Part shown: positions 1 through 36,971 of the stretch, one piece after another
Position numbering within the stretch: position 1 is the stretch's first letter
How the letters are laid out: each line of letters starts with the position of its first letter
From: Thermoleophilaceae bacterium
GTDB taxonomy: Bacteria; Actinomycetota; Thermoleophilia; Solirubrobacterales; Thermoleophilaceae
Direction: 5' to 3'
NCBI GenBank assembly: GCA_019683805.1
Contig: JADGHQ010000021.1
Location: forward strand, 1 to 36,971
Length of the DNA stretch: 36,971 bases
The notes under the pieces: model-generated
Database searches by the model: none
Told to the model about the DNA's origin: nothing
Seen by the model: only the letters and a program-made list of their open reading frames with translations
Translations under genes and position numbers: made by a program

Positions 1-10
1 TTGCCGTCGA

Positions 11-44
11 GTCTCGTGGGCTCGGAGATGTGTTTATGAGACTG
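11..44 (+). other. Nextera transposase adapter remnant (sequencing artefact)
   Basis: These 34 bases match the Illumina Nextera read-2 transposase adapter at 31 of 34 positions. The three differences, at 34, 37 and 43, are all A-to-T and fall in the 19-bp mosaic end (26-44). The preceding bases, about 3-10, lie where an i7 index would be. This is library-preparation sequence at a contig end, so genomic sequence probably begins near position 45. No gene should be annotated across it. Confidence 0.93.
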
Positions 45-80
45 GTCGGGGGGAGAGGGCCGCGGGGCCTCACGGGCGGC

Positions 81-944
81 TCAGCCCTTCGGGTAGGCGG
101 CCTTCGGATCGAGGCCGTACTTCTTGAGGATCTGCTCGAGCTGGCCCGACCTGCGCATCGACTCGATGGCCTGGTTGAGGGCCTTCGTGAGCTCGGGCTT
201 CCCCTTGGTGTGGGGGAAGTTCGTGACGCTCGGGCGCACCGACGCCGCGATGATCTTCGTCGGCTTCATGACGGCGCCCTTGAGGCCCGAGTTCGGGTGC
301 TGCCTGAGCCGGTAGCCGGCCTCGTTGACGGCCATCAGGCCCGCCTCGATGCGGCCGGCCTGGAGGTCGGCGAAGACCGCGTCGGGGGACTGGTAGAGCT
401 TGCCGTTCGAGCCGGCGAACTTCTTGAAGTCGGCCTCCCACAGGTAGCCCTGCGTGGTGCCGATCTTCTTGCCGCGGAAGGCCTCGATGTCGTTCGCGCC
501 GCTGCGGGAGACGAGCTCCGGCGGGTCGGCGTAGTTCGGCTCGGTCTGGCCGACTATCTTCGCCCGCTCGGGGCTGATGTACCAGCCGCCGGCGGCGATG
601 TCGGCGCGGCCCGACTGGACGCTCGCGATCACGCCCGCGGCGGGCTGGATGTGGACCTCGAGCTTCAGGCACGCGTCCTTGGCGATCTGCTTGAGCTCGT
701 CGCCGTCGACGCCGCCGACCTCGCCGTTCTTGTAGGTGAACAGCGGCGGGTACATCGGGCCGACGACGGTGAGCGTGCCCTTCTTGATGGTCGGCAGCTC
801 GTACTTCGGCGTGCAGTTGTCCCCCGGTGCGTTGGCGGCCGCCTGGCCGCCGCCGTTGTCGCCGGACGATCCGCCGCAGGCGGCCAGCAGTCCGGCCAGG
901 CCGACGCAGAGCACCGGCAGCGCGCGACGCGCGATTCTCGTCAC
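81..944 (-). CDS. Amino-acid ABC transporter substrate-binding lipoprotein
   Basis: This is the extracytoplasmic solute-binding protein (family 3, PF00497 type) of the importer encoded just upstream. It would capture a polar amino acid outside the membrane and deliver it to the two permeases. The GTG start at 944 is chosen because GAGGAGG ends 8 nt before it; an in-frame ATG at 965 lies upstream of that site. From this start the protein is 287 aa, with a basic n-region, a hydrophobic core and the lipobox L20-A-A-C23, then a Gly/Asn/Ala-rich linker. The bilobal domain follows from about residue 50 to the end, including the family-typical stretch SGRADIAAGG. It is last in the operon, 58 bp after the permease stop, with its own ribosome site, which would allow excess synthesis. 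The substrate cannot be told from sequence. Confidence 0.9.
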   Translation of the reverse strand: MTRIARRALPVLCVGLAGLLAACGGSSGDNGGGQAAANAPGDNCTPKYELPTIKKGTLTVVGPMYPPLFTYKNGEVGGVDGDELKQIAKDACLKLEVHIQPAAGVIASVQSGRADIAAGGWYISPERAKIVGQTEPNYADPPELVSRSGANDIEAFRGKKIGTTQGYLWEADFKKFAGSNGKLYQSPDAVFADLQAGRIEAGLMAVNEAGYRLRQHPNSGLKGAVMKPTKIIAASVRPSVTNFPHTKGKPELTKALNQAIESMRRSGQLEQILKKYGLDPKAAYPKG

Positions 945-1002
945 GTTTGGACCCTCCTCGGTCATTTGAACTGGATGTGCGATGCGGAAGCTGGGTTGGA
1001 GG

Positions 1003-1665
1003 TCATGCGAGCCGGTCGCGCCGGCGCTCGAGCCAGTCGACGAGCTGCGAGGCGGGGATGGCGATGGCGGCGTACAGCAGCGCGGCGAGGATGAGCACGT
1101 TGAGGTACTCGAACGTCGAGGACCCGATCGTGTAGGCGCGGCTGATGAGCTCGGGGATGGCGACCGCGAAGGCGAGCGATGTCGCCTGGAAGAAGAGGAC
1201 GACGTAGCCGAGGATCGGCGGGATGACGATGCGCACCGCCTGCGGGAGCACGACGTAGAGCAGCTCCTGCCCGCGCCGCAGCCCCACCGCGCGCGCGGCC
1301 TCGCGCTGGCCGTCGGGCACCGCGTTGATGCCGGCGCGGAAGATCTCCGCCGTGTAGCCCGCCATCGTGAAGCCGAGCGCGATCGTCGCCGCGACGAAGG
1401 CCTCGAGCGTGAGGTGCGCCTGCGGCAGGCCGAAGTAGACGAGGTACAGGACGACGAGCGCCGGGACCCCGCGCGCGACCTCGACGACGGCGATCGACAG
1501 CCAGCGCAGCGGGCGCGGCCCCAGCGAGCTCCCCATGGCGAGCAGGAGCCCGAGCGGCAGGCCCACGGCGCTGATCGCGGCGGTGAGCTTGACGCTCTCG
1601 AGCAGCCCGCCCGAGAGGTCGCCGATCCAGTCGGGCCAGTGGGCGAACAGCACCGCGGTGGTCAT
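1003..1665 (-). CDS. Amino-acid ABC transporter permease (second subunit)
   Basis: This is a 220-aa inner-membrane permease of the HisM/GlnP family (BPD_transp_1) with about five membrane helices. The EAA loop that docks the ATPase is visible as EAARAVGL followed by LPQAVR. It probably pairs with the different permease encoded directly upstream, since two distinct subunits are typical of polar amino-acid importers. The ATG at 1665 overlaps the upstream permease stop as ATGA, indicating translational coupling. Longer open sequence upstream in this frame is only the other gene read out of frame. Confidence 0.9.
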   Translation of the reverse strand: MTTAVLFAHWPDWIGDLSGGLLESVKLTAAISAVGLPLGLLLAMGSSLGPRPLRWLSIAVVEVARGVPALVVLYLVYFGLPQAHLTLEAFVAATIALGFTMAGYTAEIFRAGINAVPDGQREAARAVGLRRGQELLYVVLPQAVRIVIPPILGYVVLFFQATSLAFAVAIPELISRAYTIGSSTFEYLNVLILAALLYAAIAIPASQLVDWLERRRDRLA

Positions 1666-2315
1666 GCGTCCGCGAGCCTCCGGGTGAGGCGGACGTCGAC
1701 CCAGCGGGAGATGCCGCCGAGCGGCAGCCCGATCGCCATGTAGATGATCCCGGCGGCGAGGAAGATCGGCAGGCCGGCGAAGCTCTGCTGCTGCTCCCCG
1801 AGGGCGAGCGCCGTGATCTCCTGCGCGCCGATCACCGACGCGATGGCGCTGTCCTTCAGCAGGCCGATCACGTAGGTCATCGCGGGCGGGAAGACGGTCA
1901 CGATCGCCTGGGGGACGATCACGTGTCGGTACAGCCCGCTCTCGGTCAGCCCGACGGCGCGGCCGGCCTCGAACTGCCCGTGCGGCACGGCGCGCAGCCC
2001 GGCGCGGTAGATCTCGGCCATGTAGGCCCCGGAGATCGCGCCGAGGCCGCCGACCGCCGCCGGCATGCTCTCGACGCGGATGCCGAGCTGCGCGAGGCCG
2101 TAGAAGGCGATGAAGAGCCACGCGATCGGCGGGATCCCGCGGAGGAGCTCCACGTAGGCGACGCCGAGCATGCGCAGCGGCCGCCAGCGGGCGGATCGCG
2201 CCAGCGCGATCGGGATGCCGATCGCGGCCCCGATCCCGAACGCGCCGAAGGTGATGAGGAGCGTGTTGCCGATTCCCGCGGAGAGCGGGCCGAGGTAGTC
2301 GACGACGGAGCTCAC
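1662..2315 (-). CDS. Amino-acid ABC transporter permease (first subunit)
   Basis: This is a 217-aa HisM/GlnP-type permease. The GTG start at 2315 overlaps the ATPase stop (GTGA). The typical family sequence is present: an N-terminal helix near residues 10-35, the segment ELLRGIPPIAWLF, and the EAA loop EAGRAVGLTESGLYRHV before VPQA. It should form the transmembrane channel as a heterodimer with the next gene product. The order ATPase, permease, permease, binding protein, all on one strand with 4-bp overlaps up to the second permease, marks one transcription unit. Confidence 0.9.
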   Translation of the reverse strand: MSSVVDYLGPLSAGIGNTLLITFGAFGIGAAIGIPIALARSARWRPLRMLGVAYVELLRGIPPIAWLFIAFYGLAQLGIRVESMPAAVGGLGAISGAYMAEIYRAGLRAVPHGQFEAGRAVGLTESGLYRHVIVPQAIVTVFPPAMTYVIGLLKDSAIASVIGAQEITALALGEQQQSFAGLPIFLAAGIIYMAIGLPLGGISRWVDVRLTRRLADA

Positions 2316-3172
2316 CTGTCGAGCACGGCTCGCAGGAACCGGCGCGTGCGCTCGTGGCGAGGCGCGCGCATGACCTGCCTGGGCGGGCCCTCCTCGACGA
2401 TGCGGCCGTCCGCCATGAAGACGATGCGATCCGCCACCTCCTCGGCGAAGTGCATCTCGTGGGTGACGACGATCATCGTCATGCCGTCCGAGGCGAGCTC
2501 CCGCATGACGCCGAGGACCTCCAGTCCGAGCTCGGGGTCGAGCGCGGACGTGGGCTCGTCGAAGAGCATCACGCGCGGGTCGAGCGCGAGCGCGCGCGCG
2601 ATCGCGATGCGCTGCTGCTGCCCGCCGGAGCAGCGCCGGGGGCGGCTGTCGGCCTTGTCGGCGATGCCCACGCGCTCGAGCAGCTCGAGCGCGCGTGCGC
2701 GCGCCTCCTGCTTGGGGCGGCCGAGCGCCTTGACCTGCGCGAGCATGACGTTCTCGACCGCGGTCAGGTGGGGGAAGAGGTTGAACGACTGGAAGACCAT
2801 CCCGACCTTGCGGCGCAGCGCGGCGAGCTCCTTCGCGCTCGGCTCGCGTCCGCCGGGATCGGCGATCGGGACGCCGTCGATCAGCACCCGGCCCGACGTC
2901 GGCTGCTCGAGGTGGTTGATGCACCGCAGCAGTGTGCTCTTGCCGGAGCCGCTCGGGCCGATGATCCCCACGACCTCGCCCGCGGCGACGGACAGGCTGA
3001 CATCCTCGAGCGCCCGGTGGGGGCCGAAGGCCTTGCCCAGCCCCTGGACCTCCACGACCGGCACCGCCGGCGTTTCGGCATGCGCGACCGGCGCCCTCGC
3101 GGGGCGTTCGGCCGGTGCGGATTCGGGTGATGTCACCGTGGTCGGCGACTGCCTCTCAGCTGGATCCAGCAT
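2312..3172 (-). CDS. Amino-acid ABC transporter ATP-binding protein
   Basis: This is a 286-aa ATPase of the GlnQ/HisP type that powers the importer encoded downstream. Walker A is GPSGSGKST (residues 72-80), followed by the Q-loop, the signature and Walker B VMLFDEPTSALDPE. The H-loop VTHEMHFAEEVADR is the typical amino-acid-importer form. Two features are unusual. About 40 Pro/Ala/Glu-rich residues precede the ATPase core, and the signature reads CSGGQ rather than LSGGQ. The ATG at 3172 is preceded by AGGAG with a 6-nt spacer. That site overlaps the edge of the palindrome at 3181-3206. The gene is first in the operon. Confidence 0.92.
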   Translation of the reverse strand: MLDPAERQSPTTVTSPESAPAERPARAPVAHAETPAVPVVEVQGLGKAFGPHRALEDVSLSVAAGEVVGIIGPSGSGKSTLLRCINHLEQPTSGRVLIDGVPIADPGGREPSAKELAALRRKVGMVFQSFNLFPHLTAVENVMLAQVKALGRPKQEARARALELLERVGIADKADSRPRRCSGGQQQRIAIARALALDPRVMLFDEPTSALDPELGLEVLGVMRELASDGMTMIVVTHEMHFAEEVADRIVFMADGRIVEEGPPRQVMRAPRHERTRRFLRAVLDR

Positions 3173-3180
3173 GGGCGGCT

Positions 3181-3206
3181 CCTGAAATACGTTATCACAT
3201 ATCAGG
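3181..3206. promoter_or_regulatory. Candidate operator palindrome before the amino-acid importer operon
   Basis: This is a 26-bp imperfect inverted repeat. Its outer arms CCTGA and TCAGG are perfect, and 9 of 13 positions per half are symmetric. It is AT-rich in GC-rich surroundings. It touches the ribosome site of the ATPase gene, so a bound repressor would cover the start of the message. The inner half-sites (ATACGT/ACATAT) resemble FadR/GntR-type operators, but no regulator of that family is in the window. Confidence 0.5.
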
Positions 3207-3415
3207 TAGGGCTCGCAACGCCCGGACGGCGGCGGGCACGGCGCTCGGCGGCGGCACCGCGCAGCCTTCGAGCAGCGCTCCGCGGCGATCCGCCCAGCGT
3301 CCCGAGCAGCGCTCGGGACGGGTCTCGAGCCCCGCTCGTGAGGTTGACAGGTCGGGGCGGGGGCTTGCGCGCGCTGCAGGGACGTTGGAGGTTCGGGCCG
3401 GGCTTCCTCCAGGAT

Positions 3416-3487
3416 TCATGCGGCCGCCCCGCCGCCGAGGAGGGCGGCGAGGACGACCGCGAAGCCGGCGCTGGGGGCGGCGTTCAT
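3416..3487 (-). CDS. Possible 23-residue membrane peptide
   Basis: This short frame encodes MNAAPSAGFAVVLAALLGGG plus three alanines, a single hydrophobic segment. Its ATG overlaps the stop of the four-helix protein as ATGA, the same junction that links that gene to the chaperone gene. A 74-codon frame (3195-3419) begins with a further ATGA overlap at its stop, but its Pro/Arg/Ala-rich product looks like non-coding GC-rich sequence. Nothing in the sequence gives a function. The region 3207-3415 holds no gene I can support. Confidence 0.3.
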   Translation of the reverse strand: MNAAPSAGFAVVLAALLGGGAAA

Positions 3488-3924
3488 GCCGCCGCCTTCT
3501 CCCGAGCCGCGTGGCGGCCGTGCGCTCCGCACGAGTACTCGTGGGGGCGCAGCAGCATGGCCGCCAGCATGCTGGGGAGCATCGCGGCGTGCTCGATCGA
3601 GAGCAGGACCGCCTGGTCCTCGACGACGCCGGCGCCCATCAGCCCGATGACCGCGAACGTCGGCAGGAACATCGATGCGGCCATCTCCCAGCACGGGCGC
3701 CAGGCATGCCCGCGATAGCGCATCCAGGCGACCATCGGGATGGTCATCATCAGCGCCATGCCGAGCAGCCCGACGGCGGGAGCGTCGGCCTGGAGCTCGG
3801 ACGTGCTCGTGCCCAGCGCGCGCAGCGCGCCCTCGGCGGGCAGCCCCAGGACGGCCATGCCGAGGAACATGGCCACGACCATCTCCACGTAGTGACGGAT
3901 GAACCGGCGCGTCGGGGCGCTCAT
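3484..3924 (-). CDS. Four-helix membrane protein with methionine ladders, putative metal-handling
   Basis: This 146-aa protein has four predicted membrane helices, at about residues 13-31, 47-67, 81-101 and 105-124. Fifteen of its residues are Met, most spaced four apart within helices: 15/19/23, 56/60/64/68, 81/85 and 115/119/123. Glu14, Glu80 and Glu111 sit next to the first Met of three helices. The C-terminal tail is rich in His and Cys (H128, C132, H135, H138). Its ATG overlaps the stop of a CopZ-like chaperone gene (ATGA). Similar proteins occur in actinobacteria as hypothetical membrane proteins, but I cannot name a family. A role in Cu(I) binding or transport is inferred from the Met pattern and the neighbour only. 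Confidence 0.8.
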   Translation of the reverse strand: MSAPTRRFIRHYVEMVVAMFLGMAVLGLPAEGALRALGTSTSELQADAPAVGLLGMALMMTIPMVAWMRYRGHAWRPCWEMAASMFLPTFAVIGLMGAGVVEDQAVLLSIEHAAMLPSMLAAMLLRPHEYSCGAHGRHAAREKAAA

Positions 3925-4130
3925 GCCCTCACCGCCTCGTAGCCGGCGTCGTGGATGGCCGCGATCACGGCCGCCTCGTCGATGCCCTGGCCGCTGACCC
4001 GAACGAGCTTCGCCTCCAGGTCGACCTCGACGGAATCGACGTTCTCCACCTGCGTGACCTCCTCGGCGATGGCGGCCTCGCAGTGGCCGCAGCTCATGCC
4101 GGGAACGAGGTACGTCGTCGTCTGTCTCAT
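3921..4130 (-). CDS. CopZ-like heavy-metal-associated (HMA) metallochaperone
   Basis: This 69-aa single-domain protein has the HMA ferredoxin-like fold. The metal site is GMSCGHC, with Cys14 and Cys17, and the C-terminal DAGYEA is typical of the family. Such proteins carry Cu(I) in the cytoplasm to an ATPase, sensor or store. The ATG at 4130 follows AGGAGGT with a 4-nt spacer. It is the first gene of a short operon with the Met-rich membrane protein. No copper ATPase or CsoR repressor is adjacent, which is unusual for copZ, so the partner is probably elsewhere or is the membrane protein itself. Confidence 0.88.
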   Translation of the reverse strand: MRQTTTYLVPGMSCGHCEAAIAEEVTQVENVDSVEVDLEAKLVRVSGQGIDEAAVIAAIHDAGYEAVRA

Positions 4131-4181
4131 CAGGACCTCCTGTCGCTGGTCGTGGACGGCAGGAGGATCGCCCGGCAGCCT

Positions 4182-4199
4182 GCCCCCGGCGACGGGGGC
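4182..4199. terminator. GC hairpin after the LAL/LuxR regulator gene
   Basis: A perfect 7-bp stem (GCCCCCG/CGGGGGC) with a GCGA tetraloop begins 36 nt past the stop of the minus-strand regulator. No T tract follows, so it is at best an actinobacterial-type terminator. It also lies upstream of the chaperone gene on the same strand. Confidence 0.4.
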
Positions 4200-4234
4200 G
4201 GCCCGTAGGAATTGCCGCAGGCTTTCTCGGCCGG

Positions 4235-7099
4235 TCAGGCGGGGCCGGCGGCGACCGGCCCCGCCGTCGGCGAGGCGAGCGCCGACGGAAGCTGCGTGCG
4301 ACTCGCGATGTCGAGCTTGCGGAAGGCGTTGCTCAGGTGCATCTCGACCGTGCGCAGGGTGACGAACAGGGCCTGGGCGATCTCGCGGTTCGAGAGGCCC
4401 TCGGCGGCCATCGCCGCGATGCGGCGCTCGCTCGGCGTGAGCGAGTCGACTCCGCTCATGACGAGCCGCCGCGGCCGCGCGCCTGTCGCGACGAGCTCCT
4501 CGCGCGCCCGATCCGCGAGGGCGCCCGCGCCCAACCGCTGCGCGAGCTCGAGCGCCTCGCGGAGCAGGTCGCGCGCCTCGGCGCGGCGATTGCCGCGCCG
4601 CAGCGAGGCGCCGAGGTCCGTCATCGCATACGCGTGCTCGAGGCGGGCGGGCGAGCCCTCGAGCACGGCGACGGCTTCCCGGAGCCGGTCGATCCCTTCG
4701 CCGCCCCCTTCGATGAGCCCGAGGACCCTGAGGGACCGCCCCAGCGCGCGCGGCGCGCCCCACGCGCGCGCGAGCTCCGCCTCCTCGCGCGCCAGGCTCA
4801 GGGCGGCGTCCGTCTCGCCGAGCGCGCGGTGGGCGAGCGCCGCCAGCGAGCGCCAGGCGGGATAGGAGGCCGCCGGGTTGTCGTGCCCGTAGGCGGCCAG
4901 CGCGCGACCGAGGTCGAGCGCATCCTCCAGCGCCGCCCGGTGGTTGCCGCGGGCCGCGGCGAGCATCGTGCGCGCGCGGAGCAGCGGCGTGCGCGAGAAC
5001 GGATCGGCGGGGGCGTCGAGCGCCATCTCGACCTTTCCGAGCACCCCGGCCGCCTCGTCGAGCGCGCCCCGCTCGACGAGGATCTGCGCGAGCCAGCCGT
5101 GGGCGTGGGGCACGAACCACACGTCTCGATGCGGGAGCGCGTCGAGCGCCATCCGAGCGTCCGCCTCCGCCTCGACCAGGGCTCCTCGCGCGTAGTGGAA
5201 GATCGCGCGCATCATCGACAGGCTCGAGAAGTTGAAGACCGCGCCGCGCCTGCGAACGGCGGCAAGCGTGGGGTCGAGCATGCGGACCCCTTCCTCGAGG
5301 CGGTCTCCGAACAGCAGCGCGTAGCTGCCGGCGGTGTAGCTCCAGGCCCGCTCCTCTCCGCCCATCGCCGCGAGCGCCTGCTCGGCGCGGCTCGTGGCAC
5401 GCGCGCGGCTCCCGCCGCGGGCCGCCTCGTGGTACGCCTGCAGGCTGAGGAGCATCCGCGCGCCAGGGCCCTCGTCAGCCCCCACATCGACGGCATCCAG
5501 CCGCCGCCGTGCGTCCTCGTAGTGGGACGCAAGCCGCGTGGAGTTCGCGATCAGCTCGCCCTCGAGCCGGCGCTGGAGCTCGTCGTCCGCTCCCTCGCGC
5601 GCGAGAAGCGCCCGCTCGAGGACGCGCACGCCCTCTTCCTCGTGCCCCGCCCAGTAAAGCGCGCGCCCGAGCTCGAGCTCCGCGAGCGCGCGGCGCTCGG
5701 GATCTGCCATCAGGGCGACGGCCTCGCGCAGGCGATCGACGGCCGTCGGCGCGCCGAGGCCGAGCTCGGCGCCGGCCAGATCGAGCAGCAGGTCGGCGCG
5801 CTCCCCGTCCGCCAGCGGCTCGTCGAGAGCTCGCCGGAGGTACCTCGCAGCGCTTTCCGGAGCGCCCTCCGCCGCGGCTCGCGAGGCCGCCTCGCGCAGC
5901 GGGGCGACCGCGTCCTCGACGCTCTCGGCGGGCGCGAGCAGCACCTGGCCGGCGACCTGCTCGACGGGCGCCGCGGCCGACCTGAGGACGGCTGCCGCCC
6001 GGGCGTGCTCCTGCTCCCGGACGTGCGGGGGGCTCGTCTCGTAGACGGCGTTGCGCACGACGGGATGGACGAACCGCCGCGGCGGCGCGGGCCGCCGGCG
6101 CCCGCCGCCCGCCCGGGCGGCCGCCGCGGGCGCGAGCGCCCGCTTCTCGATCCCGGCGAGCGCGGTGGCGTGCTTGCCGCCGGCGTCGTCGCCGAGGATC
6201 GCCACCGCGCGGGCGAGGGCAGCCGCCTCCGGCGGCAGCCGTGAGAGCCGCAGCTTCACCGAGCGCGCGACGGCATCGGGTGCGAGCCGCTCGACGGCGT
6301 CGACGGAGGCGGCGGACGGCGGGAGGTCCTCGGCGGCGAGCGTCCGGACAAGCTCGCGGAGGAGCAGCGGGTTGCCGCCGGTGGTCCGGTGGCAGGCGAG
6401 GCAGAAGGCGTCGTCGGCGTCGGGCGAGAGCGCCGCTCGCACGAGCTCCGCCGCCGCCGGCGGGGTGAGCGCGGCCGGCCGCACGACGGTCGTGGCGGGG
6501 TCGGCCAGCAGCTCCGCCAGCACGGGGTCCTCCTCCTCGATCGGCCGTACCGCCGCGAGCACGCCGACGGCGGCGCCTTCGAGGCGCCGGGCGAGGAAGG
6601 CGAGCCAGCGCAGCGACGCCTCGTCGGCCCACTGGAGGTCGTCGACCGAGATCAGGAGCGGGCGCGGCTCGGCGAGGTTGAGGGTCAGCCAGTAGAGCCC
6701 GTGGAGCAGCGCGAACGCCGCATCTGCCCCCGCCCGCCCCTCGTCGGCGAGCCGATCGGGCTCGAAGAGGCGGCCGGCGTGCGCGGCCGCGCCCTCGAGG
6801 AGCGTCGCTCGCTGCTCGGCGTCGGCCTGCGCCAGGAGCGTCTCGAAGAGCTGGCGGACCACGCCGTAGGAGAACGGCCGCTCGATCTCGGTGCCGCGCG
6901 CGTTGAGCACGGTCATGCCGCCGCCGGCCGCCCGCGCGCGGCCCTCGGCGAGGATCGACGACTTGCCGATGCCCGCCGGCCCCTCGATCACCGCGAGGCG
7001 CCCGGCGCCGCCCACGACGTCGGCGAGCAGAGCGTCGACCGCCGCCAGCTCGTCGGCTCGCTCGAGCAGGACGGGTCGCTCCGCTTGCCGGGTGGCCAC
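4235..7099 (-). CDS. LAL-family LuxR transcriptional regulator with AAA ATPase domain
   Basis: This 954-aa regulator has the MalT/LAL layout. The N-terminal ATPase has Walker A GPAGIGKSS (40-48) and Walker B LLISVDDLQWAD (Asp153, Asp154). A long alpha-helical TPR-like middle region follows. The C-terminal LuxR helix-turn-helix, about residues 883-940, contains LTPSERRIAAMAAEGLSNRE. Proteins of this class use ATP and an inducer to activate target genes. The GTG start at 7099 has no Shine-Dalgarno sequence, but TATCGT (7106-7111) precedes it by 6 nt, suggesting a leaderless mRNA. It is divergent from a DHA2 exporter, which is the obvious candidate target. The inducer is unknown. Confidence 0.9.
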   Translation of the reverse strand: MATRQAERPVLLERADELAAVDALLADVVGGAGRLAVIEGPAGIGKSSILAEGRARAAGGGMTVLNARGTEIERPFSYGVVRQLFETLLAQADAEQRATLLEGAAAHAGRLFEPDRLADEGRAGADAAFALLHGLYWLTLNLAEPRPLLISVDDLQWADEASLRWLAFLARRLEGAAVGVLAAVRPIEEEDPVLAELLADPATTVVRPAALTPPAAAELVRAALSPDADDAFCLACHRTTGGNPLLLRELVRTLAAEDLPPSAASVDAVERLAPDAVARSVKLRLSRLPPEAAALARAVAILGDDAGGKHATALAGIEKRALAPAAAARAGGGRRRPAPPRRFVHPVVRNAVYETSPPHVREQEHARAAAVLRSAAAPVEQVAGQVLLAPAESVEDAVAPLREAASRAAAEGAPESAARYLRRALDEPLADGERADLLLDLAGAELGLGAPTAVDRLREAVALMADPERRALAELELGRALYWAGHEEEGVRVLERALLAREGADDELQRRLEGELIANSTRLASHYEDARRRLDAVDVGADEGPGARMLLSLQAYHEAARGGSRARATSRAEQALAAMGGEERAWSYTAGSYALLFGDRLEEGVRMLDPTLAAVRRRGAVFNFSSLSMMRAIFHYARGALVEAEADARMALDALPHRDVWFVPHAHGWLAQILVERGALDEAAGVLGKVEMALDAPADPFSRTPLLRARTMLAAARGNHRAALEDALDLGRALAAYGHDNPAASYPAWRSLAALAHRALGETDAALSLAREEAELARAWGAPRALGRSLRVLGLIEGGGEGIDRLREAVAVLEGSPARLEHAYAMTDLGASLRRGNRRAEARDLLREALELAQRLGAGALADRAREELVATGARPRRLVMSGVDSLTPSERRIAAMAAEGLSNREIAQALFVTLRTVEMHLSNAFRKLDIASRTQLPSALASPTAGPVAAGPA

Positions 7100-7105
7100 G
7101 GCCCG

Positions 7106-7111
7106 ACGATA
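7106..7111 (-). promoter_or_regulatory. Candidate -10 element of a leaderless LuxR-family gene
   Basis: TATCGT fits TANNNT and is separated by 6 bp from the GTG at 7099, so transcription would begin at or next to the start codon. No clear -35 is visible. Confidence 0.45.
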
Positions 7112-7227
7112 CCTGGGGACCGCCCCGCCAAAGCCTGCGGTTCTTCCTACGGGCGGTCCTCGTCGCGGGTGATGGGCGCCGGGTCGATCCTCCGGCCATC
7201 GCCCACGACCCCGAGAGGAGAGACGCC

Positions 7228-8628
7228 GTGACCGCCAAGTCGAAGACGCTGTGGGCCTTCGCGCTCAGCTCCGTCGCCATCTTCATGACCATGCTCGACA
7301 ACCTCGTCGTCATCACCGCGCTGCCCGTCATCAAGCGGGAGCTCGGCGGCGGGATCGAGACGCTCGAGTGGACCGTCAACGGCTACACGCTCACCTTCGC
7401 GGTCCTTCTGCTCACCGGCGCCGCGCTCGGCGACCGCTTCGGCCGACGGCGCATGCTCGCCCTCGGCCTGGGCGTGTTCACCCTGGGGTCGGCCGCAGCG
7501 GCGCTCGCTCCCTCGATCGAGCTGCTGATCGCGTCTCGCGCCGTCCAGGGCATCGGCGGCGCGATCGTGACACCGCTGACGCTCACGATCCTGACCGATG
7601 CGGTCCCCGCCGAGAAGCGCGGACTCGCCCTCGGCGCCTGGGGTGGCGTAGCCGGCCTCGCGATCGCCCTCGGCCCGCTCGTCGGCGGCGCCGTCACCGA
7701 GGGAATCGCGTGGCAGTGGATCTTCTGGCTCAACGTCCCGCTCGGCGCGCTCGCGCTGCCGCTCGTGCGCACGAGGCTGGCCGAGAGCTACGGCCCCGAC
7801 GGGCGACTCGACCTGCCCGGACTCGCGCTCGCGAGCGCCGCGCTGCTCGGGATCGTGTGGGCGCTCGTGCGCGGCAACGGCGCCGGCTGGACCAGCCCCG
7901 AGGTGATCGGCGCAGCCGTCGTCGGGGTCGCTGCGCTCGCCGCCTTCGTCGCCTGGGAGCTTCGGGCGCCGGCGCCGATGCTGCCGATGCGCTTCTTCGG
8001 CAGCCGCGCGTTCGCCGCCGCGAACGCGGCCTCGCTGGCGATGTACGCCGGGATGTTCGGCTCGGTCTTCCTCCTCACCCAGTTCCTGCAGCTCGTGATG
8101 GGATACAGCCCGCTCGAGGCCGGCGTTCGCACGCTCCCCTGGACGGCGATGCCGCTCGTCGTCAACCCCGCCGCCGGCGCGCTCTCCGACAGGATCGGTG
8201 GGCGCCCGATCATGGCCTTCGGGCTCATCCTCGACGCGATCGCGTTCGGGTGGATGGCGGCGATCGTGGCGCCGGACACCCCGTATGCGCAGCTCGTGCC
8301 GGGGCTCGTGCTGGCAGGCATCGGCACGGCGGCCTTCTTCGCCCCGGTCGCCAATGTCGTCATGGCAGCCGTGCGACCCGAGGAGTCCGGCCAGGCATCC
8401 GGCGCCACCAACGCGATCCGCGAGATCGGCGGCGTCCTCGGCGTCGCCGTCCTGGCCGCGGTGTTCGCGAGCCGGGGCGACTACGGGACGCCGACCTCCT
8501 TCGTGGCCGGCTTCACGCCCGCCCTGACGATCGGCGCCGCCATCGTCGCCGTCGGGGGCGGCGTCGCGCTGCTGATCCCGCGCCGCCGCGCCGCCGTCTC
8601 GCTCGAGGCGGCCGCCCAGGCCGCCTGA
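7228..8628 (+). CDS. DHA2-family (EmrB/QacA) MFS exporter
   Basis: This 466-aa exporter has the 14-helix drug:H+ antiporter-2 layout. Motif A (GDRFGRRRM) lies between helices 2 and 3, and the antiporter motif C region reads LGPLVGG. The segment WQWIFWLNVPLG is typical of the family. It would export a toxic or signalling compound using the proton gradient. The GTG start at 7228 is supported by AGAGGAGA about 7 nt upstream. It is divergent from the LAL regulator, with 128 bp between the two starts. A strong hairpin follows its stop. The substrate is unknown. Confidence 0.9.
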   Translation: MTAKSKTLWAFALSSVAIFMTMLDNLVVITALPVIKRELGGGIETLEWTVNGYTLTFAVLLLTGAALGDRFGRRRMLALGLGVFTLGSAAAALAPSIELLIASRAVQGIGGAIVTPLTLTILTDAVPAEKRGLALGAWGGVAGLAIALGPLVGGAVTEGIAWQWIFWLNVPLGALALPLVRTRLAESYGPDGRLDLPGLALASAALLGIVWALVRGNGAGWTSPEVIGAAVVGVAALAAFVAWELRAPAPMLPMRFFGSRAFAAANAASLAMYAGMFGSVFLLTQFLQLVMGYSPLEAGVRTLPWTAMPLVVNPAAGALSDRIGGRPIMAFGLILDAIAFGWMAAIVAPDTPYAQLVPGLVLAGIGTAAFFAPVANVVMAAVRPEESGQASGATNAIREIGGVLGVAVLAAVFASRGDYGTPTSFVAGFTPALTIGAAIVAVGGGVALLIPRRRAAVSLEAAAQAA

Positions 8629-8647
8629 GCGAACGCCTCCATGCTGC

Positions 8648-8676
8648 CGAGCGGCGCCCGAGCAGGGCGCCGCTCG
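8648..8676. terminator. Bidirectional GC hairpin between convergent genes
   Basis: A perfect 12-bp stem (8648-8659 with 8665-8676) and a 5-nt loop sit in the 55-bp gap between the convergent exporter and SDR genes. There is no T tract on either strand. The position suits a terminator for both genes. Confidence 0.6.
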
Positions 8677-8683
8677 ACGGCGC

Positions 8684-9445
8684 CTAGTCGATCAGCGCGC
8701 CGCAGCTGATGTTGACGGTCGCCGCGGTCATGGTGCGCGCCCGGTCGGAGGCGGCGAACGCGGCCGCAGCGCCCACGTCCTCGAGCGTCGCGGCCCGCCC
8801 GAGCATCGTCGCCTTCTCGATCCCTTCGACGATCGCCTCGCGCCGGTCGCGGTCGAAGTCCGGGGGGAGCGTCTCGGGCACGCCGCCCGTGCGCAGGGTC
8901 ACGACGCGCACGCCGTGCGGCCCGAGCTCGGCGGCCAGCTGCCGCCGCATCGCCTCGATGGCGTGGAGCGCGACCTGGAAGCCCCCGATGTAGTGGTCGC
9001 GCAGCGGGTCGCCCGCCCCGCCGAACGCCAGGATCACGCCCGATCGCTGCCGGATCATGTGGCGGGCGGCCGCCCGCGAGGTCAGGAACGTCGTCCTGAC
9101 GGCGGTCACGATCGGCCGCTCGAAGTCCTCGAGCTCCATCTCCGCGAGCGGCGTCCCCTGGACGTCCCCGTACGAGATCAGGTTGAAGGAGATGTCGACG
9201 CTCCCGGCCTCGCGGGCCACGGCAGCGGCGTGCTCGTCGACCGCCTTCCCGTCGAGCGCGTCGACCTGCGCGGTCTCGGCCGCTCCCCCCGCGGAGCGAA
9301 TCGCTTCGGCCACCTCCTCGAGCTTCTCCCGCGTGCGGCCGGCGAGGAAGACCCTCGCCCCCTCGCGGGCGAACGCCCGGGCGACCGCTCCGCCGACCGC
9401 GCCACCGCCTCCGTAGATCACGGCGTTCTTGCCGTCGAGCAACAC
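8684..9445 (-). CDS. SDR-fold protein lacking the canonical catalytic residues
   Basis: This 253-aa protein has the short-chain dehydrogenase fold. The N-terminal dinucleotide-binding region is YGGGGAVGGA (11-20), AGRT follows strand 2, and the C-terminus has the family-typical SDRARTMTAATVNISCG. The active site is degenerate. The usual YxxxK is replaced by IGGFQ (153-157) in the same register, no Lys is present there, and the catalytic Ser region reads ILAFGG. NNAG is replaced by NLIS. Similar actinobacterial SDRs with GGFQVAL seem to form a subfamily, so the loss may be functional rather than decay. The GTG start at 9445 follows AGGAGG with a 7-nt spacer. It faces the MFS gene convergently. 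The reaction, if any, is unknown. Confidence 0.85.
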   Translation of the reverse strand: MLLDGKNAVIYGGGGAVGGAVARAFAREGARVFLAGRTREKLEEVAEAIRSAGGAAETAQVDALDGKAVDEHAAAVAREAGSVDISFNLISYGDVQGTPLAEMELEDFERPIVTAVRTTFLTSRAAARHMIRQRSGVILAFGGAGDPLRDHYIGGFQVALHAIEAMRRQLAAELGPHGVRVVTLRTGGVPETLPPDFDRDRREAIVEGIEKATMLGRAATLEDVGAAAAFAASDRARTMTAATVNISCGALID

Positions 9446-9608
9446 CTCGAAACCTCCTGCTTGTCGGATTCCGTCGTCTATGACCTCCGGAGGTCGCGGG
9501 GCTCATCGGTCCGCTCGGGCCGGCGACCCCTGGGCGGCTTCGGCCGCGGGCCGGCTCGCGAGGCCGGTCGGCGTCGCGGGGGTGGGGCTCCGGTGTGCTC
9601 GCGGGGGC

Positions 9609-9680
9609 CTAGCGCTCCACGATCGGGCGGACTTCCACCGCGCCGCCCATCGCCGTGTCCGAGACGAGGCGACGGCGGAG
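9609..9680 (-). pseudogene. Possible 3' fragment of a YCII-domain gene
   Basis: In the minus-strand frame ending with TAG at 9609, the last 16 codons read DTAMGGAVEVRPIVER, which resembles the C-terminus of YCII-related proteins (a GGxVEVRPI type of ending). An in-frame stop at 9681-9683, which is also the HxlR stop, leaves no room for the domain. This could be the tail of a deleted gene, or chance. The rest of 9446-9608 holds only GC-rich inverted repeats such as 9551-9567. Confidence 0.25.
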
Positions 9681-10166
9681 TCAGTCGGCCGGCAGCAGGG
9701 GTTCGGCTCGCTGAGCCTCATTGGCGCCAGGGCCCGGACGCACTCGCAGCTCTTCCGCCTTGATCGGCTGCGAGCAATGCGAGCAGACGAGCCTCGGCTC
9801 GGCGTCATGTCCGCACACGGTGTGAACCGGGACGCGGGGCGGCCCGTTCGCGGCAAGGTGCCGATCGCCCCACTGCATGAGCGCGATCAGCACTGGATTG
9901 ACGTCGAGGCCGCGCCGCGTCGGGACGTACTCATAGGCCTCCGGCTGGTCGCTGTAGCGACGCCGCTCGAGGACGCCGTGGTCGACCAGCGTCTGAAGCC
10001 GGTCGGCGAGGATGTTCGAGGCGATGCCGGTGTTGCGCTTGATCTCCTGAAAGCGTCGGCGCCCGAGCAGCACCTCTCGCATCACGAGAAGGCTCCAGCG
10101 CTCTCCGATGATCGCCAGCGCACCGGCGATCGAGCAGTTCTGGCCGTCGAACGGTCGGTAGGGCAC
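9681..10166 (-). CDS. HxlR-family transcriptional regulator
   Basis: This 161-aa winged-helix protein belongs to the HxlR family. The N-terminal NCSIAGALAIIGERWSLLVM, with a Cys in the usual position, and the FQEIKRNTGIASNILADRL recognition region are typical. The C-terminal extension has CGH and CSHC clusters that could bind zinc. The GTG at 10166 is chosen because the domain begins there and earlier in-frame codons give no family sequence. No Shine-Dalgarno is present, but TATCCT ends 6 nt before it. It is divergent from a DHA2 exporter, and two matching palindromes lie between them, so it probably represses both genes and responds to a compound the exporter removes. Confidence 0.87.
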   Translation of the reverse strand: MPYRPFDGQNCSIAGALAIIGERWSLLVMREVLLGRRRFQEIKRNTGIASNILADRLQTLVDHGVLERRRYSDQPEAYEYVPTRRGLDVNPVLIALMQWGDRHLAANGPPRVPVHTVCGHDAEPRLVCSHCSQPIKAEELRVRPGPGANEAQRAEPLLPAD

Positions 10167-10172
10167 GCACGG

Positions 10173-10178
10173 AGGATA
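10173..10178 (-). promoter_or_regulatory. Candidate -10 element of the leaderless HxlR gene
   Basis: TATCCT on the minus strand fits TANNNT and lies 6 bp before the GTG at 10166. The first operator copy (10189-10203) would cover the promoter just upstream of it. Confidence 0.45.
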
Positions 10179-10188
10179 CCCAAGCTTA

Positions 10189-10203
10189 GTTGCATTTTGC
10201 CAC
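10189..10203. promoter_or_regulatory. Operator copy 1 between the HxlR and MFS genes
   Basis: The 15-mer GTTGCATTTTGCCAC fits the shared consensus GTTGCRTTYTGCMAC and is a near palindrome (arms GTTGC/GCCAC). It lies 23-37 bp upstream of the HxlR start codon and is AT-rich relative to its surroundings. Confidence 0.6.
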
Positions 10204-10220
10204 TCGACTCGGTTAGGGTG

Positions 10221-10235
10221 GTTGCGTTCTGCAAC
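10221..10235. promoter_or_regulatory. Operator copy 2 between the HxlR and MFS genes
   Basis: The 15-mer GTTGCGTTCTGCAAC has perfect arms GTTGC/GCAAC around 5 bp. It differs from copy 1 at 3 of 15 positions and is 32 bp from it, about three helical turns. It lies 23-37 bp upstream of the exporter start codon, mirroring copy 1. Confidence 0.62.
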
Positions 10236-10257
10236 TGTTCTTCGTGGAGGTCTCGTC

Positions 10258-11673
10258 TTGGAGCGTCGGTGGCAGGTTCTCGTCGTTGTCTCGGTCGCGG
10301 TCTTCATGGCCAGCCTCGACCTCTTCATCGTCAACGTCGCGTTCCCCGACATCCGGCGTGACTTCCAGCAGGCGGCGGTCGGGGACATCTCCTGGGTGCT
10401 GAACGCCTACGCGATCGTCTTCGCCGCCTTCCTCGTGCCAGCGGGGCGGTTGGCCGACCGGTTCGGACGCCGGCGCGGTTTCCTCTTCGGGCTGGGCCTG
10501 TTCCTGGTGGGCTCGGCGCTGTGCGGGGCGGCGCCATCGGTCGCGGCGCTCGTCGCCGCTCGCGTCCTCCAGGCGGCGGGCGCCGCGTTCCTGATGCCGA
10601 CCTCGCTGGCGCTCCTGCTGCCGGAATTCCCGCCTGCGCGGCGCGCCGCCGCCATCGGGGTGTGGGCGGCCGTCGGCGGTCTCGCGGCCGCGGCCGGTCC
10701 GCCCCTCGGTGGCGTCCTCGTGACCGCCACCTGGCGACTCGTCTTCCTCGTCAACGTGCCCGTCGGGTTGCTGGCGGCGCTCGCGTCCGGCCGGATCCTG
10801 CGCGAGAGCCGCGAGCTCGGGGAGCGGAGCTGGCCCGACCTGACGGGCACCGCGATACTCGCCGCCGGGGTCGGCTCGCTCGCGCTCGGAATCGTCGAGG
10901 CGCCGAGCTGGGGGTGGGCGGACGCGCGCACGGTGGGCTGTCTCACGGCGGGCGCGATCGCGCTCGGAGCCTTCGGGATCCGCTGCGCCCGGCATCCCTC
11001 GCCCGTGGTCGACCTCGCGATGCTCCGCGTGCGCTCGTTCGCCCTGGCGTGCGCTGCGGCGGCGTTGTTCGCTTCGGCGTTCGGAGCGATGCTCCTCAGC
11101 CTGGTGCTGCTCATGACGGGCGTCTGGCACGTGTCGGTGCTGCGCGCGGGCCTGTGGCTCGCGCCGGGGCCGCTCATGGCGGCCGTGTTCGCGGTGATCG
11201 CCGGTCGGGCGGGAAACCGCCTCGGCGCGCGCTACCTCGCAGCTGCGGGCGGCCTCCTTTTCGCGGCCGGCTGCGCGTGGTGGCTCTGGAGAGCGCAGTC
11301 GAGCGCGTCCTATGCCGCCGAGCTGCTGCCGGGCCTGATGGTGACCGGGATCGGGGTCGGGCTGAGTTTGGCCCCACTGTCGAGCGCAGCCGCCGCCTCG
11401 TTGCCTCCGACCCGCTTCGCCACCGGGGCCGCCGTGCTCGCGATGTCCCGGCAGATCGGCACCGTCCTCGGCATCGCGGTCTTCGTCGCCGTCCTGGGGA
11501 CATCCTCGCCGGGCGCGGTCGCCGCGTTCCACGGTGGCTGGCGGTTCATGATCGTCGCTTCCGCGCTCAGCGCCATCGCTGCGTTCGCCATCGGCGAAGT
11601 CCAACCGCATTCGTCGTCGTCCACCGCCGCGCCCGCGGGCGCGCTCGCGCCTTCGGAGGTCGCCGCACGATGA
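10258..11673 (+). CDS. DHA2-family (EmrB/QacA) MFS exporter, HxlR-linked
   Basis: This 471-aa, 14-helix exporter has motif A (GRLADRFGRRR), motif C GPPLGG and the family start FMASLDLFIVNVAFPDI. The TTG at 10258 is chosen because GGAGG lies about 7 nt upstream and the first helix follows directly. A frame running back to 10222 would add residues encoded across operator copy 2. It is probably a proton-driven drug or metabolite exporter under HxlR control. A short 74-codon frame starts within its stop (ATGA) and a histidine kinase gene converges on it. Confidence 0.88.
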   Translation: MERRWQVLVVVSVAVFMASLDLFIVNVAFPDIRRDFQQAAVGDISWVLNAYAIVFAAFLVPAGRLADRFGRRRGFLFGLGLFLVGSALCGAAPSVAALVAARVLQAAGAAFLMPTSLALLLPEFPPARRAAAIGVWAAVGGLAAAAGPPLGGVLVTATWRLVFLVNVPVGLLAALASGRILRESRELGERSWPDLTGTAILAAGVGSLALGIVEAPSWGWADARTVGCLTAGAIALGAFGIRCARHPSPVVDLAMLRVRSFALACAAAALFASAFGAMLLSLVLLMTGVWHVSVLRAGLWLAPGPLMAAVFAVIAGRAGNRLGARYLAAAGGLLFAAGCAWWLWRAQSSASYAAELLPGLMVTGIGVGLSLAPLSSAAAASLPPTRFATGAAVLAMSRQIGTVLGIAVFVAVLGTSSPGAVAAFHGGWRFMIVASALSAIAAFAIGEVQPHSSSSTAAPAGALAPSEVAAR

Positions 11674-11894
11674 CCGCCTCTGTGCCGGACGAACTCGCCG
11701 CTGTCCGGTCCAGAGCCGCAGCTGCGCCGGATCGTGCTCGGGTCTACGCCGGCACGGGAGCGGTGCAGCTAGGTGATCCTCATGACCATCGAGCGGTTCC
11801 GGTTCGGCGGCGGGCGCCGCCGCGGCGACCAGGCGTCAGGCGGCGCCGGGCGACTCCTCCGGGTCGCGATCTGCGCGCGCAAGCCAGAGCGTGA
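11670..11894 (+). other. Unrecognised 74-codon frame coupled to the exporter stop
   Basis: This frame starts with ATG overlapping the exporter stop as ATGA and reads MTASVPDELAAVRSRAAAAP before becoming Arg/Pro-rich. The first ~38 residues look protein-like. The rest does not, and it runs 59 bp into the convergent kinase gene. It could be the remnant of a downstream operon gene or chance. I do not recognise it, and the 162 bp before the kinase hold nothing else supportable. Confidence 0.2.
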
Positions 11895-13137
11895 CGACCG
11901 GGGGGCTGGGCTCGGTGAGGGCGAGCCGCCCGCCTTCGGCGTGGGCGAGGGCTTGCGCTAGCGCCAGGCCGATGCCATGGCCGTCTCGGGATTCGCGTCG
12001 GCGGCTGAAGACCTGCTCGCCGGCCCCCGCGAAGCCAGGGCCCTGGTCGCCGACGTCGACGGCGAGCCATCCGTCGCTGGCGCGCAGGGTGACGGTCACC
12101 GCGCCGCCGCCGTGGCGGTGGGCGTTGTCGAGCAGCACGTCGAGGATCTCGGCGACGACGGCGGGGGCGGCGCGGGCGGCGCGCTCGCCGGTGCGTCGGA
12201 GGACGCGGAGCGGGCGGCCGGCACTGGCCAGCGGGCCGCGCCAGCGATTCTCGAGATCGTCGAGCAGGGCGGCGAGGTCGGACTCGGCGACAGGGCGCGG
12301 CTCGTCGCGGGCGACGGCCAGCAGCGTGTCGATGGTGGCCTGGAGCCGGTCGACCTGAGCGATGGCGCGCTCCAGCTCGGGCGGCGCGTCGCCGCGCAGC
12401 TCGATCGCCTCGAGCTCGATGCGCAGCGCGGCGAGCGGCGTGCGCAGCTGGTGCGAGGCGTCGGCGCTGAAGGCGCGCTCGCGCGCGATCAGGGCACCCA
12501 GGCGACTGGCGGTGTCGTCGAGCGCCGTGGCGATCTGGTCGGCCTCCCGGACCCCGCCGCGGGGTGCGCGGGCGGCGAAGTCCCCGTCGCCGAGGCGCCG
12601 CGCGGCGGCCGCGAGCCGCTCGAGCGGGCGCGCCAGGCGCCGGCCCAGCAGGGCCGCGGCGATCGCGGCAAGCGCGACGAGGAGCGCCGCCAAGCCGATC
12701 AGCGCCAACCAGGCGCTGTGTGTCGCGCGCGCTGCGGCGGCATCGCTGCGCTCGGCCCGTAGGACGCCGGTCACCCGCTCTCGGGCGAGCAGCGGGACGG
12801 CGGCTACCAGTCGCGGGCCCTGGGCACGGTCGGCGGGCGATCCGGCGCCCAGCGCGGCTCGCACCGGCCCGTCGGCGCGGGCGGGGCCATGGCCGGCGAC
12901 GCGCCGGCCGGCCGTGTCGTACACCGCGAGCCGGTCCCGGCTGACCGGCAGCTCCAGGGGATCGCGACCGGGAGTCCCGATGTCGACGACGCGGGTGGCG
13001 GCGATGGTGTCGCGCTGGAGGCGGAGCAGATCCTCGTTGCGGTAGCTGTGCTTAAGCACGAGCGCCAGCGGCAGCGCGAAGAGGATCACGGCGGCCGCGG
13101 CGACGCCGGCGATCGCGAGCATCAGGCGCTGTCGCAC
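11836..13137 (-). CDS. Two-component sensor histidine kinase (HAMP type)
   Basis: This 433-aa membrane kinase has TM1 at about 7-29, an extracytoplasmic region of about 112 residues, TM2 at about 142-165 and a HAMP linker to about 218. The H-box is FSADASHQLRTPLAAL with His229. The ATPase domain has the N-box LLDNAHRHGGG and glycine boxes DQGPGF and GHGIGLALAQ. It should phosphorylate the regulator encoded just upstream. The GTG start at 13137 overlaps that gene by 16 bp and has GAGG 4 nt before it. An ATG at 13122 forming TGATG is the alternative. The signal is unknown; the adjacent ABC/lipoprotein operon suggests envelope stress or an exported compound. Confidence 0.9.
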   Translation of the reverse strand: MRQRLMLAIAGVAAAAVILFALPLALVLKHSYRNEDLLRLQRDTIAATRVVDIGTPGRDPLELPVSRDRLAVYDTAGRRVAGHGPARADGPVRAALGAGSPADRAQGPRLVAAVPLLARERVTGVLRAERSDAAAARATHSAWLALIGLAALLVALAAIAAALLGRRLARPLERLAAAARRLGDGDFAARAPRGGVREADQIATALDDTASRLGALIARERAFSADASHQLRTPLAALRIELEAIELRGDAPPELERAIAQVDRLQATIDTLLAVARDEPRPVAESDLAALLDDLENRWRGPLASAGRPLRVLRRTGERAARAAPAVVAEILDVLLDNAHRHGGGAVTVTLRASDGWLAVDVGDQGPGFAGAGEQVFSRRRESRDGHGIGLALAQALAHAEGGRLALTEPSPPVVTLWLARADRDPEESPGAA

Positions 13138-13811
13138 GGGACCTCGAGACGGTAGCCGACGCCTCGCAGCGTGGTGATGGCGTCGGGGCCGAGCCGACGG
13201 CGCAGCGCGAGGATGTGGGTGTCGAGCGTCTTGGTCGAGCCGAGCCAGTCGGTGTCCCACACCTCGCGCATGATCCGCTCGCGGGTGACCGCGCGACCGG
13301 CCTCGGCGACGAGCAGCGCGAGCAGATCGAACTCCTTGGGACGCAGGTCGAGCTCGTCGCCGCCTCGCCACGCGCGTCGTGAGGCGCGGTCGACCGTGAC
13401 GTCTCCGGCGCGCAGCGGCTCGTCGGCGCCGGCCGGGGCCGACGCCGCGGCGCGTCGCAGGTGCGCGCGCACGCGCGCGAGCAGCTCGGCCAGGCGGAAC
13501 GGCTTGACCAGGTAGTCGTCGGCGCCGGCGTCCAGCCCGGCGACGACGTCGAGCTCCTGGTCGCGGGCGGTGAGGATCAGGATCGCGAGCTCGGGCCGCG
13601 CGCGGCGCAGGCGCCGGCAGATGTCGATGCCGTCGGCATCGGGCAGGCCGAGGTCGAGGATGACCAGGCTCGTCGTGTCGTCGGCGGCACCGAGCGCCGG
13701 CCCGCCACGGGCGAGGCGCCGGACCGCGTAGCCCTGGCTGTCGAGGACGCGCACGAGGCCCGAGGCGATCGCCTCGTCGTCTTCGACCAGCAGGATGCCG
13801 GAAGGGCTCAC
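13122..13811 (-). CDS. OmpR/PhoB-family response regulator
   Basis: This 229-aa regulator has a receiver domain with acidic pocket Glu10-Asp11-Asp12, phosphoacceptor Asp53 (LVILDLGLPDADG) and Lys103 in LVKPF. The C-terminal winged helix ends in ALRRRLGPDAITTLRGVGYR. The GTG start at 13811 has no good Shine-Dalgarno, but TACCGT (13820-13825) is 8 bp upstream, suggesting a leaderless message. Four GACC half-sites at 11-bp spacing (13856-13892) lie upstream of this promoter and before the divergent lipoprotein/ABC operon. They are the natural candidate for its own binding site. Confidence 0.92.
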   Translation of the reverse strand: MSPSGILLVEDDEAIASGLVRVLDSQGYAVRRLARGGPALGAADDTTSLVILDLGLPDADGIDICRRLRRARPELAILILTARDQELDVVAGLDAGADDYLVKPFRLAELLARVRAHLRRAAASAPAGADEPLRAGDVTVDRASRRAWRGGDELDLRPKEFDLLALLVAEAGRAVTRERIMREVWDTDWLGSTKTLDTHILALRRRLGPDAITTLRGVGYRLEVPCDSA

Positions 13812-13819
13812 GCACCCTG

Positions 13820-13847
13820 ACGGTATCGCCTCCCGCGCGGCTGTCGG
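13820..13847 (-). promoter_or_regulatory. Candidate promoter of the first response regulator gene
   Basis: On the minus strand, CCGACA (13842-13847) and TACCGT (13820-13825) are separated by 16 bp and match -35 and -10 elements moderately. TACCGT is 8 bp before the GTG at 13811, so the mRNA would have little or no leader. The GACC repeats lie directly upstream of this -35, a typical activator position. Confidence 0.45.
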
Positions 13848-13851
13848 CGAG

Positions 13852-13895
13852 GTTTGACCCGGCGTTGACCTGACGCGGACCTCGCGCTGACCGGC
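13852..13895. promoter_or_regulatory. Four phased GACC direct repeats, candidate OmpR-type regulator site
   Basis: GACC begins at 13856, 13867, 13878 and 13889, an exact 11-bp period, within 11-mers resembling CGYTGACCNGN. OmpR-family regulators bind tandem direct repeats spaced one helical turn apart. The array lies in the 132-bp divergent region between the response regulator gene and the lipoprotein/ABC operon, so one site could control both directions. Confidence 0.6.
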
Positions 13896-13943
13896 GCGTG
13901 CGACGGTGCGTGTCGATCGATGTCGGCGTTACTCGGAGGTCTC

Positions 13944-14534
13944 ATGTCCACGCGCACCACGCTGGGTCTCGGGGCGGTCGTCCTGGCGCTTGCCGCAGCC
14001 GGTTGCGGCGGCGGGTCGGCTGCGGGCGGCGGGCAGGCGAGCGCGCCGAACGCGCCGGAGACCAGTCCGCCGGGCGACATCCCGGACAACCAGGCGTACG
14101 TGCGGTACGCGCCGCCCCACGCGGGCTATTCGCTCGAGGTGCCGGAGGGCTGGTCGCGCACGAGGACGGGCGCGGCGGTGTCCTTCACCGACAAGCTCAA
14201 CACCGTGCGCCTCGAGGAGCGGTCGGCTGCGGCCCCGCCGACGGTCGCCGGCGTCAAGCGGACGGTGCTGCCCCAGCTCGCGCGCACCGAGGCCGGCTTC
14301 AAGGCCGGGACCGTGACCACCGTCCGCCGCAAGGCCGGTCCGGCGGTGCGCATCGCCTACCTGGCCCGCGGCAAGCCCGACCCGGTGACGGGCACGGCGC
14401 GCGTGGACGCGGTGGAGCGCTACCTGTTCTTCCACAACGGGCGCGAGGCGATCGTCACGCTGAGCGGGCCCAAGGGCGCCGACAACGTCGACCCCTGGCG
14501 GATCGTCACGGACTCGCTGCGGTGGACGCGATGA
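13944..14534 (+). CDS. Predicted lipoprotein at the head of the ABC operon
   Basis: This 196-aa lipoprotein has the lipobox LAAAGC after a short hydrophobic core, then a Gly/Ala/Ser/Pro linker. The remaining domain contains YSLEVPEGWSRT, a pattern seen in PsbP-like/DUF1795-type secreted proteins, though the match is weak. The ATG at 13944 follows GGAGG with a 4-nt spacer; an earlier in-frame ATG at 13920 has none. Its stop overlaps the ATPase start (ATGA). It could be an accessory or sensing subunit for the ABC system, holding a substrate outside the membrane. The role is inferred from position. Confidence 0.85.
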   Translation: MSTRTTLGLGAVVLALAAAGCGGGSAAGGGQASAPNAPETSPPGDIPDNQAYVRYAPPHAGYSLEVPEGWSRTRTGAAVSFTDKLNTVRLEERSAAAPPTVAGVKRTVLPQLARTEAGFKAGTVTTVRRKAGPAVRIAYLARGKPDPVTGTARVDAVERYLFFHNGREAIVTLSGPKGADNVDPWRIVTDSLRWTR

Positions 14535-15196
14535 GCGCCGTGCTCGAAGCACGATCGCTGTATCGCTTCTACCACGCCGGCGACGAGGAGACGCTGGCGC
14601 TCCAGGGCGTCTCGCTCGAAGTCGACCGCGGCGAGGTCCTCGCCGTGACGGGCCCGTCGGGCTCGGGCAAGTCGACGCTGCTGGCCGTGCTCGCCGGGCT
14701 CGACGAGCCCGACGGCGGCGTGGTCCGCATCGAGGACGAACGCCTGTCGCGCCGCCCCGAGGAGCAGCGCGCCGACATCCGCGCGCGCCTGCTCGGCGTC
14801 GTCTACCAGCAGGCGAACCTCATCGGGCACCTGTCGGTGGAGGACAACGTCGCGCTCGCGCAACGCCTCGGCCGGCGGGCGGGCTCGAGCGACCGGCGGC
14901 GCCGGGTGCTCGAGCGCTGCGGGATCGCCAGTCGCGCGCACGCGCTGCCCTCGCAGCTGTCGGGCGGCGAGCTGGCTCGCGCGGGGCTGGCGGTCGCGCT
15001 GGCCAACGACCCGGCCGTGGTGCTCGCCGACGAGCCCACCGGCGAGCTCGACCAGCACACCGCCGCCCGCGTGCTCGAGCTGCTGCGCGAGCACGCCGAG
15101 GCCGGCACGGCCGTCCTGATCGTCACCCACTCGCCCGAGGTCGCCGCGGTCGCCGACCGCGAGATACGCCTGCGCGACGGCAGGGTCGAGCCATGA
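14531..15196 (+). CDS. ABC ATPase of the LolD/MacB type (first)
   Basis: This 221-aa ATPase has Walker A GPSGSGKST (41-49), a Q-loop VVYQQANL, signature LSGGE (143-147), Walker B VVLADE (163-168), the subfamily-typical DEPTGELD and H-loop His200. This subfamily works with FtsX/MacB-type permeases in extracting or exporting molecules from the membrane. It is coupled by ATGA overlaps to the lipoprotein before it and a second, different ATPase after it. The two ATPases may form a heterodimer beneath the single permease. Confidence 0.92.
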   Translation: MSAVLEARSLYRFYHAGDEETLALQGVSLEVDRGEVLAVTGPSGSGKSTLLAVLAGLDEPDGGVVRIEDERLSRRPEEQRADIRARLLGVVYQQANLIGHLSVEDNVALAQRLGRRAGSSDRRRRVLERCGIASRAHALPSQLSGGELARAGLAVALANDPAVVLADEPTGELDQHTAARVLELLREHAEAGTAVLIVTHSPEVAAVADREIRLRDGRVEP

Positions 15197-15867
15197 GCGC
15201 GCTGGTGACCTGCGTCGGCGCCGGGCGCACCTACGGCAGCGGCGCGACGGCCACCGTCGCGCTGCAGCCGACCGACTGCGCCGTCGAGGAGCGGGCGCGG
15301 ATCGCGATCATGGGGCCGTCCGGCTCGGGCAAGTCGACGCTGCTGCACCTCCTCGCCGGCCTCGACGACCCGACCGTGGGGACGGTCGCGTGGCCGGCGA
15401 TCGGGGACCGCGGCGCCCTTCGCCCGGGCCCGGTCGCGGTGATCTTCCAGGGGCCCAGCCTGCTGCCACCGCTCACCGTGGAGGAGAACGTAGCCCTGCC
15501 GCTGATCCTGGCCGGCGAGCGCGACGCCGAAGCGCGGATGGCGGCCCGGTCGGCACTGGAGCTCGTCGATCTGCTCGACCTCCGTCACAAGCTGCCCGAG
15601 GAGATCTCCGGTGGGCAGGCGCAGCGCGTCGCGATCGCGCGGGCGCTCGCCGGCCGCCCGCGGCTGATCCTCGCCGACGAGCCCACCGGGCAGCTTGACC
15701 GCGCGAGCGCGGCTGCGGTCGTCGACGTCCTGCTCGCCGCCGCCGAGCACGGCGATGCGGCGCTTGTGGTGGCCACGCACGACCCGCTGGTCGCGGACCG
15801 CCTACCCGAGCGCTGGCAGATGCGCAGCGGCCGGCTCGAGACCAGGGAGGCGGCATGGTCGCGCTGA
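15193..15867 (+). CDS. ABC ATPase of the LolD/MacB type (second)
   Basis: This 224-aa ATPase has Walker A GPSGSGKST (41-49), Q-loop VIFQGPSL, signature ISGGQ (138-142), Walker B LILADE (158-163), DEPTGQLD and H-loop His196. All catalytic motifs are intact, as in the first ATPase, so neither looks like a dead partner. The sequences differ clearly, so this is not a recent tandem copy. Its ATG overlaps the first ATPase stop (ATGA), and its own 3' end overlaps the permease start by 13 bp. Confidence 0.92.
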   Translation: MSALVTCVGAGRTYGSGATATVALQPTDCAVEERARIAIMGPSGSGKSTLLHLLAGLDDPTVGTVAWPAIGDRGALRPGPVAVIFQGPSLLPPLTVEENVALPLILAGERDAEARMAARSALELVDLLDLRHKLPEEISGGQAQRVAIARALAGRPRLILADEPTGQLDRASAAAVVDVLLAAAEHGDAALVVATHDPLVADRLPERWQMRSGRLETREAAWSR

Positions 15868-18494
15868 CCTGGCTGCACGGACTGGTCAGGCATCGCCGCG
15901 GCCGTCTGCTCGCGACCGTCGTCGGCGTGGCCGTCGGCGTGGCGCTGATCGCGTCGATCGGGTCGTTCTTGTCCTCGACGACATCGCAGATGAGCGCACG
16001 GGCGATTGCCCGGGTCCCCGTCGACTGGCAGGTCGAGGCCCAGCACGGCGCCGATCCACAGCGCCTGCTCGAGCGGGTGGCGCGCTTTCCCGGCGTCCGC
16101 CGCGCGTTGCCCGTGAGCTTCGCCGACACCACCGGGCTGCAGGCGCGGACCGGCGGGTCGGTCCAGCGCACCGGCCCCGGCAAGGTCCTCGGCCTGCCCG
16201 CGGGCTACGCGCAGGCCTTCCCCGGCGAGCTGCGTACGCTGTCGGGCCGCGGCAGCGGGGTCCTGCTTGCGCAGCAGACGGCGGCCAACCTGCACGCGCG
16301 CCCGGGCGACACCGTGACGATCGGCGGCGCGCGCGGGCGCCCCAAGGTCAGGGTCGAGGGCGTCGTCGACCTGCCCGCGGCCGACTCGCTGTTCCAGCAG
16401 GTCGGCGCGCCGGCCGGCGCGCAGCCGCAGGCGCCGCCCGACAACGTCATCCTCCTGCCGGCGGCGCTCTTCAGGCGCCTCGAGGGTCGGGCCGTCACGC
16501 AGATCCACGCGGCTCTCGATCATCGCCTGCCCGGTAGTCCCGCGGCGGCCTTCACGGCCGTCAACGGCAGGAAGCTCAACCTCGAGACCCGCCTGGCCGG
16601 GGCGGGCCTCGTGGGCGACAACCTCGGCACCGCGCTGGACCAGGCACGCCAGGACGCGCTCTACGCGCAGCTTCTGTTCCTCTTCCTCGGTGTGCCCGGC
16701 GCGGTCGTCGCCGGCCTGGTCACCGCGACGATTGCCTCCGCGGGCGCCGGCCGGCGCCGGCGCGACGCGGCGCTGCTGCGCACCCGCGGCGCCTCGACGC
16801 GCCAGCTCGTGCGGATCGCGCTCACCGAGACCGGGTCGGTCGCCGCCCTGGGCATAGCCGCCGGGCTCGGCGCAGCGCTGTTGATCGGCTCGACGCAGTT
16901 CGGGACTGCGACCTTCGGCGCCAGCACGCTCGCCGCGATCCTCTGGCCAAGCGGGGCCGCGCTCGCCGGCCTCTTGATCGCGGGCGGCGCTATCGCGCTC
17001 CCAGCGTGGCGCGACGCGCGGAGCCTCACCGTCGCCGGACAGCGCCGGCACGTCGGTCGCGACGACCGCGTGCCGTGGTGGGCGCGCGCCGGCGTGGACT
17101 TCCTGTGCCTCGCCGGGGCGGCATTGGTCTACTGGCAGGCCTCGCGCAACGGTTACAACCTGGTGCTGGCCCCCGAGGGCGTCCCGCAGATCTCGGTCAA
17201 CTGGTACGCGCTGCTGGCGCCCCTGCTCGGCTGGATCGGCGCCGGCCTGCTCGCCTACCGCATCGCCGACCTCGTGCTCGTCCGCGGCCGCACGCCCCTG
17301 GCGCGCCTCTTCCGGCCGCTGGCCGGCGAGCTGGCGCCGACGGTCGCGGCGACGATGCGCCGCCAGCGTCGGCTGCTCGCGCGAGCCGGCACGCTGGTCG
17401 CGCTGACCGCGGCTTTCGCCGCCTCCACCGCCGTGTTCAACTCGACCTACAAGCAGCAGGCCGAGGTCGACGCGCGGCTGACCAACGGCGCCGACGTCAC
17501 GGTGACCGAGTCGCCGGGCGCGCGCGTGGGTCCCGGGGACGGGGCGCGCCTGGCCCGCGTGCCGGGCGTGAAGAGCGTCGAGCCGCTGCAGCACCGCTTC
17601 GCCTACGTCGGCGCCGACCTGCAGGACCTCTACGGCGTGCGCCCGCAGACGATCGGCGCCGCCGGCAGGCTGCAGAGCTCGTGGTTCCAGGGCGGCACCG
17701 CGAAGCAGCTGATTGCCACGCTCGCGCGACGGCCCGACTCCGTGCTCGTCGCCGCGGAGACCGTCAAAGACTTCCAGCTGCAGCCCGGCGACACGCTGCG
17801 CCTGCGCCTGCAGAACGGTCGCACCAAGCAGTTCACCACCGTGCCGTTCCACTACGTCGGCGTCGCCAAGGAGTTCCCGACCGCGCCGACGGACTCGTTC
17901 CTGGTCGCGAACGCCGACTATGTCGCCAAGCGGACCGGCAGCGACGCGGTCGGCACCTTCCTGGTGCAGACCGACGGCACGCCGCCGAAGCAGGTGGCCG
18001 CGCGCCTGCGCACGACCGTCGGCACCTCCGCGCAGGTAACCGACATCCAGACCTCGCGGCGCGTGGTCGGCTCGAACCTGACGGCGGTCGAGCTGTCCGG
18101 GCTCACGAAGGTCGAGCTGGGCTTCGCGCTCGTGTTGGCCGCGGCGGCAAGCGGGCTCACGCTCGGGCTCGGGCTGCAGGAGCGGCGACGCACGTTCGCG
18201 ATCGCCGCCGCGCTCGGCGCCCGTGCGCGCCAGCTCGGCGGATTCGTGTGGAGCGAATCGGCGTTCGTCACCGGCGGCGGCCTCGCGCTCGGCGCACTCA
18301 TCGCCGTCGTCATCTCCGAGATGCTCGTCAAGGTGCTCACCGGGGTCTTCGACCCGCCGCCCGACGCGCTCGCTGTCCCGTGGGGCTACCTGCTCGCCGT
18401 CGCCACGCTCGTCGTCGGCGCGGTGGCGACCGCCGGGGCGATCGTCCTGCGGGCTCTGCGCCGGCCACCGATCGAGGAGCTCCGCGACCTGTAG
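15855..18494 (+). CDS. ABC permease with two FtsX/MacB-type halves
   Basis: This 879-aa permease has about ten membrane helices. A first helix at about 17-40 is followed by an extracytoplasmic domain to about 275 and a cluster of helices. After a second start helix (near ALTAAFAASTAVF) come another extracytoplasmic domain and three final helices. This two-half arrangement is known from YbbP-type permeases, which act as a complete transmembrane unit. The ATG at 15855 follows GGGAGG with a 4-nt spacer. Probable role: ATP-driven transport or extraction of a hydrophobic or peptide-like molecule at the outer face of the membrane, possibly resistance. The substrate is unknown. Confidence 0.9.
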   Translation: MVALTWLHGLVRHRRGRLLATVVGVAVGVALIASIGSFLSSTTSQMSARAIARVPVDWQVEAQHGADPQRLLERVARFPGVRRALPVSFADTTGLQARTGGSVQRTGPGKVLGLPAGYAQAFPGELRTLSGRGSGVLLAQQTAANLHARPGDTVTIGGARGRPKVRVEGVVDLPAADSLFQQVGAPAGAQPQAPPDNVILLPAALFRRLEGRAVTQIHAALDHRLPGSPAAAFTAVNGRKLNLETRLAGAGLVGDNLGTALDQARQDALYAQLLFLFLGVPGAVVAGLVTATIASAGAGRRRRDAALLRTRGASTRQLVRIALTETGSVAALGIAAGLGAALLIGSTQFGTATFGASTLAAILWPSGAALAGLLIAGGAIALPAWRDARSLTVAGQRRHVGRDDRVPWWARAGVDFLCLAGAALVYWQASRNGYNLVLAPEGVPQISVNWYALLAPLLGWIGAGLLAYRIADLVLVRGRTPLARLFRPLAGELAPTVAATMRRQRRLLARAGTLVALTAAFAASTAVFNSTYKQQAEVDARLTNGADVTVTESPGARVGPGDGARLARVPGVKSVEPLQHRFAYVGADLQDLYGVRPQTIGAAGRLQSSWFQGGTAKQLIATLARRPDSVLVAAETVKDFQLQPGDTLRLRLQNGRTKQFTTVPFHYVGVAKEFPTAPTDSFLVANADYVAKRTGSDAVGTFLVQTDGTPPKQVAARLRTTVGTSAQVTDIQTSRRVVGSNLTAVELSGLTKVELGFALVLAAAASGLTLGLGLQERRRTFAIAAALGARARQLGGFVWSESAFVTGGGLALGALIAVVISEMLVKVLTGVFDPPPDALAVPWGYLLAVATLVVGAVATAGAIVLRALRRPPIEELRDL

Positions 18495-18508
18495 AGGAGC
18501 GTGCTCGC

Positions 18509-18598
18509 ATGGTCCACCTTGCCGCCACGCGCACGCCGACCCGGGCCAGCCCGCGACCACCGCGACGACGCCCGCCCGGGCAGCGGGGCCGGCGGTGA
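18509..18598 (+). CDS. Possible 29-residue Arg/Pro-rich leader peptide
   Basis: An ATG at 18509 with GAGGAG 9 nt upstream opens a 29-codon frame whose TGA overlaps the GTG of the second response regulator (GTGA). The peptide has nine Arg and six Pro, including PP and PPG sequences that can slow ribosomes. It could be a leader coupling or tuning translation of the regulator. Without expression evidence it may equally be a chance frame in GC-rich DNA, although the well-placed ribosome site and the overlap argue for translation. Confidence 0.35.
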   Translation: MVHLAATRTPTRASPRPPRRRPPGQRGRR

Positions 18599-19278
18599 CA
18601 CCGGCCCGGGTTCTCGTCGTCGAGGACGACCGCGACCTGGCCGGCGCGCTCGAGCTGGAGCTGTCGCACGCCGGTTACGCCGTGCGCAGCGTAGGCGACG
18701 GCCCGGCGGCGCTGCGGGCCGAGCAGGAATGGAAGCCCGAGCTCGTGCTGCTCGACCTCGGCCTGCCGAGCCTGGACGGGCTCGAGGTCTGCCGGCGCCT
18801 GCGCGCCGCCACCCGCGCGCCGATCCTCATCCTCACCGCCCGCGACGCGATCACCGACCGCGTCCGCGGACTGGACGCCGGCGCCGACGACTACGTGGTC
18901 AAGCCGTTCTCGCTCGACGAGCTGATGGCGCGCGTGCGCTCCGCGCTGCGCCGTGCCCGGCTGCGCGAGGAGGGCCAGCGGCTGCGCGCCGGCGATCTCG
19001 AGCTCGACGCGGCCGCGCGCACCGTCACGCGAGGGGAGTGCCCGATCGACCTCACGCGACGCGAGTTCGACCTGCTCGAGTGCCTGCTGCGCCACCCGGG
19101 CCAGGTGCTCGACCGCGCCACCCTGCTGGCCGACGTCTGGGGCTATGACTTCCTGGGCGGCTCCAACGTCGTCGACGTCTACGTGCGCTATCTGCGCGCC
19201 AAGATCGAGCGGCCCGACGAGCCGCGGTTGATCGAGACCGTGCGCGGGATCGGCTACGTGCTGCGCCCTCCGCGATGA
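18595..19278 (+). CDS. OmpR/PhoB-family response regulator (second)
   Basis: This 227-aa regulator has receiver residues Glu10-Asp11-Asp12, phosphoacceptor Asp54 (LVLLDLGLPSLDG) and Lys103 (VVKPF). The winged helix contains RREFDLLECLLRHPG and ends VRGIGYVLRPP. GTG at 18595 is the only start in this frame just before the conserved sequence; it overlaps the stop of the small Arg/Pro-rich frame and has no strong ribosome site of its own. It sits 100 bp after the permease on the same strand and overlaps the kinase gene by 4 bp. It is a different subfamily member from the first regulator, so the ABC module is flanked by two separate signal systems. Confidence 0.92.
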   Translation: MTPARVLVVEDDRDLAGALELELSHAGYAVRSVGDGPAALRAEQEWKPELVLLDLGLPSLDGLEVCRRLRAATRAPILILTARDAITDRVRGLDAGADDYVVKPFSLDELMARVRSALRRARLREEGQRLRAGDLELDAAARTVTRGECPIDLTRREFDLLECLLRHPGQVLDRATLLADVWGYDFLGGSNVVDVYVRYLRAKIERPDEPRLIETVRGIGYVLRPPR

Positions 19279-20684
19279 CCCGGCTCGGCATCAGCGCCCG
19301 TTTCGCGCTGCTGAGCGCCGCGCTCGTCCTGGCGATCGCCGCGCTCGTCGGCGTCGGCGGCTACCTCGCCCTGCGCCAGTCTCTGCTCACTCGCGCCCAG
19401 CACGAGGCGCGGGACCAGGCCCGCCAGCTCGTCGCTCTGATCGACGTCGGTGGCGAGGGCGACGCCGGACGCCGGCAGGCCAACCAGGTCGACGTCCGCG
19501 ATCCATCGCTCACCGGCGGCTTCACGCGCGGCGGCGTGCTCGTCGGCATCCTGCGCCCCGACGGCACGCGCATCCAGGCCTCCCCGGGGGCCTCCCCCCT
19601 CCCGGGCCGGATGCGCGCAAGCTGCCTGCGCGCCGGCCACGCTCAGGCGCGCACAGCCCAGCTCGCGCTCGCCTGCGCCCGCGTCGGCCCCGCCCGCCGC
19701 CCGGCCGCGCTCGTCGCCGTCGGCGCCCCGCTCCGCGACGCGCGTCACGCCCTCGCCCGCCTCGCCCAGGCGCTCGCCCTCGGCGTCCTCGCCGGCACGC
19801 TGCTGGCGGCCGCGCTCGCGCGCGCGGTCGCCGACCGCGCGCTCCGGCCCGCCCGCCGCATCGCGCAGGCCGCGAGCTCGATCCAGTCCGGGGACCTGAC
19901 CCGGCGCATCGACTATCAGGGCCCGCGCGACGAGCTGGGCGAGCTCGCCGACGTCCTCGACGCCTGTTTCGCCGAGCTGGAGCAGGGCGTCGAGCGCCAA
20001 CGCCGCTTCGTCGCCGACGCCTCCCACGAGCTGCGCACGCCGCTGGCCACCATCCAGGCGCACGTCGAGCTCCTGCGAGGGTGGGCACACGAGAGCCCCG
20101 CCGCTCGCGAGACCGCTCTGGCCGCGCTCGACCAGGCCAGCCGCGCCGCCGGGCGGATGGGCACCGATCTGCTCTACCTCGCCCAGCTCGACCGACTCCC
20201 GCCCCAGCGGCGCGCTCCGGCCCAGCTCGACCAGATCGTCATCGACGCGGTCCGCGAGGCACAGCCGTTGCGCCCCGAGATCCCGATCCGCATCACGCGA
20301 CTCGACGAGCTGCGGCTCACCGCCGACGAGCTCGCGCTGCGCCAGCTCCTGGTCGACCTGCTGGCCAACGCGCTGCGCGTCAGCCCGGCCTCCACCGAGG
20401 TGACCGTCGAGCTCGCCACCGACGAGCACACAGCCACCGTCACCGTCAGCGACCACGGACCCGGCATCCCTCCCGAGGCGCTCGGGCGCATCTTCGAACG
20501 CTTCTACACCACCGCCCCGCGCCGATCCGGCAGCTCCGGCCTCGGCCTGGCCATCGCCCGCGAGATCGCCCGCCGCCATGGCGGCGACGTGCGCGCCGCG
20601 AACCGCCCCGACCGCGGCGCCGTCTTCCTTGTCGAGCTCCCGATCCAGACCGCTCTCACCGAATCCGCACCCGGCTCTCCCTGA
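19275..20684 (+). CDS. Two-component sensor histidine kinase (second)
   Basis: This 469-aa kinase has TM1 at about 10-32, an extracytoplasmic region of about 130 residues containing Cys117 and Cys134, TM2 at about 165-184, a HAMP linker, and the H-box FVADASHELRTPLATI with His251. The ATPase domain has the N-box DLLANALRVSP, DHGPGIP, the F-box IFERFYTT and GLGLAIAREI. The ATG overlaps the regulator stop (ATGA). The cysteine pair could form a disulfide or bind metal in the sensor domain. A small exported protein gene follows 54 bp downstream. Confidence 0.92.
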   Translation: MTRLGISARFALLSAALVLAIAALVGVGGYLALRQSLLTRAQHEARDQARQLVALIDVGGEGDAGRRQANQVDVRDPSLTGGFTRGGVLVGILRPDGTRIQASPGASPLPGRMRASCLRAGHAQARTAQLALACARVGPARRPAALVAVGAPLRDARHALARLAQALALGVLAGTLLAAALARAVADRALRPARRIAQAASSIQSGDLTRRIDYQGPRDELGELADVLDACFAELEQGVERQRRFVADASHELRTPLATIQAHVELLRGWAHESPAARETALAALDQASRAAGRMGTDLLYLAQLDRLPPQRRAPAQLDQIVIDAVREAQPLRPEIPIRITRLDELRLTADELALRQLLVDLLANALRVSPASTEVTVELATDEHTATVTVSDHGPGIPPEALGRIFERFYTTAPRRSGSSGLGLAIAREIARRHGGDVRAANRPDRGAVFLVELPIQTALTESAPGSP

Positions 20685-20738
20685 GCCCTAATCGCGCTCG
20701 CATACGGTCCGAGGCGTCCACCACGAAGGAGGTACGGC

Positions 20739-21062
20739 ATGGCCAGAGCCATCCGTCCGACGCTGCTGCTGTTGCTCGCCGCAGCGGCCATCACCATGGC
20801 GCTGCTGCTGACCGGAGCGCTCGGCAGCTCGGCTCCCACCGCCGCCGGGGCGCCCCAGACCACGCAGGTCATCGACCGCGACAACGTCCAGGCCGGCGAT
20901 CAGACCGCCCCTGACAGCTCCTCGGCCGAGCAGGAGAACGGGGGCGAGAACGAGAGCGCCGACGAGCCGGCGGGCGAGGCCCAGCCCGGCCACGAGGACC
21001 CGCAGGGCCGGCAGGTGGACCACCAGTGCCCGCCTGACTGCGCCCCCGGCGAGCTGCCGTAG
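20739..21062 (+). CDS. Small exported or membrane-anchored acidic protein
   Basis: This 107-aa protein has an N-terminal hydrophobic segment (about residues 8-28) that could be a signal peptide or anchor. A low-complexity acidic Glu/Asp/Gly/Ser region follows, then a C-terminus with HQCPPDCAPGELP, where two Cys flank PPD. No family is recognised. The ATG at 20739 has an excellent AAGGAGGT 5 nt upstream, and TACGGT at 20703-20708 could be its own -10. Its place directly after the second kinase suggests a role in, or regulation by, that system; this is inference from position only. Confidence 0.75.
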   Translation: MARAIRPTLLLLLAAAAITMALLLTGALGSSAPTAAGAPQTTQVIDRDNVQAGDQTAPDSSSAEQENGGENESADEPAGEAQPGHEDPQGRQVDHQCPPDCAPGELP

Positions 21063-21095
21063 CCAACTCAACCCCGAGACCGCCGGTGCCCGGAC

Positions 21096-21112
21096 CCGCC
21101 GGGCGCCGGCGG
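21096..21112. terminator. GC hairpin after the small exported protein gene
   Basis: A perfect 7-bp stem (CCGCCGG/CCGGCGG) with a 3-nt loop lies 33 nt past the stop. No T tract follows. The rest of 21113-21257 shows no gene. Confidence 0.35.
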
Positions 21113-21257
21113 CGGCCCGGTCCGATCCCCGCATCTTCGGCGCATTTCAGCCCGATTCCACGCCGTTCAATCCTTGGAACGAGCCTGATCCGACCGCTCG
21201 CGCACGGGCGCTCGGGGCTCACCCGGTTCAGGTGATGCGCGCAATGCCTCGCGCCCT

Positions 21258-21263
21258 TAGCTT
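21258..21263 (+). promoter_or_regulatory. Candidate -10 element of the leaderless FGE gene
   Basis: TAGCTT fits TANNNT and is 8 bp before the ATG at 21272, which has no convincing Shine-Dalgarno sequence. No clear -35 is seen. Confidence 0.42.
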
Positions 21264-21271
21264 CGGTCGGG

Positions 21272-22309
21272 ATGAGCCCCGAGGCTGCCAGATCCGCTTC
21301 GTGCTGCGGTCCCTCACGCGCGGGCTCCGAATCGGCCGGGGTCGGCGAGGAGGGAGCTGGCCTGCCGGCCCGGCCGCCGGTCGCCGAATCGAGTCGGCCT
21401 CCGGGGCCCCCGGAGATGGTTTCGCTGGAGGGCGGCGCGTTCCTGATGGGAGCCGATGGCCCGGAGTGCATCGCCTCCGACCGCGAGGGGCCGGTGCGCG
21501 AGGTCGAGGTCAGCGCCTTCTCGATCGACCCCTGCGCCGTCTCGAACGGTCGCTTCGCCGTGTTCGCCGACGCGACCGATTACGTCACGGACGCCGAGCG
21601 CTACGGCTGGTCGTTCGTCTTCGGCGGCCTGCTCCCCGACGAGTTCCCAGACACCCGCGGCGTCATCCAGGCGCCGTGGTGGCGCCAGGTCTACGGCGCC
21701 TGCTGGCGCCAACCCGAGGGGCCGCACTCCTCGATCGACGATCGCCTCGACCATCCCGTCGTTCACGTGTCCTGGCGCGACGCGGAGGCTTTCTGTCGCT
21801 GGAGCGGGGTGAGGCTGCCGTCCGAGGCCGAGTGGGAGCACGCGGCTCGCGGCGGCCTGGTCCAGAAGCGCTTTCCCTGGGGAGATGAGCTGGAGCCGGG
21901 CGGAGAGCACCGCATGAACGTCTGGCAGGGAACGTTCCCGTCGCAGAACACGCTCGGGGACGGCTACCTGGGCACCTGTCCAGTCGACGCGTTCCCCGCC
22001 AACGGGTATGGGCTTCACAACACGACCGGCAACGTATGGGAATGGTGCGCGGACCTCTTCTTCGCCGGTCCCCTCGGCGACCTGCCGCACCCGGTCGATC
22101 CCGCGGACTCGGCGGGCGAGGAGGCGAGGGTAACCCGTGGCGGCTCCTACCTCTGCCACCACTCCTATTGCAACCGCTACCGGGTCGCGGCCCGGAGCTC
22201 CAACACGGCGAGCACCTCGACGGGAAATACGGGATTCAGATGCGCCCGCGACGCGGAGCCCGCGTCAGTTCCGGCTGTAGTGGCGCCGCCCGGACGAAGC
22301 CACACCTAG
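21272..22309 (+). CDS. Formylglycine-generating enzyme (sulfatase-modifying factor)
   Basis: This 345-aa enzyme oxidises the active-site Cys of sulfatases to formylglycine in the cytoplasm, using a Cu(I) site and O2. The FGE domain runs from about residue 49 (MVSLEGGAFLMG) to 327. The copper-binding pair Cys295 and Cys300 is present in GGSYLCHHSYCNRYRVAARS, almost the same as in the Streptomyces coelicolor enzyme as I recall it. These Cys separate true FGE from relatives such as EgtB. The N-terminal 48 residues are low-complexity apart from an adjacent Cys pair (Cys11-Cys12). The next gene, 8 bp away, is a Cys-type sulfatase, its expected substrate. Confidence 0.93.
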   Translation: MSPEAARSASCCGPSRAGSESAGVGEEGAGLPARPPVAESSRPPGPPEMVSLEGGAFLMGADGPECIASDREGPVREVEVSAFSIDPCAVSNGRFAVFADATDYVTDAERYGWSFVFGGLLPDEFPDTRGVIQAPWWRQVYGACWRQPEGPHSSIDDRLDHPVVHVSWRDAEAFCRWSGVRLPSEAEWEHAARGGLVQKRFPWGDELEPGGEHRMNVWQGTFPSQNTLGDGYLGTCPVDAFPANGYGLHNTTGNVWEWCADLFFAGPLGDLPHPVDPADSAGEEARVTRGGSYLCHHSYCNRYRVAARSSNTASTSTGNTGFRCARDAEPASVPAVVAPPGRSHT

Positions 22310-22317
22310 GGGGCGAA

Positions 22318-24690
22318 ATGAGCAGCGAGAGCAACAAGATCAAGCGCGAGGTCTTGCCGATTCCCGACCTGCCCTATGGGGGCCCGATCACCTACGACGC
22401 GAAGGATCCCGACACGTCCTTCCCTCCGATCGAGCCGCTTCGTCCACCCGCGGGGGCGCCCAACGTCCTCGTCGTCCTGCTCGACGACGTCGGCTTTGCG
22501 GGGGCCAGCGCCTTCGGCGGCCCCTGCGAGACGCCGGTCGCCGAGGCCTTGGCTGCCGAGGGGCTCAAGTACACCCGCTTCCACACCACCGCGCTCTGCT
22601 CTCCGACCCGCGCCGCGTTGCTCAGCGGCCGCAACCACCACTCCGTGGGCATGGGCGGGATCACCGAGATGGCCACCTCGGCGCCGGGCTACAGCTCGGT
22701 TCGGCCCAACACCGCGGCGCCGCTGGCCGAGACGCTGAAGCTGAACGGCTTCTCGACCGCCCAGTTCGGCAAGTGCCACGAGGTCCCGGTCTGGGAGACC
22801 AACCCGATGGGCCCCTTCGACGCGTGGCCCTCCCGCGGCGGCGGCTTCGAGCACTTCTACGGCTTCGTCGCCGGCGAGACGAACCAGTATTACCCGGCGC
22901 TCTACGACGACACCGTCGCGGTCGAGCCCGACCGCACGCCGGAGGAGGGTTACCACCTGACGGAGGACCTCGCCGACAGGGCGATCGAGTGGGTCCGGGA
23001 GCTGAAGTCGCTGATGCCGGACAAGCCCTTCTTCATGTACTTCGCGCCGGGCGCGACCCACGCTCCCCACCACGTCCCCGAGGAGTGGTCGGCCAAATAC
23101 AAGGGCCGCTTCGACGCCGGCTGGGACGCGCTGCGCGAAGAGATCCTGGTGCGGCAGAAGGAGCTCGGCGTCGTGCCGTCGGACGCGGTCCTGACCGAGC
23201 GCCCGGAGGAGATCCCAGCCTGGGAGGAGATGCCAGAGGACCTGAAGCCGGTGCTGGCGCGCGAGATGGAGATCTACGCCGGCTTCCTCGAGCACACCGA
23301 CCACCAAGTCGGCCGGCTGATCGAGACCCTGCGCGCCCTGGAGGTGCTCGAGGACACGCTCGTCTATTACATCGTTGGCGACAATGGGGCCTCCGCCGAG
23401 GGCACCGTCAACGGCACCTTCAACGAGGCCTTCACCTTCAACGCCGCCAACGCGCTGGAGACGCCGGAGATGCTCGCCGCCAAGATCGACGAGCTGGGCA
23501 CGCCGTCTGCCAACAACCACTTTGCGGTCGGCTGGGCGCACGCGCTGGACACGCCCTACAAATGGACCAAGCAGGTCGCCTCCCATTGGGGCGGGACGCG
23601 CAACGGCACCGTCGTGCACTGGCCCGCCGGAATCGAGGCCAGGGGCGAGATCCGCACCCAGTTCAGCCACGTGATCGACATCGCCGCGACCGTGCTCGAC
23701 GCGGCGGGACTGCCGCAGCCGACCTTCGTCCACGGCGTCCAGCAGATGCCCCTGCACGGCAAGAGCATGCTGCCGAGCTTCGCCGACGCCGACGCCCCCG
23801 AGCACAGCGAGACGCAGTACTTCGAGATGTTCGTCAACCGCGGCATCTACCACAAGGGCTGGACCGCGGCGACCCGGCACAGCACCCCGTGGCTGGTGGG
23901 CGCCGAGCTGCCGGCCCTCGAAGCCGACGTTTGGGAGCTTTACGCCCCTGACGACTGGACCCAGTCCAACGACCTCTCCGCCGAGCAGCCCCAGAAGCTG
24001 CACGAGCTGCAGCGGCTGTTCCTGATCGAGGCGACCAGGTACGGGGTGCTGCCGCTCGACGACCGCCGGGTCGAGCGCTTCGTACCTCAGATGGCCGGGC
24101 GGCCGAGCCTCGTCAAGGGGAGCTCGCAGCTGCTCTTCGGCGGCATGAGGAGGATCTCGGAGAACTCGGTGATCGTGATCAAGAACCGCTCCCACTCGGT
24201 TACGGCGCAGGTCGTCGTCCCCGAGGGCGGCGCCGAGGGAGTGATCATCGCCCAGGGCGGCGCCTTCGGCGGCTGGAGCCTCTACCTCACGGAGGGGCGC
24301 CCGACCTACTGCTACAACCTGCTCGGGATCGCGCGCTTCAGGGTCGCCGGCAGTGAGCCGCTGGACGCCGGCGAGCGCCAGGTGCGGATGGAGTTCGCCT
24401 ACGACGGCGGCGGCCTCGGCAAAGGCGGCGACGTCACCCTCTACGTCGACGGCGCCAAGGCCGGCGAGGGCCGCGTCGAGGGGACCATGCCGTTGATCTT
24501 CTCCGGCGACGAGACGACCGACCTCGGCACCGACACGGCGACGCCCGTCAGCGACGACTACGCCTTCAGCGAGCGCGCCTTCACCGGGAAGGTCGAGTGG
24601 GTCCAGATCGACGTCGACGCCGCCGCCGAGGATCCCGACCACCTGATCTCCCCGGAGGAGCGTCTACGGGTGGCGATGGCCCGCCAGTAG
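22318..24690 (+). CDS. Type I (formylglycine) arylsulfatase
   Basis: This 790-aa enzyme hydrolyses sulfate esters. The N-terminal sulfatase domain begins NVLVVLLDDVGF with metal ligands Asp56 and Asp57. The modification motif is C94-S-P-T-R98, where Cys94 should become formylglycine. A further metal-site sequence is GDNGASAEG. The C-terminal part, from about residue 610, looks like an all-beta domain. No signal peptide is visible, so the enzyme is probably cytoplasmic and modified by the FGE encoded 8 bp upstream. The ATG at 22318 follows AGGGGG with a 4-nt spacer. Likely role: sulfur scavenging from sulfate esters. The exact substrate is unknown and no transporter is adjacent. Confidence 0.93.
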   Translation: MSSESNKIKREVLPIPDLPYGGPITYDAKDPDTSFPPIEPLRPPAGAPNVLVVLLDDVGFAGASAFGGPCETPVAEALAAEGLKYTRFHTTALCSPTRAALLSGRNHHSVGMGGITEMATSAPGYSSVRPNTAAPLAETLKLNGFSTAQFGKCHEVPVWETNPMGPFDAWPSRGGGFEHFYGFVAGETNQYYPALYDDTVAVEPDRTPEEGYHLTEDLADRAIEWVRELKSLMPDKPFFMYFAPGATHAPHHVPEEWSAKYKGRFDAGWDALREEILVRQKELGVVPSDAVLTERPEEIPAWEEMPEDLKPVLAREMEIYAGFLEHTDHQVGRLIETLRALEVLEDTLVYYIVGDNGASAEGTVNGTFNEAFTFNAANALETPEMLAAKIDELGTPSANNHFAVGWAHALDTPYKWTKQVASHWGGTRNGTVVHWPAGIEARGEIRTQFSHVIDIAATVLDAAGLPQPTFVHGVQQMPLHGKSMLPSFADADAPEHSETQYFEMFVNRGIYHKGWTAATRHSTPWLVGAELPALEADVWELYAPDDWTQSNDLSAEQPQKLHELQRLFLIEATRYGVLPLDDRRVERFVPQMAGRPSLVKGSSQLLFGGMRRISENSVIVIKNRSHSVTAQVVVPEGGAEGVIIAQGGAFGGWSLYLTEGRPTYCYNLLGIARFRVAGSEPLDAGERQVRMEFAYDGGGLGKGGDVTLYVDGAKAGEGRVEGTMPLIFSGDETTDLGTDTATPVSDDYAFSERAFTGKVEWVQIDVDAAAEDPDHLISPEERLRVAMARQ

Positions 24691-24711
24691 CGAAGCGTCT
24701 CTCCGGGGCCG

Positions 24712-24754
24712 AGAAGCCCTGAAATGCAGCAGCCCCCGCCGTGCAGGGGCTTCT
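24712..24754. terminator. Alternative GC hairpins between the sulfatase and tRNA-Ala
   Basis: Two mutually exclusive stems can form: AGAAGCCC/GGGCTTCT (24712-24719 with 24747-24754, 8 bp) and AGCCCC/GGGGCT (24731-24736 with 24746-24751). They lie 21 bp after the sulfatase stop and just past the 3' end of the convergent tRNA, so they may end both transcripts. Only a short T-rich stretch follows on the plus strand. Confidence 0.5.
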
Positions 24755-24759
24755 GTGCA

Positions 24760-24832
24760 TGGAGCTAGCCGGACTCGAACCGGCGACCTCCTGGGTGCGA
24801 TCCAGGCGCTCTCCCAACTGAGCTATAGCCCC
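24760..24832 (-). tRNA. tRNA-Ala (anticodon CGC)
   Basis: The 73-nt sequence folds as a full cloverleaf with acceptor stem GGGGCTA/TAGCTCC, D stem GCTC/GAGC, anticodon stem CCTGG/CCAGG and T stem GCCGG/CCGGC. The loop ATCGCAC gives anticodon CGC, reading GCG. The G3-U70 wobble pair, the main identity element of alanine tRNAs, is present. The 3' CCA is not encoded. Open reading frames across this region are not real. TACCAT at 24869-24874 on the minus strand may be its -10. Confidence 0.96.
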
Positions 24833-24922
24833 TCGCGACCGGCGCGCGAGGCGCCGGGAACGCCCTGCATGGTAGCGCCAGCCACCGTGGCTGAGGAGCC
24901 GGAACGCACGGCCGTCGCACGC

Positions 24923-24928
24923 TAGCCT
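24923..24928 (+). promoter_or_regulatory. Candidate -10 element of the leaderless acidic-protein gene
   Basis: TAGCCT fits TANNNT and is 7 bp before the ATG at 24936, which lacks a Shine-Dalgarno sequence. Transcription would begin at the start codon. Confidence 0.5.
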
Positions 24929-24935
24929 GTGGCCC

Positions 24936-25481
24936 ATGGGTCTGTTGGAGGACGCCATTCGAGATCACCTTGAGCTGAAGCGCCGTCACGGCGCGAGCGA
25001 CGAGGAGCTCAAGCGCCAGGAGGCCGAGGCCCTCGGCCCGGTCCGCCGGGAGTTCGGCGCCGCCGACCCGTCCGCGCTCCACGAGGAGCCCGCGGCCGGG
25101 GCCGCCGACGACGACGCGGCGCCGGCCGAGCCGCCGGCCGCGCGCGAGACGTCGCTCGCTCCGGACGCGGAGGCGGCGCCCGCTCGGGACCCGGAGCCCG
25201 CGCTCGCTCCGGACGAGGAGTCGCTCCTGCGCGAGCAGGGGGCCTCCGAGGCCGAGCCCGGTCTCGGCTCCGCGGGGCAGGAGACCCGTGAGTACAGCCT
25301 CGAGGAGATCGGCGAGGTGGAGCCTGCCGACGATGAGGCGGAGCGCCCGCCGAGGGATCGGGGCCGCGAGCCCGCCGAGGGCGACCTGCTCGAGGGCACC
25401 CCGGAGTTTCTGGAGGAGACCCCGGAGCACGACCGGCTCTGGTTCGAGCAGAGCCCGCCGCGCGACTTCGACTTCGACTGA
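24936..25481 (+). CDS. Acidic, mostly disordered hypothetical protein
   Basis: This 181-aa protein has conserved-looking ends around a low-complexity acidic middle. The N-terminus (GLLEDAIRDHLELKRRHGAS) should form a charged helix. Residues about 45-135 are Ala/Glu/Pro/Asp-rich and probably disordered. The C-terminus reads TPEFLEETPEHDRLWFEQ and ends PPRDFDFD, a possible binding peptide. I recall similar actinobacterial hypothetical proteins but no named family. It stands alone between the tRNA and the convergent glutamate dehydrogenase gene, with its own leaderless promoter. No function can be given. Confidence 0.8.
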   Translation: MGLLEDAIRDHLELKRRHGASDEELKRQEAEALGPVRREFGAADPSALHEEPAAGAADDDAAPAEPPAARETSLAPDAEAAPARDPEPALAPDEESLLREQGASEAEPGLGSAGQETREYSLEEIGEVEPADDEAERPPRDRGREPAEGDLLEGTPEFLEETPEHDRLWFEQSPPRDFDFD

Positions 25482-25622
25482 TACTCCGTCCGGTGTAGCC
25501 CGCCCCCGGCGGGGAGCCACCGCGCCGTGGACGTTTGATCGGTTTCGGCGATTTCACGCTGCGCCTTCGGCGGCGACGGACGATAACCGGGGTACGACGG
25601 CATGGAGGGTTCCGTCGTTGGA

Positions 25623-25686
25623 GCGGCAAGATGCCGCCGGAGCCGAAGGCACGCGGGGACCGCCGGGCATGCGGTCCCCGCGTGCC
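25623..25686. terminator. Tandem hairpins after glutamate dehydrogenase
   Basis: A perfect 16-bp stem (25648-25663 with 25671-25686, 7-nt loop) is followed, on the minus strand, by a 6-bp stem GCGGCA/TGCCGC (25623-25637). They lie 43 nt past the gdh stop, between convergent genes. There is no T tract. The rest of 25482-25729 holds no gene. Confidence 0.65.
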
Positions 25687-25729
25687 GAGGCGCCGCCTCT
25701 CCGCGGCGTGGCCGCCGCCTCCCCAGCGC

Positions 25730-27076
25730 CTACGAGATGTAGCCGCGCACGGTCGCCGCCTCGACCACGCGCTCGATGCCGAGCTCGTACGCCGCCAGCC
25801 TGAGCGACGAGCCACCGTCGCCAGCCCGCGCGGACACCTCGCGGAACGCCTTGCGGATGATCGTCCCGAGCCGGTCGTTCACCTCGCGCTCGTCCCAGCG
25901 GAAGTGCTGGAGGTTCTGGACCCACTCGAAGTAGGAGACGATCACGCCGCCCGCGTTCGCCAGCACGTCCGGCACGACCAGGATGCCCTTGTCGGCGAGG
26001 ATCTCGTCGGCCGCGGGCGTGGTCGGGCTGTTCGCCCCCTCGATCACGAGGCGGCAGTTGAGGAGGTCGGCGTTGTCCTTGTGGATCATCCCGCCGAGCG
26101 CCGCGGGGATGAACACGTCGCATTCGAGCTGGAGCAGCTCGTCAGGGTCGATCGGCTCCACGTTCGGGAACTCGGTGATCCTCCCGCCCTCGCGCACGTG
26201 CGCGTACAGCTCCTCGACGTCGATCCCGTTGGGGTTCGTCACGGCGCCGCCGGCGTCCGAGATCCCGACCACGCGGCAGCCGAGCTGGGCGGCGATGCGC
26301 GCAGCCCACGAGCCCACGTTGCCGAACCCCTGCACCACGAGGCGGGTGGTCGAGGGCGTCAGCTCGAGGCGCGGCGCGACCTCGCGCAGCAGGTAGATCA
26401 GCCCTCGGCCGGTGGCGGCCTCGCGGCCGTAGGAGCCCTCGAGCGCGATCGGCTTGCCGGTCACGCACGCGGGGCTGTAGCCGTGGAGCTTGCCGTACTC
26501 GTCCATCATCCACGCCATCGTCTGCGCGTTCGTGTTCACGTCCGGCGCGGGGATGTCGCGGGTCGGCCCGAGCAGCCTGTCGACGCGGTCGACGAACATG
26601 CGCGCCACCGTCTCGAGCTCGTCGTCGGTCAGCTCCTCGGCCGGGCAGTTCACGCCGCCCTTCGCCCCGCCGTAGGGGATGCCGACGACCGCGGTCTTCC
26701 AGGTCATCAGCGAGGCGAGCGCGCGTATCTCGTCGAGGTCGACCTCGGGGTGGAAGCGGATCCCGCCCTTGTAGGGGCCGCGCGCACCGTTGTGCTGCAC
26801 GCGGTAGCCGGAGAAGACGTGGATCTTGCCGTCGCTCAGCTTGACGGGGATCTGCACCTGCATCTCCCGGTACGAGGACCGCAGCACGGCGGCGATGTCG
26901 TCGCGCAGGCCGAGGCGCTCGGCGGCGACCGAGAAGTAGTGATCGACGATCTCGAGATTCGAGATCTCGGCCCGCCGGGGGCGGACGGCGGTATCTGCCT
27001 CGCGCGGCGATCCGTCCGGCGGGGCTTGGCCGTCGCCCCGGAGGCCGTCTTTCGTGCGAGGCGTGTGGGTGGTCAT
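25730..27076 (-). CDS. Glu/Leu/Phe/Val-family glutamate dehydrogenase
   Basis: This 448-aa enzyme interconverts glutamate and 2-oxoglutarate plus ammonia with NAD(P). The dimerisation/catalytic domain has GPYKGGIRFHP (Lys103), the catalytic PYGGAKGG (Lys139) and DIPAPDVNT. The nucleotide-binding domain has GFGNVG (250-255). The C-terminal third shows the usual EGANSPTTPAAD and VPDVLANAGGV. The length and motifs fit the hexameric class of about 420 residues, with about 30 extra disordered residues at the N-terminus. The ATG at 27076 follows AAAGGAG with a 6-nt spacer; open sequence upstream is non-coding. It is monocistronic. Cofactor choice cannot be set from sequence alone. Confidence 0.93.
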   Translation of the reverse strand: MTTHTPRTKDGLRGDGQAPPDGSPREADTAVRPRRAEISNLEIVDHYFSVAAERLGLRDDIAAVLRSSYREMQVQIPVKLSDGKIHVFSGYRVQHNGARGPYKGGIRFHPEVDLDEIRALASLMTWKTAVVGIPYGGAKGGVNCPAEELTDDELETVARMFVDRVDRLLGPTRDIPAPDVNTNAQTMAWMMDEYGKLHGYSPACVTGKPIALEGSYGREAATGRGLIYLLREVAPRLELTPSTTRLVVQGFGNVGSWAARIAAQLGCRVVGISDAGGAVTNPNGIDVEELYAHVREGGRITEFPNVEPIDPDELLQLECDVFIPAALGGMIHKDNADLLNCRLVIEGANSPTTPAADEILADKGILVVPDVLANAGGVIVSYFEWVQNLQHFRWDEREVNDRLGTIIRKAFREVSARAGDGGSSLRLAAYELGIERVVEAATVRGYIS

Positions 27077-27181
27077 GCGGAACTCCTTTCCTCCCACCAA
27101 TCCTGGCACCTCGCCGCGGCGGGCACCCGGACTTCCCCCTCCCGGCCCTCCGGAGGGGGTACCCGGCTCCCCCCGGTCGCC

Positions 27182-27187
27182 TACCAT
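27182..27187 (+). promoter_or_regulatory. Candidate -10 element of tRNA-Ala(UGC)
   Basis: TACCAT lies 10 bp before the tRNA 5' end. The same hexamer precedes the other alanine tRNA gene, farther away. No clear -35 is present in the GC-rich 27077-27181 region. Confidence 0.35.
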
Positions 27188-27197
27188 TGGCCCGCGC

Positions 27198-27270
27198 GGG
27201 GCCTTAGCTCAGTTGGGAGAGCGCCTGCTTTGCAAGCAGGAGGTCGCCGGTTCGATCCCGGCAGGCTCCA
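27198..27270 (+). tRNA. tRNA-Ala (anticodon TGC)
   Basis: The 73-nt cloverleaf has acceptor stem GGGGCCT/AGGCTCC, D stem GCTC/GAGC, anticodon stem CCTGC/GCAGG and loop TTTGCAA, giving anticodon UGC, which reads GCA and wobble codons. G3-U70 is present and CCA is not encoded. Its D arm, T arm and variable loop are the same as in tRNA-Ala(CGC) 2.4 kb away, with only stem, anticodon and T-loop changes, so the two are close paralogues in opposite orientation. Confidence 0.97.
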
Positions 27271-27317
27271 TCCCCCAGCGCCCTCTGCGCGAGCCCCCGA
27301 AACGGGCGCGCCGACAC

Positions 27318-27346
27318 CGGAGCCCCGGCGCGTGGCCGGGGCTCCG
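27318..27346. terminator. Bidirectional GC hairpin after tRNA-Ala and the LigA-like gene
   Basis: A perfect 12-bp stem (27318-27329 with 27335-27346) and 5-nt loop lie 47 nt past the tRNA and 28 nt past the stop of the convergent gene. This is the same 12-bp/5-nt layout as at 8648-8676. No T tract follows. Confidence 0.6.
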
Positions 27347-27374
27347 TAGAGGCTTCGGTCGATCCCCCGCCGGG

Positions 27375-27938
27375 CTACGAGAGCGCCGGGCGCGTGGTAG
27401 CTCGCGGTTGCCGCGCCGGGCTCTCCTCGGGCCGCTCGCCGAGGACCGTGACGCTCAGGACGCCGAAGCCGATGCCCGTGAGCAGCAGGGCGATCCCCAT
27501 GACGATCGCGAAGTTCGCCACGTTCTCCGCGAAGTAGGAGGTGTTGAGGGCGGTCGAGAGCGCCGTCTCGGTCACCCAGATGTTGCGCGCCGGGTTGTCC
27601 AGCGGCTTGCCCGACTTCGGGTCCGTGGCCGCCTGCTTCTCGTCGTTCGTCGGCTTGCCGTCCTTGCCCATGTAGCGCGGCATCTGCGCGTACGTCTTGC
27701 CGCCGGTCGCCTCGAGCGCGTGCTTGCGCATGCCCTCGGCGAACTTGCGGGCCATGGCGCCCGTGGTGATGTGCTTGTTCGCGACGCCCTCCATGTCGGG
27801 CGTGCCGACGATCTGCTCGCGGCTGAGGTCGTGCCTGACCTCCGCGCGCCCGTTCGCGCCGACCACTATCGAGCCGATCCCGAACGCCACCAGCACTACG
27901 CTCGCCGCGATGCCTCCGTATCTGTAGAGCCGCTTCAT
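27375..27938 (-). CDS. LigA-like two-TM membrane protein
   Basis: This 187-aa protein has one helix near each end (about 7-27 and 143-167) and an exported middle domain containing HALEATGGKTYAQMPR. That pattern and the layout match a family of actinobacterial membrane proteins often labelled as aromatic ring-opening dioxygenase LigA, a label with no biochemical support I know of. No dioxygenase motif is visible. The ATG at 27938 follows AAGGGAGA with a 4-nt spacer. It is divergent from a membrane glycosyltransferase gene, 189 bp away. Function unknown. Confidence 0.82.
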   Translation of the reverse strand: MKRLYRYGGIAASVVLVAFGIGSIVVGANGRAEVRHDLSREQIVGTPDMEGVANKHITTGAMARKFAEGMRKHALEATGGKTYAQMPRYMGKDGKPTNDEKQAATDPKSGKPLDNPARNIWVTETALSTALNTSYFAENVANFAIVMGIALLLTGIGFGVLSVTVLGERPEESPARQPRATTRPALS

Positions 27939-28055
27939 TGGTTCTCCCTTGCAGGTAAACCCTCTTCGAGGCAGAGGATCGGCGACCAGCCGCCTCGCCG
28001 ACACCGGGGCGCACGCGGTTTCGGCCTCGGGGTTCTCCGCACGATCGCCCCGTAC

Positions 28056-28073
28056 TGAATCCGTGTGAATCCG
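28056..28073. promoter_or_regulatory. Tandem TGAATCCG repeat in a divergent promoter region
   Basis: Two perfect copies of the 8-mer TGAATCCG start at 28056 and 28066, a 10-bp period that places them on one helix face. They lie 34 bp before TAGCTT (28108-28113), a possible -10 of the glycosyltransferase gene, in the activator region. No dedicated regulator is adjacent. Confidence 0.4.
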
Positions 28074-28127
28074 ATGAGCTCTTCAGCGCCGCCTTAGGCT
28101 GCGGGTCTAGCTTGGGGTGGTAGAGCC

Positions 28128-29663
28128 GTGATCGAATCGGCAGCCCATCCCGCTGTCGGCGAGCGCCCGAGGCGCGCGCTCGGGCGCCCCGCCGCCTGGG
28201 CGCTGCTTGGGGTCGCGCTCACCTTCGCGCTGCGCGCGGGCTGGCTCGACGCGCCCCTCAGCCGGGACGAGGGCGGGGACACGTTCATCGCCCAGTCGTG
28301 GCACCACTCGGGGCCGTTCGCCTACGGCAGCTACTTCCTCGACCGCCCGCCGCTCCTCCTGCTCCTCTACCGGGTAGCCGCCGACGCAGGCGGCGTCACC
28401 GGCATCCGCGTACTCGGCGCCATCGCCGCCGTCACGCTCGTCGCGGTCTCCACCGTGCTCGCGGCCCGGGCCGCCGGACCGCGCGCGGCGCCGGTCACGG
28501 CGCTGGTCGCCGCCCTGCTCGCGTCGTCGCTCGCGCTCTGGTCCGTCTACACGCCGGCCGAGCTGCTCGCGGCCGTGCCCGCGGCAGCGTCGGTGCTGCT
28601 CGTCGTCGTCGCGGTGGAACGCGGGGACCGCGGGCGCCTCGCCTGGGCCGGCGCGGGGCTGCTCGCGGCCGTCGCACTGCTCGTGAAGCAGTCGTTCGGC
28701 GATGCGCTCGCAGCCGGAGCGGTCGCGCTGCTCGTCTGCGCGCTCGGCCGCGGCGTCACGCTGCGGGAGGCCGCCGCCAGGGCGGGCGCCTACCTCACCG
28801 GTCTCGCCGTCGCGGCGCTCGCGCTCTTCGCGTGGATGTGGCTCGCGGGCGTCTCCGCGCACTCCATGTACTACGCGCTGATCGGCTTCAGGCTCGACGC
28901 CGCGGCGGTCCTCGCCCGCGGAGGCGACTTCCACCGCCTCTCGCGCCTCGGGCGGCCGCTGCTCGAGTCGGGGCTCGCGGTCGGGCTCCCGCTCGCCGCC
29001 GCCGGCATCGCGCTCGTCCGGACGCGGCCCGCCGTCCGCGCGGCCCTCGTCGCGTGGCTGCTCGCCGGTGTGGTCGGGATCGCCCTCGGCGGGAGCTACT
29101 GGCCGCACTACCTGATCCAGCTCGCCGCGGTCACGGCGGTGGGAGCGGGGGCGCTGTTCCAGCGCGGCCGACGCTTGCCCGCGGCGACAGCCCTCGTGCT
29201 CGTCGCCGTGCCTCCGGTCGTCACGACGATCGGCCCGATCGTGCGCGACAGCGGCGACCGCTTCCAGGCGCGCGCGGTCACGGTCGGCCATTACGTCCGC
29301 GCCCGCGCGCTGCCCGGCCAGAGCGACTACGTGCTCTACGCGCGCGCGGACGTCCTCTACTACAGCGGCCTGCCCGACCCGTATCCCTACAACTGGAGCC
29401 TGATGGTCCGCGCGATCCCCCACGCGCAGCCGCGGCTCAACGCGCTGCTCGCCTCGCGCCGAAGGCCGACGTGGATCGTGAAGTGGACCTCGGCGCGGTC
29501 GCTGGGGATCGATCGCCGCGGGACCACCGCGCGCCTGCTCGCGGCCCACTACCGCCAGGTCGCGACCGTGTGCGGACACGCGATCCTGCTCGCGCGCGGC
29601 GCGCGCGCGAGGCCCGCGCCGCGGCACCTCGGCATCTGCGCGAACGAGGAGGGCCCAGGCTGA
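28128..29663 (+). CDS. GT-C-type membrane glycosyltransferase (PMT/ArnT-like)
   Basis: This 511-aa protein has about ten or more membrane helices. The first extracytoplasmic loop has the GT-C acidic pair Asp47-Glu48 (LSRDEGG) followed by DRPPLLLLLY, as in family 39/83 enzymes that use polyprenyl-phosphate sugars. The C-terminal ~140 residues form a soluble exported part. It would transfer a sugar to a lipid, glycan or protein on the outer face of the membrane. The GTG at 28128 is the best start before the first helix, but lacks a strong ribosome site. Donor and acceptor are unknown. Confidence 0.82.
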   Translation: MIESAAHPAVGERPRRALGRPAAWALLGVALTFALRAGWLDAPLSRDEGGDTFIAQSWHHSGPFAYGSYFLDRPPLLLLLYRVAADAGGVTGIRVLGAIAAVTLVAVSTVLAARAAGPRAAPVTALVAALLASSLALWSVYTPAELLAAVPAAASVLLVVVAVERGDRGRLAWAGAGLLAAVALLVKQSFGDALAAGAVALLVCALGRGVTLREAAARAGAYLTGLAVAALALFAWMWLAGVSAHSMYYALIGFRLDAAAVLARGGDFHRLSRLGRPLLESGLAVGLPLAAAGIALVRTRPAVRAALVAWLLAGVVGIALGGSYWPHYLIQLAAVTAVGAGALFQRGRRLPAATALVLVAVPPVVTTIGPIVRDSGDRFQARAVTVGHYVRARALPGQSDYVLYARADVLYYSGLPDPYPYNWSLMVRAIPHAQPRLNALLASRRRPTWIVKWTSARSLGIDRRGTTARLLAAHYRQVATVCGHAILLARGARARPAPRHLGICANEEGPG

Positions 29664-29776
29664 GCCGGGGCGGCAGCCCCCGAGCAGCAGCCGCCGACGA
29701 GCGGCAAACCCCACCGCACACGGGGCGCTCCGGCTTGAGCGGCATCGATCGAGCCGCGCGAGGGTAAGGGACTGAC

Positions 29777-29947
29777 ATGCGCGTCATCGATCTCGAGTGC
29801 GGGCACACTCTGACTGCCGCTACCGACGAGGAGCTGTTCGAGGCGGTTCGCATCCACCTCGACGGCGTGCACTCGGACGCCGAGCTCTCGGACGACCTGA
29901 TTCGCGGCCAGATCGAGAAGCAGGCCTACGAGGCGACCGACAGCTGA
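29777..29947 (+). CDS. DUF1059-like small protein
   Basis: This 56-aa protein begins MRVIDLECGHTLTAATDEEL and has Cys8, His27 and His32, matching the DUF1059-type pattern C-x-C...H...H except that the first Cys is Leu6. If the family binds zinc, this copy lacks one ligand. The ATG at 29777 follows AAGGGA with a 5-nt spacer. It stands alone, 113 bp after the glycosyltransferase, and converges on the carboxypeptidase gene with only 6 bp between stops. Function unknown. Confidence 0.75.
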   Translation: MRVIDLECGHTLTAATDEELFEAVRIHLDGVHSDAELSDDLIRGQIEKQAYEATDS

Positions 29948-29953
29948 CGCCCG

Positions 29954-30931
29954 CTACACCCGCGTCCGGAACGCCCGGGCCAGCAGCTTCCGCGATTGCT
30001 CGAGGATGTTCGGCGAGTTCAGCAGCACGACGCCGAGCCTGCGGCCGCCGCGCCGCACCACGCCCACGAAGCAGTGCCCGGCCGCGTCGGTGTCGCCGGT
30101 CTTCAGCCCGATCGCGCCCGGGTAGCCGGTCCGCACCAGCGGGTTCGTGGTGTTCAGCCAGAGCCTCCCGCCCTCGATCGGAAAGCGCACCACGCTCTGG
30201 CGCCTGCGCACGATGCGCGCGATCAGCCGCCTGCCCATCGCCACCCGCGCCATCGCCGCGAGGTCGGCGGCGCACGAGCGGTTGCCCCGCTCGAGCCCGT
30301 GCGGCGAGACGTAGTGCGTGCAGGTCAGCCCGAGCTTCCGCGCCTCGCGGTTCATCATGCGCACGAAGCGGTGCTCGTTGCCGCCCACTGCGATCGCGAG
30401 CGCCAGCGCGGCGTCGTTCCCTGACGGGAGCAGCAGCCCGTTGAGCAGCGCCCAGATCGTCACGTGGCGGCCCTTCGGCAGGAGCCCGACGCCCGAGCCC
30501 CGGTAGTCGAGCGCGGCCTTCGGCACGCGCACCTCGTCCCGGGCGCGCGCGCGATCCACCACCACGAGCGCGGTCATGATCTTCGTCAGGCTCGCGATCG
30601 GCAGCCGCCTGCGCGGGTTGCGCCGCCACAGGACGCGGCCGCTGTCGAGGTCGAACACGAGCCCGGCGCGCGGCGGGTCGTGGAGGCGCAGGCGGAACGC
30701 GTCGGGCGCGTCGAGCGCGACCGCGTACCGAGAGCCGGGCTGCGCGGGAGGCGGCGGCGCCTTCGCGGTGGCCTGGGCGTCCGCCCCCGCATGGCCCCGT
30801 CCTCCGGCGCCGAGCCGGTCGTACGTGAGCGCCCCGGCCGCTAGCGCAAGCGCGAGCAGGATCGCGAGCAGGAGCGGTCCGGGCCGGCGGCGCCTGCGGG
30901 CGCCGCCCTGAAGCGGGCTAGGGACGATCAT
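29954..30931 (-). CDS. D-alanyl-D-alanine carboxypeptidase (peptidase S11, PBP5-like)
   Basis: This 325-aa protein trims the terminal D-Ala of peptidoglycan side chains outside the membrane. It has one N-terminal anchor helix (about 18-36), a disordered Gly/Ala/Pro linker, and the penicilloyl-serine transferase motifs S114-L-T-K117, S170-G-N172 and K277-T-G279. There is no C-terminal PBP5 beta domain or amphipathic anchor, so attachment is by the N-terminus. It is the last gene of the 2-oxoacid dehydrogenase operon; its ATG lies 14 bp inside the preceding small gene and has no clear ribosome site, implying coupled translation. Confidence 0.92.
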   Translation of the reverse strand: MIVPSPLQGGARRRRRPGPLLLAILLALALAAGALTYDRLGAGGRGHAGADAQATAKAPPPPAQPGSRYAVALDAPDAFRLRLHDPPRAGLVFDLDSGRVLWRRNPRRRLPIASLTKIMTALVVVDRARARDEVRVPKAALDYRGSGVGLLPKGRHVTIWALLNGLLLPSGNDAALALAIAVGGNEHRFVRMMNREARKLGLTCTHYVSPHGLERGNRSCAADLAAMARVAMGRRLIARIVRRRQSVVRFPIEGGRLWLNTTNPLVRTGYPGAIGLKTGDTDAAGHCFVGVVRRGGRRLGVVLLNSPNILEQSRKLLARAFRTRV

Positions 30932-31100
30932 CGGGTGGAGTGCCGAGCGCCCCGAGCACGCCGACGCCCAGCACGATCAGGATTGCGAGCGAGATGATGG
31001 CGAGCGCGTTCACGCCGTGCCGCACCACCCAGCTCAAGGTGGGCGCGGCGAGCAGCGCGATCACCGCCACCGCGCCGAGCAGCGCCCCCTCGCGAGCCAT
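30918..31100 (-). CDS. 60-residue two-helix membrane protein
   Basis: This short protein has two hydrophobic segments, at about residues 4-22 and 30-51, separated by WVVRHG. No family is recognised. The ATG at 31100 shares one base with the rhomboid stop (TGATG), and its 3' end overlaps the carboxypeptidase start by 14 bp. Its tight linkage on both sides supports it being real. Confidence 0.7.
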   Translation of the reverse strand: MAREGALLGAVAVIALLAAPTLSWVVRHGVNALAIISLAILIVLGVGVLGALGTPPDDRP

Positions 31101-31879
31101 CAGTAGACGGGCAGCCTCCGGGGCGAGTCGTATCCCGAGCGGACGCGATTGGCGAACAGCTTGATGAGGATCAGCCCGAACACGAACCCGCCGATGTGCG
31201 CGAAGTACGCGACGCCCCCGGACGCCGCGATGGGCTCCGCGAGCTGCGCGCTCCCGTAGTACACCTGGAGCAGGAACCACAGCCCGAGCACGAGCAGCGC
31301 GGGCAGCTCGATGAACGTGAAGAAGAAGACGATCAGGACGATCGTCAGCACCCGCGCTCTCGGGTAGAGCAGGGCGTAGCCGCCCAGCACGGCCGCGATC
31401 GCGCCGCTCGCGCCGATGCTCGGGGCGGTCGAGCTGGGGTCGATCGCCGTCTGCGCGACGACCGCCGCCACCCCGCCCAGGAGGTAGAACAGCGCGAACC
31501 GCCAGCGGCTCATGGAGTCCTCGATGTTGTTCCCGAAGATCCAGAGGAACAGCATGTTGCCCGCGATGTGGAGCACGCCGCCGTGCATGAACATCGAGGT
31601 GAAGATCGTGAGCCAGGTGGCGGGCTGGCTCGGCGCGCGGCCGATCACGCCGCGCTGGCCCTCGCAGATGACCGCGCCCTGCTGACCGAGGTCGCACTCC
31701 TTGCCGGGATGCGTGAGCTCGTACGGGATCACGCCGAACTTGACGACCTTCTCCTGGTCGACGCTGTCGAGCCCCGTGGGGTGCTGGAAGAACAGGAACA
31801 CCGCGACGTTGATCGCGATGATCGCCACCGTGAGGATGGGGAAGCGGCGCGTCGGGATGTTGTCCCGGAGGGGGATCAC
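31100..31879 (-). CDS. Rhomboid-family intramembrane serine protease
   Basis: This 259-aa protein cleaves membrane proteins within the bilayer. The catalytic dyad is visible: Ser158 in GASG and His228 in AHIGGFVFG. The family sequence HIAGNMLFLWIFGNNIED follows the first loop. About six helices are predicted, with an extra 50-residue loop containing Cys62 and Cys72 after TM1. The GTG at 31879 overlaps the lipA stop (GTGA). It is co-transcribed with lipoate synthesis genes, a link with no obvious functional meaning. Substrate unknown. Confidence 0.92.
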   Translation of the reverse strand: MIPLRDNIPTRRFPILTVAIIAINVAVFLFFQHPTGLDSVDQEKVVKFGVIPYELTHPGKECDLGQQGAVICEGQRGVIGRAPSQPATWLTIFTSMFMHGGVLHIAGNMLFLWIFGNNIEDSMSRWRFALFYLLGGVAAVVAQTAIDPSSTAPSIGASGAIAAVLGGYALLYPRARVLTIVLIVFFFTFIELPALLVLGLWFLLQVYYGSAQLAEPIAASGGVAYFAHIGGFVFGLILIKLFANRVRSGYDSPRRLPVY

Positions 31880-32817
31880 CCGGCGCGGGCCGCGGCGCGC
31901 TCGAGCGTCTGCTCGGCGTGGTAGCTCGAGCGCACGAGCGGTCCGGCGGCCACCGACTCGAAGCCCATCTTGTACGCCTCGCGCTCGAGCTCGGCGAACT
32001 CCTCGGGGTGCCAGTAGCGCACCACGGGCAAGTGGTTCTTCGTCGGCCGCAGGTACTGGCCCACGGTGAGCACCTGCACGTCGTGCTCGCGCAGGATGCC
32101 GAACGCCTCGAGCAGCTCCTCCTTCGTCTCGCCGAGTCCGGTCATGAGCCCGGACTTGGTGACCACGTCGTCGCCGCCCATCTGCTTGGCGTTCCAGAGC
32201 ACGCGGCACGAGCGCAGGAACTTCGACCCGCGGCGCGCGAGCGGGTACAGCCGCGGCACCGTCTCGACGTTGTGGTTGAAGACGTCCGGCCGCTCGGCGA
32301 TCACGCGCGCGAGCGGCATCTCCTCGCCGCGGAAGTCGGGCGTGAGCACCTCGACCTTGCAGCCCGGCGCGAGCATCCGGATCGAGCGGATCACGCCCAC
32401 GAAGGCGCTCGCGCCGAGGTCGGGCAGGTCGTCGCGGTCGACGCTCGTGATGACCGCGTGCCGCAGCCCCATCCGCTTCACCTGCTGCGCGACGCGCAGC
32501 GGCTCGAGCGGGTCGTTGTGGGTGGGCTTGCCGGTCTTGACGTTGCAGAAGCCGCAGCGGCGCGTGCAGGTGTCGCCGAGGATCATGAAGGTGGCCGTGC
32601 CGCGCTGCCAGCACTCGCCGATGTTCGGGCAGGCGGCCTCCTCGCAGACGGTGTGCAGCGACGCGCCCTCGATCATCTGCTTCAGCTCGCGGTAGCGCGC
32701 CCCGCCCGGGGCCGGGACCTTGAACCACGGCGGCTTGCGCTCGCGGAACGGGCGCACCTCGCCCATCTCGAGCACGCGGGCGCCGCCGGGGTTCGCGCGG
32801 GATCTCGTGGGGCTCAT
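31876..32817 (-). CDS. lipA: Lipoyl synthase
   Basis: This 313-aa radical SAM enzyme inserts two sulfur atoms into the octanoyl group on lipoyl domains. The auxiliary [4Fe-4S] cluster ligands are Cys58, Cys63 and Cys69 (CEEAACPNIGEC). The radical SAM cluster uses Cys84, Cys88 and Cys91 (CTRRCGFC). The C-terminal RSSYHA carries the conserved serine region. The ATG at 32817 overlaps the lipB stop (ATGA). The target, the E2 lipoyl domain, is encoded two genes upstream in the same operon. Confidence 0.97.
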   Translation of the reverse strand: MSPTRSRANPGGARVLEMGEVRPFRERKPPWFKVPAPGGARYRELKQMIEGASLHTVCEEAACPNIGECWQRGTATFMILGDTCTRRCGFCNVKTGKPTHNDPLEPLRVAQQVKRMGLRHAVITSVDRDDLPDLGASAFVGVIRSIRMLAPGCKVEVLTPDFRGEEMPLARVIAERPDVFNHNVETVPRLYPLARRGSKFLRSCRVLWNAKQMGGDDVVTKSGLMTGLGETKEELLEAFGILREHDVQVLTVGQYLRPTKNHLPVVRYWHPEEFAELEREAYKMGFESVAAGPLVRSSYHAEQTLERAAARAG

Positions 32818-33542
32818 GCGGTCACCGACTCTAGCGGCCGCGGCTCGGCGGCCCGCTCCCCGAGCGCGCGCTCGAGCGTCACGATCCGCTGCCGGCGCCC
32901 GTAGGCCTCCGCGAAGCGCCACGCCAGCCGCTTGCGGAAGCAGCCGATCGCGTCGGCGCGCCCCGTCTCACGCCCGACCGAGGTCATGTTCACGTGGTCG
33001 ATCCCGCACGGCACGATCCACTCGAAGGGCGTGAGGTCGTTGTCGACGTTCACCGCGAGGCCGTGCGTCGTGACGCCGCGCGAGACGTGCACCCCGATCG
33101 AGGCGATCTTCGCGTCGCCCACCCACACGCCGGTGAGCCCCTCGCGCAGCCCCGCCTCGATGCCCTCGTCGGCGAGCGCGGCGATGATCGCCCGCTCCAT
33201 CGTGCGCACGTACTCGAGCACGTCGTCGATGCGCATGATCGGGTACCCCACGAGCTGGCCGGGGCCGTGGTAGGTGACGCGCCCGCCGCGGTCGGCGTCG
33301 TGGACCTCGATGCCGCGCTCGCGGTACCAGTCGTCGCCGAAAGGCAGGTCGGCCGGCTGCGTCCGCCGCCCGCGTGTGTAGACGGGCGGGTGCTCCAGCA
33401 GCAGCAGCACGTCCGGGATCTCGTCGGCCTGGCGCCGCTCGCGCACGCGCTCCTGCAGCGCGAGGCCCTCCGCATAGGGGACGAGGCCCGGGATCCGGAC
33501 CACCCAGAGCTCGGGTCGCTCGCGCCCCGCGCCCCTAGCCAC
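32814..33542 (-). CDS. lipB: Octanoyl-[ACP]:protein octanoyltransferase
   Basis: This 242-aa enzyme moves octanoate from acyl carrier protein to the lipoyl-domain lysine. Family sequences are RGGRVTYHGPGQLVGYPI, Lys145 in DAKIASIGVH, and the acyl-carrying Cys179 in VPCGIDHVNMTSV. The GTG at 33542 lies 8 bp inside the E2 gene and has GAGGAG 4 nt upstream. LipB followed by LipA gives a complete de novo lipoylation pathway next to the E2 that needs it. Confidence 0.96.
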   Translation of the reverse strand: MARGAGRERPELWVVRIPGLVPYAEGLALQERVRERRQADEIPDVLLLLEHPPVYTRGRRTQPADLPFGDDWYRERGIEVHDADRGGRVTYHGPGQLVGYPIMRIDDVLEYVRTMERAIIAALADEGIEAGLREGLTGVWVGDAKIASIGVHVSRGVTTHGLAVNVDNDLTPFEWIVPCGIDHVNMTSVGRETGRADAIGCFRKRLAWRFAEAYGRRQRIVTLERALGERAAEPRPLESVTA

Positions 33543-34788
33543 TCCACTCCTCGATGTGCCGCCTCACGGCCGAGAGGAACTGCGCCGCGAGCGCGCCGTC
33601 GAGCGCGCGGTGGTCCCAGGACATGCAGAGGTAGGTCATCGGCCTGACGGCGATGCTATCTCCGTCGACCGCCACGGGTCGCCTGACCACGGCCTCGAGG
33701 TCGAGGATCGCGACCTGCGGCTGGTTGATGATCGGCGTGGCGAGCAGCGCGCCGTACGCGCCGGGGTTCGTGATCGTGAACGTGCCGCCGCGCACCTCGT
33801 CGGGCCGCAGCCGCCGCTCGCGTGCGCGCTCGGCGAGGTCCTCGATCCGCGCGGCGAGCCCCTCGTGCGAGAGCTCGTGCGCGTCGCGCACCACCGGCAC
33901 GATCAGGCCGTCCTCGCCAAGCGACACCGCGATGCCGAGGTGCACCGCCTCGTGCACCGTCAGCCGGTCGCCCTCGAGCGTGGCGTTGAGCGTCGGGTAC
34001 TCGCGCAGGGCCGCGATCGCGGCGCGCGCGACGAACGGCAGGTATGTGAGCCGCTTCCCGCCCGCGCGGCGCGCGGCCTCGATGCGGCTCATGTCCGCCT
34101 CGACGATCGTCGTGCAGTGCGCGGCGGTGTCGAGCGAGCGGCGCATGTGCTCGCCGATCTGCCGGCGCATGATCGACAGCGGCTCCCCGGACGGCGGCCC
34201 GGCGGCGTCCGTCGGCTGCGGCTCCTCGCGGTAGGGCGACTCGGTGTGCAGCGGCGCCTGCGGCGGGGCCGCCGCGCCCTCGCCGGGGCGCGCGAGGAAC
34301 GCGAGCACGTCGCGCTTGGTCACCCGGCCGAGGCGGCCCGTGCCCTCGATCTGAGAGAGGTCGATCCCGTGCTCGGCCGCGATCCGCCGCACCACCGGCG
34401 AGACCGGCGGCGCGTGGGCGTCCCCGGCACCCGGCCCCGGGGGCGGCGCTTCCGCGCCCGAGGGCTGGGCGCCTGCGGTCCTGGTCGCGGGCGCGTGCTC
34501 GTCCGTGTGCGGCTCGCCGGGCCTCGCGCCGGTGTCGAGCCGGGCGAGCGGGGTGCCCACGTCCACGGTCACGCCCGGCTCGACGAGGATCTCGACCAGG
34601 CGCCCGGCCGCCGGCGAGGGAACCTCCGAGTCGATCTTGTCGGTCGAGATGTCGACGATCGCCTCGTCGGCCTCGACCCAGTCGCCGACGCGCTTCCTCC
34701 ACTCGACCACGGTCCCCTCGGCGACCGACACGCCCATCTGGGGCATCGTCACCTCGACCGTCGCGGCGCTAGTAGGCGAGGAGCTCAA
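33535..34788 (-). CDS. 2-oxoacid dehydrogenase E2 (dihydrolipoamide acyltransferase)
   Basis: This 417-aa core subunit carries acyl groups on lipoate and transfers them to CoA. There is a single lipoyl domain (about 10-88) with Lys51 in TDKIDS, a Pro/Ala linker, a peripheral-subunit-binding domain (about 127-165) and a catalytic domain ending with DHRALDGA, which contains the active-site His. The TTG start at 34788 is chosen because AGGAGGG lies 6 nt upstream and the lipoyl domain follows directly; it overlaps the E1beta gene by 20 bp. Pyruvate, branched-chain 2-oxoacids or acetoin are all possible substrates. Confidence 0.93.
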   Translation of the reverse strand: MSSSPTSAATVEVTMPQMGVSVAEGTVVEWRKRVGDWVEADEAIVDISTDKIDSEVPSPAAGRLVEILVEPGVTVDVGTPLARLDTGARPGEPHTDEHAPATRTAGAQPSGAEAPPPGPGAGDAHAPPVSPVVRRIAAEHGIDLSQIEGTGRLGRVTKRDVLAFLARPGEGAAAPPQAPLHTESPYREEPQPTDAAGPPSGEPLSIMRRQIGEHMRRSLDTAAHCTTIVEADMSRIEAARRAGGKRLTYLPFVARAAIAALREYPTLNATLEGDRLTVHEAVHLGIAVSLGEDGLIVPVVRDAHELSHEGLAARIEDLAERARERRLRPDEVRGGTFTITNPGAYGALLATPIINQPQVAILDLEAVVRRPVAVDGDSIAVRPMTYLCMSWDHRALDGALAAQFLSAVRRHIEEWSG

Positions 34789-35737
34789 GGCACGCCCTCC
34801 TGACGTCGTCGACCTGCGGGAGCACGGCCCGCTCGAGCGGCGGGCTGAACGGCGTCGGGCAGTCGGGCGCGGTCACCCGCACCACCGGGCCGTCGAGGTC
34901 CTCGAACGCCTCCTGGGCGATCAGCGCGGCGACCTCGGCGCCCACGCCGCACGAGCGCGTCGCCTCGTGCAGCACCACGACCTTGCTCGTCTTGCGCGCC
35001 GAGGCGAGGATCGCCTCGCGGTCGAGCGGCACGAGCGAGCGCAGGTCGAGCACCTCGACCGACGCGCCGTCGAGGTCGTCGGTCGCCTCGAGCGCGATGT
35101 GGACCATGGCGCCGTAGCTGACGACCGTCAGCTCGCTGCCCTCGCGCGCGACCCGCGCCCTTCCGAGCGGTATCTCGTAGCGGCCCTCCGCGACCTCCCC
35201 CCTGGCGCGCCGGTAGAGGTGCTTGTGCTCGAGGTAGACGACCGGGTTGGGGTCGCGGATCGCCGCTGCGAGCAGTCCCTTCGCGTCCGCGGGCGTCGAC
35301 GGCGCCACCACCTTGAGCCCCGGCGCCTGCACGAACCAGGCCTCCGGGTTCTGCGAGTGGAAGGGGCCTCCGGAGAAGCCGCCGCCCGAGGGCAGGCGGA
35401 CCGTCATCGGGACCGCCAGCCCCTGCCGGTAGTGCATCTTCGCGGCGACGTTCACGAGCTGGTCGAACCCGCAGGCGACGAAGTCCGCGAACTGCATCTC
35501 GCACACGGGGCGCATGCCCTCCACCGCCGCGCCGACGGCCGCGCCGATGATCGCGTTCTCGGCGAGCGGGGCGTCCCAGACGCGGTCGGGCCCGAACTCG
35601 TCGATGAACCCCTCAGTGATTTTGAACGCCCCGCCGAACGCGCCGATGTCCTCGCCGAGGCAGAACACCGTCTCGTCGTGGCGCATCTCCTCGCGCAGGC
35701 CGTCCGAGATCGCCTGCAGGTAGGTCATCTCAGGCAT
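34769..35737 (-). CDS. 2-oxoacid dehydrogenase E1 beta subunit
   Basis: This 322-aa thiamine-diphosphate enzyme subunit pairs with E1alpha to decarboxylate a 2-oxoacid. Typical sequences are GEDIGAFGGAFKIT, DAPLAENAIIGAAVGAA and GGGFSGGPFHSQ. The C-terminal transketolase domain contains VVLHEATRSCGVGAE. The ATG at 35737 follows GGGAGG with a 6-nt spacer and overlaps the E1alpha stop by 8 bp. The alpha2-beta2 type E1 differs from the single-chain AceE used by many actinobacteria for pyruvate, which makes a branched-chain substrate likely but not proven. Confidence 0.94.
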   Translation of the reverse strand: MPEMTYLQAISDGLREEMRHDETVFCLGEDIGAFGGAFKITEGFIDEFGPDRVWDAPLAENAIIGAAVGAAVEGMRPVCEMQFADFVACGFDQLVNVAAKMHYRQGLAVPMTVRLPSGGGFSGGPFHSQNPEAWFVQAPGLKVVAPSTPADAKGLLAAAIRDPNPVVYLEHKHLYRRARGEVAEGRYEIPLGRARVAREGSELTVVSYGAMVHIALEATDDLDGASVEVLDLRSLVPLDREAILASARKTSKVVVLHEATRSCGVGAEVAALIAQEAFEDLDGPVVRVTAPDCPTPFSPPLERAVLPQVDDVRRACLELLAY

Positions 35738-36794
35738 GCGCGGCCTCCCTCCGCCAGCGCGACCAGGGCGCCTCGCCGTCGCCGAGCAGCGGGTCTGCGC
35801 CGGCGAAGACGCCGTCGGCCGCGGTCGCCGGGTCGGGCATCGGCTGGGCGAGCGCCCACTCGGCCTCCGCATCGACCTCCGCCTTCACCGCGGCGCGGAT
35901 CGCGTCTGTGTCGACGCCGTCCGCGCGCAGCTTGCGCTCGTAGGCGTCGATCGGGTCGCGCGCGGCCCAGCGCTCCAGGAGCTCCCTCGGCACGTAGCGC
36001 ATGTCGTCGTGCGCGCCGTGCCCGTGCATGCGCATGGTCTCGCACTCGATCAGCGTGGGGCCGCCGCCGCGGCGCGCGCGCTCGACCGCCTCGGCGGCGG
36101 CGAAGAACACCGCCTCGACGTCGTTCCCGTCGACCTTCACGCCCGGGAAGCCGTAGACCTCCGCGCGCCTTACGGGATCGACGGCGAACTCGCGCTCGTT
36201 TGGGGTGGAGTAGGCGAACTGGTTGTTCTCGAGCACGAACACGACCGGGAGCCGGCGCACGCCGGCCACGTTCATCGCCTCGTGACACTGGCCGTTGGCC
36301 GTCGCGCCGTCCCCGAACCAGGTCATCGCGACGCGCGGCTCGCGCCTCATCTGGAAGGCGATCGCGAGCCCGCAGGCGACGAGCGCCATGTCGGGGAGCA
36401 TCGAGACCATGCCCACGCACCCCAGCTCGCGGTCGCCGAAGTGCATGTTGCCGTCCTTGCCCGCGGTCACGCCGCTGGCCCGGCCCATCATCTGGGCGAG
36501 CACGCGGCCCGGCCTCACGCCCCGGATCAGGTGCGCGCCGAGGTCGCGGTGCAGGATGCAGGCCCGATCGCGCGGCCCGAGCGCGAACGCCGAGCCGACC
36601 GACACCGCCTCCTGGCCGCGGCCGTCGTAGAAGGACCCGGGCACCTTCCCCTGCCGGTACAGCGTCAGCCCGCGCTCCTCGGTCGCGCGCATGAGCAGCA
36701 TGTAGCGCAGCAGGGCGATGCGGTCGTCGCCGGTCAGCTCGATGCCGGCCGCACCGTCGTCGATCGCCGCGGGTCGCGCGGTCGTCGTCGCCAT
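35730..36794 (-). CDS. 2-oxoacid dehydrogenase E1 alpha subunit
   Basis: This 354-aa subunit binds thiamine diphosphate through GDG(161-163)-X26-NN(190-191). Other family sequences are GRGQEAVSVG, HRDLGAHLIRG and the loop MRMHGHGAHDD. The ATG at 36794 follows AAGGAGG only 3 nt away; sequence upstream in frame is Arg-rich and not family-like. It is the first gene of the eight-gene operon. A candidate promoter lies about 100 bp upstream. Substrate (pyruvate, branched-chain or acetoin) cannot be told from sequence alone. The E3 subunit is not in the window and is probably shared. Confidence 0.94.
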   Translation of the reverse strand: MATTTARPAAIDDGAAGIELTGDDRIALLRYMLLMRATEERGLTLYRQGKVPGSFYDGRGQEAVSVGSAFALGPRDRACILHRDLGAHLIRGVRPGRVLAQMMGRASGVTAGKDGNMHFGDRELGCVGMVSMLPDMALVACGLAIAFQMRREPRVAMTWFGDGATANGQCHEAMNVAGVRRLPVVFVLENNQFAYSTPNEREFAVDPVRRAEVYGFPGVKVDGNDVEAVFFAAAEAVERARRGGGPTLIECETMRMHGHGAHDDMRYVPRELLERWAARDPIDAYERKLRADGVDTDAIRAAVKAEVDAEAEWALAQPMPDPATAADGVFAGADPLLGDGEAPWSRWRREAAHA

Positions 36795-36893
36795 CTTCCT
36801 CCTTCGAGGCCCGGGCCGGGGTCTTCCGCCCGCGGGCCGCCGTTTCGGGCGCGCCCCGCGGGGTCTCCGCGTAGGCGCGCGGTGTGTGCCCAC

Positions 36894-36922
36894 AGCGTAC
36901 CCGCGCGCGCGTCGCGTTTCAC
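36894..36922 (-). promoter_or_regulatory. Candidate promoter of the 2-oxoacid dehydrogenase operon
   Basis: On the minus strand GTGAAA (36917-36922) and TACGCT (36894-36899) are 17 bp apart and partly match -35 and -10 elements. The expected leader would be roughly 90 nt. It lies directly downstream of a strong hairpin, as expected for an operon boundary. Confidence 0.4.
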
Positions 36923-36924
36923 CA

Positions 36925-36964
36925 GAGCGGGCGTCCGTCCGGGCGACCCGGAGGACGCCCGCTC
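36925..36964. terminator. Large stem-loop at the window end
   Basis: A 12-bp outer stem (36925-36936 with 36953-36964) and a 6-bp inner stem (36938-36943 with 36947-36952), separated by one bulged G (36937), close on a CGA triloop. It is probably the terminator of a gene beyond the window. No T tract is visible. Confidence 0.55.
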
Positions 36965-36971
36965 GGGGTGT

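What the first reader, a model, noticed from the sequence alone, without database searches (positions are those of the whole stretch)
11836..21062. Dual two-component, dual-ATPase ABC module
A lipoprotein, two distinct catalytically intact ATPases and one 10-TM double-FtsX permease lie between a divergent RR-HK pair and a collinear RR-HK pair, followed by a small exported protein. Bce-type resistance modules have one two-component system and one ATPase. Here two signals appear to converge on one transporter, and two ATPases may pair under its two halves. The lipoprotein and the small CPPDC-containing exported protein could be the sensing or substrate-holding parts. I know of no described system with exactly this layout, but cannot search.
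Basis: partly seen in the sequence, partly recalled or inferred. Interest (0 to 1): 0.62.

Follow-up and report, generated by a model that had tools for sequence, protein, structure and literature searches.

The report
Two-motor ABC machine with PsbP-fold partner

Summary
The genes are as described, with sharper boundaries: HK1-RR1 (divergent), lipoprotein (LP), ATPases A1 and A2, double-FtsX permease (P), then RR2-HK2 and a small exported protein (SM). Comparison splits this list. LP-A1-A2-P is a fixed unit: 55 of 56 relatives with enough DNA keep that order, and it recurs on plasmids of rhizobia, Paraburkholderia, Deinococcus, Chroococcidiopsis, Rhodococcus and Mycolicibacterium. A1 and A2 are separate old lineages with different signature and D-loop residues. 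P folds like E. coli YbbP, whose solved complex carries two copies of one ATPase. LP has a PsbP/Mog1/LpqN fold. RR1 belongs to one clade that stays beside the unit even when gene order changes; 11-bp tandem repeats ending 9 bp before a -10-like box suggest direct RR1 control. RR2-HK2 and SM are not conserved parts, so 'two signals converge' is unsupported, and the system is not Bce-type. PAP2 phosphatases and DUF347 proteins are strongly enriched beside relatives, pointing to lipid-phosphate or metal-linked envelope stress. Best reading: a type VII ABC machine with an obligate ATPase pair, probably a heterodimer under P, plus an extracytoplasmic partner. Substrate unknown. New variant of a known kind.

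The parts
11836..13122 (-). HK1, sensor histidine kinase, two TM helices with a loop of about 118 residues between them, HAMP-HisKA-HATPase
   Evidence: Pfam; hydropathy; HK1-like genes beside most relatives
13122..13811 (-). RR1, OmpR/PhoB-type response regulator
   Evidence: Pfam; one clade of 45 beside the unit, SH-aLRT 99
13854..13897 (+). Predicted RR1 operator: four tandem 11-bp repeats (TTGACC, TTGACC, CGGACC, CTGACC at 11-bp spacing)
   Evidence: binding not tested
13902..13907 (+). Predicted -10-like box (GACGGT), 9 bp after the last repeat hexamer
   Evidence: relatives have TASSGT at 9-10 bp
13944..14534 (+). LP, lipoprotein with PsbP/Mog1/LpqN fold
   Evidence: alignment, model pLDDT 85, fold search, co-occurrence with P
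14531..15196 (+). A1, ABC ATPase (LSGGE signature, GELD D-loop)
15193..15867 (+). A2, ABC ATPase (ISGGQ signature, GQLD D-loop)
15855..18494 (+). P, 879-aa double-FtsX permease, 10 TM, two MacB-type extracytoplasmic domains
18595..19278 (+). RR2, second response regulator; neighbour, not a conserved part
19275..20684 (+). HK2, second histidine kinase; neighbour, not a conserved part
20739..21062 (+). SM, small exported protein with CPPDC; no family match; neighbour

Best explanation
LP-A1-A2-P encodes one type VII ('mechanotransmission') ABC machine. P supplies both membrane halves in one chain, as YbbP does. Instead of two copies of one ATPase, one A1 and one A2 sit as a heterodimer under P's two coupling helices. 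LP on the outer face is the extracytoplasmic partner that receives, presents or is remodelled by the machine. ATP-driven closing of A1-A2 moves P's extracytoplasmic domains and so extracts or hands over a hydrophobic, probably lipid-linked, envelope compound. HK1 senses an envelope signal; RR1 binds the 11-bp repeats just before the -10 box and switches on LP-A1-A2-P. Shown: gene content, conserved order, folds by prediction, repeats. Inferred: heterodimer, LP-P contact, RR1 binding, direction, substrate. RR2-HK2-SM is taken as an independent neighbour.
For: Order LP-A1-A2-P in 55 of 56 loci with enough upstream DNA and on seven annotated plasmids from four phyla. In the 296-genome sample the 10 genomes with LP are the 10 with close P (p 8e-19). 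In plasmid loci the first ATPase is always nearer A1 and the second nearer A2; A1 and A2 form separate lineages. Overlapping genes, mostly -4, -4 and -13 bp, fit coupled, similar output of A1 and A2. P is nearest YbbAP (Z 22.5 over 731 residues), a 2:1:1 complex (PMC12646458). LP core matches PsbP/LpqN folds; it lacks a lipobox in diderm hosts. RR1 clade and repeats support RR1 control.
Against: No complex was tested; two homodimers serving P in turn are possible. Another double-FtsX permease in the genome has no ATPase close by and might borrow A1 or A2. Covariation between each ATPase and the coupling helices was uninformative (about 30 effective sequences). One locus (L026) lacks LP. Substrate and signal rest on neighbours that this genome's contig lacks.
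Confidence: 0.6

Rival explanations
1. One reading: a detoxification or sensing module in which two two-component systems converge on one transporter, in the manner of Bce systems.
For: Both pairs lie next to the unit in this genome; 17 of 59 relatives have two or more RR genes in the flanks; P also resembles BceB (Z 21.2).
Against: RR2-like genes lie within 1.5 kb downstream of P in only 4 of 46 loci and W_RR2 has no close relative there. HK1 has a long extracytoplasmic loop, unlike intramembrane-sensing Bce kinases. No RR1-type repeat pair elsewhere in the window.
Confidence: 0.07
2. Two ATPases act as alternative homodimers (A1-A1 or A2-A2) on P under different conditions, or one serves another permease, so there is no heterodimer.
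For: Both ATPases are catalytically intact; a double-FtsX permease without a nearby ATPase exists in the genome.
Against: A1 and A2 are translationally overlapped and never found apart among loci with enough DNA; both keep distinct signature and D-loop residues over four phyla, as expected of two unequal composite ATP sites.
Confidence: 0.25
3. The specific job is undecaprenyl-(pyro)phosphate or metal-linked envelope stress: the machine handles a lipid phosphate or a metal-lipid complex together with PAP2/UppP phosphatases and DUF347 proteins. This refines the best explanation rather than excluding it.
For: Among 60 loci of at least 12 kb PAP2 lies in 22, DUF347 in 21, DedA/VTT in 8, UppP in 4; background densities predict about 0.8 PAP2 genes and about 0.01 DUF347 genes in those flanks. 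DUF347 also co-occurs with P by genome (5 of 10 against 18 of 286, p 0.0004). Lead-induced UppP-DUF347 operons in Frankia (PMC4531530).
Against: The window's contig has no PAP2 and its genome no DUF347. Loci are not independent (PAP2 in about 18 genus-level groups). The Frankia link is expression plus its authors' conjecture.
Confidence: 0.35

Closest known systems
E. coli YbbAP-TesA (type VII ABC; PMC12646458)
   Same: Ten-TM pseudosymmetric permease with two MacB-type domains; best structural match over the whole chain; separate ATPase genes; an extracytoplasmic partner
   Different: YbbAP uses two copies of one ATPase and the hydrolase TesA; here two different ATPases and a PsbP-fold protein
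BceAB-BceRS bacitracin modules
   Same: 10-TM FtsX-type permease, neighbouring two-component system
   Different: Two ATPases, extracytoplasmic domain in both halves, kinase with a long extracytoplasmic loop
LolCDE and MacB
   Same: FtsX/MacB fold, LolD/MacB-class ATPases
   Different: Those pair two permease chains (LolC-LolE, or MacB twice) with one kind of ATPase
LpqN / PsbP / Mog1 / DcrB fold proteins
   Same: LP residues 56-204 share the fold (CyanoP Z 15.4, LpqN Z 10.8)
   Different: 9-16% identity, below the Pfam PsbP cut-off; LP has its own invariant GDI.D and DNVDPW motifs and stays with an ABC operon
PhoB-type pho box promoters
   Same: 11-bp direct repeats ending about 10 bp before the -10 box (pho box recalled from general knowledge)
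   Different: Different repeat sequence (TTGACC or TTAACC); four units; binding untested

Membership tests
Type VII ABC (MacB/FtsX superfamily) | FtsX-type permease with a MacB-like extracytoplasmic domain between TM1 and TM2 of each half | tested here: met
   Pfam FtsX and MacB_PCD twice each; model and fold search
Type VII ABC (MacB/FtsX superfamily) | LolD/MacB-class ATPase | tested here: met
   LolD, MacB, FtsE and YbbA models are among the best NCBIfam matches of A1 and A2, below equivalog cut-offs
YbbAP | 10-TM pseudosymmetric permease with two coupling helices | tested here: met
   Z 22.5 to 9ge7, 731 residues aligned; coupling segments at about 298-310 and 778-786
YbbAP | One kind of ATPase, present in two copies | tested here: not met
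   Two different ATPase genes in every complete locus; stoichiometry itself untested
YbbAP | TesA-type hydrolase partner encoded beside it | tested here: not met
   The adjacent exported protein has a PsbP fold
Bce-type module | Single ATPase gene | tested here: not met
   A1 and A2
Bce-type module | Large extracytoplasmic domain between TM7 and TM8 only | tested here: not met
   Domains in both halves; Bce topology in PMC5985334
Bce-type module | Histidine kinase without an extracytoplasmic sensor domain (general knowledge) | tested here: not met
   About 118 residues between TM1 and TM2 of HK1
ADOP duplicated permeases (TIGR03434) | Score above the curated cut-off | tested here: not met
   39.9 bits against 622.3
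PsbP/Mog1/LpqN fold | Fold of the core domain | tested here: met
   Z 15.4 to 2xb3, 10.8 to 6e5d
Pfam PsbP family (PF01789) | Score above the gathering cut-off | tested here: not met
   14.3 bits against 23.5 for LP; 15 of 45 members match weakly
Heterodimeric-ATPase ABC transporter | Physical A1-A2 dimer on P | not testable with these tools
   Only genetic evidence; covariation uninformative
PhoB/OmpR-type promoter activation | Tandem 11-bp repeats just upstream of the -10 box | tested here: met
   Chain score peaks only at 11-bp spacing over 52 loci (20 at or above 19, none in coding controls); regulator binding untested

The most novel reading that the evidence does not exclude
A horizontally mobile class of type VII ABC machines built on an obligate A1:A2 heterodimer under a YbbP-like double permease, working with interchangeable extracytoplasmic partners (PsbP-fold LP in the main branch, an unrelated lipoprotein family in a distant branch), for lipid-phosphate or metal-linked envelope stress. 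As far as the searches here show, it would be the first type VII ABC with two different ATPases.
Probability: 0.4. Interest if true: 0.72.

Novelty: new variant of a known kind. Interest (0 to 1): 0.56.

Why it matters
The type VII ABC machines compared here use one kind of ATPase as a symmetric pair. A natural, widely kept two-ATPase version under a pseudosymmetric permease would let one test whether the two halves do different mechanical work. The steady company of a PsbP-fold protein, the attached two-component system with a predicted operator, and the DUF347 and PAP2 neighbours give a testable route to the function of several poorly known families in soil bacteria and on large plasmids.

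Tried and rejected
Bce-type filing: rejected on three tested features. Anti-phage defence: PADLOC gave only generic ATPase matches for A1 and A2 and none for LP, P or SM. Phage records: no match. Fused A1-A2 genes: none among the loci. Covariation of each ATPase with the two coupling helices: no clear separation from control regions. CPPDC protein relatives: a pattern search over the loci held gave none credible; weak hits in L106 and L107 (38-41 bits) are low-complexity and were not used. An 11-bp repeat near RR2 or SM: none found. Literature: ten searches found no description of the layout; subscription journals and preprints are mostly not held, so absence is not proof. The M. tuberculosis Rv0986-0988 operon was considered from memory as similar in outline but not compared by sequence. 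Several ORFs chosen for the flanks of the window were antisense frames without matches.

Full report
WHAT IS THERE. The window lies in a draft genome (G000, 2.56 Mb in 134 contigs; window GC 73%) whose closest relatives of P are Solirubrobacterales. The lipoprotein most likely starts at 13944, just after a GGAGG ribosome site. A1 and A2 carry intact catalytic motifs. P matches FtsX and MacB_PCD twice each and, in a model with mean pLDDT 82.5, has ten TM helices in a 4+2+4 layout with an extracytoplasmic domain in each half.

THE CONSERVED UNIT IS LP-A1-A2-P. A scan of GTDB genomes with P gave 64 loci, nearly all Actinomycetota. Where enough upstream DNA exists, 55 of 56 keep LP, A1, A2, P in order on one strand; the exception, L026, lacks only LP. 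In 296 Actinomycetota genomes P was found in 13; the 10 with strong matches are exactly the 10 that have LP, and the three with weak matches (E near 1e-78) belong to a distant branch. Plasmids extend the range: 31 records of Rhizobium, Mesorhizobium, Agrobacterium, Bradyrhizobium, Paraburkholderia, Deinococcus, Chroococcidiopsis, Rhodococcus and Mycolicibacterium carry P, and seven annotated ones show the same four-gene order; one LP there is annotated 'PsbP-related protein'. That makes four phyla: Actinomycetota, Pseudomonadota, Deinococcota, Cyanobacteriota. Gene ends overlap in a recurrent way, mostly by 4, 4 and 13 bases.

TWO DIFFERENT ATPASES. In the plasmid loci the first ATPase is nearer A1 (52-61% against 34-42% to A2) and the second nearer A2 (46-60% against 36-41%). 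They differ at the ATP sites: A1 has LSGGE and an E before LD/VD; A2 nearly always SGGQ and usually Q there. A tree of 81 ATPases separates the two lineages, and even P relatives near 29% identity keep two ATPases. In that distant branch a different lipoprotein family sits directly before the ATPases (L095: 4811-5911, 5913-6587, 6584-7303, 7296-10415), so the plan 'extracytoplasmic partner, ATPase, ATPase, double permease' is wider than LP. As a contrast, the same genome has a double-FtsX permease with one ATPase beside it (L119) and another with none close by (L118).

STRUCTURE. P matches E. coli YbbAP best (Z 22.5, rmsd 7.3, 731 residues), then BceAB, LolCDE and MacB. The YbbAP paper reports two YbbA, one YbbP and one TesA, with coupling helices between TM2/3 and TM8/9 (PMC12646458); P has the equivalent helices. 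LP residues 56-204 match the PsbP/Mog1/LpqN/DcrB fold (CyanoP Z 15.4, LpqN Z 10.8). In the LPs of Rhizobium, Agrobacterium, Paraburkholderia, Deinococcus and Chroococcidiopsis the N-terminus looks like a secretion signal without a lipobox cysteine (read), whereas most actinobacterial LPs have one. This is what one expects of an extracytoplasmic partner that needs tethering only in cells without an outer membrane (inference).

REGULATION. RR1-type neighbours form one clade of 45 (SH-aLRT 99), although the pair is divergent in Solirubrobacterales, split around the operon in Streptomyces and convergent in Nonomuraea. Four 11-bp repeats lie between RR1 and LP at 13854-13897, the last hexamer 9 bp before GACGGT. 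Relatives have the same layout with TTGACC or, in Streptomyces and Streptosporangiales, TTAACC/CTAACC, often ending 9-10 bp before TASSGT. Over 52 loci the four-unit chain score peaks only at 11-bp spacing (mean 17.5 against 13.8-14.9 at other spacings and 13.7 in shuffles and coding controls). Loci with another two-component pair upstream (L104, L106, L107, L108) lack this motif; read by eye they have CTCAT-N6-CTCAT, also an 11-bp period, so operator and regulator seem to change together. The own genome has one other near match at C64, not pursued beyond its ORFs.

WHAT IS NOT PART. RR2 sits alone on a long branch; an RR2-like gene lies within 1.5 kb downstream of P in 4 of 46 loci. SM has no family match and no credible relative beside the unit. 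The 'dual two-component' reading therefore describes one genome, not the system. Second RR genes do occur in the flanks of 17 of 59 loci, but of mixed subfamilies.

FUNCTION. Recurrent neighbours of relatives are PAP2 phosphatases (22 of 60 loci of at least 12 kb), DUF347 membrane proteins (21), DedA/VTT proteins (8) and UppP (4), far above densities measured in 41 genomes; DUF347 also co-occurs with P by genome. PAP2-type UPP phosphatases, UppP and DedA proteins are known in undecaprenyl phosphate recycling (general knowledge), and UppP-DUF347 operons respond to lead in Frankia (PMC4531530). These point to lipid-phosphate or metal-linked envelope stress. The window's own contig lacks these neighbours, so the link is through relatives only and the loci are not independent.

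VERDICT. A real, widespread and apparently undescribed variant of type VII ABC machines. The heterodimer, the LP-P contact, RR1 binding and the substrate remain inference.

Noticed in passing
window 21272-24690: A formylglycine-generating-enzyme-like ORF (21272-22309) is followed by a large sulfatase ORF (22036-24690 as listed): a sulfatase with its likely activator.
   Followed up: partly
L118 (G000:C60:32000-44000), 4363-6948: An 861-aa double-FtsX permease lies between a CinA-like ORF, a 2'-5' RNA ligase-like ORF and recA, with no ATPase found in the 12-kb stretch.
   Followed up: partly
L094, L095, L096: In distant relatives of P an unrelated lipoprotein family with no Pfam match takes the place of LP directly before the two ATPases.
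   Followed up: partly
L099 (G017:C1:1198000-1214000): A genome of the same family holds only short fragments of P in two frames, which looks like a decayed copy.
   Followed up: no
L129 (Rhodococcus opacus B4 pROB01) 6911-9570: P is annotated as two overlapping ORFs, whereas a near-identical plasmid (L121) has it whole: frameshift or sequencing error.
   Followed up: no
L104, L106, L107, L108, upstream of LP: Where another OmpR-type pair replaces RR1-HK1 the promoter carries CTCAT repeats with an 11-bp period instead of TTGACC repeats (read by eye).
   Followed up: partly
L023, L028, L040, L041, L053, L060, L061: BlaI-like repressors (all seven) and M56-type peptidases (all but L061) recur near the unit in Streptomyces and Actinomadura relatives.
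   Followed up: no
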